Positions 1 through 64,000 of a stretch of 64,000 bases of DNA are shown in pieces; positions within the stretch are counted from its first letter, which is position 1; every line of letters starts with the position of its first letter. This stretch comes from Pseudobdellovibrionaceae bacterium (GTDB lineage: Bacteria > Bdellovibrionota > Bdellovibrionia > Bdellovibrionales > Bdellovibrionaceae). The stretch is from positions 1-64,000 of the forward strand of contig JAEUWH010000110.1 of NCBI GenBank assembly GCA_016785955.1, in the 5' to 3' direction. The translations under genes were made by a program, and so were the position numbers. The notes under the pieces were generated by a model that worked only from the letters and a program-made list of their open reading frames with translations, made no database searches and had not been told where the DNA came from.

Positions 1-48
1 GGATTCCCAGAGGATATGTTTGACTTCTTCTTTTGACATCTTTTTCAT
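1..48 (-). CDS. Possible truncated ORF at the left edge
   Basis: An ATG on the minus strand opens a frame that stays open to the window edge for only 16 codons (begins MKKMSKEEV). No clear ribosome binding site precedes it. Just upstream lie two direct copies of TGCAGCGTC, about 20 bases apart, an arrangement sometimes found at the ends of insertion sequences. The fragment is too short to assign a family, so a transposase start is only one possibility. Confidence 0.25.
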   Translation of the reverse strand, partial: MKKMSKEEVKHILWES

Positions 49-71
49 ATGTCAATACTCGGATATTTGAG

Positions 72-105
72 TGCAGCGTCAACTACTTAATTGCAGCGTC
101 CAGAG
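72..105. repeat. Direct repeat pair TGCAGCGTC
   Basis: Two exact copies of TGCAGCGTC separated by an AT-rich spacer lie just upstream of the partial minus-strand ORF at the left edge. They may be binding sites or part of an IS end. The other end cannot be seen, so the nature of the element stays open. The rest of the stretch up to the first plus-strand gene shows no gene. Confidence 0.4.
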
Positions 106-278
106 CTAAAACTATTTTTTATAGGAAAAATTTGGGAGCGATAAGAGTGTATCAATTGTAGACAGCTGTCGGTATTTAAAAAAAAAGAGAGATCCTAGGT
201 CGTCGTAATTCATTCTAATTTGGCATAAGGCGTGCTCCTTACAATTGTGAATATCGATTAACAATTATGCGAGGATTT

Positions 279-665
279 ATGAAAACCTATCGAGCCTTTC
301 TAGTTTGTATTTGTGTTCTAGCAACCTCAATATTTAGCTTTGGACAAAATCGGGACACTTATGAATTAAAAGGAAAATTACTCTCTTCTCCTGATGGAAG
401 TTTTGAATGTAAAGTAAATATCGTTGTTATCTATAATGATAGCAAAGGCTGGCACAACGAAATTACATTTTATACTAACGATAGAAAATCAGAAGTTTTT
501 TCATCTGAGACAAGTCTGATAGTGGGAACTCATCATCTTAAACATTTCCAAGGTAACAGCTCTTCTAGAGATATGCTAACAATAGAAAGAAACTCCAACA
601 ATTCTATCAACGCACAATTTAATAGTGGAGGTCAGCCTTTAAAGTGTCAAAATATGACGCTTTAA
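279..665 (+). CDS. Small secreted protein of unknown function
   Basis: About 128 residues. The start at 279 is chosen over an in-frame ATG at 267 because GAGGA sits directly upstream of it at normal spacing and the product then begins with a clean signal peptide: a Lys/Arg start, a hydrophobic core, and likely cleavage near FSFG-Q. The mature part is polar with two cysteines. I recognise no family. It converges with the next gene and has no obvious operon partner. Confidence 0.55.
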   Translation: MKTYRAFLVCICVLATSIFSFGQNRDTYELKGKLLSSPDGSFECKVNIVVIYNDSKGWHNEITFYTNDRKSEVFSSETSLIVGTHHLKHFQGNSSSRDMLTIERNSNNSINAQFNSGGQPLKCQNMTL

Positions 666-707
666 TAGTCTTTGGCTTACTCTAAGGAAGTTTTTTTAGT
701 CCCGCCC

Positions 708-1388
708 TCAGCGGCTTTGCCGTACCTCTGGTGTTTTATGTTGGCCAGCGGATGTATCCACATCATTGTCAAAATAGGATAAGGCATTTTTGCATATTTT
801 TTTGAGTTCTTGGACATTTTGAAAATGTTGTTCACCTTTAGTAGCTTTATCACCAATAAGCTTAGAACACCGGTCCTTATCTAGGACCTGTTCCCTGTCC
901 GAATTGTCTTTCTTAAATTGAATTTCTATAGATCTCAGCTTACAAATGGTACCGCTTGTTTCAAATAAATAAGTTTGCGTATAGTCACCTTTAACAATTC
1001 TGTTTTTCAGATCTTTCATTTCCAAATCTGTAAATTTTAAAGTCCATTGATCGGACGCATCTCTATCATCACTACTCGAAGACATACTAGTTTCCACTGC
1101 CGCGCCCGGGACTAAAATTTTTTTACCACTAGTACTTATAGATTTTTTGATGGAAACAAATTTTATTATTGGCGCCCCATAACTTTTAATATTATGAGAA
1201 GCACTCACTAAAAGGTCTTTATTAGGCTTCCCAATTTCACCCCAGTTTTTTTCCTTAAGAAATTGATTGGCAAATGTAAAACACTGATTTTTTGGTATTT
1301 CTTCAGCCAAAGAATACCCCTCAACTAGTAAAAAAAAGAGAATTATAAATAAGGTTTTATACTTTTTTTGTTTCATCCCATTACACAT
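708..1388 (-). CDS. Secreted protein of unknown function
   Basis: 226 residues with an N-terminal signal peptide (a basic start, a run of I/L/F, then SLAEE). The start at 1388 has GGGGA upstream at good spacing; an internal ATG at 1376 would give a more typical signal peptide but has a poor ribosome binding site. The mature part contains several cysteines (for example in NQCF, TICK, DRCS, KKICK), which suggests disulfides outside the cytoplasm. No domain is recognised. It converges with the small secreted protein on its left. Confidence 0.55.
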   Translation of the reverse strand: MCNGMKQKKYKTLFIILFFLLVEGYSLAEEIPKNQCFTFANQFLKEKNWGEIGKPNKDLLVSASHNIKSYGAPIIKFVSIKKSISTSGKKILVPGAAVETSMSSSSDDRDASDQWTLKFTDLEMKDLKNRIVKGDYTQTYLFETSGTICKLRSIEIQFKKDNSDREQVLDKDRCSKLIGDKATKGEQHFQNVQELKKICKNALSYFDNDVDTSAGQHKTPEVRQSR

Positions 1389-1552
1389 TCGGAGTTCCCC
1401 TAAATTTCTTAAGTCCAGATACGGTCGGTCCTGGCAATACGTGTCTGGTCGAACGAATGCATACGATCGACTAGGCTAGGACAAAAAACAGCCCCTGTTA
1501 ACAGGTTAGGCAGCTGTCTTGAGCTTTAATCAAGAAGGCCTCGGACCAGGCC

Positions 1553-2584
1553 TTGCTGGCATTTGCTGATATGATTTTAAAATCTGTTTTATCGATAATC
1601 CTGATGGTTCATGTCGTTTTTGCAGAATGCACGGATGTGGACTACAGTGCCGAGCTGAAAGAGGTTCGTTTGCAAGGAGATATGGAGTGGTGCTATGCTA
1701 ATTCTGCCGCCGACATGATCTCGTATAAATTTCGACATCAATGGAATGGGTTTCAGGCTTCTGCCATCTGGATTGCTCTGCTGTACAATTTAAAACAATA
1801 TAGTACGCAAACAAGAAATTATATTTTTCTTGGCGGTGGCGATCAAAAATTTGCCATGAGCTATGCGGGCGAATTTGATTTTTCGTGTCCCCGACAGCTG
1901 GACAATATCCTGATGAATGGTGGTCTAAAGACCACTCTTAAACAGAAATTTCAAATGGTAACGATACTCAAGAAACTGTATGACGAAAGCGGAAAATCTG
2001 AAGATGCCTTGAAAGCCTATCAAAAACAAATTCAAATTTTGCGTAGTCAGAAATCTATTATTTCTCTGCTCTCTGACCAGCAACTGGCAGACTCTCTGCG
2101 AAGAGACATCAATTCAGCTGTACTGGAAATGGCCAAACAGGTCTGCCAACCGTTCAAAAACAAAATGCCAATGAAACTGACTCCAGAAATGTTTGGTCGT
2201 TATCGAGAAGATCAAACATCATATTATGATGAATTCTCAAGGAAATGGGTGCGCAGCCGGCCTGATTTGATCAAGATGATTGACCGTCAATTGACAGATA
2301 ACAAAAATATCGTCGGTATCGATTATATGATAAAATTAATCGGTAGAGATCCCTATGATACCAGCAGCCACTCTTCGGTAATTGTTGGTCGTCGGCAGGT
2401 GAACGGTCAATGCCAATATAAAATTCGCAACTCTTGGGGACCTGGATGCAGCATCAAAGACGGTAATCAAGTTTATCCTAGATACGGGAAAAATGTCGTC
2501 GCGTGTTTAGAGAATGGCCACGTCTGGGTTTCAGCAGCTAATCTTAGGGCCAATCTGACGGATATCGCCTATATCCGTCCCTGA
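1553..2584 (+). CDS. Secreted papain-like (C1 family) cysteine peptidase
   Basis: The catalytic parts of a papain-type protease are visible. The oxyanion Gln and nucleophilic Cys lie in QGDMEWCYANS (Q41, C47 from the first codon). The His is in SSHSSVIVG (about 273) and the Asn in the hallmark RNSWG (about 293). The Cys-His distance is larger than in papain because of a charged helical insertion in the middle. A signal peptide covers the N-terminus, so it acts in the periplasm or outside the cell. The start may be the TTG at 1553 or the ATG at 1571; neither has a strong ribosome binding site. No pro-domain is evident. The family is secure; the substrate is unknown. Predatory bacteria secrete many proteases, but prey digestion is only a guess. 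Confidence 0.8.
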   Translation: MLAFADMILKSVLSIILMVHVVFAECTDVDYSAELKEVRLQGDMEWCYANSAADMISYKFRHQWNGFQASAIWIALLYNLKQYSTQTRNYIFLGGGDQKFAMSYAGEFDFSCPRQLDNILMNGGLKTTLKQKFQMVTILKKLYDESGKSEDALKAYQKQIQILRSQKSIISLLSDQQLADSLRRDINSAVLEMAKQVCQPFKNKMPMKLTPEMFGRYREDQTSYYDEFSRKWVRSRPDLIKMIDRQLTDNKNIVGIDYMIKLIGRDPYDTSSHSSVIVGRRQVNGQCQYKIRNSWGPGCSIKDGNQVYPRYGKNVVACLENGHVWVSAANLRANLTDIAYIRP

Positions 2585-2719
2585 CTTTTACCCAGCCCTC
2601 CCTTATAAGAATCAATAGGCAGTTCCTAGACTGGCCTAATTTACACGACGGGATTCTTTAGTTTTACGTACCAGTATGATACACTGATTTATATTGGGAC
2701 GGATTCCTGGGAGTAAATT

Positions 2720-3043
2720 ATGAAAATTACGCATAATAAAGTCGGCCAGAATTTAAATATTTCTGATAATAAAAAGACCGAAAAAACCGAAGGCCAACCA
2801 AAAGACGCCAGTGACATCACATCGGCATCTTTATTTACAACTCCCCAGGCCGAATCTGCAAAAGTGGCAGTCTCTCCGCGGGCACAAGAAGCTAAAAAAA
2901 TTAAAGATCTAGCTCTGGCTGCACCGGATGTGGATCAAGCCAAAGTCGACAAATTTCGCAAATTAATTGAAGACGGAAAATATAAAGTAGACGCCAAAGC
3001 CGTTGCGGACAGAATGGTCGACGACGAATTGAACTACATTTAA
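2720..3043 (+). CDS. flgM: Anti-sigma-28 factor FlgM
   Basis: 107 residues. The polar, disordered N-terminal half and the C-terminal helical region (AQEAKKIKDLAL, then VDKFRKLIEDGKYKVDAKAVADRMV) fit FlgM, which holds the flagellar sigma factor FliA until it is exported through the finished hook. GGGAG lies before the ATG. It is the first gene of a flagellar series with flgN, flgK and flgL, the usual late-flagellar order, and is 24 bases from flgN. Assignment is strong from both the C-terminal motif and context. Confidence 0.9.
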   Translation: MKITHNKVGQNLNISDNKKTEKTEGQPKDASDITSASLFTTPQAESAKVAVSPRAQEAKKIKDLALAAPDVDQAKVDKFRKLIEDGKYKVDAKAVADRMVDDELNYI

Positions 3044-3067
3044 TAAATATCAAGAAAAGGAATTCGC

Positions 3068-3586
3068 ATGGATGCGACGACAATTGATAGAGCCTTCGAC
3101 AAACTTATACAAAATCTAGATGACTTAGTTGGACTCTATCGCCAACTTTTAGATTTGGCCAGAAAGGAAAAACAATTTCTGATCGAGGCTAACACCGATC
3201 GCCTTGTCGAATGCAATTCACAGAAAGATATCGTATTACAAAAAATAAAAATTGCCGATACGCTGCGATTTAAACACGCCAAAGAGTTATGCGAAAAAAT
3301 CGGTGCCGATTCCGAAAACCCAAGACTTTTAGAAATCGCACAACGACTGCACGGCCCCAAAGGGGACCAACTGCATAACTTTCACTCGACCCTGGAATTA
3401 GTGATTAAAAGAATCATCGAACTCAATCGTGAAAATGAACAACTGGCACGGAAAGCCATCAACACGTTAAACGGAACAATGGATAACATAAAAGAAACGT
3501 TATCGGGAAAAAAAACATACGAAAAAAAAGGAACCTACCGTTCCGGCCCCGAAAACTCGGGCAATTTCGTATCAAAAGAAGCTTAA
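3068..3586 (+). CDS. flgN: Flagellar export chaperone FlgN
   Basis: 172 residues, almost wholly helical with heptad-like patterns and no signal peptide or membrane segment. This fits FlgN, the cytoplasmic chaperone that binds the C-termini of the hook-filament junction proteins FlgK and FlgL. It lies between flgM and flgK, its usual place. AAGG lies upstream of the ATG. The last 30 residues are basic and low in complexity. FlgN proteins are weakly conserved, so position supplies much of the evidence. Confidence 0.85.
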   Translation: MDATTIDRAFDKLIQNLDDLVGLYRQLLDLARKEKQFLIEANTDRLVECNSQKDIVLQKIKIADTLRFKHAKELCEKIGADSENPRLLEIAQRLHGPKGDQLHNFHSTLELVIKRIIELNRENEQLARKAINTLNGTMDNIKETLSGKKTYEKKGTYRSGPENSGNFVSKEA

Positions 3587-3603
3587 CTCAGAACGAGTTA
3601 AGC
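3581..3603 (+). terminator. Perfect 9-bp stem-loop at the flgN stop / flgK leader
   Basis: GCTTAACTC and GAGTTAAGC pair perfectly around a 5-base loop, and the flgN stop codon lies inside the left arm. No long T-run follows, so it is more likely an attenuator, RNA-stability or processing element than a full terminator. It sits about 28 bases before the flgK start. Confidence 0.45.
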
Positions 3604-3630
3604 ACCGCTTTTGTAAAGTGAAGGACAAGG

Positions 3631-5043
3631 ATGTCTAAGATTTCGTCCATGATGGACGTCGGAAAAAGATCTCTATCGAATGCTCAGACAGGTCTACAGA
3701 CCGTATCGCATAACATTGCCAACAAAAGCACCGAAGGGTATTCCCGACAACGAGTCGATATTGTTTCCAATGAACCCATCGGCAGCGGAAAATTGCGCAT
3801 CGGCATGGGCGCACGCGCCACCCAAGTTTCACGCATTAATAATCCCTGGTTAGAAAAACAAATTCAACGTGAACAAATGAACCTTGGTCATGCTGAAACC
3901 AAAGCCGATGCCCTGGGCCGAGTCGAGCAAGTATACAACGAACAAGGAACCAAAGGTTTAAATCATCAACTCAACGAATTCTTTAACTCGTTTCGCGAAC
4001 TTTCGAACACACCGGAAAGCTTGGCGTCTAGAACGATGGTACGTGAATCAGCCAGTACGCTGGTGCAGACATTCAAAAACATGAACAAGCAATTGAAAGA
4101 CGTACAAACAGATTTAGACGGTCAAATCAAAACAACGACGGACGAGATCAATCAAATAACCAAGGAAATCGCCTCGTTGAATGAAAAAATTCAACTCGTA
4201 GAAATTCAAAACGTTCCCGCCAACGACGAACGCGATCGCCGAGATTTACTTGTGAAAAAATTAGGCGAAAAAATAGATATCACATGGGGCGAAGGCAAAA
4301 ACGGCATGTTGACCATCACGGCCGGAAATACAGCGATTCTGGTTTCGGGCACAAGCTCGAACGAACTTAAAGCCTCGCAAACCGACGAACGCGATCGTAT
4401 GGAATTGTTTTATCGCTCGACCGAAAAAGGCAGCCTGTTCAATATCACCGGACAAATTCGTGGTGGTAAAATTGGCGGTGCCCTGGAAGTTCGCGATGAC
4501 ATCATCGAAAAACATCTAGATACTATTGATAATATGGCCTACAGGTTAGCGGATGAAGTCAATCGAGCGCACGAATCTGGATATGATCGCTATGGAAAAA
4601 CAAACAATGTTTTTTTTGACATGCCCTCGGACATCAAAGGAGCCTCGGAAACATTGAAAATCAATGAGTCCATTCAGCTGGATGCCGGCAAAGTCGCTGC
4701 CGCCGCTCGCCCAGACAGCCCAGGAGATAATACGATTTCAAATATCATCGGCGCGCTTCAATACCAAAAAGTAATGGACGATGGCGGTGCAACTTTAGAC
4801 GACTACTATATTTCACAAGTTGGACAAATAGGAACGATTTCTCAACGAGCCGTGAAAACGTTCGAGTCCCAGAAAAATATCATCGACCAACTGAACAATA
4901 TTCGAGAAAGTATCAGCGGCGTCAGCCTGGACGAGGAAGCCACAAAAATGATCGAAATGCAGAAAGCCTATGACGCCTCGGCACGATTGATTCGAACGGC
5001 CGATGAAATGTTTGATACAGTATTAAACTTAAAACGAATGTAA
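3631..5043 (+). CDS. flgK: Flagellar hook-associated protein FlgK
   Basis: 470 residues. The N-terminal rod/hook-type motif (SKISSMMDVGKRSLSNAQ, then HNIANKSTEGYSRQRV) and the C-terminal helical segment ending DEMFDTVLNLKRM are typical of FlgK, the first hook-filament junction protein. The middle carries coiled-coil helices. It is exported by the flagellar apparatus, so it has no signal peptide. An AAGGACAAGG stretch precedes the ATG. It follows flgN and is 16 bases before flgL, so the four genes are probably one transcript. Confidence 0.96.
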   Translation: MSKISSMMDVGKRSLSNAQTGLQTVSHNIANKSTEGYSRQRVDIVSNEPIGSGKLRIGMGARATQVSRINNPWLEKQIQREQMNLGHAETKADALGRVEQVYNEQGTKGLNHQLNEFFNSFRELSNTPESLASRTMVRESASTLVQTFKNMNKQLKDVQTDLDGQIKTTTDEINQITKEIASLNEKIQLVEIQNVPANDERDRRDLLVKKLGEKIDITWGEGKNGMLTITAGNTAILVSGTSSNELKASQTDERDRMELFYRSTEKGSLFNITGQIRGGKIGGALEVRDDIIEKHLDTIDNMAYRLADEVNRAHESGYDRYGKTNNVFFDMPSDIKGASETLKINESIQLDAGKVAAAARPDSPGDNTISNIIGALQYQKVMDDGGATLDDYYISQVGQIGTISQRAVKTFESQKNIIDQLNNIRESISGVSLDEEATKMIEMQKAYDASARLIRTADEMFDTVLNLKRM

Positions 5044-5059
5044 TTAAAGGATTAATAAC

Positions 5060-6142
5060 GTGAGAATCGCGGATAAAATGCAATACAATCAGGTCCAAAA
5101 AAATATCAGTAAGAATCGCACTGATATGGCCGATTTGCAAAATCAGGCGGCCACGCAACGTCGGATCAATAAACCGTCCGACGACCCATTGGCGACCACG
5201 CGCGTACTCGCAAGCCGTACCGAAGAAAAAACAAATACGCAATTTACAAAAAACATCAATCAAGCCAAATCCTTTTTAGAATTTACGGATCAGGCACTGA
5301 ATGAACTCACCGAACTTCTAGTACGCGCAAAAGAATTGGCCATCAGCCAATCCAACGACGCTTCGGCAAACTCTCAATCCCGCGCCATGACGGCCAAAGA
5401 AATCGAGCAAATCTATAATCAAGCCGTACAGATTGGAAATCGCAAAATGGGTGAACGCTATATATTCTCGGGTTTTAAAACTCAGACAATGCCGTTCAAC
5501 CTGGCCGGAGACTATGCCGGCGACGATGGTGATCTCAAAGTACAAACCCACAAAGATCAATTCCTGGCGGTTAACCTTCCAGGCAGCAAAGTTTTCATGG
5601 GTAAAGGCTTTGAGATCGATGGGACCGTTCGTCCCGGACAACTGACACCGCAGTCTATTGATGATTTAGAAAATGTTAAACTACGCGAGCAAGATTCTCA
5701 GGAAATTTATCAGGAAGATGAAGAAAGTAAAATCATGATGCGCGGACCGGCCAGCGTCGGCTCCCCCAACCGAATGGGAGACAAGGATCCTAGCAGTGGC
5801 GATACAGGTGTCAACGTCTTCCAAGTTCTCAAAGGCCTCGAGATTTCCTTGAAAACCAATGACAAATTGGGCGTGCAAAATTCAATGGATCTTTTGGACC
5901 AATCCGTTTCACAAATTGTGTTGGGCCGATCCGAAGTGGGCTCGCGGGTTATGGCCATCAATGGATCCATGGATTCACTGCAAAAGGCCATCGTCGATAA
6001 TAAAATTGTGGCCTCACAGTTGGAAGATGCCGACGTCTTCAAACTGGTATCAGACATTAATAAAACTGATGCCGCTTTGAAGGCTACCCTGGATACTTCG
6101 GGTAAAATGATTCAACCCAGTCTTTTAGATTTCTTGAAATAG
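5060..6142 (+). CDS. flgL: Flagellar hook-associated protein FlgL
   Basis: 360 residues starting with GTG, with AAAGGA upstream. The N-terminus (RIADKMQYNQVQKNISKNR, then RRINKPSDDPLATTRVL) has the flagellin-like D0/D1 pattern of FlgL, the second hook-filament junction protein. The C-terminal helix ends in the usual way (LDTSGKMIQPSLLDFLK). The central region is long and polar, giving a somewhat larger protein than the enterobacterial version. Last gene of the flgMNKL series. Confidence 0.96.
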   Translation: MRIADKMQYNQVQKNISKNRTDMADLQNQAATQRRINKPSDDPLATTRVLASRTEEKTNTQFTKNINQAKSFLEFTDQALNELTELLVRAKELAISQSNDASANSQSRAMTAKEIEQIYNQAVQIGNRKMGERYIFSGFKTQTMPFNLAGDYAGDDGDLKVQTHKDQFLAVNLPGSKVFMGKGFEIDGTVRPGQLTPQSIDDLENVKLREQDSQEIYQEDEESKIMMRGPASVGSPNRMGDKDPSSGDTGVNVFQVLKGLEISLKTNDKLGVQNSMDLLDQSVSQIVLGRSEVGSRVMAINGSMDSLQKAIVDNKIVASQLEDADVFKLVSDINKTDAALKATLDTSGKMIQPSLLDFLK

Positions 6143-6201
6143 ACAGAAACTGCCTCATTTGAGTGTGCTTTTTTATAGATATTATTGATTTATTTTAATA
6201 G

Positions 6202-6248
6202 GGCCTGTTCTCATTTGCCTAGCCGTCGCGAGAAAATGAGGACAGGCC
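6202..6248. repeat. 15-bp stem hairpin downstream of flgL
   Basis: Left arm GGCCTGTTCTCATTT and right arm AAATGAGGACAGGCC pair over 15 positions with one G-U. The loop is 17 bases. No clean T-run follows, so it may end transcription weakly or protect the mRNA end. The core GGCCTGT, next to an AGCTTA-like stretch, recurs just after fliW (around 7920-7938), which hints at a small repeated element. Confidence 0.55.
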
Positions 6249-6357
6249 TAACTTAGCTTAAATTTTGTAACAATTGTGACAAGATACGATCTAAACTATT
6301 AAAATCAATAACTATTTTTAAAATTTTGACACACTCAAGGCCGGCAGTTTACTTCTT

Positions 6358-6594
6358 TCACGAGATCCTGACAGAGACTTTATCACCCGCCCAAACTCTG
6401 TAGTTCCAAAACAGAACCGACCGAACAATTATTTTTGATGACGATATAAACTCCCCAGGAGAGTCGCCTTCTTCGCCAGTTAAGGAGACAATAGAAACCG
6501 GGAATTTTACCCGTCTGGCAATAAATCTAGCGCGCCAAAAACTTATTTTTTTCCGTTCTTCCACTTGGTTTTCCCAATGTGGAAGAGTCACCAA
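6358..6594 (-). CDS. Doubtful small ORF with PilZ-like residue pattern
   Basis: About 78 residues from a TTG (or the GTG directly after it); the ribosome binding site is weak. The pattern ARRVKFPVSIV ... GEFI-SSSKIIVRS ... AGDKVSVRI resembles a PilZ fold (an R/PV strand, a middle strand, a GD-V-V-I end). The c-di-GMP motif D-x-S-x-x-G is not intact. It could be a decayed PilZ gene or chance. It lies against the flagellar gene direction. Confidence 0.3.
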   Translation of the reverse strand: MVTLPHWENQVEERKKISFWRARFIARRVKFPVSIVSLTGEEGDSPGEFISSSKIIVRSVLFWNYRVWAGDKVSVRIS

Positions 6595-6677
6595 AGTCTC
6601 GAGCGAATTGTAATCCGTCTATGGTTCCCGCCAAAAGCCAAAGCACCGGCTTGACTTTCGTAGGCTTAAATAATACC

Positions 6678-6704
6678 TACAGTTCTCATTTAGTTTACCG
6701 ATAG
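6678..6704 (+). promoter_or_regulatory. Sigma-28 (FliA) promoter candidate for csrA
   Basis: TACAGTTC, an 11-base spacer and ACCGATAG match the sigma-28 consensus TAAAGTTT-N11-GCCGATAA at 12 of 16 positions with exact spacing. It ends 28 bases before the csrA start. This would make csrA a late flagellar gene whose output depends on FlgM export. Confidence 0.6.
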
Positions 6705-6732
6705 CGTATGGGTCAGCATTTAAGGAGTATAT

Positions 6733-6969
6733 ATGCTCGTTCTCACAAGGAAGTTGGGTGAAAGCATTGCGATCGATGATCATATCAAGATCAGAGTTGT
6801 GCAAATCAAAGGTAAGCAAGTTCGCCTAGGTATCGAGGCCCCTAAGGATACAAAGATACATCGCGAAGAAGTTTACCTAGCTATTCAAGATCAAAATAAA
6901 GAGTCGTCACAAGTGTCTTCAGATAAATCAAAATCTGTGGCAAGCCTTTTAAAGCCGACCTCTAAATAG
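6733..6969 (+). CDS. csrA: Carbon storage regulator CsrA, RNA-binding translational regulator
   Basis: 78 residues. The start [16 protein letters not shown] and the middle [26 protein letters not shown] are the CsrA signature. The dimer binds GGA motifs in mRNA leaders, usually over the Shine-Dalgarno, and blocks translation. AAGGAG lies before the ATG. The tail past residue 60 is Ser/Lys-rich and longer than in E. coli. Its partner fliW follows, so flagellin is the likely main target, as in Bacillus and Campylobacter. Confidence 0.97.
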
Positions 6970-7379
6970 TTTTGCAATCCAACATTAAAAATATAATTCA
7001 AAAGCTTTGAGTTGTTGATCCGTTCAGGATTTGAGGCTTTGAAGTTTTTTAATTTCACACAAATCAGGAACATCTCGATCAGGATAGAATCCAAAATACA
7101 TAACCGATATGTGACAAATACATGACAAACTTCTCGACTTTGATTTTTTTGATCGAGTTTCTTGATCAAATTTCAAAGTCGAATCTTGGAACCAACTATG
7201 AAGCAACGCAAAACATCCCGTCAAAACAGTTGTGTTTGCCTGTATTTAAGTCCAGATTTTATATAGGGACTAACCTTTTCTCTAGGCTAGAACATCTAAG
7301 TTTTAGGTGTTTGCTCAAGGAAAAGGCTAAAATAAAAATGTATAACTTTTATTGGTCACTATAAGTGGGGGGATAACCA
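6970..7379. other. 410-bp csrA-fliW intergenic region with RNA structure
   Basis: No supported gene. The short frames here overlap a strong inverted repeat and lack ribosome binding sites. Two structures stand out: a 49-nt stem-loop in the middle and a hairpin folding over the fliW start, both listed separately. Confidence 0.55.
7134..7182. repeat. 49-nt two-part stem-loop between csrA and fliW
   Basis: Outer arms TCGACTTTGA and TCAAAGTCGA pair perfectly over 10 bp, and an inner TTGATC/GATCAA stem adds 6 bp around a 9-base loop. No T-run follows the right arm. It may end or attenuate csrA transcripts, or be part of a longer fliW leader. Confidence 0.6.
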
Positions 7380-7381
7380 AT
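7351..7381 (+). promoter_or_regulatory. Hairpin enclosing the fliW Shine-Dalgarno and start
   Basis: ATTGGT pairs with ACCAAT, whose last two bases are the first two of the fliW ATG. Inside, CACT pairs with AGTG over a 3-base loop, leaving GGGGGATA unpaired. The exposed stretch holds both the Shine-Dalgarno and a GGA, so CsrA could bind here. Confidence 0.45.
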
Positions 7382-7913
7382 GGTCATTCAAACTTCGAGA
7401 TTCGGTCCGGTGATGTTTGAAGCCGACGATATTTTGAACTTTCCAGAGGGGTTACTGGGATTTTCAGATTTACGTCAGTTCGTCTTGGTAGACGATCCAA
7501 CAGACGAAATCTTCATCTGGCTTCAAAGCTGCGAGACACCAGAAATTGCGTTCCCTGTTTTAGAGCCTGAACTTTTCTCTCATTCATACAAAGTGAATCT
7601 GACAAAGACCGATGCCGAAAACTTGCGTCTGCTGGCCACTGAAAAAACAAAATACTTATGCATCATTACGATTCCGGATGATCCCACGCACATGTCGGCT
7701 AATATGAAAGCGCCGATCATCATCAATTTGGATAAAAAGATTTGCCGTCAGTGCGTGCTTCAAGACAATTCACTTGCTATCCGCGAGCCTATTTTCGCGA
7801 AGCTACAGCAACGAGTGGTGCAAAATCCGACGATGACTATCAAAGATCAATTGCAAGAAACAAACGTCATCGTGAAAATCAAAAAATCTCAGGGCCCAGA
7901 CAAAGCACTGTAA
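7380..7913 (+). CDS. fliW: Flagellar assembly factor FliW, CsrA antagonist
   Basis: 177 residues with the FliW pattern: an early strand (TSRFGPVMFEADDILNFPEG), then LLGFSDLRQFVLVDD, and IPDDPTHMSANMKAPIIIN in the middle. FliW binds CsrA or flagellin: when flagellin is plentiful FliW is titrated and CsrA represses flagellin translation. A G-rich ribosome binding site lies in a hairpin around the start. The C-terminal 35 residues are basic and variable. Confidence 0.95.
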   Translation: MVIQTSRFGPVMFEADDILNFPEGLLGFSDLRQFVLVDDPTDEIFIWLQSCETPEIAFPVLEPELFSHSYKVNLTKTDAENLRLLATEKTKYLCIITIPDDPTHMSANMKAPIIINLDKKICRQCVLQDNSLAIREPIFAKLQQRVVQNPTMTIKDQLQETNVIVKIKKSQGPDKAL

Positions 7914-8008
7914 AGAAATTAGCTTAGGGCCTGTCTAGCGCGGACTGGGAGATTCTTTGGAGTCAGAGTTAAACTTAAGCGTGGATCTAAACCAAGGCAA
8001 GAATGCTT

Positions 8009-8512
8009 TTACACTTTCTCGAAGGTGCCTTTTTCTTTGTTTTTTCTTACATCAGGAACTTCAAAAATTTGATTATGGAAGGAAATATAAAAGCCTGGTT
8101 TTAAAAATCGCGTGGCGTACATGGCCTCTGTTACATTTTGAATAGCATCCGAGTCTTCAAAACCCATCGGGATCATCGCTCCTGTAAATACTATGGCAAC
8201 ACCTGGCGAACCAATAATTTTCTTACACCACTCGGCGGTTAACGTCATCGTGTCCGTTCCATGTAAGACCACAATAGGACGATCGCCCCACGCAACGGCT
8301 TTTACATTTTCGGCGATCAGTTCCCTATCCTGATCCGTCATATAAAGAGAATCCTTGCTCATCAGCGGTTTCACTTCGATATGCGTGGTCGGCAAACGCA
8401 ATTTCGACAGGATACGATTCTTAATACTAGTACCCCGATTCTCTAAAGAACCGTCAAATTCGTTATATGTCTTTTCGATCGTTCCACCTGTAGCAAAAAC
8501 CAAAATTTCCAT
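8009..8512 (-). CDS. Single-domain asparaginase-like protein
   Basis: The ATG at 8512 is chosen because CAGGATAG lies directly before it and the conserved part begins at once with MEILVFATGGTIEKTYNEFD. Longer in-frame upstream sequence has no family match. TGGTI supplies the first catalytic Thr and HGTDTMT the second triad, with Lys in the following helix (EWCKK). At 167 residues it holds only the N-terminal domain; full type I/II L-asparaginases have about 330. Short versions of this kind are widespread, but whether they hydrolyse asparagine is not clear to me. It is divergent from menB. Confidence 0.8.
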   Translation of the reverse strand: MEILVFATGGTIEKTYNEFDGSLENRGTSIKNRILSKLRLPTTHIEVKPLMSKDSLYMTDQDRELIAENVKAVAWGDRPIVVLHGTDTMTLTAEWCKKIIGSPGVAIVFTGAMIPMGFEDSDAIQNVTEAMYATRFLKPGFYISFHNQIFEVPDVRKNKEKGTFEKV

Positions 8513-8709
8513 ATTTCTATCCTGACCAACTTTAAGAATAATTGCAATCTCGGATAACTCGGAGTAGTTTGAGCCCCGTTCAAACAGAATCTGTATTAAA
8601 AACCTACTCGCTTTGCCCTCCCTGCGGTTGTCAGGTATGCCAAGTCTAGATCGTGAGTTTTTGCTGCTGACTCTGACAATACTGACTCGAAAAACTAAGG
8701 GGGCCATAC

Positions 8710-9597
8710 GTGCGACTAGATAAGACTGAATTTAACCGCGATGAATTTATGAAAAATCAAACTCGAGTGATTAAATCGGGGGCGGACTGGCAAACTATTA
8801 AAAAATTCAACGACATCCGTCTGGAAAAAACCACCGATGGTATTGGCAAAATCACGATCAATCGACCAGAAAGTCGTAATGCCTTTAGACCACAAACCGT
8901 TCTGGAACTTCAAGAAGCTTTCCACATCGTGCGTGAAGATTCGTCCGTGGGCGTGATCATTTTGTGTGGCGAAGGCCCCATGGCATTTTGTTCGGGCGGT
9001 GACCAACGCGTTCGCGGCGACGCCGGATACGTGGGCAATGATGGCGTTCCCCGTTTAAATATTTTGGATGTTCAAAAACAAATTCGTCAATTGCCTAAAC
9101 CGGTGGTGGCCATGGTGGCTGGCTATGCCATTGGCGGCGGTCACGTCCTGCATATCGTGTGTGATCTGACGATCGCCGCAGATAATGCTCGGTTTGGACA
9201 AACGGGTCCAAAAGTGGGATCGTTTGATGGTGGCTTGGGCTCAAGCTATCTGGCACGCATCGTAGGACAAAAGAAAGCTCGCGAGATCTGGTACCTGTGC
9301 CGACAGTACAATGCCGATCAGGCTTTGGAAATGGGACTTGTGAATCATGTTGTACAACTTGAAGATTTGGAAATGGAAACTGTAAAATGGTGTCGTGAAA
9401 TGTTGGAACACTCACCCATGGCACTTCGCTGTTTGAAAGCGTGTTTGAACGCCGATTGCGATGGTCAAATGGGTCTACTGGATCTGGCCGGTAATGCGAC
9501 TCTGCTTTATTATATGAGTGAAGAAGCACAAGAAGGTCGTGATTCCTATGTGAAGAAAAAGAAACCTGACTTTTCTAAATTTCCCCGTCTACCTTAG
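8710..9597 (+). CDS. menB: 1,4-dihydroxy-2-naphthoyl-CoA synthase MenB
   Basis: 295 residues in the crotonase fold. It closes the second ring of the menaquinone head group from o-succinylbenzoyl-CoA. Oxyanion-hole and active-site segments are visible: [51 protein letters not shown], and [19 protein letters not shown], which is specific for MenB. The C-terminal [19 protein letters not shown] is also typical. It starts with GTG after AAGGGGG. First of four adjacent men genes. Confidence 0.96.
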
Positions 9598-9603
9598 GAT
9601 TTT

Positions 9604-10515
9604 ATGAATACTGTGAGTTCGTCGAATTCGGTCATAAAAAACAGATTCCAAAGTGTTGTATTGGCATTTCGTCCCAAAACACTGACGGCTTCACTTGTGC
9701 CGTGCCTGGCAGCCACGGCTTTGGCCGTCACGACATCACCCGACGTTCAATGGTGGATTTTTTCTTATGCTTTGATGGCGTCGTTTTTTATTCAAATCGG
9801 CACCAACCTGGTGAACGATGCGATGGACTTTAAAAAAGGTGCGGATACTGACGCACGCATGGGACCACAGCGTATCACCCACGCTGGAATCTTAACTGCG
9901 CAACAAGTTCTGCTGTTGGCTACGCTGTTTTTTTTGGGCGCTGTTGTCCTGGGATTTCCCTTAGTCAAAGAGGGTGGAACTCCGATCGTGACCATTGGCA
10001 TCCTTTCCGTACTGATGGGCTATGGCTACACCGCCGGTCCCTATCCGTTGGCCTATCGTGGGCTGGGGGATTTATTTGTTATTTTATTTTTTGGTCTGGC
10101 CGCCGTGATGGGATTGTTTTTTCTGCATACAAAAATGTGGACGATAGACTCTTTTATTCTTGGCCTACAAATCGGTCTGCACGCGACCGTATTGATCGCA
10201 ATCAATAATCTGCGCGACATCGATGGCGATGCCAAAGTAAACAAACGCACACTGGCGGTTCGTTTGGGTATTTCAGGCGCCAAAAAAGAAATTTATTTTT
10301 TGTGTTTAGCACCGTTCGTGCTGCAAGCTTATTGGCTGGTACACGGCCATTACCTGGCCACCCTGCTGCCTTTCATCGCACTTCCGCTGGCCATCAAAAT
10401 CATCAAGAATGTGCAAAACACAGCGCCCAGCGTGCAGTACAATAAGTTCTTGGGACAATCCGCAGGCCTGCATTTAATTTTTGGGCTTCTGATCAGTATT
10501 GGATTTATTATTTAA
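9604..10515 (+). CDS. menA: 1,4-dihydroxy-2-naphthoate polyprenyltransferase MenA
   Basis: 303 residues with about eight membrane segments, a UbiA-type enzyme that attaches the isoprenoid tail to dihydroxynaphthoate in the inner membrane. The first Asp-rich motif is NLVNDAMDFKKGADTD and the second NLRDIDGDAKVNKRTLAVRLG. RPKTLTASLVPCLAATA near the N-terminus is characteristic of MenA. It is 6 bases from menB and its stop overlaps the menC start (TAATG), so translation is coupled. Confidence 0.95.
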   Translation: MNTVSSSNSVIKNRFQSVVLAFRPKTLTASLVPCLAATALAVTTSPDVQWWIFSYALMASFFIQIGTNLVNDAMDFKKGADTDARMGPQRITHAGILTAQQVLLLATLFFLGAVVLGFPLVKEGGTPIVTIGILSVLMGYGYTAGPYPLAYRGLGDLFVILFFGLAAVMGLFFLHTKMWTIDSFILGLQIGLHATVLIAINNLRDIDGDAKVNKRTLAVRLGISGAKKEIYFLCLAPFVLQAYWLVHGHYLATLLPFIALPLAIKIIKNVQNTAPSVQYNKFLGQSAGLHLIFGLLISIGFII

Positions 10516-11540
10516 TGTGGATTCATGCTTACGAACTTGAAGCTAAAAATGCTCTGAATTCCGTAAGTAAACAAACGGCAAGAACGGGATTTCTGACCCG
10601 CAAATCCAATTCCGCCACCGATCCGCTGAATACGTTTCTGGCCCATTCTGATTTTATGTATTGGCCGGAACTGGGTGATCCCGCACTGAAAGACTTATAC
10701 CCTCTGTTACGTGAAACGGCGACTCAAGATCTGGAATTTCCATTTTCTTTGACGACAGCCGATTTACAACCCGTAAAATCAAATGCGTTGATCTCGTCGT
10801 TCCAAAATCTGGGCGAAGCCTTAGAACATATCCAAGATGCTAAATTTGAAGTGCTGAAATTTAAAATGGGTGCAGACTTCAAAAGTGAATTCCAGGCGTT
10901 GATGCAGCTGAATTTGAAATCACACTTGGTGCGCATCGATTTAAACAATGCCCTTTCATTCAAAGACTCCAAAGAAGCCCTCGAAATGCTCAAAAAAATT
11001 CCCAATCTTGAGTATGTCGAAGACCCGACTCCCTACCACGATCACCACTGGTCGGAGCTGCAAAAAATAGTTCCGCTTGCATTGGACCAAACAGCGACGA
11101 CAGCGAGTACGAGAAACGCCGCAGGGTCGACGCGATCTGTGTTAGCAAAATCAAACTCGGTAGGCACCTTTTGGGATTATCGGGTCGTCAAACCGGTGCG
11201 TGGTTTTTCCCTTTCACAGTTGGTAAACTGGACATACGCGAAGAAAAAAATTGTGCTCACGAACATGATGGATTCAGTGGTTGGGACCTGGAAAACGTAT
11301 CTCTATTATTGCGAACTCAAAAAACATATTCCTCATCATTTAGGCACGCCTGGATTTCACACGCATGCTCAGTATACACATCTGCCTTTCCAGGACTATC
11401 TGGGATTCAAAGGTGCCCAGTGGACATTTGACGAAAACAAACTACACGCCTTGAATCAGGGCTTAGCCACGCTGAGCTGGATGGACTTTGACGAAGTTGA
11501 TTCTCGGCACTGGCACGATATGGTCAAGGGACTGCGGTGA
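10515..11540 (+). CDS. menC: o-Succinylbenzoate synthase MenC
   Basis: 341 residues, enolase superfamily. It dehydrates SHCHC to o-succinylbenzoate. KFKMG carries the first catalytic Lys, RIDLNNALSF the first metal Asp, EYVEDP the Glu, LALDQT the third metal ligand, and VVKPVRG the second catalytic Lys. The sequence is divergent from E. coli MenC, but the motif spacing and position between menA and menE make the call safe. A short low-complexity TASTRNAAGSTRSVLAKS insert follows the third ligand. Overlaps the menE start by 4 bases. Confidence 0.88.
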   Translation: MWIHAYELEAKNALNSVSKQTARTGFLTRKSNSATDPLNTFLAHSDFMYWPELGDPALKDLYPLLRETATQDLEFPFSLTTADLQPVKSNALISSFQNLGEALEHIQDAKFEVLKFKMGADFKSEFQALMQLNLKSHLVRIDLNNALSFKDSKEALEMLKKIPNLEYVEDPTPYHDHHWSELQKIVPLALDQTATTASTRNAAGSTRSVLAKSNSVGTFWDYRVVKPVRGFSLSQLVNWTYAKKKIVLTNMMDSVVGTWKTYLYYCELKKHIPHHLGTPGFHTHAQYTHLPFQDYLGFKGAQWTFDENKLHALNQGLATLSWMDFDEVDSRHWHDMVKGLR

Positions 11541-12757
11541 ACCTGCGCTTATTTTCTTCACTATCACAAGCAAAATCCACACTCAGTCAGTGGCAAGAAT
11601 GGTTATTCAATTCCTCGACATCATTTCTGTTTTTAAACGAGCAACTGGCCGAACATAAGAAAAATGAAATTCTTTCTTCAATTCAAAAATTTTTAGAAGT
11701 CACACCCATTACAACAGACCCATTTTTTCTTGTTCCGACTTCGGGCACGACGTCCGTTAATTTGAAAATTGTGCTTATAACAAAAAAAAAATTTCTCCAA
11801 GCGGCCCAAAGAGCAAATACATTTCTGCAGGCGACGATGGCAGACTCGTGGTTAATTTCTTTACCACTTCATCACGTGGCTGGACTGTCGATTTTGGCGC
11901 GTGCGCATTTGGGGAAAAATGATATTCACTATTGGCCAAAATGGAATCCTAAAGAATTTCTAGAGAAACTTTCGCACGGGAACATTACGTTTTGTTCTTT
12001 GGTGCCAACACAGATTTTTGACGTGCTCGCCGAAAACATCTCTGCCCCCAAACATTTAAAGCGGGTGCTGGTGGGCGGCAGCGCTTTGTCTGATGCTCAT
12101 TATCAGCAGATGCTAACGCGAGGGTGGCCATTGTTGAAAACATACGGCATGACTGAAACGTCGGCCTTTATGAGCTTCAGCACGGGGGACGAGTTCTATC
12201 AGCCATTGCCCGGCGTGGCCATACGTTTAGATGTCAATCAACGATTGGCCATTCACAACGACTGCCTGTTTGAAGGCTATCTTGTGCAATCAAACGAAAC
12301 GTGGCAATACCAGGAAAAAAAACTGCACGAGGGATACTGGTCCACCGAAGACCGCGCCGAATTTAAAACGGCAACGCCATCGCAATTTCGCTTGCTGGGA
12401 CGCGAGCAAGGGATGATCAAAATCAAAGGGGAGCTTGTTAATGTTCATTTACTGAACGTACGACTGATCGATATTGCGGCTGGCCTGGGACTATCGGCGC
12501 CCATCATTCATTATGTCGCCAATCAACGAAATGAAAATGAACTTTTTGTTTTGCTCAGCAAAAACCAAGATCCGAATGATTATGTTTCTACCTTTAAACG
12601 GTTTAATCAGGATGTCTTGCCATACGAAAGAATCGGTTGGTATATACAGATAGACGACGTTCCCCGAACCGAACTTGGGAAAATTAAGATCAGTGTTTTA
12701 AATTCAGATTCCTTCAAGGAGGCCTATCGTGAAAACAGAAAAATTATTCTGGACTGA
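11537..12757 (+). CDS. menE: o-Succinylbenzoate-CoA ligase MenE (divergent)
   Basis: 406 residues starting with GTG, an acyl-adenylate-forming enzyme that activates o-succinylbenzoate with ATP and CoA. Visible motifs: VPTSGTTSVNLKIVL (phosphate loop), KTYGMTETSAF (adenine pocket), STEDRAEF (ribose-binding Asp), LLGREQGMIKIKGELV (hinge) and TELGKIKIS (C-terminal catalytic Lys). The phosphate loop is odd: the usual TGxPK after SGTT is replaced by SVNLK. The C-terminal 29 bases overlap the next gene. Context with menB, menA and menC supports the role. Confidence 0.85.
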   Translation: MNLRLFSSLSQAKSTLSQWQEWLFNSSTSFLFLNEQLAEHKKNEILSSIQKFLEVTPITTDPFFLVPTSGTTSVNLKIVLITKKKFLQAAQRANTFLQATMADSWLISLPLHHVAGLSILARAHLGKNDIHYWPKWNPKEFLEKLSHGNITFCSLVPTQIFDVLAENISAPKHLKRVLVGGSALSDAHYQQMLTRGWPLLKTYGMTETSAFMSFSTGDEFYQPLPGVAIRLDVNQRLAIHNDCLFEGYLVQSNETWQYQEKKLHEGYWSTEDRAEFKTATPSQFRLLGREQGMIKIKGELVNVHLLNVRLIDIAAGLGLSAPIIHYVANQRNENELFVLLSKNQDPNDYVSTFKRFNQDVLPYERIGWYIQIDDVPRTELGKIKISVLNSDSFKEAYRENRKIILD

Positions 12758-13070
12758 ATACGGAATCTTCATATGCACAAAATGCCAAAAATCGATCACT
12801 GCGCCTGTGGAAAAGTCAGCAACTGAGTTTGACGGAGGCACCGACATAGCCGAAGCCATTAAAAATAAATTTAAATCGACATTGAACGAAATGGGTTACA
12901 AGGGACGTGTTCGCGTGATGACCAGCAGTTGCCTGGGCGTATGCCCCACCGGCTATCAGGCCATTTCACAAATTTCCGCAACAGATCCCAGCTTAAGCAA
13001 AAGTTACGTTTTTAATCCTCACCAAGAAACTTCACAGGTGTTCGAGGAAATCAAAAAAACTTTAACTTAG
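12729..13070 (+). CDS. Small (2Fe-2S) ferredoxin-like protein
   Basis: 113 residues, GTG start after a very strong AAGGAGG inside the menE end. Cysteines occur as FICTKCQKS near the N-terminus and SSCLGVCPTGYQA later, the pattern of the thioredoxin-fold [2Fe-2S] ferredoxin family. It could transfer electrons, but its partner is unknown. Overlap with menE suggests it is made together with the menaquinone enzymes, though no ferredoxin step is known in that pathway. Confidence 0.75.
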   Translation: MKTEKLFWTEYGIFICTKCQKSITAPVEKSATEFDGGTDIAEAIKNKFKSTLNEMGYKGRVRVMTSSCLGVCPTGYQAISQISATDPSLSKSYVFNPHQETSQVFEEIKKTLT

Positions 13071-13224
13071 AGCTTTTTCACGCACGCAAATTTCTTTTGT
13101 ATTTACGCATTAAGTTATCGAAAAATTTATCCAATTTTGGATTGCTCTCCTTTTGGAAATTAGGAAAAATCAATTTGGTCGAATCGGTTCAATTGCATTC
13201 GGCCGGTCACTTACGGAGGACTCT

Positions 13225-14355
13225 GTGAAAAAAATTATGATCATTAACTGGATCATCGCGACAGCATTTATTCTTTCATCATGCACTAAAAAAGAAGACG
13301 TCATCTTGATCGGTGAATACGGTTCACTGACAGGCGACGATGCCACTTTTGGTATTTCTACCAATAAAGGTATCAAAATGGCGTTTGATGAAATCAATGC
13401 TAAGGGCGGGATCAAAGGTAAAAAAATCAAACTGATTACGGAAGACAATCAGGGGAAAAATGAAGAGACGGCAAAAGTCGTTAATCGTTTGATCACTCAG
13501 GATAAAATTGTGGCCCTGATCGGTGAAGTCGCATCGGCTCGTTCAATGGTGGCCGCCCCCATTGCGCAAAAGTACGGCATTCCGATGGTTTCTCCGAGTT
13601 CGACAAATCCAAAGGTCACTCGAGAAGGTGATTTTATTTTCCGTGTTTGCTTCCTGGACCCCTTTCAAGGTTTAGTGATGGCCAAGTTCGCTTATGAACA
13701 TTTGAAAGTTAAAAAAGCCGCTATTTTCAGAAAAAATGGCGACACTTACAGTGAAGGTTTAGCAGACGTTTTTGCTTCGGAATTTAAAAAAATGGGTGGC
13801 GAGATCGTCATCGATATTCAATATCAACCTAAAGACATCGACTTCAAGGCTCAGCTCTCTGAAATCAAAGCTAAAAAGCCTGAAGTTATTTTTGTTCCTG
13901 GCTATTACAGTGATGCCGGAAATATTGCAAAACAAGCAAAACAAATTGAATTAAAAGCCACGCTATTAGGTGGAGATGGTTGGGATTCTCCTAAATTGCA
14001 CGAGATCGGACAGGATGCCATCAATGGTCAGTATTTTTCGAATCATTACACAACTGAATCAACAGATCCCATCGTCGTCGAGTTTATTAAAAAATTTAAA
14101 GCTCGTTACAACGACGAAGTACCAGATGGTCTAGCCGCTTTAGGTTACGATGCCGCTCGCGTGGTGGCCGAAGCCATCGAGCGCGCAGCAGAAATCAAAC
14201 CAAAAATGATTCGTGATGAAATTGCGAAAACAAAAGACTTTGCGGGCGTCACTGGAAAAATCTCGATCAACGCCGAGAGAAATGCAGTCAAAAGTGCAGT
14301 TGTTGTCCAGGTTGAAAACGAAAAAAGAAAATATGTGACAACAATTAGTCCCTAG
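13225..14355 (+). CDS. livJ: Branched-chain amino acid ABC transporter, substrate-binding lipoprotein
   Basis: Start at the GTG at 13225, just after CGGAGGA; the open frame extends further upstream but without family character. The product begins with a lipoprotein signal (ILSSC lipobox), so it is anchored in the membrane facing the periplasm. The mature part has the type I periplasmic binding fold: GEYGSLTGDDATFGISTNKG, then FDEINAKGGIKGKKIKLI, and VIFVPGYYSDAGNIAKQAK. It captures Leu/Ile/Val or related amino acids for the transporter encoded next. livJ and livK are not separable by eye. Confidence 0.93.
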   Translation: MKKIMIINWIIATAFILSSCTKKEDVILIGEYGSLTGDDATFGISTNKGIKMAFDEINAKGGIKGKKIKLITEDNQGKNEETAKVVNRLITQDKIVALIGEVASARSMVAAPIAQKYGIPMVSPSSTNPKVTREGDFIFRVCFLDPFQGLVMAKFAYEHLKVKKAAIFRKNGDTYSEGLADVFASEFKKMGGEIVIDIQYQPKDIDFKAQLSEIKAKKPEVIFVPGYYSDAGNIAKQAKQIELKATLLGGDGWDSPKLHEIGQDAINGQYFSNHYTTESTDPIVVEFIKKFKARYNDEVPDGLAALGYDAARVVAEAIERAAEIKPKMIRDEIAKTKDFAGVTGKISINAERNAVKSAVVVQVENEKRKYVTTISP

Positions 14356-14369
14356 GACATGATTGTTCT

Positions 14370-15272
14370 ATGGAAGAACTGCTGCAGCATTTGATTAATG
14401 GTCTGAGTCTTGGAAGTATTTACGCCCTGATCGCATTAGGATACACAATGGTTTATGGTATCCTGCAAATGATTAACTTCGCCCATTCAGAAGTTTATAT
14501 GATGGGCGCCTTCTTTGCCTACTTTTCTGCTAAATATTTAAATCTCGCGGCGAACCCTGGTTTTGGTTCGCTGGCGATTGTTCTGGTGATCACGATGGCG
14601 TTATGCAGTCTGCTGGCGTTGACGATCGAAAAATTTGCCTACCGTCCACTTAGAAAAGCTCCTAAATTGAATGTTTTGATTACGGCGATTGGTGTGAGCT
14701 TGTTTCTGCAATATTTTGCACAAATCGTTTTCGGTGCTGACCCAAAAGTATTTCCGACTTTGATTGAAGACCAATTACTGTTCACGATCGCGGGCGCGCC
14801 GATTAAATCATTCGATGTAACCATTTTGATTGTCAGTTTGTTTTCAATGGGAACGTTGCATTTTTTGGTTTACCACACCAAGTTGGGTCAAGCGATGAGA
14901 GCCGTCAGTCATAATGCGGCCGTGGCGTCCATTCTGGGAGTCAACGTATCTCGAGTGATCGCCTACACATTTATTATTGGCTCCTCGCTGGCGGGTATCG
15001 GGGCTATTTTGGTGGGAATTAAATATCAAAAAATTGAACCGATGATGGGCACCATGATCGGCTTAAAAGCATTCGTGGCAGCCGTACTGGGCGGCATCGG
15101 CAGTATTGCGGGTGCGGTGACTGGTGGTTTGATTCTAGGTATTTCGGAAATTTTAGTTGTGGTTTATGGGTCGTCTCAGTACCGAGATGCCTTAGCGTTT
15201 TTAATTTTGATCGTTATTCTTTTAGTTAAACCAGCAGGTATGTTTGGTAAAAACAGAATTGAAAAGGTATAA
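14370..15272 (+). CDS. livH: Branched-chain amino acid ABC transporter permease LivH
   Basis: 300 residues with about eight membrane segments. LINGLSLGSIYALIALGYTMVYGIL at the N-terminus and the EAA-like loop AVLGGIGSIAGAVTGGLILG near the C-terminus are LivH hallmarks. It pairs with LivM to form the inner-membrane channel. It lies 14 bases after the binding protein and its stop directly abuts the livM start. Confidence 0.95.
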   Translation: MEELLQHLINGLSLGSIYALIALGYTMVYGILQMINFAHSEVYMMGAFFAYFSAKYLNLAANPGFGSLAIVLVITMALCSLLALTIEKFAYRPLRKAPKLNVLITAIGVSLFLQYFAQIVFGADPKVFPTLIEDQLLFTIAGAPIKSFDVTILIVSLFSMGTLHFLVYHTKLGQAMRAVSHNAAVASILGVNVSRVIAYTFIIGSSLAGIGAILVGIKYQKIEPMMGTMIGLKAFVAAVLGGIGSIAGAVTGGLILGISEILVVVYGSSQYRDALAFLILIVILLVKPAGMFGKNRIEKV

Positions 15273-16280
15273 ATGAAAGCACTAAAAATTCCTCTCATCG
15301 CGGCGGTCGGGATCATTGCCATTGCTTCGCTTTTGGGTCTTCTGACTAATCCGTATATTCAGCTTATTATTTTGTTTCTTTTTATTAATTCTATCATGGG
15401 CATGAGTTTGAATCTGGTTAATGGTTATACGGGACAATTCTCGTTAGGTCATGCCGGCTTCGTCGCCGTCGGTGCTTATTTCACTGCGATCATGACCACC
15501 AAGTTCCCAGTTCCGGCTGGTCTATTGAGTATTCCTTATTTTGTGTTGATCAGCCTGGGCGGCGGTCTGGTTGCCAGTATGTTTGGTTACATCGTTGGCT
15601 TACCTTCTTTGCGATTGAAAGGTGATTACCTTGCTATTGTTACATTAGGCTTTGGTGAAATTATCCGCGTGAGTTTGAATAACATCAGTTATTTTGGAGG
15701 CGCGTTGGGTGTCTCTTCAGTGCCTTCACTTCCTGAAATTGATCTCGGTGGATTTGTGATTTCCTCGTTTATTACCTCGGTGGCGTTTGGCACGTTCTGG
15801 GCGTTGATTTGCTTCTTCGTTATTTGGCGTTTACTGAAATCCAGCCACGGTCGTTGTTTCTTGAGTGTTCGCGAAGACGAGATTGCGGCCGAGGCCATGG
15901 GTATCAACACCACAAAAACCAAAGTCCAAGCTTTTGTTGTTTCCAGCTTTTTCGCCGGTATTTCCGGAGCTTTGTTTGCACATTTCACAAATTACATCAG
16001 TCCCGCCAGTTTTACTTTTCTGATGAGCATCGATGCCGTCATCATCGTCGTACTTGGTGGTATGGGCAGCATGACTGGTTGTATTACATCCGCATTTATC
16101 ATCACGCTGCTTCCCGAGATTTTACGTTCCTTGAAAGATTACACGGGCGGGATTGATTTCCGTATGATCATTTATTCACTGGCTTTGATTTTAATCATGA
16201 TCCTCAGACCACAAGGTTTGTTTGGTGACCGAGAAATCACTTCATTATGGAGAAAGAAGAATGTCGGCTCCTCTACTTGA
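15273..16280 (+). CDS. livM: Branched-chain amino acid ABC transporter permease LivM
   Basis: 335 residues, multi-pass. NLVNGYTGQFSLGHAGFVAVGAY and VVLGGMGSMTGCITSAFII are the LivM motifs, and YIVGLPSLRLKGDYLAIVTLGFGEI is also conserved. Second channel subunit next to LivH. Its end overlaps the livG start by 20 bases, implying coupled translation. Confidence 0.95.
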   Translation: MKALKIPLIAAVGIIAIASLLGLLTNPYIQLIILFLFINSIMGMSLNLVNGYTGQFSLGHAGFVAVGAYFTAIMTTKFPVPAGLLSIPYFVLISLGGGLVASMFGYIVGLPSLRLKGDYLAIVTLGFGEIIRVSLNNISYFGGALGVSSVPSLPEIDLGGFVISSFITSVAFGTFWALICFFVIWRLLKSSHGRCFLSVREDEIAAEAMGINTTKTKVQAFVVSSFFAGISGALFAHFTNYISPASFTFLMSIDAVIIVVLGGMGSMTGCITSAFIITLLPEILRSLKDYTGGIDFRMIIYSLALILIMILRPQGLFGDREITSLWRKKNVGSST

Positions 16281-17046
16281 TGTGCGCAACGTCACCATGC
16301 AGTTTGGTGGCTTGAAAGCGGTTGAAGGATTGTCTTTTCAAGTTCACAAAGGACAACTGGCCGGTTTAATTGGACCTAATGGTGCCGGTAAAACCACGGT
16401 ATTTAACATGTTGACGGGCGTATACACTCCGACTTCGGGTGAAGTCGCATTTGAATCCAAGAAAGTCAGCGGGCTTAAGCCGTACGAAATTTCCAGCCAT
16501 GGGTTGACTCGCACATTTCAAAATATTCGTTTGTTTAAAAACTTGACGGTTTTAGATAACGTTCTGATCGCCAACCACCAGCATGTTCAGTACACATGGG
16601 CGGATGCCTTACTGCTGAGTCAAGCCTTTGAAAGCGAAGAAAAGAAAATCACCGAAAAAGCCAAAGAGATTCTGCATATTTTTGGTCTATCCAACAAGTT
16701 CCATGAAAAATCATCGAATCTGCCTTATGGTGAACAACGCAAGCTCGAGATCGTTCGGGCATTAATGACCGAGCCGAAAATGATTCTCTTGGATGAACCG
16801 GCGGCGGGCATGAATCACTCCGAAACACACTCGTTGATGGAACTGATTGCTAAAATTCGCAAGGAATTTAATCTTACCGTGTTGTTAATCGAGCACGATA
16901 TGAAGTTAGTTATGGGTATTTGCGAGCAAATCTTTGTATTGGATCATGGTGTGAAAATCGAAGAGGGCGCTCCAGAGAAAATTAAATCATCAAAAAAAGT
17001 CATCGAGGCCTACCTGGGTGTCGATGCGGAATCCGAGTCACACTAA
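16261..17046 (+). CDS. livG: Branched-chain amino acid ABC transporter ATPase LivG
   Basis: The start at 16261 (after GGAGAAAGA) gives the usual N-terminus APLLDVRNVTMQFGGLKAV; the open frame upstream lies inside livM. Walker A is GPNGAGKTT, the signature is LPYGEQRKLEI and Walker B is MILLDEPAAGM followed by the switch His in LLIEHDM. NIRLFKNLTVLDNVLIA is typical of LivG. It powers uptake through LivHM together with LivF. Confidence 0.95.
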   Translation: MSAPLLDVRNVTMQFGGLKAVEGLSFQVHKGQLAGLIGPNGAGKTTVFNMLTGVYTPTSGEVAFESKKVSGLKPYEISSHGLTRTFQNIRLFKNLTVLDNVLIANHQHVQYTWADALLLSQAFESEEKKITEKAKEILHIFGLSNKFHEKSSNLPYGEQRKLEIVRALMTEPKMILLDEPAAGMNHSETHSLMELIAKIRKEFNLTVLLIEHDMKLVMGICEQIFVLDHGVKIEEGAPEKIKSSKKVIEAYLGVDAESESH

Positions 17047-17747
17047 TGTTGAAAGTTACAAATTTAAAAGTTAAATATGGCGCGATTCAAGGTTTAAAAG
17101 GAATTTCATTTCATATTAACAAAGGTGAAATCGTTTCGTTAATCGGCTCTAACGGGGCTGGCAAAACAACGACGCTAAGAGCTTTGTCCGGCATCGTCGA
17201 AAGCCAAGGCGAAATTGTCTTTAAAGATAAAAATATCTCTACCGTACCCTCACACTTGCGAGTCACCTTGGGAATCGCACAATCACCCGAAGGTCGAGGA
17301 ATTTTTCCGTCGATGACAGTGCAAGAAAATTTGGAGCTGGGCAGCTACAGTCGTTCGGACAAAGATCAAATCGCAAAAGATTACGAGCGTTGTTTGCAAT
17401 TGTTTCCGCGAGTGAAAGAACGTCTGTGGCAATTAGCCGGCACACTTTCCGGGGGAGAGCAGCAAATGGTTTCCATTTGCCGAGCGATAATGTGTAAACC
17501 AGATTTGTTATTGCTTGATGAACCCTCACTGGGCCTGGCTCCTTTGATTGTCAGTCAGATTTTCGAAATTGTGAAACAATTAAATTCCGAAGGAATGACG
17601 ATCTTGCTGGTCGAGCAAAATGCGAAACAGTCATTGATGATCTCCCATCGCGCCTATGTTTTGGAAACAGGCCTTATCACCTTGGAAGGTGCTGGCAGTG
17701 ACCTGTTAAAAAATGATGAAGTTCGACGCTCGTATTTGGGAATTTAG
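17046..17747 (+). CDS. livF: Branched-chain amino acid ABC transporter ATPase LivF
   Basis: 233 residues. Walker A GSNGAGKTT, signature LSGGEQQMV, Walker B LLLLDEPSLGLAP, and the LivF-specific QSPEGRGIFPSMTVQENLELG are present. Its ATG shares one base with the livG stop (TAATG). Last gene of the five-gene importer; no clear hairpin terminator follows. Confidence 0.95.
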   Translation: MLKVTNLKVKYGAIQGLKGISFHINKGEIVSLIGSNGAGKTTTLRALSGIVESQGEIVFKDKNISTVPSHLRVTLGIAQSPEGRGIFPSMTVQENLELGSYSRSDKDQIAKDYERCLQLFPRVKERLWQLAGTLSGGEQQMVSICRAIMCKPDLLLLDEPSLGLAPLIVSQIFEIVKQLNSEGMTILLVEQNAKQSLMISHRAYVLETGLITLEGAGSDLLKNDEVRRSYLGI

Positions 17748-17868
17748 CATTTTGCTTGCATGATCAAACCAAGATCGAGTTTGCAATTATCTCCTTAAAC
17801 CAACAATCGTCTGCGTATATACTTGAATTGAGTTCAATGAACTAAATGTTTAATTTACAGAGGATTGT

Positions 17869-18684
17869 ATGAAACGCAAACCATGGCCTTTGATCGTTTT
17901 AGCATTGCTTCACCTTTTTGCTCCGTTTGGTAATATCATCGCCAATTCTATTTTTGCCAATGTTTCTATCTCGGTATACATACGAGCACTTTTTCATCCT
18001 GATGAACTGGTCCGAACTTTGATCTTTTTATGCATTCCTATTTTTGGTGGCATTTTAATCTATATCTGTAAAAAATGGAGTTATTACCTGTATTTAGTTT
18101 TGATGATTTTCCCATTTTTCTACAGCTATCTGTCATGGCAATCACAGCCATCTACGGAACTGGGTGTTTATTTGATCGCGTTTTATGTGATAAATTTGCT
18201 CGTGGTGGGCTATTTTATTTTACCCCAAGTTCGTCAAGTCTATTTTGATCCGCGCCTACGCTGGTGGGAAACAAAGCCACGTTTCAAAGCAGAGTTTGAA
18301 ACAGCCTTCACTTGGGTAGATCAAAAAGGAACTGGAGAAATCAAAAATCTTTCCGAAGGCGGCTTGTTTATTGAAACTGATCTGAAAATGAATACACTGG
18401 GTAGAATTGATATCGATTTTAAATACAAAGAGCAAAATTATGCCCTCAAAGGCGAAATCGTTTATGCCAAAAACTCGAATGGCAAACATGGCTACGGCAT
18501 CAGTTTGCTTACAAAAGATACGGATCGCGAGACAGTGAATCGCTTGATTAATTCCTTAAGCGATCAAGGTTTACTGATCGCCGGTCGCGCGCCCACCAAC
18601 GAGGACACTTTCACCTACTGGATCCATCGCCTTTTCACAGAAAAAAAAGGTTGGGTTCCCGAAACGGACAACCCACGCAAGTGA
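17869..18684 (+). CDS. Membrane-anchored PilZ-domain protein
   Basis: 271 residues. The first 130 hold about four hydrophobic segments (LIVLALLHLFAPF, FLCIPIFGGILIYI, LYLVLMIFPFFYSYL, LGVYLIAFYVINLLVVGYF). The rest is a PilZ domain with RFKAEFETAF, then the c-di-GMP-type motif IKNLSEGGLFIE (an N replaces the usual D of DxSxxG), and GYGISLL. PilZ domains bind c-di-GMP and tune motility or envelope functions. The N-terminal binding Arg pair is not obvious, so c-di-GMP binding is uncertain. AGAGGA precedes the ATG. It stands alone between the liv operon and the biosynthetic cluster. Confidence 0.75.
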   Translation: MKRKPWPLIVLALLHLFAPFGNIIANSIFANVSISVYIRALFHPDELVRTLIFLCIPIFGGILIYICKKWSYYLYLVLMIFPFFYSYLSWQSQPSTELGVYLIAFYVINLLVVGYFILPQVRQVYFDPRLRWWETKPRFKAEFETAFTWVDQKGTGEIKNLSEGGLFIETDLKMNTLGRIDIDFKYKEQNYALKGEIVYAKNSNGKHGYGISLLTKDTDRETVNRLINSLSDQGLLIAGRAPTNEDTFTYWIHRLFTEKKGWVPETDNPRK

Positions 18685-18721
18685 ATGGTTTTACTAAATC
18701 TGTTCTTACCAAACGTCCTCA

Positions 18722-19258
18722 CTAACGTACGCATGTACATTGTCCAAGGGGTTGCGGGCTGAGTGACACCGATGGCGATACGATGACGATTACACTTCCT
18801 CGTTGTGCCCAATATTTTTTGAAATCTGTAACTCGCAACGTATTATCTTTTTGCTCGCGCGCTAGCCAAGGATCCATCAAAGTAATATGGTCATTACGAA
18901 TATCTTTCACTAGACTGTAGTGACCGGCGTCCTCGTCCCACCACGTAACGAAAACCACTTGATTCTGACAAATCGCTTTTTCAATCTCGTAAAATTCCAC
19001 CCCGCGCTTAAGATACGCATGAAAGCCAAAGACGATCGCCAGTTCTACAATATTTTCGGGTGGAGTATAGCCTAATTCGAATGTTTTCAGCAGTTTGGCA
19101 AAATAAATTTCTCCTAAAGATTGTCCTCGAAAAAAACGAAACATACTTTCAAAACAAGCAGCCCCACAGGTAAAATCCAAAGTCTGCGCAATTTGTGGCA
19201 AATGAATAGTCAAATGCTGGCAACTAGACATGCACAACGTTCTCATTGTTTGTGTCAC
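18722..19258 (-). CDS. C39-like cysteine peptidase-fold protein next to the hydrazine cluster
   Basis: Up to 178 residues. PQIAQTLDFTCGAACFESMF resembles the C39 bacteriocin-leader peptidase active site (Gln, then DxxCGAA with the Cys), and GHYSLVKDIRNDHITLMDPW supplies the His and Asp. There is no ABC transporter part. The start is unsettled: GTG at 19258, or ATG at 19246 or 19231, all inside the end of the upstream exporter gene, so the two are translationally linked. In this setting it may be an amidase or acyl-shifting enzyme on the cluster product rather than a leader peptidase; that is inference. Confidence 0.6.
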   Translation of the reverse strand: MTQTMRTLCMSSCQHLTIHLPQIAQTLDFTCGAACFESMFRFFRGQSLGEIYFAKLLKTFELGYTPPENIVELAIVFGFHAYLKRGVEFYEIEKAICQNQVVFVTWWDEDAGHYSLVKDIRNDHITLMDPWLAREQKDNTLRVTDFKKYWAQRGSVIVIVSPSVSLSPQPLGQCTCVR

Positions 19259-20141
19259 TATCTATGTCATTCTCGGCTTCATTCTTTGGCGCCACTTTAT
19301 TGTTGTTCAAAATAAAGTATGTACACGCCACAAATGCAATAGACAAAATAAAATGAGACACCTGCAATGGCTCTTTAAATATAAGCCACTCGAGAGGCTG
19401 AATGACAATCGACGCTAGTAACGTAGGAAACTCGGCAGTCGCGATATCAACCAGCGCGTACAGTTTCATGGTCGCATAGTAGGCGCCAAACATCCCGATT
19501 CCAGAAACAATTCCCACCCACAGCGCCTGATGATTCCACCCCGACGCCACTGAGGTGTCAGGTATTTTTTGCGCTAATCCATAGGCCATCAATGCCAGTG
19601 CCGGCGTCAGAATAGTGATCCCTTGATTTTCTTCGTTCATACTTTTTTTAATAAAGGCATATCCAAAACACAAAAGAAACAAACCAAACAAAAGCGTTCC
19701 CAATCCCAAAATCCAATTTGGCTCGGACTGAATTTTAAGCGTATACAACACCAGAAAAACAATCGAAATAAATGACAAAACCTTGGCGCGCACCGAGGAC
19801 GGCTGACCAACCAACGAACCCAAAATGACCAGCATCGGAACATCGACATTCGAAATCACCGCCACGGTCGAAGCCGAAAGCCAATTATAACTTAAAGAAA
19901 ATGCGGTCAATGCCATTCCCGCCACCAAAGCACGGATGGTCTGTGTTCCAATAGACTTAGGAACTAAAGATAGTTTTTTAACGCGGGCAAAGACCACCAC
20001 AAGCCCCAAACAAACAAGGCCCCGCAAAATCAAAGTCTCTGAAAATATCATCCCGCTGGTCGCCAAACAGCGAATAGCAAGCCCCATCAAAGAAATTGAT
20101 GTAATCAATATGAAAGACCAAAAATAGAACAGAACACTCAT
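19224..20141 (-). CDS. EamA/DMT-family membrane exporter
   Basis: 305 residues with about ten membrane helices in two repeats, typical of drug/metabolite transporters of the EamA type (first repeat ends around LSASTVAVISNVDVPMLVILG; the second has ALVDIATAEFPTLLASIVIQPLEW). GAGG precedes the ATG. The acidic tail (NEAENDIDSDTNNE) is cytoplasmic. Placed between the LysR gene and the C39-like gene, it is a candidate exporter of the product made by the divergent operon, or a self-protection pump. Confidence 0.8.
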   Translation of the reverse strand: MSVLFYFWSFILITSISLMGLAIRCLATSGMIFSETLILRGLVCLGLVVVFARVKKLSLVPKSIGTQTIRALVAGMALTAFSLSYNWLSASTVAVISNVDVPMLVILGSLVGQPSSVRAKVLSFISIVFLVLYTLKIQSEPNWILGLGTLLFGLFLLCFGYAFIKKSMNEENQGITILTPALALMAYGLAQKIPDTSVASGWNHQALWVGIVSGIGMFGAYYATMKLYALVDIATAEFPTLLASIVIQPLEWLIFKEPLQVSHFILSIAFVACTYFILNNNKVAPKNEAENDIDSDTNNENVVHV

Positions 20142-20215
20142 ACAAAACCTCGGTTACAATCAAAGGCACTGTACAAGAATTAAAATATAAATAAAATTGA
20201 TGAATTTATAACGAA

Positions 20216-20250
20216 ATCGTTCTGTTTTTCTAAATGATCGCCATTTATTT
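20216..20250. promoter_or_regulatory. Operator candidate upstream of the exporter gene
   Basis: ATCGTTCTGTTTTT followed by AAATGATC and ATTTATTT. The first block matches ATCATTCTGTTTTT in the intergenic region on the far side of the LysR gene (21193-21206) with one difference, and a GATC + ATTT/TATT block follows in both, at different spacing. This is what a shared LysR target would look like, but AT-rich similarity by chance is possible. Confidence 0.35.
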
Positions 20251-20267
20251 AAATGAGTTCCATGCGA

Positions 20268-21164
20268 CTAAGTTTTAGCGGCGGCCGCGGCGACAATGCG
20301 CTCTTGTACGCGAGCAATCAATAAATCCAAAGCCTGCGTGCGAATCCGATACTTTGGCCAAACCGCCACGATCTTATAGTCCGCCTCCCATCCCCGCGGA
20401 ATGTACGTTTCGATTTCTAATCGATGACTATAAGCCAAGAAGTCGGGTAACAACGTCCACGCCTCACTGTATTTCAACGCCTTGATAGCCACATCATAAC
20501 TATCAAACATATTAGCTATTTTAGGCTGAATACGAAGACGTTGAAATGCGGGATGGTTTTCACAGTTCTCAATCCCTTGAGCGGCCAAAGCCGCCAGCAT
20601 AGGATAGCGCTCTAGATCCTCCAGACGACGGTCTTTCAAGAAAGGATGTTTTTTTCTGAAGCAAATGACTAATCGCCCTTGATGAAGAACCTCTTGTTCG
20701 TGGTTAGGGCCCGACTGAGGGGAAAAGCAAATTCCCAGATCGACCTCTCCTGTACCTGCGCGCGCCAATACTTCGCCCGAGCGTAAAGAATGCAATGTCG
20801 AAGTCAATGCCGGATGCTGCTGCTGAAGATCCATCCAGATCGGAGTGAGAAATTCTGAACACAGTGTGTGCGTAGCCGCCAATCGATAATGGCCGCGCAT
20901 CGTAGAACTTTCAGAAGACAGCTCTTCACGGATGCGTCCGGCTTCGGTCAAAAGGAACTCGGCACGATCTAACAAAAGCTTTCCATGTTGGGTCAGCTTG
21001 ATCTGACGACCCATTTTTTCAAAAAGTACCCGTCCGAATTCTTCCTCTAAAGCCGCAATACTGTGGCTGATCGCACTGGGGGAAATATTCAGAAATCGCG
21101 CGGCTTGACCGATATGCTGACGACGAGCCGTTTCTACGAAATATTGTAGTTGATCGAATTTCAT
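20268..21164 (-). CDS. LysR-type transcriptional regulator
   Basis: About 298 residues. The start at 21164 follows CAGGAG and gives the standard N-terminus MKFDQLQYFVETARRQHIGQ; the helix-turn-helix is AARFLNISPSAISHSIAALEEEFG. The rest is a type II periplasmic-binding-like effector domain. It is divergent from the six-gene cluster 126 bases away and precedes the exporter gene, the classic placement of a LysR activator whose ligand is a pathway intermediate. The C-terminus ends in an Ala-rich AAAAAKT. Confidence 0.92.
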   Translation of the reverse strand: MKFDQLQYFVETARRQHIGQAARFLNISPSAISHSIAALEEEFGRVLFEKMGRQIKLTQHGKLLLDRAEFLLTEAGRIREELSSESSTMRGHYRLAATHTLCSEFLTPIWMDLQQQHPALTSTLHSLRSGEVLARAGTGEVDLGICFSPQSGPNHEQEVLHQGRLVICFRKKHPFLKDRRLEDLERYPMLAALAAQGIENCENHPAFQRLRIQPKIANMFDSYDVAIKALKYSEAWTLLPDFLAYSHRLEIETYIPRGWEADYKIVAVWPKYRIRTQALDLLIARVQERIVAAAAAKT

Positions 21165-21289
21165 GACAACTCCTGTCGCCGATCTTTTATCAATCATTCT
21201 GTTTTTTTCAACAAAAAATATGAAAATAGATCATTTTTATTCATCTAAAAAATAAGCTAGTTTCCACTCTAAGAAAAACAGGAGCCGAT
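21165..21289. promoter_or_regulatory. Divergent promoter/operator region, LysR versus biosynthetic operon
   Basis: AT-rich region with a dyad AAAAT-AGATC-ATTTT at 21223-21237 that also gives a T-N11-A LysR box (T21221, A21233). TTCTGTTTTT at 21197-21206 is shared with the exporter's upstream region. No clear -35/-10 pair can be fixed by eye. ACAGGAG before 21290 is the ribosome binding site of the first biosynthetic gene. Confidence 0.5.
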
Positions 21290-22987
21290 ATGAACATCGC
21301 ATTTATGAATCAAACCTCTTTGAATGAAGCCTATGGCATATTGTGCCGTGCCGTTTCCTGGCCCTATTCCAAAGCGTCCATGATGCCGACCTTCTGCCAA
21401 GTTCCTTTGAATGGTGCGACGACGACTCACTCGCATTTTGAACCGGAAATTTTTTTCATTACCAAAGGAGACGGCGAAATAACGATCGGTCCAGAAAGTC
21501 AGATCGTTTCAATGGGCGATTTAATTCACATTCCGACCAACACCCCGCATACGATTAAAAATATCGGAAACCAAGCACTCGAGTTTCTTTCTATCTACAG
21601 CGAAGACTTTGAAATCCCATTACTGCCCCAACAGGTGTTGATAACGGCGGCGCCGCCAACACCCAACGGACCATTGCATTTGGGGCATATCAGTGGTCCC
21701 TACCTAGCCAGCGACATCGTGTCTCGTTATTTACGACAACATTCGTCGGATGTTTTTTCTCATAGTGGCACGGACGATCATCAAAACTATGTGTCCGAAA
21801 AATCTCACGCATTGAAAATAAATGTCGATGCGTTTCAAAAAACACAACGCCAGCGAATTCAGCGTGGATTAGAAAATCTGAGTATACACTTCGATGAATT
21901 TATCGAACCCAAATCAAGTCATCATTATCAACATAAAGTGTTGAACTTCGTTGAACGAACCCTTCAATCGGGAATCATTGAAAAAGAAGTCTTGACGTTA
22001 CCTCACTGCCCGGACTGCGAGCTGACATTAATAGACTCTCTCGCCGATGGAATCTGCCCCGTCTGCCATTCTCCTAGCCGCGGTGGTTGTGAGTCGTGTG
22101 GTCTGGTAGTACCACCTCATCACCTACTGAACACGCATTGTGGTCGCTGCGGACAAATCGCTGATAGAATAACCGAAGAGGTTTACACGTTTAATGTCGG
22201 GCAGCACTTTCCACTTATTGAAAATGAACTCGACAGGCTGGCTTTGCCACCCCGTCTGCGCGAACTCGTTTCCAAAGTAAAGGCCCATCCTGACTATAAA
22301 GTTTTAGTCTCACACCCAAGCAACAATCATTTAGGACTAAAACTGCCCGGCTCGAATCAACATATTCACGTTTGGTTTGAAATGGCGGCTCACTATGAAT
22401 CATTCGCACACAGAGACGAAACATGGATACACTTCTTCGGGTTTGACAACAGCTTTCACTATCTTATCTTTATTCCCGCACTTCTAAAAGCGATGAGCCC
22501 CAAAGCCAAACTGCCGGACGTGGCCGTGGTGAATGAATTTCTTCTTTTAGATGGGCTGAAGTTTTCAACCAGCCGCAATCACGCGATCTGGGCCGACGAG
22601 TTTTCTGGCGATGCGGACGCACTTCGCTTGTACTTATGCGCACATCGACCGGCGAGGCAAACAAGTAATTTTTCAACCGAGGAATTTCAAGTTTTTTCCA
22701 CCCTGCTGAGCAAGCAAATCCGTCTCATCCAAGATCGTTTTCAAAATGTGAAACCTCACACCGGCAAATTTACATCCAGCGCCGACCAAGACGTTCAACG
22801 ATTTATTCGAGACATGGCAAACGCTATGTCACCCCGAACTTTGGATTTACGCCAAGCTGCACGTCGCATTCTTTTATTTATAGACCATACCATTCACGGC
22901 TTTGGAAATGCGGCCGATGACAAACACCGCATCCAAACACTTGCCAACCAGTTGACGCCATTTATGCCCTCAACGAGGATCTTATGA
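21290..22987 (+). CDS. Cupin-MetRS fusion, putative hydrazine synthetase (Spb40-like)
   Basis: 565 residues in two domains. Residues about 35-105 form a cupin with a metal site (H47, H49, E53, H87 in THSHFEPE and PTNTPHTI). From about 116 the protein is a class I methionyl-tRNA-synthetase-like domain: HIGH motif as PLHLGH (130-133), four CxxC pairs of a double zinc knuckle (C240/243, 256/259, 267/270, 284/287) and a KMSKS-like KFSTS (424-428). Only about 135 residues follow, so a full anticodon-binding part seems reduced. Such cupin-MetRS fusions are the hydrazine synthetases that join N6-hydroxylysine and glycine through an N-N bond (Spb40 in s56-p1 biosynthesis). Its two partner enzymes are the next two genes; the stop overlaps the next start (ATGA). 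Confidence 0.88.
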   Translation: MNIAFMNQTSLNEAYGILCRAVSWPYSKASMMPTFCQVPLNGATTTHSHFEPEIFFITKGDGEITIGPESQIVSMGDLIHIPTNTPHTIKNIGNQALEFLSIYSEDFEIPLLPQQVLITAAPPTPNGPLHLGHISGPYLASDIVSRYLRQHSSDVFSHSGTDDHQNYVSEKSHALKINVDAFQKTQRQRIQRGLENLSIHFDEFIEPKSSHHYQHKVLNFVERTLQSGIIEKEVLTLPHCPDCELTLIDSLADGICPVCHSPSRGGCESCGLVVPPHHLLNTHCGRCGQIADRITEEVYTFNVGQHFPLIENELDRLALPPRLRELVSKVKAHPDYKVLVSHPSNNHLGLKLPGSNQHIHVWFEMAAHYESFAHRDETWIHFFGFDNSFHYLIFIPALLKAMSPKAKLPDVAVVNEFLLLDGLKFSTSRNHAIWADEFSGDADALRLYLCAHRPARQTSNFSTEEFQVFSTLLSKQIRLIQDRFQNVKPHTGKFTSSADQDVQRFIRDMANAMSPRTLDLRQAARRILLFIDHTIHGFGNAADDKHRIQTLANQLTPFMPSTRIL

Positions 22988-24033
22988 ACGAATACGAGTT
23001 TGACATTGTCATCATTGGCGGTGGCTGTATTGGCAGCAGCATTGCCTTTCATCTGGCTCAAAAAGGCTTTAGACACTTTGCCATTGTCGATAGCGGACGT
23101 AAAAATCTGAGTGCCACTTCGCAATCTGGGGGGCTACTGCGCGTGTTTCACGAAAATACCGATCACGTCGACCTGGCATTACGCCACCACGAACTTAAGA
23201 AAACTCTGCAAACCCAAAACATCTTGCTCGAAACAAACACGCCAAACGGCAGCCTGTATTTTTTTGATCGAAGACGTTTTAACGACTACACGCTCAACTT
23301 GCACAAGATGGAAGCCGCTGGATATCCGTTTGAAATCGTAACGGCAAAAACCGGCGCTACACGATTTCCTATGTTCGCATGGAACGCAGACTCCTGGGCG
23401 GTCTATGAACCGCTGGGAAATCATGCTTCCGCCAACCAATTTTGTGATGACCTGCTTGACTACAGCCAACACAGCGGACTGACCATGATAGACAACTTTG
23501 AAGTCGAGCGAATTTGTTTTTTCCGCGATCGATATCGTCTTTTCAATCGAGCACACTCTGTTTTCGCAAAGACATTGATATTCGCAGGCGGGGCGCGATC
23601 GATCCCTCACCTTCACGAGCTTGGGATCGGTCACTCGCTGAAAGCCCAAGAACTAAAAGTCTATAAGTCTAAGGAGAGCCTAAGTACGTTGAATATTTCG
23701 AACGCCGCTGAAAATAGTGCGATTCCAAATTTTTTTGATCGTGAAAAATTGCAATACAGCGGCGTCGTGGGCCAGCAAAGGTTGATCGTTTCGGATTTAT
23801 CTTTGGAAAAACTGAATCATTGTTTTGACCCCGAACGTTTTCAGGAAATCTGGGCCCTGGACTGCTATGCCCCACAACGCCTAGGCTATGCGGGATTTCT
23901 GGCGGGACACCCTCGTCTGCTGTTAGCCACCGGATGGGGCGGCACCGCTTTTAAATTTTCGCTTGAAATTGGACATCGAATTGCCCAGGCCCTTGAAAAT
24001 AAACCCATTGAAAGGAGCATTGCTCATGCGTAA
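22984..24033 (+). CDS. DAO-family FAD-dependent oxidase (Spb39-like)
   Basis: 349 residues. DIVIIGGGCIGSSIAFHLA at the N-terminus is the FAD dinucleotide-binding fold (12-17 GGGCIG) and LLLATGWGGTAFKFSLEIG closes the FAD site at the C-terminus, as in glycine/sarcosine/D-amino acid oxidases. In the s56-p1 pathway the equivalent enzyme (Spb39) oxidatively cleaves N6-(carboxymethylamino)lysine, releasing hydrazinoacetic acid and 2-aminoadipate semialdehyde. Placement between the cupin-MetRS and lysine-hydroxylase-like genes argues for that reaction here. Overlaps its neighbours by 4 and 8 bases. Confidence 0.82.
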   Translation: MNEYEFDIVIIGGGCIGSSIAFHLAQKGFRHFAIVDSGRKNLSATSQSGGLLRVFHENTDHVDLALRHHELKKTLQTQNILLETNTPNGSLYFFDRRRFNDYTLNLHKMEAAGYPFEIVTAKTGATRFPMFAWNADSWAVYEPLGNHASANQFCDDLLDYSQHSGLTMIDNFEVERICFFRDRYRLFNRAHSVFAKTLIFAGGARSIPHLHELGIGHSLKAQELKVYKSKESLSTLNISNAAENSAIPNFFDREKLQYSGVVGQQRLIVSDLSLEKLNHCFDPERFQEIWALDCYAPQRLGYAGFLAGHPRLLLATGWGGTAFKFSLEIGHRIAQALENKPIERSIAHA

Positions 24034-25354
24034 TCAACCACGAAAAACTTTAGCCGTGATCGGCGCCGGCCCTAAAGGCATTGCGATCGCCGTCAAAGCC
24101 AAAGTCTTAGAGGAATTTGGCTTTCCTGTGGATCGAGTGGTTCTGATCGAGAAAAATAATGTCGCCGCTCACTGGTCCGGTGAATTTGGATACACTAACG
24201 GCGAAATGAAATTGGGCACATCACCAGAAAAAGATGTCGTGTTTCCTCTGGAAACGGACGTCGGTGATCCTGTGCTGAATCAACGTGTGCGCCAAAGACT
24301 TTTGCAATTCACTTGGATTTCCTTTCTGGTAGATACCGCCCAATACTCGGACTGGGTCGATCGCGGGCGACCGGCGCCTTGTCATCTCTTCTGGGCAGAT
24401 TATCTGCGCTGGGTGTCCGTACAATTGGGACCACAAATTAGTATCGTCACCGGACACGTGATCGAAGCCGATTTGAATTCTCAAGGAAACCAATGGGAGT
24501 TGAAACTGAAAGACTCTAAGCCGTCTATTTTTGCGGATCGTCTGATGCTGACCGGGCCGGGACAAACCCGCTTGAACTTCATTCGAGACACGTCCAAAAC
24601 ATTACCCCCTCAGTGTTATGATTTAGAGTCTTTCTGGTCCGCCATTAAAAATAAAACCCTTAACCCAGTTGGAAAACTGGCCGTCATCGGAGCCGGTGAA
24701 AATGCCGCTTCGGCCCTGTTGGCCTTGTCCCAATATGCGGTCAATATGCCGGTGGATGTGATTTCACCGAAAGGATTTATCTCGACCCGAGCCGAAAGTT
24801 TTTACGAAAACCAAATATACAGTCAGCCAGATCGAAATCGCTGGATGACTTTGGATCCTAAGGATCGAATCGACTTTATCGAGCGCACAGACCTGGGTGT
24901 GTTTTCAGTACACGCCATGAGTCTATTGAATGAACAAGCACGACATCAAATTATTCCCGGGCGAGTCACTGATCTGACGACCACCTTGCAAGGCCTTGAA
25001 ATCCAGATCGAGTATGCGGGGCAAAAAACGCAGCGCCAATATGATCATGTCGTCATTGCCAGTGGTTTTGATCAGACCGCGACGCTGAAAAAATTATTAT
25101 CGCCGCGCGCACTACGCCGTGTGGAGTTGGCCTTAGGTGAAGAACTCACAACGTCAAACTTGATGGCTTCCATTGAACGCGATTTATCGGTCAAGAATGT
25201 CACTCCGTCCCTGCATCTGCCGATGTTGGCGGGATTGAGTCAAGGTCCCGGCTTTGCTAATCTGAGCTGCCTGGGACGACTTTCTGATCGCGTGGTGATT
25301 CCCGCGGAAAAAATAGTTTCACAATCTGTACGTATCGTCGAGCAGGCACTATGA
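24026..25354 (+). CDS. Lysine N6-monooxygenase-like flavoprotein (Spb38-like)
   Basis: The start at 24026 is chosen for AAAGGAG and because VIGAGPKGIAIA (FAD site, 11-22) then follows directly. A second Rossmann motif, AVIGAGENAASALLAL (about 219-234), is for NADPH, and VIASGFDQTATLKKLL near the C-terminus matches the ATGY-like segment of the SidA/IucD/PvdA N-hydroxylase family. About 442 residues is the normal length. It would hydroxylate the side-chain nitrogen of lysine (or ornithine) to supply N6-hydroxylysine to the hydrazine synthetase. Substrate preference cannot be read by eye. Its end overlaps the next start by 4 bases. Confidence 0.78.
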   Translation: MRNQPRKTLAVIGAGPKGIAIAVKAKVLEEFGFPVDRVVLIEKNNVAAHWSGEFGYTNGEMKLGTSPEKDVVFPLETDVGDPVLNQRVRQRLLQFTWISFLVDTAQYSDWVDRGRPAPCHLFWADYLRWVSVQLGPQISIVTGHVIEADLNSQGNQWELKLKDSKPSIFADRLMLTGPGQTRLNFIRDTSKTLPPQCYDLESFWSAIKNKTLNPVGKLAVIGAGENAASALLALSQYAVNMPVDVISPKGFISTRAESFYENQIYSQPDRNRWMTLDPKDRIDFIERTDLGVFSVHAMSLLNEQARHQIIPGRVTDLTTTLQGLEIQIEYAGQKTQRQYDHVVIASGFDQTATLKKLLSPRALRRVELALGEELTTSNLMASIERDLSVKNVTPSLHLPMLAGLSQGPGFANLSCLGRLSDRVVIPAEKIVSQSVRIVEQAL

Positions 25355-25980
25355 AACACGAAATTGCTTTTGTTGACAAAAATCATCAACATGAAATCGA
25401 ACAATTGCGCAGGCAAGAGTATGCGCAAGCCAGCGGCTACTCGTTAGATTTAAATTCTCTGCGTTGGCAAACTTCGGACGATGAAAGTTTCGTGATGGTC
25501 GCCAAAGATAACGGTACCATTGTCGCCACCATGAGAGGGGAGGTTATTTTAGATCCCTCTGTATTGGAAAAGAAATTGGAATGTCCGTGGGATTTCGAAA
25601 CACCACGGCAACTGCCGGTGCTGCTGCTGAGTCGGGCGGCAACCTTGAAATCATACCAGGCACAAGGACTGAATCTGGTGATGAGATATTGGTTTCTAAA
25701 ACTTGCCGAGCACTATCGTATTCCCATGGTGGTGGGAACTTTTGTTACCGGGTCACCACGACAAAACACTCTGCTGTCCATGGGATATCAGTTTCATGAA
25801 AATAAACAGGGCTGGCAACAGTCAACATATCGATCGCATCGCGACGTCATCGTGGCCGTGCTAGATATGGAAAACAAGCCACAGGCATTTACCTATTGCG
25901 AAAACAAATTTGTAACCAATAAAAATCCGTATGCGCTGTCCACGGATTTTCCAGAAATAAAATATGTGAGGAGTTTATGA
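25351..25980 (+). CDS. GNAT-like acyltransferase of the hydrazine cluster
   Basis: 209 residues, cytoplasmic. The order of segments fits a GNAT fold: a hydrophobic strand with charged start (FVMVAKDNGTIVATMRGEVI), a central strand (LPVLLLSRAATLKSYQAQG with a Q-x-Q-G acyl-CoA-loop-like turn), a helix (LNLVMRYWFLKLAEHY), then MVVGTFVTGSPRQNTLLSMGYQ. It is nearest in feel to N-acyl amino acid synthase/GNAT proteins. It may acylate the hydrazine or an amino group of the product. ATGA overlaps on both sides bind it to the operon. No homologue in known hydrazinoacetate clusters is claimed. Confidence 0.6.
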   Translation: MKHEIAFVDKNHQHEIEQLRRQEYAQASGYSLDLNSLRWQTSDDESFVMVAKDNGTIVATMRGEVILDPSVLEKKLECPWDFETPRQLPVLLLSRAATLKSYQAQGLNLVMRYWFLKLAEHYRIPMVVGTFVTGSPRQNTLLSMGYQFHENKQGWQQSTYRSHRDVIVAVLDMENKPQAFTYCENKFVTNKNPYALSTDFPEIKYVRSL

Positions 25981-26759
25981 ATACGGGATCTTATCAATTC
26001 GAAAAATTAGAAAGCCGGCACCACGAGGGAACGATGCTAGCGGAACGGGCCAACATGCGACTCGAAGACTTCCCCAACTTGCTTGTACGTCACCGTTTTC
26101 CCACAGACGGACATATCCTAGAGGTCGGCACCGCTCAGGGCATTCGCGCCAAAGTCATCGCCGAAAAATTTCCTCGGACACAAACAATCGGAATTGATCG
26201 CAGTGCAGAATTGATGGCCGTCGACTCGACACCGAATTTAAAATTTCAGTACGCCGATGTTTACGATCTGCCTTTTCTGGATAACACGTTCGACTTTGTC
26301 TACGCGCGCCTGGTGTTCATGCATCTCAGTGATCCGCTGAAAGCACTAGCCAATATTAAACGTGTGCTCAAACCTGGCGGCCGAATTTTGATCGAAGACG
26401 CTGATCGCGATTGCATGTTCTTTGAACCGGCACCACCCTCATTTCCCGATTTCTGGAAAAAAGTTCAGGAAGGCCAACGCCGCTGGGGCGGTGACCCCAA
26501 TGTAGGCCGTAAACTGGCGCCGTTACTGAAACAGGCCGGGTTTACCGGCATTCAAATCGAGACCCAACCCATCATCGGTGGCGGACTCGAGATAGATTTC
26601 CTTGTGCGAACGCTGATGCCCAGCCTGAATGTTTATTTGTCTCCCGAAGATCGAGATCAAGGTAATAACGCAATCAAAGATCTAGCCGATTTGGCCAACA
26701 CCAACCCACTGGCCACGTTTTACCATTTCTGGTTTGTCGTTAGCGGGGAAAAAAAATGA
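25977..26759 (+). CDS. Class I SAM-dependent methyltransferase of the hydrazine cluster
   Basis: 260 residues. Motif I is ILEVGTAQGIRAKVI (48-62), motif II TIGIDRSAELM with the ribose-binding Asp, motif IV FDFVYARLVFMHLSDPLKAL, and VLKPGGRILIEDAD follows. This is a UbiE/type-11-like methyltransferase acting on a small molecule. In this operon it may N- or O-methylate the hydrazine product; the target is inference. It overlaps both neighbours by four bases, so it is made with the pathway enzymes. Confidence 0.85.
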   Translation: MNTGSYQFEKLESRHHEGTMLAERANMRLEDFPNLLVRHRFPTDGHILEVGTAQGIRAKVIAEKFPRTQTIGIDRSAELMAVDSTPNLKFQYADVYDLPFLDNTFDFVYARLVFMHLSDPLKALANIKRVLKPGGRILIEDADRDCMFFEPAPPSFPDFWKKVQEGQRRWGGDPNVGRKLAPLLKQAGFTGIQIETQPIIGGGLEIDFLVRTLMPSLNVYLSPEDRDQGNNAIKDLADLANTNPLATFYHFWFVVSGEKK

Positions 26760-27082
26760 TTTCCAGCACCGAACTCAAACGCCACCCCACATATTTCATG
26801 GACCAATCAGAACCCGATCAAACCACCGCCATCGCCGCTGAATCGAAAGATCAAAGCATCCAAACCGGTGTATGGGAAAGTGGTCCCGGCGTGCTGACAC
26901 TGGAATTTAAATGGTCCGAGACCGTTTACATACTGGATGGGTATGCACAGATAAAGAATTTGAAAACAGGTGAGTTTTTCACTTTAAAAAAAGACACGTT
27001 GGCTCTGTTTGAAAAAGGAACAACGTGGTCATGGCATGTTCCCTGGAAATTGAAAAAGGTTTTTACAATTATAGACTACTGA
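26756..27082 (+). CDS. Small stand-alone cupin protein, last gene of the cluster
   Basis: 108 residues, a single cupin barrel resembling the cupin_3 (EutQ/ureidoglycine) group: GVWESGPGVLTLEFKWSETVYILDGYAQIKN, then FEKGTTWSWHVPWKLKKVFTI. Only a few metal ligands are evident (E of SETVYIL, H of SWHVPW), so catalysis is uncertain. It could stabilise or isomerise a labile intermediate. Its start overlaps the methyltransferase stop (ATGA) and its end overlaps the converging gene by 14 bases, which marks the cluster border. Confidence 0.72.
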   Translation: MISSTELKRHPTYFMDQSEPDQTTAIAAESKDQSIQTGVWESGPGVLTLEFKWSETVYILDGYAQIKNLKTGEFFTLKKDTLALFEKGTTWSWHVPWKLKKVFTIIDY

Positions 27083-28034
27083 CGTCCCCTTCGATGCGTT
27101 TGAATTGAAATGGCTTCACCGTCATTTTTTTTCCACCTTGAATGATGACCTCGGCCGCCGAGGGCGGAGACGCTGCTTCGGGCGTTGGATCAAAGAACTG
27201 CGAGAACGTATTCAGCAAGCTATTGTCAATTTCCGGAACCGTTCGCTTCGCCCCCGCTTCTGTTGTTGCAGTTGTCGCTGATGTCGATGTCGACGTTGAC
27301 GTTGACGTCGATTTTGCTATGGGCGTTGGCGCTACTGGTGTTTGACTGGCCATCACGGATCGAAACTGATCGCCTAATTTTTTTAAATTTTGGTTGTCGA
27401 CCTTAGGAACTTCAAAGGCTGTTTCCAAATTACGAAGGGGATTGTTGTCGATTTTGGTCTCAAACAACGTCGGCACGTTCAGCTCGACGTCGTGGGTGTC
27501 CAAATCCGCAAGTTCTTGTTTGGCCCACTCGGGAAGTTCACTGACTTCGAATTGAAGTTGCTTGTGATTCATCTTCAAGATCAGCTCGATCTCTCCACGT
27601 GATAAATCCACTGCTTGAGCAATGTCTTCGATCGTAGCCCCGGCATGAGCCATTTGGGCCGCCTTTACATATTTTTTTGTGTACTGACGCTCTAAAATTT
27701 CCTGATGAGGAATCTTATCCTGGAAAATGTTAGCGACTTCCAAACTTTTTGCGATATTTTTTTCAATCTTACCAATGACCTTATCGGCATCAATGAGTTT
27801 GGCTTGGATATCCTTTATTTTTCCTTCCAAAATTGCCACCAGCTGATTAACTTGAATCTCGGTCCGGTCTGATAAGTCCTCTAACACGGCCAATTTACTT
27901 TGCAACAACTGCAAACCTTTACTGAGTCTTTGATCTTCTTGATTCTGAATTTTGGTTATTCTCACCCAAAGAGTCGCGATGGCCGCAACGGAAACCACTT
28001 GAAAGATAATCAGAATTAAATACGTAATACCCAC
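27069..28034 (-). CDS. Membrane-anchored coiled-coil protein with HTH-like segment (DUF2802-like)
   Basis: 321 residues. An N-terminal membrane helix (ITYLILIIFQVVSVAAIATLWV) is followed by a coiled coil to about 110. Then comes a helical segment YVKAAQMAHAGATIEDIAQAVDLSRGEIELIL, like the DUF2802 region found near flagellar genes in other proteobacteria. The remainder is low-complexity with a Ser-Thr dipeptide run coded by a 6-bp tandem repeat, and a short conserved-looking tail (KKMTVKPFQFKRIEG). Function unknown; a scaffold linked to motility is a guess. Confidence 0.6.
   Translation of the reverse strand: MGITYLILIIFQVVSVAAIATLWVRITKIQNQEDQRLSKGLQLLQSKLAVLEDLSDRTEIQVNQLVAILEGKIKDIQAKLIDADKVIGKIEKNIAKSLEVANIFQDKIPHQEILERQYTKKYVKAAQMAHAGATIEDIAQAVDLSRGEIELILKMNHKQLQFEVSELPEWAKQELADLDTHDVELNVPTLFETKIDNNPLRNLETAFEVPKVDNQNLKKLGDQFRSVMASQTPVAPTPIAKSTSTSTSTSTSATTATTEAGAKRTVPEIDNSLLNTFSQFFDPTPEAASPPSAAEVIIQGGKKMTVKPFQFKRIEGDVSSL
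27280..27312. repeat. 6-bp tandem repeat (GAYGTY) inside the coiled-coil gene
   Basis: Five and a half copies of GATGTC/GACGTT-type hexamers lie in frame and code for a Ser-Thr dipeptide tract on the minus strand. Units differ by single transitions, so the array is somewhat aged. In-frame length changes would not break the gene. Confidence 0.75.
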
Positions 28035-28222
28035 GAAATACTCCCTAGGCGTGTACGGCCACGCTCTATTCTGATTTTACGAAGAGGACCGCATCGTCAC
28101 AAGTCTGGTTCGCAAAGACCGCTGGACCTAAGCCTTTCTCCCGCTGAAATGAACCCTAGAAATAGGTTCAGAATTGAGAGCCTCGACTTTTGTCATCAAC
28201 AAAACACTGATAATATTAAAGT

Positions 28223-28228
28223 TATAAT
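28223..28228 (+). promoter_or_regulatory. Perfect -10 box TATAAT before the VWA lipoprotein gene
   Basis: TATAAT lies about 49 bases before the ATG at 28277. No good -35 is found at 16-18 bases; an alternative pair TTGTCA (28190) and TAATAT (28211) has a 15-base spacer. One of these probably drives the lipoprotein gene. Confidence 0.3.
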
Positions 28229-28276
28229 AGGTTTTTACGATATGTACGATACGGAAGTTAAGGAGTTAAAATCGTT

Positions 28277-29539
28277 ATGAAACTCACAATACTATTTTTG
28301 ATGCTGACATCATTATTTTTTGTCGCTTGCGGGCCAGTGAAATTTTCCTCGAGTTCGAGCCAACCAACAGATACCGATACGACAGTGAAGAATACCGATG
28401 TTCCTCCTACCGATAACGGCGGCGGCGATAATGGTAACGACGACGATGATGATGATCCCACGACGCCACCACCTTCTGTACAAACTCGCGATGTAACAAC
28501 CTCCCACACAGTTGAATCCAAACAAAGTAAGGTCGACATTTTACTGATTGCGGATAATTCAAGCTCTATGAATGTGGACAATATGAAACTCGCTGATCGA
28601 TTGACAACATTTGTGTCTCAATTGGAAAGCGCTGCTATTGATTGGCAAATGTGCCTGGCCGTAACCTCGTATATCACCACTGGTGGTTATGACTATTGGG
28701 GACTGTCGGTCTCTTGGGGATCTAACACGACGGGTGCCGCTCACTTTTACCGTCCGTCTTCGCCTTGGATTTTACGACGCCAATCGGGCGCTAACCTTCC
28801 CGCTATTTTTCGTTACACTTTAGAAAACAATATATCTACGGGCGGTGCCAATACCAACGATGAACGAGGTATCAAAGCGGCCTTCTGGCATACTGAGTAC
28901 AAAGACTATAATAACTGCTATCGCAGTGGTGCGGCCGTGGCCCACATATATATTTCGGATGAAGATGAACGCAGTGTTGGCGGCAATGCTGCTGAAAAAT
29001 ATTATGCTAATGAACTGCTGGCTTTAGAACACGACGACTATCCCAGTAATTTAGTTGATCAGGTAAAAAAGAAATTAGGTAATGATGTCAGATTCCGCGC
29101 AAATTCCATCATCGTCAAACCAACCGACACAAACTGTTTAGATATACAAGATAAACAAGGCACGAAAGCACACTATGGTCGCAAATATGAAGACCTCTCG
29201 AAAATGACAGGCGGGGGTGTCGGCTCAATTTGCGATACCGATTACTACAACAATTTAAATTTCTTCAATGAAGTGATCAATGATGCATTAGACTCAATGC
29301 CACTAGAATGTAATCCGGTCTCTAACAATGTTGCCGTAACCATTACGCCCAATCAATCCGTACAGGCCACTGTACAAGGACAAAGCTTGGTGTTCAACCC
29401 CAGCGTCAAAGCAGGATCTACTATCGTTGCAAAATATAAATGTAATATAGTAGGCAACAACCGGGTGCCATCATCGATTACCGAGGCAACACCCAGCTTG
29501 TGGTCACGAATTGTGAATTGGTTTAAGTCCCTATTTTAG
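28277..29539 (+). CDS. Lipoprotein with von Willebrand factor A-type domain
   Basis: 420 residues. The signal peptide ends in a lipobox (FFVACG), so the mature protein is lipidated. A low-complexity acidic linker (GGGDNGNDDDDDDP) leads to a VWA fold starting VDILLIADNSSSM, the DxSxS metal-ion-dependent adhesion site. VWA domains bind protein partners. The last 15 residues are hydrophobic/basic (WSRIVNWFKSLF), like an amphipathic helix. AAGGAG precedes the ATG. The end overlaps the converging aminotransferase gene by 17 bases. Confidence 0.75.
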   Translation: MKLTILFLMLTSLFFVACGPVKFSSSSSQPTDTDTTVKNTDVPPTDNGGGDNGNDDDDDDPTTPPPSVQTRDVTTSHTVESKQSKVDILLIADNSSSMNVDNMKLADRLTTFVSQLESAAIDWQMCLAVTSYITTGGYDYWGLSVSWGSNTTGAAHFYRPSSPWILRRQSGANLPAIFRYTLENNISTGGANTNDERGIKAAFWHTEYKDYNNCYRSGAAVAHIYISDEDERSVGGNAAEKYYANELLALEHDDYPSNLVDQVKKKLGNDVRFRANSIIVKPTDTNCLDIQDKQGTKAHYGRKYEDLSKMTGGGVGSICDTDYYNNLNFFNEVINDALDSMPLECNPVSNNVAVTITPNQSVQATVQGQSLVFNPSVKAGSTIVAKYKCNIVGNNRVPSSITEATPSLWSRIVNWFKSLF

Positions 29540-30734
29540 AGGTAAACTCGACCATGCGATCAACTGCGGCTTTCATTTTTTCCACGGAAGTCGCAAAGCT
29601 TAAACGCAAATAACCTTGATTACCACATTCAATCCCAGGAACCGTTGCAACAAAGTATTTTTCTAACAAAATATCACCAAACATTTTATCATTCTCAATT
29701 ACAACACCGTCGAATTTTTTTCCTAAATAGGCTTTGATATTGACCCACAAATAAAATGCGCCCGGTGGATCACTGAGTTTAAAACCACTGACTCGGGCCA
29801 ATTCTTTCATCGCCTTCTGCTTACGATCCAAAAGAATTTTGTTCGTTTCTTCGATATCACCATCACAATGTGCCAACGCCGTTAAAACGGCGTGCTGAGA
29901 AATACTGGACGCCGATCCCGTGGACTGACTTTGGTAATCCGCCATCGCCGTAATTAATTTCTGAGGCCCCATCGCCCAACCAATTCGCCATCCCGTCATC
30001 GAAAAGGATTTAGAACCTCCATTAATGGAAACAAGACGATCTTTTAAATCGGGTGCTACATGTAACAAATGTGGAGCCACACCATTTACACGATCATTTG
30101 GCGAAAACACCAATCGATTATAAATATCATCTGAAAGAATAATGACATTAGGATGTTTTCTAAAAACATCCGCAAATGCTTGTAATTCGGCTTTTGTGTA
30201 CATCAAACCCGTTGGGTTACTAGGAGAACAAAACAAGAAGGCCCTCGTCTTTGGTCCGATCGCAGCTTCTAATTGCTGAGGAGTCAGTTTGTAGTTTTCT
30301 TTTTCATCACACGTAATGATTTTGGGAACACCATCGGCAAGTTCTACCATCGTGGGGTAACTGACCCAATAGGGTGAATGAATGATCACTTCATCACCAG
30401 GGTTACACAACATCTGTAGAGCGGCAAAAATAATGAATTTTGCACCGGAACCCACAGTCACTTGGGTGGGCGCATACTCAACACCAAGTTCTTTCAGTGC
30501 ATTTTCCGCAATTTTTTTTCGTAGTTCAATGGTGCCATTAGCGGGAGTGTACTTGGTGATATTTTTTTGAATAGCCTCGATACCCGCTTCGGATGCTTTC
30601 TTAAACGTTGGCCAATCCGGCTCACCTACGGTCAATGAAATGACATCATGACCCTTGGCTTGCAGATCTTTTGCCTTCGCAACAAGTGATAAAGTGGGTG
30701 ACGGTTTTAAATTTAACGCTCTCTTTGAAAGCAT
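29523..30734 (-). CDS. aspC: Class I aminotransferase (aspartate aminotransferase type)
   Basis: 403 residues, fold type I PLP enzyme. Key segments are VGEPDWPTF at the start, YTPANGTIELRKKIA, CSPSNPTGLMYT (Asn that binds PLP), SDDIYNRL (Asp/Tyr at the ring), GGSKSFSMTGWRIGW (Schiff-base Lys and the phosphate Arg) and GYLRLSFATS (substrate-carboxylate Arg). It swaps the amino group between aspartate and 2-oxoglutarate or similar pairs. It lies 3 bases after coaD in a minus-strand series. Exact substrate is not certain. Confidence 0.88.
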   Translation of the reverse strand: MLSKRALNLKPSPTLSLVAKAKDLQAKGHDVISLTVGEPDWPTFKKASEAGIEAIQKNITKYTPANGTIELRKKIAENALKELGVEYAPTQVTVGSGAKFIIFAALQMLCNPGDEVIIHSPYWVSYPTMVELADGVPKIITCDEKENYKLTPQQLEAAIGPKTRAFLFCSPSNPTGLMYTKAELQAFADVFRKHPNVIILSDDIYNRLVFSPNDRVNGVAPHLLHVAPDLKDRLVSINGGSKSFSMTGWRIGWAMGPQKLITAMADYQSQSTGSASSISQHAVLTALAHCDGDIEETNKILLDRKQKAMKELARVSGFKLSDPPGAFYLWVNIKAYLGKKFDGVVIENDKMFGDILLEKYFVATVPGIECGNQGYLRLSFATSVEKMKAAVDRMVEFTSKIGT

Positions 30735-30737
30735 GGC

Positions 30738-31247
30738 TTATTCCTTTTTTGAAGTTTTTATTTTTTCACGTAACGGTTTTCTTACGCAGTCAGGAACTAA
30801 GCCTTTCAGGGCTCCCCCATTTAAAGCCACTTCCTTAACGCCTCGAGAGCTTACATAGTAATACTCAGGGCTAGCGAAGACAAGCAATGTCTCGATATTT
30901 GGGGCTAGCCTGCGATTGATATTGGCCATTGTCATTTCATATTCAAAATCGACAACAGCACGCAAGCCTCGGACAATTTTATCAATCTTTTTCTGTTTCA
31001 TATAATCAACAGTGAGTCCTGCAAAGACATCCACTTTCAAATTATCTGTTCCTTTTAATGCTTTCAAAATCAGCTCTTTGCGTTCCTCAGCTGTGAACAG
31101 AAATTTTTTCTGCGCATTGTTTGCCACTAGTACAACGACTCTATCAAAAGATTTGGAAAGACGCCTAATAATATCGACGTGCCCCATCGTGATGGGATCA
31201 AAACTGCCCGGGTAAACGACTTGATTACTGTTCTGACCTCGCTTCAT
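30738..31247 (-). CDS. coaD: Phosphopantetheine adenylyltransferase CoaD
   Basis: 169 residues. VVYPGSFDPITMGHVDIIRR holds the TxGH-type nucleotide motif and GLRAVVDFEYEMTMANINR, ETLLVFASPEYYYVSSRGVKEVA are family signatures. It makes dephospho-CoA, the fourth of five CoA steps, in the cytoplasm. It overlaps rsmD by 4 bases; this rsmD-coaD pairing is common in bacteria. Confidence 0.96.
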   Translation of the reverse strand: MKRGQNSNQVVYPGSFDPITMGHVDIIRRLSKSFDRVVVLVANNAQKKFLFTAEERKELILKALKGTDNLKVDVFAGLTVDYMKQKKIDKIVRGLRAVVDFEYEMTMANINRRLAPNIETLLVFASPEYYYVSSRGVKEVALNGGALKGLVPDCVRKPLREKIKTSKKE

Positions 31248-31801
31248 TCTGGCCGCTCCTTCTGTTTGAAATAGGATAAAATTTTATCTCCATAATCACG
31301 AAAATCGAAGCGATACAGTGATCCGTAGGCTTCGTCCATGCGTTCACGTTTTTGTGATTCAATAGAAATAAATGTTTCTGAATGAAATACCGAAGTTTGG
31401 GATAAAGCGTCCATCACATCGTGAGCCATTTTCTGCGTGAATGGTGGGTCAATAAAAATAAAATCAAACTGAATATCGACTTTTTTTAAAAATCGAAAGA
31501 CATCCAAATTAACAATTTCATAACGAGCTTTCTCGACTTTTAATTTTTCAATATTCTTCTTTAAGATTTCGATAGACTTTGGATTTAGATCTACAAAAAC
31601 AACTTTCTTTGCCCCACGAGATATTGCCTCTAACCCCAAATTCCCCGTCCCCGAAAATAAATCTAAAACGACGGTGTCTTCTAATTCAAATTGAATTTTA
31701 TTGAATAGTGCTTCTTTCACTCGATCGGTCGTAGGGCGCAGGTGATCCCCTTTAAACGCAACCAAGTGATGACCTTTATATTTCCCGGCTATAATTCGCA
31801 T
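31244..31801 (-). CDS. rsmD: 16S rRNA (guanine966-N2)-methyltransferase RsmD
   Basis: 185 residues. MRIIAGKYKGHHLV, LRPTTDRVKEALFN, DLFSGTGNLGLEAISRGA (SAM site) and FIFIDPPF (the catalytic DPPF of N2-guanine methyltransferases) identify RsmD. It methylates G966 of 16S rRNA. It starts 3 bases after the response regulator gene, so the two-component genes and rsmD may be cotranscribed. Confidence 0.96.
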   Translation of the reverse strand: MRIIAGKYKGHHLVAFKGDHLRPTTDRVKEALFNKIQFELEDTVVLDLFSGTGNLGLEAISRGAKKVVFVDLNPKSIEILKKNIEKLKVEKARYEIVNLDVFRFLKKVDIQFDFIFIDPPFTQKMAHDVMDALSQTSVFHSETFISIESQKRERMDEAYGSLYRFDFRDYGDKILSYFKQKERPE

Positions 31802-31804
31802 GTC

Positions 31805-32158
31805 TTAATCTACGACTTTTTCAATCAAATCGCAAATCTCGAATATATTCTCGAAAGGCTTTTTTATAAATAAATCAATTTTCAACAACGGTGGTTTTTC
31901 CACCGTTTTTTCTCCTAAGTAGGCCGACATCAATATGACTTTACACCCTAATCGTTCGGGAAAATATGTTAAAACCTGGTCTGCATTCATATCAGGCATT
32001 ATGAAATCGATGACCACCAACTGCGGTTGCATCTTTTGCCAAGCTTTAATTCCCTGATCTCCATTGTTGGCGACCGCAACGGTATGTCCCCGTTTCTCTA
32101 AGGCTCGTTTCAAAGACGATGTGATAAGCACTTCGTCATCAATGACTAAGATTTTCAT
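31805..32158 (-). CDS. Single-domain response regulator
   Basis: 117 residues, receiver domain only. The acidic pair is IDDE, the phosphoacceptor Asp lies in VVIDFIMPDM, and the switch residues are in LMSAY and the conserved Lys in FIKKPF. No output domain, as in CheY-type proteins that act by protein contact. It overlaps the end of the histidine kinase gene by 20 bases, so the kinase is its likely phosphodonor. Confidence 0.93.
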   Translation of the reverse strand: MKILVIDDEVLITSSLKRALEKRGHTVAVANNGDQGIKAWQKMQPQLVVIDFIMPDMNADQVLTYFPERLGCKVILMSAYLGEKTVEKPPLLKIDLFIKKPFENIFEICDLIEKVVD

Positions 32159-34148
32159 CGCGACTCGCTACCGGTAACTCAATATGAAACTGAGTCCCGA
32201 CTCCTTCTTCGGAGGTGAATGATATTTGACCGTGAAATGACTCTACGATGCTACGTACAATACTTAAACCCAAACCATTTCCCTGAGTTTTGTCTTTGGT
32301 CGTAAAGAACGGCTGAAAAATTAAATGCTGAACTGCCTTCGGGATTCCCTTACCAGTATCGGAAACAGAGACTCGAATGACCGTCGATGTTGGATTACTG
32401 GTTTGAATCTGCACCCGTCCCTTTTCTCCCATGGATTGGATCGCATTTTTTATCAAATTAAACAAGACTTGCTGAAACAGAGACGGATTCACCCGGGCCG
32501 AATACTTTTGAGCATTCAAATCCTTTAAAAGAATATGATTACGCAGTGAAGTTTTCATCAAGGGGATAGTTCTTTCAATCAATTTATGAATATCCGTCAA
32601 CTCAATGCAATTTTTATTGTCAGAAAATTCAATAAAATTACGGATAACGGAAAGACTTCGCTGAGCCGCAGACTCGATCTCGGTGAGGTCCTTTAATGCC
32701 TGAGGATTGGACTCCGCCTCTGCTTCTTTCATTAAAACCTGTGCCATCGATCGAATTCCCGTGAGCGGGTTGTTCAACTCATGAGACAAATGTCCTGCCA
32801 ATTTACCGATAGTAGCCATCTTCTTTTTGTGAATTAGTTCTAACTGTAACCGGTTGCTTTCTGTTTGATCCTTGTAAGTATGAACAAAAGAGGCCTCTAA
32901 TCCAAACGCCACGACATCATAACTAGAGTTGCCCACAATTATATTGCCACCGCGCAATTCACCCGTGCTTTTATTCTGCTGCAACGGACACCCCATGCAA
33001 GGCTGTTCGGAGCCCGCAAAAATTTGAAAGCATTTTTTTTGGTCGGCAACTTTTTCAAACGCATTATTGCAAGCCACCACATTGTAATTTTCATCAATAA
33101 CGGCAATTGGATCCTTAATGAAATCAAAAATTTTTTCCCATCTAAAAGAAAAACTATTCATTTTTTCTTCGTTGTCGATTTTATCAAACACGATTTTCAA
33201 AATTTCTTGGCGATCACTCAAAAACTCTTGAAACTGAATATTTTGAATATCGCTTAAATGGCTCTCTACGATCAAAAAACAGTTCCCTTTTAAATTCGTC
33301 GCTATGACTCTACCGAATGGGCGCTGAAATACATTCGCAAAAAACGTAGAAAGATTTTTAGATAGCATAAAATCAAAAGACTCATGAATTTTATAATCTT
33401 TCCAACGATCCATCACTTTCAAATTCAAAATCGAAAGGTCCGTTTCCGATTTGACGTCTACGATGAAAATTTCACCCAATTCATGAAAAATTTTAAACTC
33501 ATTCTTAACACTTCTTAGAAACGAGTCATAAAAGTCTGCCATAGCAACATCTTTCAGAAATTTTAACAACTGACGTTCTCGTTTTAACTTTTGGTTTTGT
33601 TCCTGATTCGAAAGCTCAATATCCAGTGTCTTAGCGATAATTTTTTCTTCTTGATCCTGCACAACCTGATCTGTCGATTTGCTTTGTTCTGCAATTTGAC
33701 GAATGACTGTGCGGCGAAGCATCCGCATTCTTGACAAATCCAAAATCCGCGACAAGGTCTCGGCGCTTTCATCTTGAATGAAATGACTTATATTTCTTTG
33801 ATTGACCCAATCGACGATATTCACATCTGCGGACGTCAGCCTTAAAACGATCGTCGTCGACAACTGACTGAGATCAACCCGTTGTAGCAACACCTCAAGT
33901 TCTGACAAAGACAAATTAATTATAATTAATGCCAGCGCATCCAATTCACCGAATTTGAAATCAGACGCCATAAGTTCGCGTAAACTGACATTGACTATAG
34001 AAAGATTATTATGGGCTAAGTCCGCCGTGAAAGAAGCTTTGCTGGCCGAATTAGTTGGCCAGTCTTCCCCCAGCACTAAAATTGGATATAATTTTGAGCC
34101 CGTTATTTCGGGATAAATGCTCAACTGATTTTTCTCCCTTAAGAACAA
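32139..34148 (-). CDS. Soluble PAS-containing sensor histidine kinase
   Basis: Up to 669 residues with no clear membrane segment. The N-terminal 130 residues look like a degenerate receiver fold (YPILVLGEDW ...). A helical linker and an input region follow, then a PAS domain with a Cys cluster (KKCFQIFAGSEQPCMGCPL), HisKA with KLAGHLSHELNNPLTG (His about 456), and HATPase with NLIKNAIQSM, DTGKGIP and GNGLGLSIV. The start is unsure: the longest frame overlaps the upstream gene by 98 bases, and an internal GTG near 34076 is an alternative. The partner receiver is encoded next. Confidence 0.88.
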   Translation of the reverse strand: MFLREKNQLSIYPEITGSKLYPILVLGEDWPTNSASKASFTADLAHNNLSIVNVSLRELMASDFKFGELDALALIIINLSLSELEVLLQRVDLSQLSTTIVLRLTSADVNIVDWVNQRNISHFIQDESAETLSRILDLSRMRMLRRTVIRQIAEQSKSTDQVVQDQEEKIIAKTLDIELSNQEQNQKLKRERQLLKFLKDVAMADFYDSFLRSVKNEFKIFHELGEIFIVDVKSETDLSILNLKVMDRWKDYKIHESFDFMLSKNLSTFFANVFQRPFGRVIATNLKGNCFLIVESHLSDIQNIQFQEFLSDRQEILKIVFDKIDNEEKMNSFSFRWEKIFDFIKDPIAVIDENYNVVACNNAFEKVADQKKCFQIFAGSEQPCMGCPLQQNKSTGELRGGNIIVGNSSYDVVAFGLEASFVHTYKDQTESNRLQLELIHKKKMATIGKLAGHLSHELNNPLTGIRSMAQVLMKEAEAESNPQALKDLTEIESAAQRSLSVIRNFIEFSDNKNCIELTDIHKLIERTIPLMKTSLRNHILLKDLNAQKYSARVNPSLFQQVLFNLIKNAIQSMGEKGRVQIQTSNPTSTVIRVSVSDTGKGIPKAVQHLIFQPFFTTKDKTQGNGLGLSIVRSIVESFHGQISFTSEEGVGTQFHIELPVASRDENLSH

Positions 34149-34749
34149 TCAAAAGATCTGCTAATAGTTTTTCCCAAATTTGCAGACTCGTGATTAGTTC
34201 ATATTCAACGATATCAGCCAAACATACAAAATCTTTTTTCTCAATCGCCGTAATTGCTTCACTTAATGTAACTTTTGTTTTCTCTTCGGCCTCGAATAAC
34301 ATCGCAAGACCCGCCGCAGCAGAATTACCCACCAAACTTTTGATCGAAATAATACTGGATATTAGGTAGTCGTAATTCTCCAAAAGAACTTGGATATTCT
34401 TGAACGACTTTTGAACACCGTTAAACCTGATCTGCGCCGAAAGTTTTTCAGTATGACCAATCATCTCGGGAAAGGCATCCAACCACCCCTCAAGCACATC
34501 GATTAAAAGTTCATTTAGATTTTCAGAAAGATATTCTAATGTATGAACTTCTGACAAACTCATGTCTTGGTACGAAGTTTCGTCAACTTCAGAAATTTCC
34601 TTTCCATTAATGATATACTGACAAACCACTTGGTTCGTCGCTTTTAAATCCATTTCGATGTCTTTAAAAACTTGCATCAATTTGGTTTCATCATCATAAA
34701 AACCCACTAATTTATCACCTGTGATTTTGAATCTATCCATGATCCCCAA
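34051..34749 (-). CDS. Unknown helical cytoplasmic protein
   Basis: 232 residues, no signal peptide or membrane segment, mainly long amphipathic helices with a short mixed N-terminal part (MGIMDRFKITGDKLVGF, then VVCQYIINGKEI). I recognise no family. It overlaps the glycosyltransferase gene upstream by 17 bases and the kinase gene downstream, so it belongs to the same run of flagella-linked minus-strand genes. A signalling or assembly partner of the kinase is possible but unproved. Confidence 0.55.
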   Translation of the reverse strand: MGIMDRFKITGDKLVGFYDDETKLMQVFKDIEMDLKATNQVVCQYIINGKEISEVDETSYQDMSLSEVHTLEYLSENLNELLIDVLEGWLDAFPEMIGHTEKLSAQIRFNGVQKSFKNIQVLLENYDYLISSIISIKSLVGNSAAAGLAMLFEAEEKTKVTLSEAITAIEKKDFVCLADIVEYELITSLQIWEKLLADLLIVLKGEKSVEHLSRNNGLKIISNFSAGGRLAN

Positions 34750-36175
34750 CCTCGTCCTGAGTGTTATCTTCCAGTAAATACGGCCTTATCAGAAGCTTAA
34801 GTTCATTATGAACTTTCAAATAGGATTCTACAATTTCATTTTCGGTTAGTGGGGGTACTTTTATTTTTTCGGCTAGACACCAGTCTATGTATACACTGAC
34901 CTTGGGACTGATTCCGCGAATACCCATGATCGCTTCATCACACGAAGCTAAAATTTTTACAAATTTGCTTACTCCGTTGACCAGCGCAGATTCCAGGGTC
35001 TCAATAATCAGGTTATTAGTCTGGTTTAACTTTTCGACGCCCTTGAAAAAGACCATATCATCCGTAACTGGAAATTGTTCATTCAAATAAATAGCTTTCA
35101 CCAGTCCCCATTCAAAATCATTGATAAGGTTAAATTTCAAATCGTAACTAGGCATCGTCGAAACAGCCTCAATCAATTGTGGTAAGGGCTTTTTAAATAG
35201 TAGCCCTTTAATGGCATTAGAGACTTCTGTCGATTCCACATGTGACGGTTGAATATTAAGCAGGACATAACTACCACGCGAACGAGGCCCCGTTTCCCAA
35301 AACTTTACGCTTTCAAAAGACAAGTTCAAGCACGGCGTCTTGGTCAAATTGGTGATATGTACACACAGGCTATCACCACCGATGTGCAAAGCCGAGTTTT
35401 TCAAAATCGGAAAAAGCTCTGGCACTGATGTCTTGCCAATCAAATTGATGATGTCGGTGTGCGAGTTAAAAGCATATATTTCGGGAGCCAAATCTAACTC
35501 ATCTTTAGAGCCAATCAACACAACTTTAAAACCCATATGATGAGCCAAAAAATTTTTAATTACACGGGCCCAAATAAATGGTGTTAAGGTCTTTTCAGAC
35601 TGACTAGCACCCAATTGAATCGTGATATAGCTATCTTTAATGGGTGAATTAAAACTAAAACCTACCGGGTACGCAAAGTCTTCACTCTGTAAATCAATGT
35701 CACATAAACTGGCAAAAATATCTATCAGGTGAAATCGGTTATGCTTGCTTGGACCGACTTGGGCAAAATAGTACGCCGAAATGGCTTCCTTCAAGGCAAA
35801 GCTAGAATCTTGAAAACGAGAATACCCAACTGTTGCCTTTGCTGTTTGACCTATGTAGTACGTAAAATAGCTAGAAACGGGTGAGAAGGTCAAATTAACA
35901 ACCAAATCATAGTTCTCGTGTTGAAGACCATCCAAGAAATTCCCCAAATATTTAATACCGGCGTCTGTCGTATCAAACATTTTTTCAAATATTTCGGCCG
36001 AATTCAATTTATGGATCTTCTGGACACTCTCCAGCCCCTCCAATGCAACAGAAAAACGTTCTCGCACCAAAAAATGTAACTCGGCTTCGGGATGCTTTCT
36101 TTTCAATGCCCTGGCCACCGGCCAGGACATGTAAATGTCACCTAGCCTTGCTAGTTGAATGATTAGAATTTTCAT
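34733..36175 (-). CDS. GT9-type (heptosyltransferase-like) glycosyltransferase with C-terminal extension
   Basis: 480 residues. MKILIIQLARLGDIYMSWPVARALKRKHPEAELHFLV is the ADP-heptose:LPS heptosyltransferase (GT9) N-terminus, and LHIGGDSLCVHITNLTKTPCLNL is the C-lobe donor-binding part. About 150 further residues past the GT9 core are unlike the family. Being within the fliD-fliS operon run rather than an LPS cluster, it may glycosylate flagellin or another surface protein. It overlaps a small ORF at its start and the unknown gene at its end. Confidence 0.78.
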   Translation of the reverse strand: MKILIIQLARLGDIYMSWPVARALKRKHPEAELHFLVRERFSVALEGLESVQKIHKLNSAEIFEKMFDTTDAGIKYLGNFLDGLQHENYDLVVNLTFSPVSSYFTYYIGQTAKATVGYSRFQDSSFALKEAISAYYFAQVGPSKHNRFHLIDIFASLCDIDLQSEDFAYPVGFSFNSPIKDSYITIQLGASQSEKTLTPFIWARVIKNFLAHHMGFKVVLIGSKDELDLAPEIYAFNSHTDIINLIGKTSVPELFPILKNSALHIGGDSLCVHITNLTKTPCLNLSFESVKFWETGPRSRGSYVLLNIQPSHVESTEVSNAIKGLLFKKPLPQLIEAVSTMPSYDLKFNLINDFEWGLVKAIYLNEQFPVTDDMVFFKGVEKLNQTNNLIIETLESALVNGVSKFVKILASCDEAIMGIRGISPKVSVYIDWCLAEKIKVPPLTENEIVESYLKVHNELKLLIRPYLLEDNTQDEVGDHG

Positions 36176-36341
36176 TTAAATTTTGTTCCTTTATCATTTC
36201 CAAAAGAGATCGTTGCAACAAATTCACTTTTGAGAAACCATCGCTTTTGTATGTTTCGCTGACGAGTGCTCGCAATTCTCGCTCTTTTTGAATAAGTTGC
36301 TCTAGTAAGACAGATTGATTTGGCTTGTCTTTTGTTTCCAT
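36138..36341 (-). CDS. Small charged protein between two glycosyltransferase genes
   Basis: 67 residues, a predicted helix rich in Glu/Lys (LLEQLIQKERELRALVSETY). AGGGGAG lies at good spacing before the ATG, the best ribosome signal in this segment, so I take it as real even though it overlaps both neighbours (by 40 and 38 bases). No family recognised; FliT-like or chaperone-like small helical proteins are a possibility. Confidence 0.5.
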   Translation of the reverse strand: METKDKPNQSVLLEQLIQKERELRALVSETYKSDGFSKVNLLQRSLLEMIKEQNLNENSNHSTSKAR

Positions 36342-37375
36342 TTTTCTCCCCTGAATATTTGTGAATGCACACCTAAACTGCCGTCTCGAACCATCGTCTT
36401 AATCGGATAGTTGATTACATTCGTATTCGTGACCCATTTAAATAGTACGTCTTGCAGATGATCAAAATTGATTTCATCCTGACAACGATTTCGACCATAG
36501 GGGCATTCACTGGAATGCCCACATGGCCGACAATGAAAGTCAGCGCTGAAAATAATGTTACCTGCCTGGTAAGCTGCATTCTTAATCCAATGACTACTGC
36601 CCACCGAAATCTCTATTGTTGGAACATGGAATAGGGCGGCAAAATGCTTGATAGATGTATCTAGCGAGATCAACCTCGTCCCAGAATCCAAAATACGACC
36701 TAAATGGGAAAAATCACAGATCAATATGTCTGACGGCTTGAATACTGACTGAAGCAAATTTCGCTCGGATTTGGCCCCCAGAATAGAAATCTCGATCCAT
36801 GGAAAACGAAATTTAAGTGAGTCAACAATGGGTCGCCACCGCGCCAGATCGATGTTCTTTTTCATATCACTGGTTGTAAGCTGGAACAAAATTCTGTGCG
36901 TCTTGCTAGAAAGCGCGGACTTGGGAGTTAACTCGATGTCATATATTTTCTTAAGCTTATCAATTAAGTGAGTTTGATCTTTCCGATTGAGATACTCATT
37001 CACAACAGATTTTTCAGTTTCTGTATAAGAAAATGTATCGTCTATCAACTTTAGAAGCTCTGCCGAGTGGTGCTGCAAGGACAAATCAAACAGCAGCGTG
37101 TAATGTTCCGAGCGCAATTGATGTACAATTTTTTTCAAGCTCAAAAACGGATAAATCAAAGGAGTAGCCGCATGGTTGATGCGCTTCTGATATTCAAATC
37201 GCGGCAATATGAAATGCTTATACTGCGCATTCATTTTCAATAGATCGACGGGAATTAAATCATTAACCAAAACATGGACCTCGACATCAGGGTGAGCCTT
37301 CTGCCACGCCTGCACAAGAACCATGTGTTGAATATAATCCCCAATTCTTGATAGTGAAGCGAAGAGAACTTTCAT
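36302..37375 (-). CDS. GT9-type glycosyltransferase (heptosyltransferase-like)
   Basis: 357 residues. MKVLFASLSRIGDYIQHMVLVQAW gives the GT9 N-terminus, LISLDTSIKHFAALFHVPTIEI the donor-site helix, and FHCRPCGHSSECPYGRNRCQ the Cys-rich segment often seen in this family. It starts by ATGA overlap with the Maf-like gene. Same setting as the second GT9 gene: a flagellar gene run, so surface or flagellin modification is the likely role. Confidence 0.82.
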   Translation of the reverse strand: MKVLFASLSRIGDYIQHMVLVQAWQKAHPDVEVHVLVNDLIPVDLLKMNAQYKHFILPRFEYQKRINHAATPLIYPFLSLKKIVHQLRSEHYTLLFDLSLQHHSAELLKLIDDTFSYTETEKSVVNEYLNRKDQTHLIDKLKKIYDIELTPKSALSSKTHRILFQLTTSDMKKNIDLARWRPIVDSLKFRFPWIEISILGAKSERNLLQSVFKPSDILICDFSHLGRILDSGTRLISLDTSIKHFAALFHVPTIEISVGSSHWIKNAAYQAGNIIFSADFHCRPCGHSSECPYGRNRCQDEINFDHLQDVLFKWVTNTNVINYPIKTMVRDGSLGVHSQIFRGEKWKQKTSQINLSY

Positions 37376-37980
37376 TTCATGAATTCCCCAAAATAGTTTA
37401 ATATCTGCGCGTCCAAATGTCCGGTCTGACGATTAGCCAGAACCAAATTTTTCATTGTCAGAAAGTTCTTCTGTTCGTTCAATAAACGAATTTCAAAATC
37501 CAAATTACTGCCTGTGCTTTCCAAGTATTGTACCAAAGAATTCACTTCACGCATCAACAGCGAATTATGTAATGCTTCGTATTCTTTTTCCATTCCTTGC
37601 CAAGCCGGCCGAAAGGGCATAATTTCAGGCATTTTTTCATCTATAAATTTGTAAAGATTTTTATAAAAAACAGAGTCTGCTTTAGTACTAATTTCATAAA
37701 GCGCTAGTTTTTGTTTTTTTTTGAATTTGTCTTCTAAATGCTCTAAAACTTCGGGCCGGAACTCAAAAACATGAACGAATATATCTGGAAATTTTAACTT
37801 CAAAAGCTCGATGTGATACCCACCACCACCGCCAATAACCAGTACATCTTTTGCCTGTCTTAAATCAAATTGCGCTAACCACTTTTCGGCTTCGGATAAA
37901 GGCCTTAGATATGAACATAGAAACAAATTGTTCAATTGAGGAATCAATTTACCGTTTTTATTCACTAAAAATTGAATCAT
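37372..37980 (-). CDS. Rossmann-fold protein resembling the N-terminus of Maf (motility accessory factor)
   Basis: Start at 37980 after AAAGGAG; the longer frame upstream lies inside the TPR gene. About 202 residues. AEKWLAQFDLRQAKDVLVIGGGGGYHIELLKL with the following FEFRPEVLEHL looks like the first domain of Maf/DUF115 proteins, which transfer nonulosonic acids onto flagellin. The later Maf catalytic part is missing, so it may be a partial relative or another Rossmann protein. Its neighbours are two GT9 enzymes. Confidence 0.5.
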   Translation of the reverse strand: MIQFLVNKNGKLIPQLNNLFLCSYLRPLSEAEKWLAQFDLRQAKDVLVIGGGGGYHIELLKLKFPDIFVHVFEFRPEVLEHLEDKFKKKQKLALYEISTKADSVFYKNLYKFIDEKMPEIMPFRPAWQGMEKEYEALHNSLLMREVNSLVQYLESTGSNLDFEIRLLNEQKNFLTMKNLVLANRQTGHLDAQILNYFGEFMK

Positions 37981-38974
37981 CGACGGCTCCTTTGTCTCGC
38001 ACTTGGATAAATTGGGTGATTTTACTGTACAACTCATGATTTTTGGTACTTTCAGGATTCCACAAATAGGTCTTCAAAGACTCGAGCTGTGCGCGCTGAA
38101 AGTCGTTACGCTTTATGAAAATATGTATTAAAAGATGCGAGATCTGCTCGTCAAAATTGTCTTGCTCCAAATATTGGATCAGCGCATTTTGACACAGTTC
38201 CAGCTGAGCATCAGACTCGGCAAGTTCATTCATCAAAATAAGTGCCGTACGATTTTTCGGTTCCACATCCACTGCTTTTACCAAGTTGGACCAGCTTAAA
38301 TCTTTATCGCCAAATTCTAAATGTGCCATTGCCAAACCTACCCATGCTTTGTCATTTTTCTGATTATTGTTTAATGCTTCTCGAAGATAGAACAAACTTT
38401 TAGAAAGTTCTTTTTTTAAATATTCCAAAACACCCAAGTTCGTGAGCAAGACATCATCTTCAGGCTTAATTGCGTATGCCTTATGAAAATACTCTTCGGC
38501 TAAATCAAATTCTTTTTCTTTTACATAAACGCAGCCGATATTTTTGTATGTTTCAAACAAGAGGACTTCATCGGAAACAAATTGCGACAGGACATCAAAC
38601 AACTGCGCCAACCCAAGGTCATTTTGCTCGTTGGCGACATAGATTCGCGCCAGTTCGACACTTTTTTCTGGAGTGTATTTGATTTGCTGTGACACGCGCA
38701 GCAGCTTTAGACTTTCGTCGTTTAAACCAATCTTACTTAAAGTCTGGCCACAGATATCGATAATGGACGTATTGAACGAGTCCATATTTAGGCCTTCTCG
38801 AAGCAAAATCAATGCGTCGTAAAGATCACCATGATCCAACAAAACTTTTGCGTTATGGTACAAAAGAGCCACGACTTCGCTGGCAAACCTGGGTTTACTT
38901 GGAACAATATTCGTCGTCGCGGAAGCGCCTTCTAGCTTGTTCGTTTTTTGACTGTAATTAAAATTTAATTCCAA
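37958..38974 (-). CDS. Tetratricopeptide-repeat protein
   Basis: 338 residues starting with TTG (GGCGGA upstream). Repeated helix pairs of TPR type run through the protein (for example AKVLLDHGDLYDALILLREGL, GCVYVKEKEFDLAEEYFHKAY, ALNNNQKNDKAWVGLAMAHLEFG). No signal peptide. TPR proteins are common partners of glycosyltransferases and may hold the substrate or complex. It overlaps the Maf-like gene by 23 bases. Confidence 0.8.
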   Translation of the reverse strand: MELNFNYSQKTNKLEGASATTNIVPSKPRFASEVVALLYHNAKVLLDHGDLYDALILLREGLNMDSFNTSIIDICGQTLSKIGLNDESLKLLRVSQQIKYTPEKSVELARIYVANEQNDLGLAQLFDVLSQFVSDEVLLFETYKNIGCVYVKEKEFDLAEEYFHKAYAIKPEDDVLLTNLGVLEYLKKELSKSLFYLREALNNNQKNDKAWVGLAMAHLEFGDKDLSWSNLVKAVDVEPKNRTALILMNELAESDAQLELCQNALIQYLEQDNFDEQISHLLIHIFIKRNDFQRAQLESLKTYLWNPESTKNHELYSKITQFIQVRDKGAVDDSIFSE

Positions 38975-39165
38975 AAAAAATCCGCCACTTTGAGTTTACA
39001 AAATAACGGAGCAATCGAAATGCCATTTGAAATCACTTTAATTAAACTTGAAACCGGGTCTGTAGAATGAACATTGACTCTTCCCGACCAATGACAAGTC
39101 AAAATATAGTCGCCAAACAACTCGTCAACCAAAGGCAAGAGTTGCTTGCAACCTGGACTTGATCC

Positions 39166-39585
39166 CTATAATTCTTCTTCGTTAAAGCTTTCGTTAAAAA
39201 CGGGTGTCTTGTATGCCGAAATAACTTTTTTCCCGGTGCGAACTTCTTTCAGCTCCGCGATGATCGAATTCTTCGCTGCTTCGATGCATGCCAAAATATC
39301 CACATCTTGCTCGATGATTCTTTTTACGAACGTATCTTTCAATGACAGACATTCTTTTAATTTCTGCACATCCAGCAATGACTCTTCCGCAGCTGCATGC
39401 GATACGATTTTGATTTCCTGATCAATGTAGTTCAAAATTTCAAGGATATTTTCACGTGAATCGTAAAATTCATTGATCATCTCGAATCTATTTTTTAGAA
39501 AATACTCCAGATGCGTTTCATTGATGGTATAAAACTTTTCTAGGTAGTGATTTTTTTGATCCATCAGTTCTATTAATCTTTTCAT
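39166..39585 (-). CDS. FliT-like flagellar chaperone candidate
   Basis: 139 residues, all helical, cytoplasmic. It lies 18 bases after fliS in the order fliD-fliS-X, where many bacteria have fliT, the chaperone of the filament cap protein FliD. Size and helix pattern (LIELMDQKNHYLEKFYTINE...) fit, but the sequence is too variable to confirm. AGGGAGGGGA precedes the ATG. Confidence 0.55.
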   Translation of the reverse strand: MKRLIELMDQKNHYLEKFYTINETHLEYFLKNRFEMINEFYDSRENILEILNYIDQEIKIVSHAAAEESLLDVQKLKECLSLKDTFVKRIIEQDVDILACIEAAKNSIIAELKEVRTGKKVISAYKTPVFNESFNEEEL

Positions 39586-39603
39586 TTCCCCTCCCTCTCT
39601 CTT

Positions 39604-40008
39604 TTACTTTTGGTTCTCGGTTTCTTTTTTTATTTTCTCAATTGCGCCCTGCCAACCGGCATACAGATTTTCTAGAATCTTCAGGTTCTCCTGCAGGGGT
39701 TCGATCTCGTTTTTAAAATTGGCTTTGGTGTATTGCTCCATCATAAAGACATATAAAGCCTCTAGATTTTTTGAAATATCACCACCCACCTTATGATCTA
39801 AGGTGTTGTTCAGTTCCATGATGATGTCGTAGGCCCTACCAATATAGTACCCCTTGTCGGCGATCTTTTTTTCCTCGAGGCCTTTCATGGCTAGCTTGGT
39901 AAACTTGATCGCTCCTTCATAAAGCATAAGAAGAATTTTCTCTTTGGACGCCGTCTGCACGGAATTTGTTTTGTACTTCTGATGTGCATTTTTCATTTTA
40001 GCATTCAC
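39604..40008 (-). CDS. fliS: Flagellin export chaperone FliS
   Basis: About 134 residues. YKTNSVQTASKEKILLMLYEGAIKFTKLA and IIMELNNTLDHKVGGDISKNLEALYVFMMEQYTKAN are the FliS signature. FliS binds the flagellin C-terminus to stop premature polymerisation and, with FliW, links flagellin levels to CsrA control. Two in-frame ATGs (40008, 39996) follow GAGGTG; the second has better spacing. Confidence 0.95.
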   Translation of the reverse strand: MNAKMKNAHQKYKTNSVQTASKEKILLMLYEGAIKFTKLAMKGLEEKKIADKGYYIGRAYDIIMELNNTLDHKVGGDISKNLEALYVFMMEQYTKANFKNEIEPLQENLKILENLYAGWQGAIEKIKKETENQK

Positions 40009-40026
40009 CTCGTGTCTGGATGTTGG

Positions 40027-40042
40027 CCGGCGGACTCGCCGG
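40027..40042. repeat. GC-rich 6-bp hairpin between fliD and fliS
   Basis: CCGGCG-GACT-CGCCGG, a perfect 6-bp stem with a 4-base loop. There is no T-run, so it is probably not a terminator; it may mark a processing or stability site in the fliD-fliS mRNA. It lies inside a possible 29-codon peptide frame that ends over the fliS start. Confidence 0.4.
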
Positions 40043-40090
40043 TTGTTGTTTCGGTTGAAGTTTCTGTTGGTATTGTCCTATTTGCATAAA

Positions 40091-41470
40091 TTAAGCCCCA
40101 CCTTGTTTTAATCCCGCACCGATACCGGCCACAGCGGCGCCTTGTTGCTGGATCTGGGACATCTTTTGTTCTAAATCGGCAAATTTTTTCCGCAACGAGT
40201 CCTCTTTTTTTTCCAGCTGCCGTTCTTTCTGCTCGATTTGTGAATTGAAGCGATTGATTTTTTCCTGAATTCCTTTTTTTCGATTTGCCAAGACCCCAAA
40301 GGAAGGATTCTGTAAATTGCCTAACTCTCGTTTCAAGGTATTCACAAAACCCGTTGATAACCCGTCACCACGAAAGAAATTTGAAACGTCCTGGGGTTTG
40401 CCACTGAGCGCTTTATTGAATTTGTCTTGCGAGAAATTCAGCGTTCCATTTCGGTTAAACTCAATTCCCAGCTGATTCATCGTACGAATTTCTGAGTTCA
40501 CCCCTGATTGAGGATTAAGAATAATTCGGCGAAGGGTATTTTCCACTTGGCGGCTCATGGAGTCACCGCCCAATGGCCCTAACTGTTCTTTACCGTTCGC
40601 TCCTTTTTGAAGCTTGGATTGATTCTGAATGAAACTCAGTGCGCCGTTGTATGCGTCTACAAATGCTTTGATCTTGCCGGACACGGCTTCCATATTTTCT
40701 TTAACGAAAAGACGAACCTCTTTGCCTGGATTCGCTTGCTTCAGATTCAAGGTCACCCCGGGAATCAAATCGTTGATCACATTATCGGAAGTTTCGATCT
40801 CGAAGCCATCCAATTTCAGTTTCGCGTTCTGGGCTTCGCGGGCTTTATCGAAGTACATATCCTGATCACCATCCAACAGATAGATCGTCGGAAAATCCAC
40901 CTTGTTTCCATCTCCTGTGCGTAGACCCGAGACAAGCAATCGATAAGGATTGTCTTTGTCGCGCGTGTCTTCAATCACGGTGGCGCGCATACCGATGTTG
41001 GCCGAATTAATTTGGCCCGCGACTCCGGCCAGTGTCGAATTACTGCCGTTGATGTATACTTCTTTGGTGCCTTCGTTGGTTTGAAATTTTATGTAACCAA
41101 CACCCATTTGAGTTTTATCTTTATCTGGAAAACCGTTAGAAATCGCGCCAGGCTTTTGCGCCAGCTGAGTCACCTCGATCGAGTATTCACCGTTAACCAC
41201 GGTCCCTGGATCAACACTGCCATCAATAACATTCGGATCCCCCGAGACAAGCTGCGTATCCACAAAACCTTTCGTGTTGGTCAACTCGGAAAGATTCTTA
41301 TTGATGTCTCCTACTTTGGTTTCAAGATCCGTGACTAATTTCAGACTGTCTTCTTGCTTTACCTTTTTGCCCTCGATTTGCTTTAGAGGAATACGTTCGG
41401 CTTCGACCAATTGGTCGACGATGTTCGGCGGTAAGCCTGATGCCATCCCTGTTATTCTGATTCCAGCCAT
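40091..41470 (-). CDS. fliD: Flagellar filament cap protein FliD
   Basis: Start at 41470 after GAAGGGA, giving MAGIRITGMASGLPPNIVDQLVEAERIPL, the standard FliD N-terminus; the open frame upstream is extra. About 459 residues. The middle has the cap domains and the C-terminal part is a coiled coil (INRFNSQIEQKERQLEKKED). FliD caps the growing filament and folds flagellin. First gene of the minus-strand run fliD-fliS-fliT-like. Confidence 0.96.
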   Translation of the reverse strand: MAGIRITGMASGLPPNIVDQLVEAERIPLKQIEGKKVKQEDSLKLVTDLETKVGDINKNLSELTNTKGFVDTQLVSGDPNVIDGSVDPGTVVNGEYSIEVTQLAQKPGAISNGFPDKDKTQMGVGYIKFQTNEGTKEVYINGSNSTLAGVAGQINSANIGMRATVIEDTRDKDNPYRLLVSGLRTGDGNKVDFPTIYLLDGDQDMYFDKAREAQNAKLKLDGFEIETSDNVINDLIPGVTLNLKQANPGKEVRLFVKENMEAVSGKIKAFVDAYNGALSFIQNQSKLQKGANGKEQLGPLGGDSMSRQVENTLRRIILNPQSGVNSEIRTMNQLGIEFNRNGTLNFSQDKFNKALSGKPQDVSNFFRGDGLSTGFVNTLKRELGNLQNPSFGVLANRKKGIQEKINRFNSQIEQKERQLEKKEDSLRKKFADLEQKMSQIQQQGAAVAGIGAGLKQGGA

Positions 41471-41562
41471 GAGTATCCCTTCAAGATAAAGAATACCAGA
41501 GCCGCCAAGTTTTTTTTGAGTCAATAATTTGACTTTTCCATTTTGTTTTCTATTCTAGACTA

Positions 41563-42825
41563 GTGAATAAATTAAAGAACATCATCGTAAAAAAATATGG
41601 TGGCGCCACCGTCGCGACTCCAGAAAAAATCAAAGGTATTGCGAAGTCCTTGCTGAGGGAATTATCTGCCGGGCATACCTTGGTCGTTGTCGTATCGGCA
41701 ATGGGCAAAACCACTAATAGTTTGATAGAGTTAGCCGCGCAAATCTCGGCACGTCCGAATCAGCGTGAAATGGATATGCTTCTATCGGTCGGGGAAAGAA
41801 TTTCCATGTCCCTTTTGTCGATGTCCATCCAAGATCTAGGCAAACAGGCGATCAGCCTCACTGGAAGTCAAGCGGGAATCTTGACGAATTCGGATCATGA
41901 AAATGCGCAGATCATCGACCTTAGGCCCTTTCGGGTCGTCAATGAACTGGAAAAAAATAAAATTATCGTCTTGGCGGGCTTTCAAGGCGTCGATCCCCAT
42001 ACGAAGGAAATCACCACGCTGGGCCGCGGGGGCAGTGATACCACGGCGGTGGCTGTCGCGGCGGGATTGAAAGCCAACCAATGTGAAATTCTGAAAGACG
42101 TGCCCAGTGTGTTTTCTGCGGATCCAAAAAAAATAAAATCGGCAAAGATGATTTCCGAACTGACCTACGAGCAGATGATGGACATGACTTTCTGGGGAGC
42201 CAAAGTGTTGCACTATCGATCGGTGGAACTGGCCGCCGTCAAAGGCGTCAATTTATATATAGGCCCCTCGGAAGGCACGCACGCTCGGCAAGGCACGCAC
42301 GCTCGGCAAGGCACGCACATTCGGTCCTACACTCAACCAAGGGAATTCAAAGTGATTCACGAAAAAATGAAAAACAAAATGGAAACCGCACTCGTTCTTT
42401 CAATCAACACGATCCAGACGGTCTTCAAGATCACGATGACGTCTAAAAAAATTCACGACGACTATATAAAATTAAAAGATCTGTTCAAAAAAAACGAAAT
42501 CATTTTTCCGCAAATTCTGGCGGTTGATACTGATGATTCTAAAAACATTTTATACATTACCGCTCCCGAAGAAATGCTTTCCATGATTAAGAAAATTCCG
42601 AAAACTAAAGAGCTAAAAATCGAAGAGGGCATTTCGACAATTTGCCTGACCTGCACTGGCGTACCCACATTTGAAACTCAATCACAGATCTCTAAAATAT
42701 TAGGGGACTTAAAAATAAGTCCCCTGAAAATTCAAATGAGTGCGTTGAGCGTCGTGCTATTTGTCGACCGCACGCAGTTGGATAAAGCCGTTGCCGGCTT
42801 GCACGACTTGATTACTGAGCGTTAA
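41563..42825 (+). CDS. lysC: Aspartokinase
   Basis: 420 residues starting with GTG. KYGGATVATPEKIKGIAKSLL, VVVVSAMGKTTNSLIELA, TLGRGGSDTTAVAVAAGLKA and EILKDVPSVFSADPK are catalytic-domain motifs. The C-terminal 150 residues are ACT-like and likely give feedback control. It phosphorylates aspartate, the entry to lysine, diaminopimelate, threonine and methionine synthesis; asd for the next step is also in this window. The catalytic domain ends in an odd tandem insert (GTHARQ repeated). Its end overlaps the converging lipoprotein gene by 14 bases. Confidence 0.93.
   Translation: MNKLKNIIVKKYGGATVATPEKIKGIAKSLLRELSAGHTLVVVVSAMGKTTNSLIELAAQISARPNQREMDMLLSVGERISMSLLSMSIQDLGKQAISLTGSQAGILTNSDHENAQIIDLRPFRVVNELEKNKIIVLAGFQGVDPHTKEITTLGRGGSDTTAVAVAAGLKANQCEILKDVPSVFSADPKKIKSAKMISELTYEQMMDMTFWGAKVLHYRSVELAAVKGVNLYIGPSEGTHARQGTHARQGTHIRSYTQPREFKVIHEKMKNKMETALVLSINTIQTVFKITMTSKKIHDDYIKLKDLFKKNEIIFPQILAVDTDDSKNILYITAPEEMLSMIKKIPKTKELKIEEGISTICLTCTGVPTFETQSQISKILGDLKISPLKIQMSALSVVLFVDRTQLDKAVAGLHDLITER
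42274..42327 (+). repeat. 18-bp tandem repeat in the aspartokinase gene
   Basis: Two exact copies of GGCACGCACGCTCGGCAA and a third degenerate copy lie in frame, coding for GTHARQ-GTHARQ-GTHIRS. The repeat falls in the loop between the catalytic and ACT parts. In-frame slippage would add or remove six residues without a frameshift. Confidence 0.9.
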
Positions 42826-43483
42826 TTTGTTGGCAAACCGATCCTGCGTCTTGAGCTTGTCCTGCAAAGTCTTGGCATTTGCCGTTAACATTGATTGACG
42901 ATACAGTGCTGCCGGCTAAACGTTTGCAGTCGGTACCTTTTGCGAAGGTGTACGTACGACCTTGGCAGTTCGCACCTTCAAAAAATGTATAAGTTTTGGC
43001 ACCAACTGTTCCCCCGCCACCTTCGATGCGATTAAATGCACCTTGCTGACCACCAAAATCAATAATCAATTGATCACCCTTGATTTGGTATTGGAAACCT
43101 TTGCCTTTTTCGAATTCGATTTCACAGTTGCCGGTACCTGATTTTTTATTTTCCAAAAATTCGACATCAGATTGCGACAATTTAATTTTTGTTTCTAGTT
43201 GGTTCATCGTGCCGTTATCACATTCAGCAGCAATTTTAATAGAGGTTTGAGAGACACCCACAAACACTTTGTTGTTTGCACCCCATTGACCAAGGATCGT
43301 GCCGGGAACATTTTTGTAACCTGAAAGATCCACTTTCCCCGAGGCTTGTCCGGCGGCCCCACCAGCACCTGCTCCGCCATTTCCATTGTTATTTCCCGCC
43401 GCGCTATCATCGGCACCACCACGAGAACATGAAATCGAAAAGCAAAAAACTAAAGCCAAAAGGGATTTTAAAATATTTTTCAT
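42812..43483 (-). CDS. Lipoprotein with Gly/Ala/Asn-rich linker and Cys-rich tail
   Basis: Start at 43483 after CAGGAG. About 223 residues: signal with lipobox (FCFSISC), a low-complexity linker (GNNNGNGGAGAGGAAGQ), then a beta-rich part with a cysteine pair (CDNG, GNCEIE) and a Cys-rich end (EGANCQGRTYTFAKGTDCKRL, GKCQDF, SVCQQI). I do not recognise the domain. It converges with aspartokinase. Confidence 0.6.
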   Translation of the reverse strand: MKNILKSLLALVFCFSISCSRGGADDSAAGNNNGNGGAGAGGAAGQASGKVDLSGYKNVPGTILGQWGANNKVFVGVSQTSIKIAAECDNGTMNQLETKIKLSQSDVEFLENKKSGTGNCEIEFEKGKGFQYQIKGDQLIIDFGGQQGAFNRIEGGGGTVGAKTYTFFEGANCQGRTYTFAKGTDCKRLAGSTVSSINVNGKCQDFAGQAQDAGSVCQQINAQ

Positions 43484-43562
43484 TAGAAACTCCTGTATAA
43501 GGGGGAGTTTAATGAGGCCCCCCACCAGAAGTTGATAAAAGAAACCTAACTTTAAGGCAAAT

Positions 43563-45146
43563 CTATTTTTTAAAATCGGGATCTAACATGGACGGCGATT
43601 TCACTTCTAGGCGTGTCTTTACAATTTTAAAAATAAACGAATTCGGGCCATTGACTAATTCGCCTTCTTTACCATTCATTCCAACTATATATCGTTTGGG
43701 ATCGAATTGAGCCCCATGCAATTTTTCATAGTTCACACCACCTGTATTGCTATTACGATTAAAGCTGCTAGTCGTCGCGGCATTATTTCTAAAATATCCA
43801 CCGGCCATCCCCGCGCCTCCGGGAGCGGCACCATACGTCCCACTGTTTACTTTGGTTTTTTCAGAAGGATCGGCCAGAGGCCCGCCCGCCGCAGATCCAC
43901 CGCTGCCACCACCCATACTTCCACCACCGCCTCCACCACCAAGGCCAGCATTCCCTTTTTGGCCACCTAAATTTTGCCCACTACCACTTTGATAAGCGCT
44001 GTCACGAAGTGAATTTGTTAACGTCCCATAAGGATCGGCACCGCCCGCAGCGCCCCCACCAGCATTAATTCCGTTCAATCCTCCACCCTCGGCGGAACTG
44101 CCGTCGCCACTAGAAGTGACGCCTACCGTAGCGACATTACGAGAGGCATCGGCATTAGTATAGGCCGCCACACACTCTTTCGCGTTCGGTGTATTCATAC
44201 ATTGGCAAACAGGGTTTGATGCCGCGTAAGCCGCGTTCGAACATCGCTGTAAATCTTTACAAGCCGCACTGTTAGGATCCGTTTTACAGGCATCCACATT
44301 GTTCGCGGTTAAACCACTGTCAGTGTCAGTTTTACAATTTTTTGCAGCTTGCATCTGAACAAGAGCCGTCATCGCATGCTGAGAGGCTTCGGCCACCCGT
44401 TGCTTGAACGACATGCACTTGTTAATATTTTCTTTGATTTCAACCATCTCGGCCTGAAGAGTGATTTGCTTTTTATCGTCAGGAATACAGCCTGGTTCAT
44501 AAAATTTCTGTCGAGCTTGAGTGCAATACGACTCGCAAGTATTTCGAGACGCCGCGCACATCGACTGCCAGCCAGCCAATGCCGTATTGGCAATCTTACT
44601 AATATCAGCCAGTTTTGAGCATGCTTGATTTAAGGCTACCGCACCAACACCAACCGCTTTAGTGGCCTGCATGGCTTGTTGGATTGTATCATTATCTTGA
44701 TCACAACTGCTCGTTGCTTCCGTAGTATTCAAGGTACACTTGCGATGCAGTTCTTGAAATTGAGCGTAACACGCTCCCGAATCAACACTTTTGTTTTCCT
44801 GGCCGGATGCTGCTGTTTTTTCTGTAACACAATACAAATCCTCTCCATTACTATTTTGTTGATTCATATTTTTAACTTCTTCGATGCCAACACGTTCTAT
44901 AGCCGCATTTGCAGTTCCAAATAGTATACAAGGCGATCCATTACTACACGTACACGAAGCCCCCCCTGTTTGCACGTCGCCGTTATCTGTTTTAATAGGG
45001 ACACACTGATTCCCCTTTGCTATGGAATTATCGGGACAAATACCTTGGGAAGGCATCGTCTGCGAAAACGAAATTGCGACTGCATTCATCCCTAAGAATT
45101 GAAATGCAAATACAAACGCATAAAAATAAAATGTGCTTATTTTCAC
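43563..45146 (-). CDS. Secreted Cys-rich protein with Gly-rich C-terminal half
   Basis: 527 residues with GTG start (GGGGGA upstream). A signal peptide is followed by about 290 residues with more than 20 cysteines, often spaced like extracellular disulfide domains (CTCSNGSPC, CKTDPNSAACKDLQRC, CQCMNTPNAKEC). Then comes a Gly/Ser-rich stretch (GGGGGGSMGGGSGGS) and a short end domain. Unknown family; an extracellular or outer-membrane surface structural role is possible. Confidence 0.55.
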   Translation of the reverse strand: MKISTFYFYAFVFAFQFLGMNAVAISFSQTMPSQGICPDNSIAKGNQCVPIKTDNGDVQTGGASCTCSNGSPCILFGTANAAIERVGIEEVKNMNQQNSNGEDLYCVTEKTAASGQENKSVDSGACYAQFQELHRKCTLNTTEATSSCDQDNDTIQQAMQATKAVGVGAVALNQACSKLADISKIANTALAGWQSMCAASRNTCESYCTQARQKFYEPGCIPDDKKQITLQAEMVEIKENINKCMSFKQRVAEASQHAMTALVQMQAAKNCKTDTDSGLTANNVDACKTDPNSAACKDLQRCSNAAYAASNPVCQCMNTPNAKECVAAYTNADASRNVATVGVTSSGDGSSAEGGGLNGINAGGGAAGGADPYGTLTNSLRDSAYQSGSGQNLGGQKGNAGLGGGGGGGSMGGGSGGSAAGGPLADPSEKTKVNSGTYGAAPGGAGMAGGYFRNNAATTSSFNRNSNTGGVNYEKLHGAQFDPKRYIVGMNGKEGELVNGPNSFIFKIVKTRLEVKSPSMLDPDFKK

Positions 45147-45332
45147 GATTCCCCCGAATCTCGCTTTCTAAAAGAAGAAGCTCTTATTATTTTATCGTAA
45201 AATTGCGGAAAAAACTGAGATTCTCATGAAAATTTTGTCTGAACACGCGCCATGAAGAGGACGGTGTCAATCTTTACAACAGCGTCTTATTTTGAAACGA
45301 ATTTTTTGTGTACAATAGATCGTCGTCTGTTT

Positions 45333-45444
45333 TTACCAATCGGTTGATCTTACCAATCGGTCTGTTGTTTGTCCTATGTCCTTATGTCCGCCAACTGCTC
45401 TTACAACCTGCTCTTTGTCATTACCAACCTGCTCTTACCAACCT
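45333..45444. repeat. Degenerate TTACCAAYC repeat cluster
   Basis: TTACCAATCGG occurs at 45333 and 45350, TTACAACCTGCTCTT at 45401, TTACCAACCTGCTC at 45421 and TTACCAACCT at 45435; TATGTCC is doubled between them. Spacings are irregular, so it is not a CRISPR array. It may be a protein-binding array or slipped remnant. Confidence 0.5.
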
Positions 45445-45465
45445 CTTGCAAAGCGCCCTTAAGAC

Positions 45466-45495
45466 CCTGGGAGGTTTTGTGACAAACTTCCCAGG
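45466..45495. repeat. Imperfect 14-bp hairpin downstream of flagellin 1
   Basis: CCTGGGA...TTTTGT and ACAAA...TCCCAGG form a long stem with one mismatch and one bulge and a very short loop. No T-run on either strand. It lies about 210 bases after the flagellin stop and could be the 3-prime end or a processing site of that transcript. Confidence 0.5.
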
Positions 45496-45701
45496 TAGGT
45501 TGGTCCACGAACCTGGACGGAGGGCCAAGCTCGCTTCATCATAAATAAAATAAATTCTTAGTCTCATTTGATGGCTTTCATATTTAAACGCCATTCTTTA
45601 CATAGCTACATAGCTGCGGCTTCTAGCGAGCCCGTGTCCTGCTAAACTTTTTATGCACAACACGCTCTGCCCGTTGTTTTCGGCCGCGAACTGAAGAAAA
45701 T

Positions 45702-46535
45702 CTAACCAATCAATTTAAGTGCTTGAGAGGGAATTTGATTGGCTTGAGCTAATGTGGACGTCGAAGCTTGTAACAAGATATTATTTCTTGTCAACTCGCT
45801 GCTCGCTTGAGCGACGTCAGTGTCACGAATACGAGAATTGGCTGCTGAGATATTTTCATACATCGTTTGCGAGTTATCGTACGTGGCTTGGAGACGATTT
45901 TGGATCGCACCTAAATTAGCACGAAAACCGTTCACTGTTGATTGGGCTTCGTCCAATGCTTCTAGCGCATCTTGCGCACCTTCTTTAGAAGTGAAATCAA
46001 AGCCATCAATACCGATAGAACTGATCGTTACATCCGACTCACCCGAGTCAAACGAGATTCTGTCCGCATCCGCATTGTTATTGATACCCACCTGGAAGTC
46101 GTAGACTTTCCCGTTACCATTAATTAATTCTTGATTACCGAACTTCGTTGTTTGCGCGATACGCTGAACCTCTGATTTTAATTGCTGAACCTCTTTATCC
46201 AAGAAGCCACGCTCTTTATCCGACACAGTATCGGAAGCAGATTGAATACCTAGTTCACGCATACGAGTTAAAATATTTGAAATTTCGCCGAGGCCACCCT
46301 CTGCCGTTTGAATTAACGAGATACCATCATTTGCATTTCGTCCTGCTTGATAGATACTTCTCATTCCAGATTTTAAATTTTCACTGATCGCTAATCCCGC
46401 AGCATCATCTGATGATTTGGTGATTCGTGATCCTGAAGCCAATTGCGTAAATGACTTCTGAATTTCTCTTTGCGAACCAGCCAAAGACTTTTGTGCGCTC
46501 AGAGACGGCATGTTTGTTGAAATTCTCATTCCCAT
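45702..46535 (-). CDS. fliC: Flagellin 1
   Basis: 277 residues. N-terminal MRISTNMPSLSAQKSL, LASGSRITKSSDDAAGLAISENL and the C-terminal NILLQASTSTLAQANQIPSQALKLIG are flagellin D0/D1 signatures. The variable D2/D3 part is almost absent, giving a short flagellin as in other Bdellovibrio-like bacteria. GGGAGG precedes the ATG. It is one of three here; secretion uses the flagellar export path with FliS. Glycosylation is possible given the GT9 genes upstream. Confidence 0.97.
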   Translation of the reverse strand: MGMRISTNMPSLSAQKSLAGSQREIQKSFTQLASGSRITKSSDDAAGLAISENLKSGMRSIYQAGRNANDGISLIQTAEGGLGEISNILTRMRELGIQSASDTVSDKERGFLDKEVQQLKSEVQRIAQTTKFGNQELINGNGKVYDFQVGINNNADADRISFDSGESDVTISSIGIDGFDFTSKEGAQDALEALDEAQSTVNGFRANLGAIQNRLQATYDNSQTMYENISAANSRIRDTDVAQASSELTRNNILLQASTSTLAQANQIPSQALKLIG

Positions 46536-46579
46536 GAGGGACCTCCCGTAATATGCTTCCCACCTAAGGAAGCGGTTAA

Positions 46580-46613
46580 GGTCCAGCTTTAAAACCTACT
46601 TAAAGACTGGACC
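46580..46613 (-). promoter_or_regulatory. 13-bp hairpin in the flagellin 1 leader
   Basis: GGTCCAG+CTTTAA pairs with TTAAAG+CTGGACC with one bulged base and a 7-base loop. It lies about 45 nt upstream of the flagellin 1 ATG, so it would be in the 5-prime leader, where it could protect the mRNA or help control translation. Confidence 0.55.
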
Positions 46614-47028
46614 AGTTGAACACGTTGGTACACCGGACTTAGGTCAAACTTAAGAACCTCATCGATCGTTACCTGGCAGTCACTCCGGATAACTTTCTCC
46701 GTCCTTAGGTCTTAACACTGAAGTCGTGTTGAACCATCTGACAAACCATTCGGCCAGGTCTTGGGAGGCTTTAGTCGTGGGAATGAAAACTGGACTAATG
46801 TCAGATATGAACTAGACTTTTATCTGGATAGTTTGTGATTTTTTCCTAGACCTTGATCTGGAAAGTTCAGAAAAAACAGGCGAGAAGTTTCTTTTTCAGG
46901 ACTAACAAATAGAAAGCTTCTGGATCTTTGGCGGACACGATGCGATTTCACCCTAGACTGGACGAAGAGAGCGTCTAAGTCTGGAGATCAGTCTGACTCG
47001 GCCACCCACTTGTTTTAATCCCAAAATG

Positions 47029-47056
47029 TCCCCGGAAAGCCCGAAGGCTCTCCGGG
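47029..47056 (-). terminator. Terminator-like hairpin after flagellin 2
   Basis: CCCCGGAAAGCC and GGCTCTCCGGGG pair over 12 positions (one A-C mismatch) around a CGAA loop; on the minus strand ACATTTTGGG follows. GC-rich stem and modest T-run fit a factor-independent terminator 66 bases after the flagellin 2 stop. Confidence 0.65.
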
Positions 47057-47121
47057 GTGGGCTTAAGAGTAGAAGATGTGTGGGCGACTACTCGTTAATT
47101 ATTATACTTTACTTAAAACTA

Positions 47122-47949
47122 TTATCCGATCAGCTTTAAAGCTACGCCTTGAGACTGATTGGCTTGAGCAAGTACAGAGACCGCAGCACTTTGTAGTACT
47201 TGTGCTGAAGCTAACTCTGAAGACTCGCGCGCAATATCAGTGTCCGCAATACGTGACTTGGCCGCTGACAGGTTTTCAATTTGTGTATCTAAATTGTTGG
47301 TTGTGATTTCTAAACGATTTTGGATAGCACCAAAATTCGCTCGCATCGCTCCCACCATTTGCATGGATTCATCCACCGTATTTAACAAATCACGCGCGCT
47401 GTCTTTGTCCGTTAATGACAAACCATCAATTCCGATTGCTCCTGCCGTTGCATCTGAAGACAAATCGTACGTGATTGTGTTTTCCTCACCACCGAATGCA
47501 CCGACATGGAATGTCTGACTTCCACCAGAGCCGTCTAGCAAAACTTTATCGCCGAAAACCGTAGTTTTCGCGATACGATCAGCTTCCGCGATGATGTTTT
47601 GAGCTTCCAGATCAAGAAATTCACGCTCTTTATCTCCGATATTATCAGAGGCGGCTTGAATCCCTAGCTCTCTTAATCGAACTAAAATATTACTAATCTC
47701 ATTAAGGCCACCTTCCGAGACTTGAATGGCGCTGACGGCATTGAACGAGTTCATTCGCGCCATCTGCATACCTTTAACCTGCGCATTCATTGATTGAGAA
47801 ATGGCCAAACCAGCGGCATCGTCGCCGGCTTTAACAATACGAGTTCCACTCGCTAATGCTTGAGAGGCATGCTCTTGTCTTTTTTGCTGCATACCTAATA
47901 CCTTTTGTGCAGATATCGACGCCATATTCGTCTGTATTCTTAAGCCCAT
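47122..47949 (-). CDS. fliC: Flagellin 2
   Basis: 275 residues. MGLRIQTNMASISAQKVLGMQQ, LASGTRIVKAGDDAAGLAISQSM and the C-terminal SAAVSVLAQANQSQGVALKLIG are flagellin D0/D1 signatures; the surface domain is nearly absent. AGGAGGA is a near-perfect ribosome binding site and forms part of a hairpin fitting a CsrA site. Probably a paralogue of flagellin 1 after duplication. Has its own terminator. Confidence 0.97.
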   Translation of the reverse strand: MGLRIQTNMASISAQKVLGMQQKRQEHASQALASGTRIVKAGDDAAGLAISQSMNAQVKGMQMARMNSFNAVSAIQVSEGGLNEISNILVRLRELGIQAASDNIGDKEREFLDLEAQNIIAEADRIAKTTVFGDKVLLDGSGGSQTFHVGAFGGEENTITYDLSSDATAGAIGIDGLSLTDKDSARDLLNTVDESMQMVGAMRANFGAIQNRLEITTNNLDTQIENLSAAKSRIADTDIARESSELASAQVLQSAAVSVLAQANQSQGVALKLIG

Positions 47950-47951
47950 TA

Positions 47952-47967
47952 TATCCTCCTGTGGATA
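47952..47967 (-). promoter_or_regulatory. CsrA-site hairpin over the flagellin 2 Shine-Dalgarno
   Basis: On the mRNA TATCC pairs with GGATA around the hexaloop ACAGGA, two bases before the ATG. GGA in a hexaloop after ACA is the CsrA/RsmA consensus, and the site covers the AGGAGGA ribosome binding site. CsrA would block flagellin 2 translation and FliW would relieve it. Confidence 0.65.
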
Positions 47968-48568
47968 TTAAAGAATTTGGGGGTTAACTCTGGGCCCTCG
48001 CTCACACACTAGGTTCCAGAACCAAATTCAGTTTTTAAATACAAGCCATAGAAATCAGAACTTCCGTTTTTTTAAACGTGCGCTTTCTGCGCTACAAGTA
48101 TTTCGGGCAAAGCAAGGCCATTTGATTTTTGCGTTCCACTTCACTGCACAAATGCGATCACGAATAATGTGATACGCACCTACACACGTGAGCTGACGTA
48201 AAGATCAACTCTTGGTCGTGCTTGACGGATGACCAAATGTCTCGTCCCAATACGCGGACTAAGATATTTGAGCACCGGCCCAGAATGTTTGCTGTTGCAA
48301 ACACCCACTGATTTCATTTTTTTGTTGGGGGAGCTACTCAGGAAAATACTCAAGAGGTGACTGGTCTCTTAGGTATCTCCCTGGGAAGCCTTGAGAAGAG
48401 GTGTTTATCGACTGCGAATCGAGGTCCTGCTCGCAAGGTTGCTCCAACGTGTTCACAGATACATTCGGCTTTGGTCTAGGAAACTTTAGCCCTAGGTCTA
48501 GGTTATTTTACGTTGCAATGCGTCTAGTGATTGTAAACACTAGGTTTTGCTTTAAAAAATATTTTTTT
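47968..48568. other. Flagellin 2 upstream region (about 600 bp)
   Basis: No gene supported. It contains a perfect 7-bp hairpin (TGTTTGC-TGTT-GCAAACA, 48286-48303) and two GGTCTAGG copies. A 62-codon plus-strand frame at 48401 lacks a ribosome binding site and homology and is taken as chance. Confidence 0.45.
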
Positions 48569-48605
48569 AAAACCCCTCGAAAGGTCTAGTCTAGGGCGGG
48601 GTTTT
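48569..48605. terminator. Bidirectional terminator-like inverted repeat after flagellin 3
   Basis: AAAACCCC and GGGGTTTT pair over 8 bp with a 21-base interior, 42 bases after the flagellin 3 stop. The minus strand then runs into AAAAAAATATTTTTT. The A/T flanks on both sides let it act in either direction. Confidence 0.5.
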
Positions 48606-48646
48606 GCCATGACGATGATTGATCCTCGGCGTTCGTCTACCTTTTT

Positions 48647-49468
48647 TCAGGCAATTAATTTCAATCCATATCCTTGAGAATCATTGGCATTAGCCAGGAC
48701 TGCAACTTGATATTGCTGAAGGATTTGTGATCGGCGCATCTCTGTAAAAGATTTTGCAACGTCTGTGTCAGCTAATTTTGAATAAGCCGAACTTAAGTTC
48801 TCGGTCTGGCTTTGATTGTTACTGATGGCATGCTCCAGGCGACTTTGAACAGCGCCCAGCTTGGCTCGCGCACCACTGATTTGCGTTAATGCTTCATCGA
48901 TGGAATCCAAAGAATCCCGAGCCGAAGATTGATCCTCAATCGATAAACCCTCCACTCCCAATTGTGTGGCTGTCGTGTTGGCATCTTGTTGATACGAGAT
49001 CCTGGACGAATTACCTTTTTCCGAGCCCACTTGAAATTCATAGCTGCGCTCACTTCCATCCAGTAAATTTTGCGAGCCAAAGCGTGTTGTTCGGGCGATT
49101 CGATCCAGTTCCGAGTTTAGCTGCTCGAACTCATAGTTTAGAAATTCCCTTTCTGTTTCTGAAAAAGTGTCACTGGCGGCTTGCACTGACAATTCACGCA
49201 TGCGAATCAAAATATTGTTTTGCTCATTCAAAGCTCCTTCTGCCTGCTGAACCAAACTGGTCGCATTTTCTGCGTTAGCGGTTGCAGCTTCAAGCCCTCT
49301 GGTTTGCGCTCTGATGTTTTCCGAAATGGCCTGACTAGCGGAATCGACTCCACTGTGAGCAAAGCGATTACCGCTTGCTAGCTGCTTCATCGACGTTTCC
49401 ATGGTTCGCTGGTTTTCCTGCATCACCCTCTGGGTCGCTAGCAAAACCGATTGACTAAATATTTTCAC
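48647..49468 (-). CDS. Flagellin 3 (divergent)
   Basis: 273 residues, GTG start after AAGGAG. The D0/D1 pattern is present (LASGNRFAHSGVDSASQAISENI, NNILIRMRELSVQAASDTFSETEREFLNYE, QILQQYQVAVLANANDSQGYGLKLIA), but the N-terminus (MKIFSQSVLLATQRVMQENQR) lacks the usual RI-NTN start and DDAAGLAIS is VDSASQAIS. It is therefore a distant paralogue, perhaps a minor or site-specific filament subunit. It has its own ribosome binding site and terminator. Confidence 0.93.
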   Translation of the reverse strand: MKIFSQSVLLATQRVMQENQRTMETSMKQLASGNRFAHSGVDSASQAISENIRAQTRGLEAATANAENATSLVQQAEGALNEQNNILIRMRELSVQAASDTFSETEREFLNYEFEQLNSELDRIARTTRFGSQNLLDGSERSYEFQVGSEKGNSSRISYQQDANTTATQLGVEGLSIEDQSSARDSLDSIDEALTQISGARAKLGAVQSRLEHAISNNQSQTENLSSAYSKLADTDVAKSFTEMRRSQILQQYQVAVLANANDSQGYGLKLIA

Positions 49469-49697
49469 GTTGAGCTCCTTGCCTTAAGTCCATCAAAAAG
49501 GCGCCCACACACTGTACACTCGAGCCTCGCCAAAACCCTTGGGGAGACCTCGAAAATTGGGAGTCCGATCAGTCACGATCAAGACCCCAAAAGCCCAATG
49601 ACCTCTAAACGCAGTCTTAACAATTATTCTAGACGCAATGCGGTAAATATCAATAAATATTGGTTTTAAATATAACTAATATGAGATTTTCCAGCAA

Positions 49698-50540
49698 TTA
49701 CCAGAAGATATCATTCTCTGGTTGAGACAGGCTCATGGGCGCTTCAGTCATTGATTTTTTCAAAACTTTACTGGCCTCGCGCAGTCGCTTTTTATTCAGT
49801 TTTGGATAGTTATGCTTCACACGCACTTGAGTCGCGTATTCCCCCGACACCTTCTCGAAACGAAATCGGTTTTCTTTATTATCAAGACCCAGCCTACGAA
49901 AAACATTTCCTTCATCTTTAATATCATCAAAGCCAGTAAAAAAATCAAAACGCGCTCCCGATTTCAAATTTACACCAGAATCTCGAACAACAAAATACCC
50001 ATCATGAGTTTCACCATTCGGCAACGCTACGCCTCGGACTGAGGGAATAAAAATCACATCACCCAGCTTATGAAAATTCAAATCACCTGCCACAGTATAG
50101 TAAGGGTCCAAGCAAATATCCTTCATTCCCAAACCAAAAGGACATTCTTTCTTAATTTTGTCCGAAAACAAGGGAGCTTTTCCCCGACGAGCGGCAAAAT
50201 TAATCATTCTTAAACCACCCTTTTCATTCAGCAAGCACGCCCCCTGATCAATACACGTTTTATAATCGGACTCACAAACTTCAGCTAATGTTTGACCACG
50301 AATATTTTTAATTGATTCTTTCCGCTGGCCCTGACAGTTCAATCTTTTAACATTCAAAATCGGAATATAGTACAATGCCGGCACAATACCATTGGGGTCT
50401 TCAACTTTATTTTTTTTCTCTTCTGACTTTGCAGCCTCAATTTCTGGTTTAACAAAGACAGCCGCTGCCTTTCGCTTTTGACACGAAATCAACAAAATAC
50501 ATACACTGAAAAAAATCAGAAAAAATCGCAAATTTATCAC
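49698..50540 (-). CDS. Lipoprotein with 3D (MltA-C-terminal-like) domain
   Basis: 280 residues. Lipobox ILLISCQ. After a Lys/Glu-rich linker and a Cys-containing region (KRLNCQGQ, CESDYKTCIDQGACLL), the core LGDVIFIPSVRG ... DGYFVVRDSGVNLKSGARFDFFTG carries the conserved Asp residues of the 3D double-psi barrel found in MltA-type lytic transglycosylases. The N-terminal MltA domain is absent. It probably acts on the cell wall, but the enzyme role is inferred. About 230 bp separate it from flagellin 3, with no gene in between. Confidence 0.8.
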   Translation of the reverse strand: MINLRFFLIFFSVCILLISCQKRKAAAVFVKPEIEAAKSEEKKNKVEDPNGIVPALYYIPILNVKRLNCQGQRKESIKNIRGQTLAEVCESDYKTCIDQGACLLNEKGGLRMINFAARRGKAPLFSDKIKKECPFGLGMKDICLDPYYTVAGDLNFHKLGDVIFIPSVRGVALPNGETHDGYFVVRDSGVNLKSGARFDFFTGFDDIKDEGNVFRRLGLDNKENRFRFEKVSGEYATQVRVKHNYPKLNKKRLREASKVLKKSMTEAPMSLSQPENDIFW

Positions 50541-50657
50541 GGCTCATGTATATCAGAATACCCAAATTTGGTCGCTGTCATCAGTTCAGTCATGACAATT
50601 TTTCTGTCTATGAATTTTTTATCTGTAAAAGTCTTAGGCGCACTGAAATTTCATTCG

Positions 50658-51680
50658 CTAATAATCGACAGCAATTCCAATATTGAAAATATCTGAACTC
50701 ACATCAAGGTCTTCATTCAGACTCTGCACAGTTCTGAACTCGGCATATAGCCACATATTGTTAATCCCATATTCACGATCCATCACAAAATCGATTTCTT
50801 TACTCCACGCCGTGATATTGAAAAGGGCTCCCCCACCCGCATAACCAGCGGGCGTTCCCACAAATTTGGGAGCCTTATTGTCATCGCGGATCTCGCCCAG
50901 AACATAGTAACTCATTCCACCAACAACAAATGGAGCTATCCACTGTTTGTCCCAAAACTCCAACCGATAAATCCCGCCCGCCGAAACCGGCAACCCAATA
51001 AACGTAAAACCCTCGCGCGCGGGGGCACCGCCCTTAACATTGGGATCGGCAAATCGACCATTGCCATGGGCCGTAAAAAAACCCAGCCCAAAAACCACTC
51101 CCAACTTCCCAAATGATCGAAAAGGCTGCCATTCGTAGTCCATCATCAAATAAGAAAGATCATTTTCCCCATAAATGTCACCAAACGTGATTGGCGTCCC
51201 TGCCCCGGTATCTATATCAATGTTGGGATACGTGATCGTTCCAAAACGAATCGACGTCGACTGGTTTTTTTGTGATATTTTTTGAGTCTTATAATAATAT
51301 CGCCCCGTATTTTGATCGATTAAATATAAACCTTTTTTGGCATCCGGATGGGCAATTTTTTTTCTACCAGACTGCCCTGCTGTTTCTTCAGACTCCACAA
51401 CCTTGGACGCTTGCTGACCTTGAGTTCTAGGCAAGGCTTTAGGCTCTGAGGTTGGCTTGGGCACCGGTTCAGAATGCAGCATATTTTGAGCCTCTAGCTC
51501 GTCAGGTGTTTGTGTATACGGAGGCTCGTTCGGTGGTAGGTCTTCGACTACGTGCTCGGTGGGAGGCGGCGCCGCAGACGGCACTTCCAAAAACACATCT
51601 TCCGGTGAGGCCGACTGTGAGTATGAAGGCAATGAGACAACGCTCATCACCAGCACCAGAAACAGCAGCGCCCACCTCAC
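50658..51680 (-). CDS. Outer-membrane beta-barrel-like protein
   Basis: Start at the GTG at 51680: GAGGTG lies upstream, the start overlaps the stop of the preceding gene (GTGA), and a signal peptide follows at once (RWALLFLVLVMSVVSLPSYSQ). About 340 residues: a Pro/Glu-rich region (residues about 25-115), then alternating strands with aromatic belts (GVVFGLGFFTAHG, WIAPFVVGGMSYYV, NMWLYAEFRTVQ) ending in Tyr, as beta-barrels do. It may anchor the Pro-rich part across the periplasm. Family not identified. Confidence 0.65.
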   Translation of the reverse strand: MRWALLFLVLVMSVVSLPSYSQSASPEDVFLEVPSAAPPPTEHVVEDLPPNEPPYTQTPDELEAQNMLHSEPVPKPTSEPKALPRTQGQQASKVVESEETAGQSGRKKIAHPDAKKGLYLIDQNTGRYYYKTQKISQKNQSTSIRFGTITYPNIDIDTGAGTPITFGDIYGENDLSYLMMDYEWQPFRSFGKLGVVFGLGFFTAHGNGRFADPNVKGGAPAREGFTFIGLPVSAGGIYRLEFWDKQWIAPFVVGGMSYYVLGEIRDDNKAPKFVGTPAGYAGGGALFNITAWSKEIDFVMDREYGINNMWLYAEFRTVQSLNEDLDVSSDIFNIGIAVDY

Positions 51681-53137
51681 ACGACACCTCGACGCCGACG
51701 ATATACATAACCCACTGCCAGCAAACTGCCCAACACTACAAACCAAAGCGGATTCAGTATCAAATACGTCAATCCAACTACCGGCAACAAACCAATTTTC
51801 ACAATCACTTTGGCTACAGGATACTCGGAAACTCTCTTCGCCCATTGAGGACCGTAGGTATAATACAATTTAATAAATTTTTTCCCCAAAGGATGCGGAT
51901 GCATATAGGTATTTCGAAACTCACGTAAAATATCCAAGAACGGATGATGGCGAGAACCAAAGGCTACGGTCGCAATGAAGCAATCCTTATCACTGAGCAC
52001 CCCAACGACTTCGGAAGGACTGGCGCAAAACAAGCCATATTTACCAACGTCAAACGTGCTGCTGTCCGCATGAATTTTTTGAACGTCTAAGAAATAAAAA
52101 ATATTTCCCGTGGCATCTTGAAGCGCAGATACAAAACAATATTTTCTTTCCGCGCCCACTTCCCCATTTTCCAGTTGTCCCACTTTGTAATCGGACAGCG
52201 GATCGCCATCAACGTTATTTAAACTGACCAGTGATTTACTCGAGGCATTCGTAATTGATTTCAAGGTGTCAAACTCACTCGCTCCATTCGCAACTTCGGC
52301 GTAATACATCACTAGATTTGTATAGTTCAAGGATGTATCGGCATCCGTGGGCGACGATCCACCCCAACCGGCGATTAAATTTGTAATATATGCTTTCCCG
52401 TCACCCGGAAACATCTCGTAATAACAAAGCCCTTCCGAAGTTACACTGCTGACCAGTGAGCCCTCCGCATCGGGCGCGCAAATAGGCGCAATACCTTTGG
52501 TAAGACCATTACCCGGTGACGATGATGATGAATAATTAATAATACTAAATTTAATTTCAATCGTGACGTACTCAACAAATTTGTCGTCTTTAATAGGCCC
52601 CAAATAAAGCAACTTGGTTCCGCCACATTGTGTGCCCGACGTACACGTGAAACTCATCCCCAATGCGGCAACGACTTGCGACCAAGTCGCTTGCAAAGCA
52701 TAAGTTCTGCCACTCACTTTATTTGGCGACAAACCTTGTATGGAGTTAGCGGTATATTCCGTCGCCTTAGCGACACCGACCGTTAACTCATTGATGTTCG
52801 CATTATCGGAATCAACCTGTACGATAAACTGCAAATTTTCATAGATACTTTGTTCATTACAAGGCGCCGGCACGGATTGATTGGAACTATTGGTAATGTT
52901 CTTTCCTGTACAGGAGTTACACGTGGTCACATTATCTTGTGTCGTACACAAAGACGGAATTGCGTAGCCCGCATTAACCAATACTTTCGATTTACTTGAG
53001 GCATCGGTCGTATCTTGCGTCCAATAAGAAGCCCCCGATACGGAAAATGAAAGTCCGTGAGCTAAACCCGAGAATATAAATACGATCCCAGCAATACTTT
53101 GCTTATATTTTGATAAACGACCTATCCATGGCGCCAT
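51677..53137 (-). CDS. Secreted protein with CFI-box and C-terminal anchor
   Basis: 486 residues with signal peptide (SIAGIVFIFSGLAHGLSF). A long extracytoplasmic region has a Cys pair region (LCTTQDNVTTCNSC). Near the C-terminus comes CFIATVAFGSRHHPFLDILREFRN (Cys about 386), the CFI-box motif usually read CFIATAAYGS. It is followed by a membrane helix and an Arg-rich end (YVYRRRRGVV), as in the CFI-box-CTERM group. This order suggests processing or anchoring in the membrane. Function unknown; the next gene, a barrel-like protein, is translationally coupled. Confidence 0.72.
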   Translation of the reverse strand: MAPWIGRLSKYKQSIAGIVFIFSGLAHGLSFSVSGASYWTQDTTDASSKSKVLVNAGYAIPSLCTTQDNVTTCNSCTGKNITNSSNQSVPAPCNEQSIYENLQFIVQVDSDNANINELTVGVAKATEYTANSIQGLSPNKVSGRTYALQATWSQVVAALGMSFTCTSGTQCGGTKLLYLGPIKDDKFVEYVTIEIKFSIINYSSSSSPGNGLTKGIAPICAPDAEGSLVSSVTSEGLCYYEMFPGDGKAYITNLIAGWGGSSPTDADTSLNYTNLVMYYAEVANGASEFDTLKSITNASSKSLVSLNNVDGDPLSDYKVGQLENGEVGAERKYCFVSALQDATGNIFYFLDVQKIHADSSTFDVGKYGLFCASPSEVVGVLSDKDCFIATVAFGSRHHPFLDILREFRNTYMHPHPLGKKFIKLYYTYGPQWAKRVSEYPVAKVIVKIGLLPVVGLTYLILNPLWFVVLGSLLAVGYVYRRRRGVV

Positions 53138-53168
53138 AGTAATATGGCACCATCAATGATCAGTCTTT

Positions 53169-54188
53169 TCAACCTTTTAATGCATTTTGAATTAATAAAT
53201 CGGCAATCTGAATTCCATTTAAGGCAGCGCCCTTTTTTATGTTATCTGAAACAACCCACATTAACCATAATTTCTTGTTTTCAGGGTCACGATGTATCCG
53301 CCCCACATAGACGGGATCTTTGCCCGCCACATCTCGAGGCATGGGATAAACACTTTTCTTAGGCTCGTCTTGAACAACTAAACCTGGCATATCCGCCAAC
53401 GCGTTCAACATTTCCTCACGACTGACTTCTTTGCTTAACGTCACCCATACCGATTCACTGTGGGCATTCAAAACAGGGACCCGTACCGCGAACGCCGAAA
53501 CTTTCATCGTTGGTTGGCGCAGAATTTTTTTTGTTTCGTTTTGGATTTTCTTTTCTTCGCTGGTGAATCCTTCGTCATCAAAAGATCCAATTTGAGGAAT
53601 CACGTTAAACAGAATGGGATGCACAAAATTCACAGGCTTTGGATTTGGATTTTTATAATCTTGCGTGTTCGCTAGTAACTCTTCATAGGCCGCTAAACCG
53701 GCACCGCTGACCGCTTGATAACTGCTGACGCGAACTTCGTCCACACCAAATTTTTCTTGCAGCGGTTTTAATGCCACAACCAATTGAATCGTGGAGCAAT
53801 TTGGATTGGCGATAACTTGAGGAGCCTTCATCCCCTGAACTAAATCGCCGTTCACTTCTGGAACAACCAAGGCATGCTGAGGGCTCATACGAAATGCAGC
53901 CGAGTTATCGATTGCATAAGCACCAGCCTTAACAGCTTCAGGAGCCCACTCTTTAGAAATATCATCGCCGGAAGAGAAAAATACGATATCAAGTCCTTCA
54001 AAACAATTCGATCTCAAAACTTCGCAGGTCCATTCTTTACCCTGACACTTAACCTTTTTACCTATGGACGCCTCACTGGCAAACGGTCGTAATTCCGCCA
54101 ACGGAAATGAACGTTCTTCCAATAAAGTCATGAATACTTGGCCCACCATTCCCGTAGCACCCACCACGCCCACTTTTAATTTTTTCAT
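53169..54188 (-). CDS. asd: Aspartate-semialdehyde dehydrogenase Asd
   Basis: 339 residues from the ATG at 54188 (GGGGA upstream; a longer frame starts 4 codons earlier). VGVVGATGMVGQVFMTLL is the NADP site, VIANPNCSTIQLV holds the catalytic Cys, and SYQAVSGAGLAAYEELL and RVPVLNAHSESVWV are family motifs. It reduces aspartyl phosphate, the product of the aspartokinase encoded near 42 kb. Lysine, diaminopimelate and threonine depend on it. Confidence 0.96.
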   Translation of the reverse strand: MKKLKVGVVGATGMVGQVFMTLLEERSFPLAELRPFASEASIGKKVKCQGKEWTCEVLRSNCFEGLDIVFFSSGDDISKEWAPEAVKAGAYAIDNSAAFRMSPQHALVVPEVNGDLVQGMKAPQVIANPNCSTIQLVVALKPLQEKFGVDEVRVSSYQAVSGAGLAAYEELLANTQDYKNPNPKPVNFVHPILFNVIPQIGSFDDEGFTSEEKKIQNETKKILRQPTMKVSAFAVRVPVLNAHSESVWVTLSKEVSREEMLNALADMPGLVVQDEPKKSVYPMPRDVAGKDPVYVGRIHRDPENKKLWLMWVVSDNIKKGAALNGIQIADLLIQNALKG

Positions 54189-54327
54189 ATTGTTCCCCAA
54201 AAGATAATTTGCATATAACGCTAGCTATTTCGCAGCGATAGATCTCACTGTATTTTCCTAAAACATAAAAACTCTGTCAAACGCTTATGAACAAAGCAAA
54301 TCGTTATTTTAGTCGCTACTTTAGTCG

Positions 54328-55143
54328 TTACTTTGGTCGTGACTCTGGCTCGTCCCCGTCTTCGTCCTCAATTAAATCGGGATCATCCACCTTGTGAGGC
54401 GCATACACCGAAGATTTAATCTTACGAACATTTTTCCCCAGTTTGAAGATGCCAAAAACCGCTCCCAGAGTAGCATAGCTCAGAAACAAGACGAATAGCA
54501 TGACCTCGGGATGTAACAACACCACGAACAAAATACTCACGCCGACGATCAAATAATGAAACGGCATGCGTTCTTTCAAATCAAGATCTTTAAAACTGCG
54601 ATAACGAAAATTACTGACCATCACGAACGCCAACAAAATCGTCATGCACAATAAAAGTAAATTTCCCCATGCATCCCACTCGAGTTCGTGAAACGCCAAC
54701 ACACTAGAGGCGACAATACCACCAGCCATAGGAATCGGCAGACCTTGAAAGTAGTTCTTTTCAATAATGTTCACCTGAACATTAAATCGTGCTAAACGAA
54801 TCGCCCCACAGGCCACAAACAGAAAACACGCCATCCAACCTAAACGACCATATGGCTGCAAAGCCCAATGGAACATTAATAGTGCGGGCGCCACACCAAA
54901 ACTGACAACATCGCACAGAGAATCATATTCAGCACCAAACTTACTAGTCGAGCGAGTCAAACGCGCCAAGCGCCCATCCAATTGGTCAAAAATCGCCGCC
55001 ACCACAATCGCATAAGCAGCATAAAGATAATTTTGCTTTAACGTGTAGATCATCGCAAAAAAACCACAAAAAATATTACATGTGGTCACGAGATTCGGAA
55101 GAATATAGATGTACATCCTAAGGGGTTTTTCTGAAGATTCCAT
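54328..55143 (-). CDS. pssA: CDP-diacylglycerol-serine O-phosphatidyltransferase PssA
   Basis: 271 residues, about six membrane segments. FDQLDGRLARLTRSTSKFG followed by EYDSLCDVVSFG is the CDP-alcohol phosphatidyltransferase motif (DG..AR...G...D...D). It makes phosphatidylserine, the precursor of phosphatidylethanolamine. The acidic tail (DDPDLIEDEDGDEPE) is unusual. It is 8 bases from the lipid-kinase-like gene upstream, so both are probably one transcript. Confidence 0.92.
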   Translation of the reverse strand: MESSEKPLRMYIYILPNLVTTCNIFCGFFAMIYTLKQNYLYAAYAIVVAAIFDQLDGRLARLTRSTSKFGAEYDSLCDVVSFGVAPALLMFHWALQPYGRLGWMACFLFVACGAIRLARFNVQVNIIEKNYFQGLPIPMAGGIVASSVLAFHELEWDAWGNLLLLCMTILLAFVMVSNFRYRSFKDLDLKERMPFHYLIVGVSILFVVLLHPEVMLFVLFLSYATLGAVFGIFKLGKNVRKIKSSVYAPHKVDDPDLIEDEDGDEPESRPK

Positions 55144-55151
55144 AGTGTCCT

Positions 55152-55826
55152 TTATAAAAAGCCAAAAATATAAAATATAAGCGATAAACCTAAGCCACTG
55201 GCTACAGGAATTGTTAAATTATCATCTAATTTTGCGATCGGAATCAGCTCGGCTAACGAACCAATCAAACCACCAATAAAACTGACAACCACCGCACGCC
55301 AAAGATTGTATTCATGAAGATATAAAAACAAAAAACTACAAATTGAGCACACAACAAAAGCAGCTAAAAAACCTTGCAGCGTCTTTTCGCCCCATATTTT
55401 CTCGCGTCCAAAACGAATGCCAAAATAACTGGCAATTGGGTCTGCAAATGCCAAAAAAATCAAGCTCAGTTGGACAATGATAGGATCGAAGAGAAAAATC
55501 AAAATAGTAACCCCAGCCGCCAAATAAGTGGTTCCCGCAAGATTGCCAATTTCGCTTTGGCGCATGATGGGCCTCAGATAATGAGTCACTAAAAGATTAA
55601 AATTCTTATTTCGAAGGCGAAGAATATCGGTGCCGGCAAAAAGTAAAAACAACACAAGAATTAACACTTTAGACAACCACAATGGCAAAACGTAATATCC
55701 TAAAAATAACGCTAATACGCCAGTGATATGCCAAATTTTTCGCGCAACATGGAGGTCCGATCTTTTTTTGAAATCCTCTTGTAAAACGATCTTAGAGACG
55801 GAGCCTTCTTTAGGGGTACCTTGCAT
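55152..55826 (-). CDS. CTP-dependent lipid kinase relative (dolichol/phytol/diacylglycerol kinase family)
   Basis: 224 residues with about six membrane segments. ARKIWHITGVLALFLGYYVLP, FADPIASYFGIRFGREKIWGEKTLQG and GGLIGSLAELIPIAKLDDNLTIPVASGLG match the SEC59/DGK1/VTE5 family, which phosphorylates lipid alcohols with CTP. Its neighbour pssA uses CDP-diacylglycerol, so a role in phospholipid precursor recycling is likely; the substrate is unknown. Older annotation often calls such proteins CdsA-like. Confidence 0.8.
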   Translation of the reverse strand: MQGTPKEGSVSKIVLQEDFKKRSDLHVARKIWHITGVLALFLGYYVLPLWLSKVLILVLFLLFAGTDILRLRNKNFNLLVTHYLRPIMRQSEIGNLAGTTYLAAGVTILIFLFDPIIVQLSLIFLAFADPIASYFGIRFGREKIWGEKTLQGFLAAFVVCSICSFLFLYLHEYNLWRAVVVSFIGGLIGSLAELIPIAKLDDNLTIPVASGLGLSLIFYIFGFL

Positions 55827-55901
55827 GAGCCCAACATAAGAGATTCGACCCTTTTTCTCAATCTATAAGTCCCATTTTTTAACTGGCAGCGTTAGTCAGG
55901 T

Positions 55902-56462
55902 TTACTCGCGTTGAAGGACCAACGTTTCCAGTATTTGCTTCGGCACCGAGGTTTTGCCTTTGGCCAATAGATAACGAATTGTAATAACATTTTTTCCCTT
56001 TCTTAAAGGAATCGCATCCGTCTTAGAATGTGAATCACTGACGACAAACACCGAGGCCGTGAAACCATTCGATTGATTTTCCACCGCGATATCTTTAGGA
56101 AACTGCTTACCGCATTTTTTCAAATTCAAAATTACAAAATCACGCTTCGGAGACATTTCTTTTTCCGAATCCTTGCAAGACAAACTGAATTTCCAATCTG
56201 AATCTGCCAAAATTTTTTCCGTCGGCGACATCGACAATGACGACGCCGGCAATACACTTGGCGTAGCCGCCGGAGTTCGCACACCAGTAGTCGTCACCAC
56301 GTCCCCAGGCATTCCCCCAGGATTGTCCGCAGACATCCCAACAGACACGTGCGCAGACACGTGCGCAGGCATGTCCTCATACGGTGACTGGAAAAAGTAC
56401 TGATAACTCAACATCATCGCCATCAATAAAAACAAAGCACTGTTTGCTAAAACAAAACGCAT
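55902..56462 (-). CDS. Unknown membrane-anchored or secreted protein
   Basis: 186 residues. The N-terminus has a hydrophobic signal/anchor (ALFLLMAMMLSYQYFF), then a low-complexity part (a short repeat HVSAHVSV coded by tandem DNA), then a soluble region with two cysteines (FSLSCKD, LNLKKCGK) in strand-like segments. No family. It lies downstream of exbD by about 200 bp of sequence with no visible gene. Confidence 0.5.
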   Translation of the reverse strand: MRFVLANSALFLLMAMMLSYQYFFQSPYEDMPAHVSAHVSVGMSADNPGGMPGDVVTTTGVRTPAATPSVLPASSLSMSPTEKILADSDWKFSLSCKDSEKEMSPKRDFVILNLKKCGKQFPKDIAVENQSNGFTASVFVVSDSHSKTDAIPLRKGKNVITIRYLLAKGKTSVPKQILETLVLQRE

Positions 56463-56658
56463 GCTCTACTATCGGCAAATTTTTGACAGGATTTAGAGCC
56501 AACTTATCTGTCCAAAGCAGGCAATACCTGCATCCTTACCAACCAAAGCCTGAACCCTTCAGCAAAGACTCGATAAAACAGCAATGAGCCAAACTCTGAA
56601 ACATGATTGATTACGAATGTCATTTCAATGACTAGCCCAAAGACTAAACGCCAGGTGA

Positions 56659-57060
56659 CTATTTTTTGTCAATTGAGATAGCGAATTTCTTAACACCGAC
56701 AGTTTTGACAATGTCCATGACACTAACCACACGTCCATGAGCAACCTCTTTATCCGCCGAAATCACGGCTTGAATCTCGGGGTTAGCTTCAAATAGTTCT
56801 TTCGCTTTTTGCGAGATCACTTCTTCACTGGCAAAGCTGCCATTCAAATTCAAACGACCATCGGCCGTGATTGAAATATTCAGCTGCCCGGGCTGTGTTT
56901 GATCACCCGAAGCGGCTTTTGGCAAATTCACGTTGATCGATGGCTTCATAAACATCGGCGCCGTCACCATAAAAATAATCAACACCACTAAAATGATGTC
57001 AACCAAAGGAACAACGTTAATTTCCGACAGTGGTTCATCATCAGTAAACTTGACAGCCAT
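56659..57060 (-). CDS. exbD: ExbD/TolR-family energy-transducing protein
   Basis: 133 residues. One membrane helix with the conserved Asp (NVVPLVDIILVVLIIFMV), then a periplasmic domain (ALISADKEV-like VISADKEVAHGRVVSVMDIVK). ExbD/TolR with ExbB/TolQ uses the proton gradient to move a TonB- or TolA-type partner. It follows exbB by a TAATG overlap. No TonB or TolA partner is present here, so the client is unknown. Confidence 0.92.
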   Translation of the reverse strand: MAVKFTDDEPLSEINVVPLVDIILVVLIIFMVTAPMFMKPSINVNLPKAASGDQTQPGQLNISITADGRLNLNGSFASEEVISQKAKELFEANPEIQAVISADKEVAHGRVVSVMDIVKTVGVKKFAISIDKK

Positions 57061-57689
57061 TATAATCCTTTTTTCTTACCATAGCTTAGACCCAACTCTT
57101 TAACAGACTCTAAGCTTTGCAAAATGGATTTCACTTGTTTTTGAAAATAATTATAGCCAACAACAGCCGGAATCGCGACAAACAAGCCCGCCGCCGTAGC
57201 CACCAGTGCCAACGAAATTCCCGCCATCACCGTCTGCTGACCAGCATCTGATGATTGCGCCAAATCGTTAAACGCCTTCATGATACCAAGAACCGTTCCC
57301 AATAAACCTAAATAAGGGGCATTCGAACCCACCGTTGCCAAAAAACCAAGAAAACGCTCTAAATCTGGCTTCATTGTTAAAATATTCGTATTAAAAAATT
57401 CTTCCAGACCTTTTGTTCCACTTTCTTTGATATGCTTAAGCGCATAGTTGGCCATACGGCCCTCATACGACAAAGGATCGCGCGCAAGATCTTCAAAAAA
57501 TTCGGTTTGGTGATTTTGTAATGAGTTTTTAATTTGCTCTCGCACACGTGAGGACTCTTTATGAACTCGACGAAGATTAAAGAAACGCTCCAGAATCATA
57601 CCTAGACTTAAAAAACTTAAAAAAACCAAAATCCATAAAAGAACCTGGTCTATAACGTGGGCTACTGCAAAAATTTTTTCGGTTAACAC
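57060..57689 (-). CDS. exbB: ExbB/TolQ/MotA-family proton channel protein
   Basis: 209 residues with GTG start after GAAGGAAGG. Three membrane helices; FLATVGSNAPYLGLLGTVLGIMKAFNDLA and GISLALVATAAGLFVAIPAVVGYNYF are the ExbB/TolQ motifs. It forms the channel with ExbD. The pair may serve TonB-dependent uptake or Tol-Pal division; the sequence alone does not say. Confidence 0.92.
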   Translation of the reverse strand: MLTEKIFAVAHVIDQVLLWILVFLSFLSLGMILERFFNLRRVHKESSRVREQIKNSLQNHQTEFFEDLARDPLSYEGRMANYALKHIKESGTKGLEEFFNTNILTMKPDLERFLGFLATVGSNAPYLGLLGTVLGIMKAFNDLAQSSDAGQQTVMAGISLALVATAAGLFVAIPAVVGYNYFQKQVKSILQSLESVKELGLSYGKKKGL

Positions 57690-57760
57690 TGTTTACCTTC
57701 CTTCAGAAAGACAAATTGGATAGAGTCGAAGATAACGTTATTGTGTCGAGGTCAATCTTT

Positions 57761-59422
57761 ATGGTCAAGGTGATTTTAGCCATCATCACAGCGCTGTCTT
57801 TAGTCGCTTGCAAGAAATCGTTGCAACCAAATTATATCGTTATCACCACAGAAAAACTAAACAGCAAGGCCGTTAATTGTCATGAGTCGGATATATTTTC
57901 CAAAAGATCTGGATTTGAAATCTTGTGCTCTGAATTTTATCGTTTCACCCAAGCTTATACACCATCCATACAGGCATTGCCTGCGTTCACCTCTCTCTTA
58001 ACTGGACTTTACCCATACAGCCACAATGTTCGTTTCAATTCGCACAATACATTGACTCCCGAGTTTAAAACTTTTCCAGAAGAGGCGCTCAGCTTGGGCT
58101 ATAGAACAATTTTTGTTGCAAGCTCGCCTCCCTTTTTCAGAAAATCTGGCATCGCTCAAGGCTTTGAGATATTTGATGACAATATTATTCCTGATTTGGG
58201 TAGTCGGACATTTCGAGAAACTTTACAACTGGCACTGGACTATTCAAAAGAATCCGATACCAAACCGTTTCTAACCGTCGTGCAACTAGGCGATCTAAAA
58301 TATACGTTCAAAGAAACTCAAAATGATCTGGGCGAAGTCAGAAATTTATCTTACGAAAGTCAACTGGAGGCCTTTGACGAAAGTTTATACTATTTTTTTC
58401 AAGATCTTAAAAAATCGGACTTTTGGGATAATACTAAAATTATTCTTCTCGGACTCAACGGACATTTATCTCAAGACTTGGAAGAAGATCCAGAATATTT
58501 TAATTTAAACAGTGCTAACACACAGGTCGCTTTGTTTTTCAAAGACAACAAAAATAACAAAATTAACTTCAAACCCAACTCTATTGGCACGGTCCTATCC
58601 TTAAAAAATATTGGGCAAATGCTGTTCAATACCTTCAAAGCCTCCACAAGCCACGAATCCAATTTTGCTACCTTTAGTGAAACCGAAATCGAGGAAGAAA
58701 AAAAAATAAATCCGGAACCACTGGTGATCGAGTCAGGATGGGCGAAGTGGCAAAACGTGGGAAACATCCGCGCCGCCATTTTAGATAACTCTTACCTGTT
58801 TATCAACGACACCACTCCCCAACTTTACAACAAACTCACGGACAATCAAGAAAAGTACCCCCAACCCATCAACGGTACCACCAAAATACAGGTTGATTCA
58901 TATTTGCAAGCTCTGGAAGAAAAAAACTTCGTACCTTTTTCGATTACCCCCGAACTGAAACGGTTGCTTAGCGATATACATGCCTTGAATGGAAAAAATT
59001 CGCTGACTCAAAGCTCGACCGAGTTTTTCGACTATCACTATGTTCTTGCTAAAAATTTGGAACTTTCCGCTGCCGAGACCAAGCTTCTAATTTCCAAATA
59101 TCACTTGGAAGAAAATCCTTGTTTTGCCTACTTCAGTAAATCCCATAAGAACGAATTTTTAAAAAAATGTAAAAGTAAAAAAGCGCAGTTTCTATTTAAC
59201 CAATATATTTTAAAACAACCTTCCGACAAAGATCTCCGGATCTATTTTCAAAAGAACTGGCTTGTCTACAATTTGATGAAAAAAGTCCATTTGGAAAATG
59301 TAAAACTAGGAATGGATTTTATACCGGCGCAAAACTTGCGATTATCATCAATTCAAAACTACCTATATCAGTCATTGAAATCAATCATCGCCATCCAAAA
59401 TGGCGAATCCGGATCTAACTGA
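57761..59422 (+). CDS. Sulfatase-fold lipoprotein with altered active site
   Basis: Start at 57761 (GAGGT upstream), giving a lipoprotein signal (ALSLVACK). About 553 residues in the sulfatase/alkaline phosphatase fold: NYIVITTEKLNS replaces the usual D-metal start, ALPAFTSLLTGLYPYSHNV matches the CxPSR...LLTG loop, and a late catalytic-like part follows. But the nucleophile position is Ala and the metal Asp of the N-terminal strand is Glu, so ordinary sulfatase or phosphoesterase catalysis is doubtful. The last third is helical and unlike the family. It overlaps the converging PP2C-like gene by 55 bases. Confidence 0.68.
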   Translation: MVKVILAIITALSLVACKKSLQPNYIVITTEKLNSKAVNCHESDIFSKRSGFEILCSEFYRFTQAYTPSIQALPAFTSLLTGLYPYSHNVRFNSHNTLTPEFKTFPEEALSLGYRTIFVASSPPFFRKSGIAQGFEIFDDNIIPDLGSRTFRETLQLALDYSKESDTKPFLTVVQLGDLKYTFKETQNDLGEVRNLSYESQLEAFDESLYYFFQDLKKSDFWDNTKIILLGLNGHLSQDLEEDPEYFNLNSANTQVALFFKDNKNNKINFKPNSIGTVLSLKNIGQMLFNTFKASTSHESNFATFSETEIEEEKKINPEPLVIESGWAKWQNVGNIRAAILDNSYLFINDTTPQLYNKLTDNQEKYPQPINGTTKIQVDSYLQALEEKNFVPFSITPELKRLLSDIHALNGKNSLTQSSTEFFDYHYVLAKNLELSAAETKLLISKYHLEENPCFAYFSKSHKNEFLKKCKSKKAQFLFNQYILKQPSDKDLRIYFQKNWLVYNLMKKVHLENVKLGMDFIPAQNLRLSSIQNYLYQSLKSIIAIQNGESGSN

Positions 59423-60039
59423 ATTTGATTTTTGAACGCATTTTCAATTGTAAAATCATCTTTCTTTATCGACCAAGTATCCTTGTGCAAACTGGATTCG
59501 GTACACAATAACAGTTTTTGGGACGGATCTACTGTAACTTCACCCAGTTGAAAATGACAGTGCATCTCTGTCCCCAAATATTGCTGCGGCAATGCTAGCG
59601 TATTTTCTGAAGACGAATGAATCGACGGGACCGCCACACTTAGAGGTATCAAACGATCATGGTATAAATATAAATTCGGCGAGCCTACCTGCACCCAACT
59701 CAGTTTCTTCTTTTTTCGAAATAAAATTGTCAGCTCATAGCAAGACGTAAATACATCCCTGTTCTCACCCCGATATATTAGATCATTGATCAGTAAGGCA
59801 CACATACGCAAAAAATTGCAATCTCGAGATAAATACGTATTCATTTCAAAAGGGGACGTAACTTCTACGTCGCCTTCGGCTGCGAATACAAATTTCTGGA
59901 TTTCCTCAAAAACGCGATCTTTAAATGTACTCTCGCCCCAGCAAGTCATGATCACCAACAGATCTAGCTCTGAACTTTTCAGAATTGTCGGCTTGGGACG
60001 AATGATTTGTGTGCTGTAGTTACGCTCTTTAAATTTCAC
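59368..60039 (-). CDS. Degenerate PP2C-like protein phosphatase domain
   Basis: 223 residues, soluble. The order of strands fits PP2C/SpoIIE phosphatases: ELTILFRKKKKLSWVQVGSPNLYLYHDRLIPLSV resembles the VGDSRxYLYRDGxLxxLT segment, LPQQYLGTEM the later glycine part, and KLLLCTESSL the LLCTDGL motif. Metal-binding Asp residues are largely replaced (VGSPN for GDS, TESS for TDGL), so it may be a pseudophosphatase. Its start touches the stop of the FHA gene; FHA proteins bind phosphothreonine, giving context. Confidence 0.6.
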   Translation of the reverse strand: MKFKERNYSTQIIRPKPTILKSSELDLLVIMTCWGESTFKDRVFEEIQKFVFAAEGDVEVTSPFEMNTYLSRDCNFLRMCALLINDLIYRGENRDVFTSCYELTILFRKKKKLSWVQVGSPNLYLYHDRLIPLSVAVPSIHSSSENTLALPQQYLGTEMHCHFQLGEVTVDPSQKLLLCTESSLHKDTWSIKKDDFTIENAFKNQIQLDPDSPFWMAMIDFND

Positions 60040-62129
60040 TAGTGTACACCATACTTTTTCAACTTAGCCAAAGCCTTAGAATAGTAGTCGCCGTCTTTGA
60101 CGTCCATCTCCAGAACTTTCTTCCACTTTTCAATCGCACAACTTTTATTTTCCATACATTCGACCTGATTATATTGTTCTTCAATCACGGCCTCGTCCCA
60201 AAGTGGTTTTATTTCTTTTGCCAAGTCACGTTTTAAAGTATCGATCTTAACATCAAAGCTGGTATCCAGTGGATTCACTTTTTTGGCTTTCCGATATTGA
60301 TCGATGGCATCTTTGTATTTTTTCTGACTTGTTAATTTCTCGGCCTCATCCACAAATTTCGTCGAGCGCGTCGAAATCAATTTTTGAATCGAAGCAATTT
60401 TGCGCTCAGAAATATTTTTCAACTCATCGGGATCCGGTAAATGTTGCCTGATAACGACTTTATACTCATCAACAGATTGCAACAAATCTCCACTTTTTTC
60501 GGTGGCAACGGCTCGATCATAGATTTGCCGTAAACGCGCCACCTTCTCACGATAAGCTTTTTGCATAGCCGCCTTCATGTTTTTCTCATCAATGCGCCCT
60601 TGAATTTTGAGGATGGCCGATTGTCGCAAGGCATTTCCTGGATCGATCATGACGGCATCACGTGTACACTCGTCATATTCTGCCAACGACATATCCAAAT
60701 TGGACTCTAATTTTTTTTCACAAGCGGTATAAACCGTTGTCACAATCTGCTCATTTTTTTGCTTAATCTCTAACTCTTTGTGATGTCTAACCAGTTCCTG
60801 CTCGGCTTCAATAGCTAATGTGGCTTTATTCGCCAGATCCTCAACCTCGATTCCAAATTTGGTCTTTTTGTACTTAATACCTTTTTCATCAAAAGTCTTA
60901 ATAATTTTCTGTGTCTCGGCGTAGGCCAGCTGAAACGATTTTTTGAAATAGTAGTCCGTAGCAATTTCATAACTTTGTTTAAGCAACGAAAGTTCGCTCG
61001 GAGCTAGGACCGCGTATGGGTCTGAAGACTTTCTAGGATCTTTCGTTCGCTGTTTGGGAGCCAAAAATTCGCTATAACCAACAAACATAAAAACCACAGC
61101 TACGGCTGAAACCAAAAAAAGACGCATTTGCTTTTTCTTGTTGTCTTGCGGCTCCTCTTCGTCCTCAAATTCACCTTCAGGCGAAGGCGCCTGCTGATAA
61201 TTATAGTTTAAGGCATTGGCATCCACATAAGGAGAAAGCCCCTGATTTTGATTTTGGTAAACAGATGGCAACGGCGCCTGCTCCGATGTGTAATGAACTA
61301 ACGAATTTTGTGTCGCCTGTGTATGCGCCACACTCATACCCGTATTTTGTAATACCGGTAAATTTGTATTTTCAGAATTCAGAGCCCCAGATTGTTCAAT
61401 CTTTTTAAGCTGGTTATCAAAGTCTTTGTTTTTCAATTCGAAAATCATCAACGTATCTAATACTTGAATATGATCACCACTACGTATAGGCGTCGCTTCA
61501 TTGGGGGTAATGATTCTAGAGTTTAATGATGTCCCATTCACACTTCCCAAATCCAAAATGAAATAACTACCATTTTCACGAATTAACTTGAACTGCTTCC
61601 GGCTGACCCGATGATCATCAATGATGATGTCATTATTCGGATCTCTCCCTGCAACCCACTCTGACTGATCTTCCAATGTTACAAGATTCTGTGTAAATTG
61701 ATTTTCGCCTACAAATTGAATATGCGGAAGGAATTGAATTCCTCCCACACGTGTTTTTTCAAACTCACTCGCTTCTTCACTGCCGTCGGTTAAATTCTCT
61801 CGTAAAGATTCTGGTGACGCGGTCAGCGCTCGCGAGTCATGCCTTAGAAATTCAAAATCATAAGGATAAATACTGAATACGGCGTCTTCTTGTAAGACAA
61901 AATTTCGAACGCGCTCATTATTAAACTGAATATCCCCAAACCGTGATAAGACCTCGACGACCCAATTATCCTGCTCAAACTTCAAAACAAAATGCTCTCG
62001 AGAAATCGCTTTCGCGGCCTCCAAAAAAATATCGGCACCGTCTTTACGACCAGCCAAGTAGCTCTTTGACTCGTCCAGCACGAATTCTTTCACTACTTTA
62101 CCATTTTGTTTCACCCTTAAGGATGCCAT
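60039..62129 (-). CDS. Double FHA-domain membrane protein with TPR-like C-terminal part
   Basis: Start at 62129 after AGAAGG, which overlaps the upstream stop (TAATG). About 696 residues. Two FHA domains: SYLAGRKDGADIFLEAAKAISREHFVLK, then WVAGRDPNNDIIIDDHRVSRKQF with NGTSLN. Then a low-complexity linker, one membrane helix (MRLFLVSAVAVVFMFVGYSEF) and a helical C-terminal region of TPR type (DAIDQYRKAKKVNPLD). FHA domains read phosphothreonine; the C-terminal part would be periplasmic. It is the middle gene of a signalling operon. Confidence 0.85.
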   Translation of the reverse strand: MASLRVKQNGKVVKEFVLDESKSYLAGRKDGADIFLEAAKAISREHFVLKFEQDNWVVEVLSRFGDIQFNNERVRNFVLQEDAVFSIYPYDFEFLRHDSRALTASPESLRENLTDGSEEASEFEKTRVGGIQFLPHIQFVGENQFTQNLVTLEDQSEWVAGRDPNNDIIIDDHRVSRKQFKLIRENGSYFILDLGSVNGTSLNSRIITPNEATPIRSGDHIQVLDTLMIFELKNKDFDNQLKKIEQSGALNSENTNLPVLQNTGMSVAHTQATQNSLVHYTSEQAPLPSVYQNQNQGLSPYVDANALNYNYQQAPSPEGEFEDEEEPQDNKKKQMRLFLVSAVAVVFMFVGYSEFLAPKQRTKDPRKSSDPYAVLAPSELSLLKQSYEIATDYYFKKSFQLAYAETQKIIKTFDEKGIKYKKTKFGIEVEDLANKATLAIEAEQELVRHHKELEIKQKNEQIVTTVYTACEKKLESNLDMSLAEYDECTRDAVMIDPGNALRQSAILKIQGRIDEKNMKAAMQKAYREKVARLRQIYDRAVATEKSGDLLQSVDEYKVVIRQHLPDPDELKNISERKIASIQKLISTRSTKFVDEAEKLTSQKKYKDAIDQYRKAKKVNPLDTSFDVKIDTLKRDLAKEIKPLWDEAVIEEQYNQVECMENKSCAIEKWKKVLEMDVKDGDYYSKALAKLKKYGVH

Positions 62130-63190
62130 TAGAACCTTCTTACCTTGTCTAAATTTGCGCACTCATCATAGAACTGCTTAGCTTCAATATACCGAGGATG
62201 CTTTAAATTATTTCTGATATAAAGCTGCACCGTCTGAAACGAAGACTTGCACATTCTAAAATTGCTGTTTTCCCTATATTTTAAACCCTCTGCAAAGTAT
62301 AAATCAATCATGCGGTCTAGTTTTCGTTGAGCATCTCGAGCAAATTTCTCGGCCTCAATCAATGTGGGATCACTTTGATAAGCCGAATTCAAAAAACTGA
62401 CAGCTCGCTGATAATTTCCATTTAAAAACTCGCGCATCCCGCTTACAAAAAATTGTTGAGCCATGGTTTGTCGCGAATTTTGGTTTTCCAATTTATTCAA
62501 AGCTTCCCGCGCGCGTTCCTGCGCTTCTTGAAAGCGTTTTTCTTCCTGGACAATCGGCGTGACTATATCTGGCGACCTCTCAACCCTTTCTTTGTCGTCG
62601 GGTTTACTTGGCAGCACAAATACAATGGCGATAATAGCCGCGACAATAACAACCAAAAAAATAGAATTGAAGTTTTCTTGTTTTTTGGGAATTTTACGAC
62701 GTCTTGGAGTCGTATTGGTCGTTGGGGCAGCGCTGGGCATGTGTGGTTGAGGATAGCCCGAGGTATGCATAGGCCCCGGAGGTTGAAGTTGCGATGGCTG
62801 CACAAGCCCCACGGGCATTGGATTCTGAGGCAGTGCCTGCAATGGACTTTTGAGAGACTTAGTCATTTGAGGATAAATGAATTTCAGCTCTGTTTCACCA
62901 ATTGAAATCACACAGCTTTGCAAAATTTTTACTTGATCCTCTTTGCGACCATTCACAAGAAGCGAATTTTTATTCGTCTTATTATAGATGTAGATCATCT
63001 CGTTTTCTTGCTTGATCTCGGCATGCACACGACTGACTCGCGGATCATGCTGCAAGCAAATATCATTTTCGGTCCCCCGACCCATCGTAATAGAGAGCTT
63101 ATCGACAAAAGCATACTTTTGACCCAAATGTGGACCCGAAACCACTTCCAATTCAAAAGGTAAAAGTTTTACTTTCTCCGCAGCACTCAT
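62129..63190 (-). CDS. FHA-domain membrane protein with TPR-like tail
   Basis: 353 residues. FHA domain: VSGPHLGQKYAFVDKLSITMGRGTENDICL, RVSRVHAEI and NSLLVNGR. A Pro-rich stretch follows, then a membrane helix (NSIFLVVIVAAIIAIVFVLPS) and helical repeats (FLNGNYQRAVSFLNSAYQSDPTLIEA). It has the same architecture as the next gene, in shorter form, so one probably arose by duplication. It overlaps the partial gene upstream by ATGA. Confidence 0.87.
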   Translation of the reverse strand: MSAAEKVKLLPFELEVVSGPHLGQKYAFVDKLSITMGRGTENDICLQHDPRVSRVHAEIKQENEMIYIYNKTNKNSLLVNGRKEDQVKILQSCVISIGETELKFIYPQMTKSLKSPLQALPQNPMPVGLVQPSQLQPPGPMHTSGYPQPHMPSAAPTTNTTPRRRKIPKKQENFNSIFLVVIVAAIIAIVFVLPSKPDDKERVERSPDIVTPIVQEEKRFQEAQERAREALNKLENQNSRQTMAQQFFVSGMREFLNGNYQRAVSFLNSAYQSDPTLIEAEKFARDAQRKLDRMIDLYFAEGLKYRENSNFRMCKSSFQTVQLYIRNNLKHPRYIEAKQFYDECANLDKVRRF

Positions 63191-64000
63191 GCACTCTCTT
63201 CCTTCTTAGGAATAATCGAGAATAAAAAGTAGTCCGGCTGGTTCCCACTCGTTACCGGATGACAACGAATAATTATGGCTCCACGCCCCAGATCCAATTC
63301 GCGTTGATGAATTTGATTTGGCATTTGCATTGAGTCTTGAATCAAATCATTGATGTTAATTTTTAAAGACTGATCAACAATGGCGTCAATTCCTTGAGAC
63401 ATCAAATTTTCCAACGAGTTCTGCGCCAAAGATTCAAAATTGCTGTTTAAGTTGAGCAATTTCCCCTGCTGGGTAATAGCAAACGCTGGATCTCTAAAAT
63501 GCTGAATCAACATACTAGCTTCGAAATCTCTATTTTGTGCCGACGGCGACTGCCCTTCCCCACTGAGGTAACGGGTTAACAAGCTCGATATATTACCCGC
63601 TAAAGATTGCAGCGGCGGGAATAAGAATGTGTTCTCGATGCTGTCCGTTTTTTCTCTTAAAGCAACATCCAACTGCCGGTTAAGACTCGAGATCGGGAAC
63701 TCGATTAATTTATATAGAAAGAAAAACAGAATTGAACCAAATAGAGTGGCAATAATCAAGTTCTGCATGAATAGACTTACAATAATTCCATCATCCATTG
63801 CCAATATACTGATGTCATAAATGATGACCGCAAACGCTACAGGAACCGCTTCCTGTTTTTCAATATCATATTTTTCGATAGGGAACGAAGCGCCAATCGA
63901 GGTGGCATCAATTTCCTTAACGATATCCCGACTTGAGCGCTGTACCTCGTTTAGAAACGGTATATCTAACGTTCTACCAGCCTTAGTCGTTGGAGCAATA
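63187..64000 (-). CDS. Membrane protein with PAS-like domain, truncated by the window edge
   Basis: The frame stays open past the TTG at 63804 to the end of the window without a stop, so the gene runs in from outside and lacks its start here. The visible part (about 270 residues) has an extra N-terminal region (IEKYDIEKQEAVPVAFAVIIYD), a membrane helix (LIIATLFGSILFFFLYKLI) and a PAS-like domain (FRDPAFAITQQGKLLNLNSNFESLA). It is the first visible gene of the FHA operon and overlaps the next start. Possibly a sensor or FHA-containing protein. Confidence 0.7.
   Translation of the reverse strand, partial: IAPTTKAGRTLDIPFLNEVQRSSRDIVKEIDATSIGASFPIEKYDIEKQEAVPVAFAVIIYDISILAMDDGIIVSLFMQNLIIATLFGSILFFFLYKLIEFPISSLNRQLDVALREKTDSIENTFLFPPLQSLAGNISSLLTRYLSGEGQSPSAQNRDFEASMLIQHFRDPAFAITQQGKLLNLNSNFESLAQNSLENLMSQGIDAIVDQSLKININDLIQDSMQMPNQIHQRELDLGRGAIIIRCHPVTSGNQPDYFLFSIIPKKEESA

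Follow-up and report, generated by a model that had tools for sequence, protein, structure and literature searches.

A predicted hydrazine biosynthesis operon in a Bdellovibrionaceae bacterium joins a cupin-MetRS synthetase to flavoenzymes of other lineages

The gene sets for s56-p1 (Spb38/39/40), triacsin (Tri26-28), azaserine (AzsL/M/N) and N-nitroglycine (NngK/L/M) share a fused cupin-MetRS protein encoded beside an N-hydroxylase and a DAO-superfamily oxidase, an arrangement also found in the locus described here; a GNAT lies nearby both here and in the fuller clusters of these types. The same MetRS-like/cupin chemistry, with corresponding cupin metal-ligand positions, is known from two glutamate-using hydrazine synthetases, PyrN and the Rhodococcus jostii RHS1 system; in the latter, a standalone MetRS-like protein acts with N6-hydroxylysine and glutamate and the pathway has a saccharopine dehydrogenase where a DAO is present here (PMC8664883). 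Neighbourhoods combining a paralogous MetRS, a cupin, a lysine N6-monooxygenase and sometimes a GNAT and a papain-fold transacylase, as here, were described in 2010 with a Met-Lys dipeptide as the proposed product, in a text from which Bdellovibrio is absent (PMC2922099). Sets of this kind have been called widespread in bacteria (PMC2922099, 2010; PMC8664883, 2021). NRPS, polyketide and RiPP clusters are reported for the Bdellovibrionota, with no mention of hydrazine (PMC8067016), and our literature search, mostly of papers open without subscription, found no link between Bdellovibrio and a hydrazine pathway.

In the 64,000-nucleotide stretch of DNA analysed here (the window), a first-pass annotation had placed a three-gene hydrazine cassette at 21290-25354. 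The open reading frames are real and the place is right, but the limits were too narrow: the cluster spans 18722-27082, the operon continuing as far as 27082 while a conserved arm of divergent genes reaches back to 18722 (table 1). The operon consists of six overlapping genes on the + strand whose neighbours share 4-8 bases; the core three (21290-22987, 22984-24033 and 24026-25354) overlap head to tail, and the others encode an acyltransferase of GNAT fold resembling FeeM and LuxI, a SAM-dependent methyltransferase and a small EutQ-like cupin. The divergent arm carries a LysR, a presumed EamA-type exporter and a C39-like cysteine peptidase. Two starts were placed by homology: LysR homologues begin at Met-12 of the listed ORF, which is 21164, and those of the N-hydroxylase (NMO), whose listed ORF opens at TTG 23963, begin near the in-frame ATG 24026. 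From its sequence, we regard it as quite probable that this cluster is a hydrazine biosynthesis operon, with putative steps leading from lysine hydroxylation to export.

Table 1. Features of the predicted hydrazine operon and its divergent arm (positions in the window)
Feature	Coordinates	Strand	Evidence
C39-like papain-fold cysteine peptidase/transacylase-type protein	18722..19258	-	Pfam Peptidase_C39 E 9e-10
EamA/DMT-type membrane transporter, presumed exporter	19224..20141	-	weak Pfam EamA E 0.0046
LysR-type regulator	20268..21164	-	Pfam HTH_1 E 1e-18, LysR_substrate E 3e-27
Conserved spacer motif, likely LysR operator	21200..21244	.	TTTTTTTCAAC...ATGAAAATAGATCATTTTTATTCAT, imperfect inverted repeat
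Cupin-MetRS hydrazine synthetase (HydS)	21290..22987	+	Pfam Cupin_2 E 1e-13, tRNA-synt_1g E 3e-50
DAO-superfamily FAD oxidase, monomeric-sarcosine-oxidase-like	22984..24033	+	Pfam DAO E 1e-23
NbtG/MbtG-lineage lysine N6-hydroxylase (NMO)	24026..25354	+	Pfam Lys_Orn_oxgnase E 1e-8; phmmer 4d7e E 9e-80
GNAT-fold acyltransferase, FeeM/LuxI-like features	25351..25980	+	AlphaFold model, structure matches
SAM-dependent methyltransferase	25977..26759	+	Pfam Methyltransf_11 E 3e-20
Small EutQ-like cupin, accessory	26756..27082	+	Pfam Cupin_3 E 4e-10

The strongest evidence comes from HydS, in which Pfam delimits an N-terminal cupin fused to a MetRS-like domain. All four zinc ligands (H47, H49, E53 and H87) are present and invariant in the HydS clade, matching His50/His52/Glu56/His90 of PyrN, of which the Glu is essential (PMC8664883). 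The MetRS-like domain has the motifs HLGH (130-133) and KFSTSR (424-429); KFSTSR and PNG(x)LH occur in the hydrazine synthetases compared, the standalone R. jostii protein among them, whereas housekeeping MetRSs lack them in that form. In the tree, the HydS clade (10 rows) and the nine housekeeping MetRSs form separate clades, each with support of 100/100. A complete MetRS is encoded separately in the genome and carries both anticodon- and tRNA-binding domains, to which HydS has no Pfam match. The product of 21290-22987 is, by these characters, an intact hydrazine synthetase of the known family, with ATP-dependent N-N bond formation as its predicted activity. Tree, motifs and zinc ligands thus bear out the cupin-MetRS synthetase proposed at first pass. 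Two of the outcomes named at the time as refuting, a MetRS part grouping with housekeeping MetRSs and a flavoprotein outside the N-hydroxylase family, were looked for and did not occur. The substrate class of HydS was judged from pocket positions only: Tyr391 occupies the position of E. coli MetRS His301, where the glutamate-using R. jostii enzyme has Arg.

At least nine other genomes carry the core genes together in this order, with protein identities of 36-69%, and chance association is therefore excluded. The core shows synteny throughout the genus (six of six genomes examined) and in a second genus of the family; scattered Bdellovibrionota and three MAGs filed elsewhere also carry it. The same kind of set resides on plasmids of Rhizobium, Sinorhizobium, Pantoea, Klebsiella and Deinococcus; given these plasmid sets and the wide bacterial spread stated in PMC2922099 and PMC8664883, the earlier statement that almost all described examples are from actinomycetes was wrong.

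Relatives from plasmids, alike in layout, stood in for Spb38/39/40, Tri26-28, AzsL/M/N and NngK/L/M in the comparison; Kitasatospora aureofaciens (L041) was rejected as a triacsin positive control, having no NMO or DAO homologue beside it. The comparison does not sustain the first-pass view of a full Spb40/39/38 set, as only the synthetase is family-matched. The NMO, correctly recognised as a lysine N6-hydroxylase-like flavoprotein and falling within the N-hydroxylase family, matches the L-Lys monooxygenase 4d7e over residues 7-425, aligns end to end with NbtG and is 40% identical to a Tsukamurella NRPS-linked NMO (hhalign). It is much closer to an MbtG-type NMO (hhalign E 3e-70) than to those beside Streptomyces and Rhizobium synthetases (E 1e-17), and orthology with these Spb38-type enzymes was rejected. 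By sequence, it is thus a member of the NbtG/MbtG lineage and a predicted lysine N6-hydroxylase. The nocobactin and mycobactin hydroxylases serve NRPS siderophore clusters, whereas this one lies in a predicted hydrazine operon. NbtG has taken the place of a Spb38-type enzyme in vitro, producing hydrazinoacetic acid with NngM and NngL (PMC13274452).

A similar picture emerges for the oxidase, whose DAO/FAD fold was rightly named at first pass. Its AlphaFold model is of moderate quality (pLDDT 78) and has sarcosine oxidase as top Foldseek matches (E 1e-21); its nearest relatives in structure are oxidases of secondary amines such as sarcosine and N-methyltryptophan, so the bond type is right for the proposed cleavage, and the enzyme is expected to act on the intermediate hydrazine by cutting one of its C-N bonds. 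Orthology with the Streptomyces and Rhizobium oxidases was rejected: the best BLAST E value against DAOs beside Streptomyces synthetases is 0.004, hhalign gives 16% identity (E 3e-7), and the C-terminal motif is FKF rather than YRLAP. Searches of the plasmids by tblastn with the DAO and with the GNAT gave no match. Since neither flavoenzyme is an orthologue of its Spb38/Spb39-type counterpart, substrate and regiochemistry may differ. Spb39-type oxidases cut N6-(carboxymethylamino)lysine at its Cepsilon-N bond, whereas Apy10, a Spb39 relative, cleaves the opposite side (PMC11705231). Nevertheless, NMO and DAO probably act as functional equivalents of Spb38 and Spb39.

The remaining genes further separate this locus from the s56-p1, triacsin, azaserine and N-nitroglycine sets, since a methyltransferase, EamA exporter, C39-like protein and LysR are extra here and the GNAT is unrelated. 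The GNAT model (pLDDT 89) has VIA Z scores of 15.5 with FeeM and 15.0 with BjaI (Foldseek TM 0.69 with BjaI), FeeM, LuxI-type and ordinary GNATs being level within 1 Z unit; the best Pfam FeeM match among 9 family members (E 0.0045) is under the cut-off. Orthology with the GNATs of Streptomyces and Rhizobium clusters was rejected by hhalign. The methyltransferase is 54-69% identical in sister loci, while the small cupin is found in only four of the loci, with homologues in L027, L028 and L029. EamA homologues (36-59% identical) adjoin the operon in loci extending far enough. The C39-like protein has Cys in TCGAAC, His in GHYSLVK and Asp in LMDPW. The NMO is fused to the GNAT in one sister genome (L031), and EamA (DMT)-C39 fusion ORFs occur in three (L026, L028 and L029); through these fusions the accessory genes are linked to the pathway. 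GNATs and papain-fold transacylases are known from MetRS-paralogue neighbourhoods (PMC2922099), and from fusion and precedent we would guess that the C39-like protein works at the transporter.

The best reading of these data is a variant of the known hydrazine pathway, whose predicted product is a hydrazino acid that is acylated, methylated or both and is exported. Lysine N6 would be hydroxylated by the NbtG-type flavoenzyme; the MetRS-like domain of HydS would then adenylate a second amino acid and esterify the N6-hydroxyl with it, and the zinc cupin would turn the ester into an N-N bond. The sarcosine-oxidase-like flavoenzyme may next oxidise a C-N bond beside the hydrazine to release a free hydrazino acid. 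With glycine as second amino acid and Spb39-like cleavage this would be hydrazinoacetic acid, for which an origin from lysine and glycine is possible. The hydrazine or its carboxylate would be acylated by the GNAT and methylated by the methyltransferase. Export would fall to the EamA protein, with the C39-like domain hydrolysing or transferring an acyl group at the transporter, and LysR would control the operon through the conserved spacer site.

In an alternative scenario, the MbtG-type NMO and the GNAT would make N6-acyl-N6-hydroxylysine as in mycobactin, HydS merely ligating amino acids (the dipeptide-ligase view, PMC2922099). The NMO lineage, the NMO-GNAT fusion and a Tsukamurella NRPS locus in which such an NMO adjoins a GNAT are in keeping with this route. 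However, the HydS cupin is intact for N-N formation and hydrazine-synthetase motifs are present, no NRPS is seen adjoining the operon, it is hard to see what a C-N-cleaving DAO would do in hydroxamate making, and the GNAT has no detectable kinship with the siderophore-type GNAT of Tsukamurella (Acetyltransf_8; hhalign probability 0.1%). We therefore consider a hydroxamate or siderophore origin unlikely.

A straight hydrazinoacetic-acid pathway as for s56-p1, triacsin or azaserine, built on one inherited Spb38-39-40 cassette, appears quite improbable, even with three matching functional roles and a GNAT in one operon: NMO and DAO are of other lineages and the GNAT is unrelated to HAA-linked ones (Acetyltransf_3; hhalign probability 0.4%). 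Moreover, an AMP-binding enzyme (AMP-ligase), carrier protein, C45 peptidase and acyl-CoA dehydrogenase are absent from 18722-27082, unlike in L044, L048 and L049, as is an HAA-succinylating GNAT. That a duplicated or decaying MetRS merely neighbours unrelated flavoenzymes, with no dedicated metabolite, is highly improbable given the intact zinc-ligand and ATP-site motifs and the conservation of synteny and spacer motif across distant genomes. If the variant hydrazine pathway holds, hydrazine operons were assembled more than once around one N-N-forming enzyme, with different N-hydroxylases and flavin oxidases, and predatory Bdellovibrionota gain a genus-wide candidate reactive small molecule, no N-N metabolite having been found for the lineage in our literature searches. 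A bolder and rather unlikely proposal is that the product belongs to a new class of diffusible signals or toxins made by Bdellovibrio-like bacteria, a methylated, exported N-acyl hydrazino acid built on the hydrazine core by the LuxI/FeeM-fold acyltransferase and sensed by the divergent LysR.

The regulated cluster in Bdellovibrionota anticipated at first pass was recovered, with operon and LysR in place, Bdellovibrionaceae loci syntenic and the spacer motif conserved. LysR is 53-84% identical in related loci, and the motif at 21200..21244, recognisable across 12 aligned LysR-HydS spacers, is on sequence grounds the likely LysR operator. The nine-gene locus is compact and its control region clean, which makes for simple transfer to a laboratory host for testing.

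HydS, the cupin-MetRS protein, is on its sequence a hydrazine synthetase, and its motifs, cupin ligands and phylogenetic position agree with the core of the first-pass annotation, which had read the HydS, oxidase (DAO) and N-hydroxylase (NMO) genes, all found as described, as a hydrazine cassette. HydS was aligned with 14 other proteins of hydrazine-synthetase type and nine housekeeping MetRSs; KFSTSR is common to HydS and the former, against KMSKS in the latter, while PTPNG, against PYANG, occurs in HydS and all but one of the 14. The cupin ligands H47, H49, E53 and H87, invariant across the HydS clade, correspond to His50, His52, Glu56 and His90 of PyrN, from a published hydrazine system, whose mutation reduces or abolishes activity (PMC8664883). 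HydS falls inside a 10-row clade (support 100/100) whose other members come from Bdellovibrionaceae and from three further MAGs, and the housekeeping MetRSs form another 100/100 clade apart from it; in this tree the deeper branchings that link one synthetase clade to another are weak, and the long branches RHA1 and Kim5 are unsure. HydS has no Pfam match to MetRS anticodon- or tRNA-binding domains, and the genome's own MetRS, on contig C31, carries both. At a position that, by our mapping, lines the methionine pocket of E. coli MetRS, HydS aligns Tyr391 with an Arg of the R. jostii protein. Since the latter uses glutamate (PMC8664883), glutamate seems an unlikely substrate for HydS; our guess would be a small neutral amino acid such as glycine or alanine.

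The further proposal of a full Spb38/39/40 set does not hold, as NMO and DAO are not orthologous to those beside Streptomyces and Rhizobium synthetases. Pfam support for NMO is modest (E 1e-8). It matches PDB 4d7e (the lysine monooxygenase NbtG) over nearly its full length (phmmer E 9e-80) and, in profile comparison, a Tsukamurella NMO adjoining an NRPS (E 3e-70), but reaches only E 1e-17 against the NMOs that adjoin synthetases of Streptomyces, Rhizobium, Klebsiella and Deinococcus. On these matches NMO likely hydroxylates lysine at N6, and none of the other synthetases examined was seen beside an NMO of its lineage. Such a swap is chemically workable, since NbtG with NngM and NngL formed hydrazinoacetic acid (HAA) in vitro (PMC13274452). 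The DAO-fold model (pLDDT 78) has monomeric sarcosine oxidase as best Foldseek match (E 1e-21), followed by N-methyltryptophan oxidase. DAOs beside Streptomyces and Sinorhizobium synthetases are distant (best BLAST E 0.004; hhalign 16% identity) and carry a C-terminal YRLAP where the cluster enzyme has FKF. The sarcosine-oxidase branch oxidizes secondary amines, which would fit the predicted cleavage adjacent to the hydrazine; of the related enzymes, Apy10 cleaves on the side opposite to that cut by Spb39 (PMC11705231).

Nor are the examples almost all actinomycete, as had been stated: hydrazine synthetases are a known, widespread family (PMC8664883, PMC11705231, PMC2922099), and a 2026 survey put the number of related clusters at 129, from Actinobacteria and Proteobacteria (PMC13061610). 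The novelty lies in the partner enzymes and the host lineage. The source genome is 4.34 Mb and 99.9% complete, with the window in contig C5; its same-genus and same-family relatives are MAGs filed as Bdellovibrionaceae or Bdellovibrio sp. in a named collection, so the Bdellovibrio-like placement stands. The three genes are present, but the cluster is larger than reported: they make up half of a tighter six-gene operon, consecutive genes overlapping by 4 to 8 bases, opposite a divergent arm (table). The upstream ABC transporter operon was not found adjoining the cluster in sister genomes. Between LysR and HydS lies a motif, TTTTTTTCAAC...ATGAAAATAGATCATTTTTATTCAT, recognisable in 12 loci; an imperfect inverted repeat makes up its second half, the form to be expected if this is a LysR-type operator.

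Features of the window and of related loci (L-numbers) in other genomes or plasmids
Feature	Position	Strand	Content
Cluster	18722-27082		operon and divergent arm
Divergent arm			LysR regulator, EamA-type transporter, C39-like cysteine peptidase
Operon	21290-27082	+	HydS, DAO, NMO, GNAT, methyltransferase, small EutQ-like cupin, in this order
HydS	21290-22987	+	cupin-MetRS
DAO	22984-24033	+	oxidase
NMO	24026-25354	+	N-hydroxylase
ABC transporter operon	13153-17747		branched-chain amino-acid type, upstream of cluster
L028	7582-8959		NMO frame split in two
L036	7935-9430		NMO frame split in two
L083 (genome G252)	7082-10719		C39, EamA, N-terminally altered GNAT, methyltransferase
L086	1066-2398		GNAT relative adjoining heme-oxygenase-like di-iron oxidase (Haem_oxygenas_2), divergent LysR
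L087	6537-7906		as L086
L088	5795-8874		distant GNAT relative, DAHP synthase, methyltransferase
L052 (Rhizobium sp. Kim5 plasmid)	5415-9905		NMO, cupin, MetRS-like protein between nodA and nodD2/nodD3

The GNAT is almost confined to hydrazine clusters of the HydS kind: it has matches in 20 of the phylum's 369 genomes, the weaker ones in other contexts, and none in plasmids or in many complete genomes of g6, a genus of the same family. Its model is confident (pLDDT 89); among the structures matched to it, FeeM (Z 15.5) and two acyl-homoserine-lactone synthases with the longest alignments, BjaI and RpaI (Z 15), rank high, but ordinary GNATs tie with them; profiles gave no relationship to GNATs of HAA-type clusters or to a siderophore-type GNAT. 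A single protein fuses NMO with GNAT in L031, and EamA with C39 in L026, L028 and L029. We infer a scheme in which acylation by the GNAT would protect the product and release would happen at export, reasonable because a GNAT and a papain-fold transacylase were noted earlier in MetRS-paralogue neighbourhoods (PMC2922099). The cluster lacks the carrier protein, AMP-ligase and C45 peptidase genes of L044, L048 and L049, and therefore a small end product, built without a carrier, is to be expected. Relatives of the GNAT also occur at L088 and, away from any HydS, at L086 and L087; the last two loci may belong to a second route of N-oxygenation in Bdellovibrionota.

A search of 60 genomes gave matches that span the HydS cupin in each of the genus's six genomes and in a further genus of the family; the remaining matches were to the MetRS part alone. 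Of the further HydS-linked loci, L082, L084 and L085 fall in three more families of the phylum, and L034-L036 come from MAGs that carry the labels Gammaproteobacteria, Proteobacteria and Deltaproteobacteria, a placement that may reflect either transfer or mis-binning. The methyltransferase was not seen in L034, L084 (which stops at a contig edge) or L085, and the small EutQ-like cupin, present in only four loci, is not core. The split NMO frames in the L028 and L036 MAGs may be frameshifts or sequencing errors. At the G252 locus no HydS, DAO, NMO or LysR lies in the 19 kb covered, through either partial loss of the cluster or an assembly effect. On the Kim5 plasmid, the nod-gene setting hints at a symbiosis-linked N-N metabolite.
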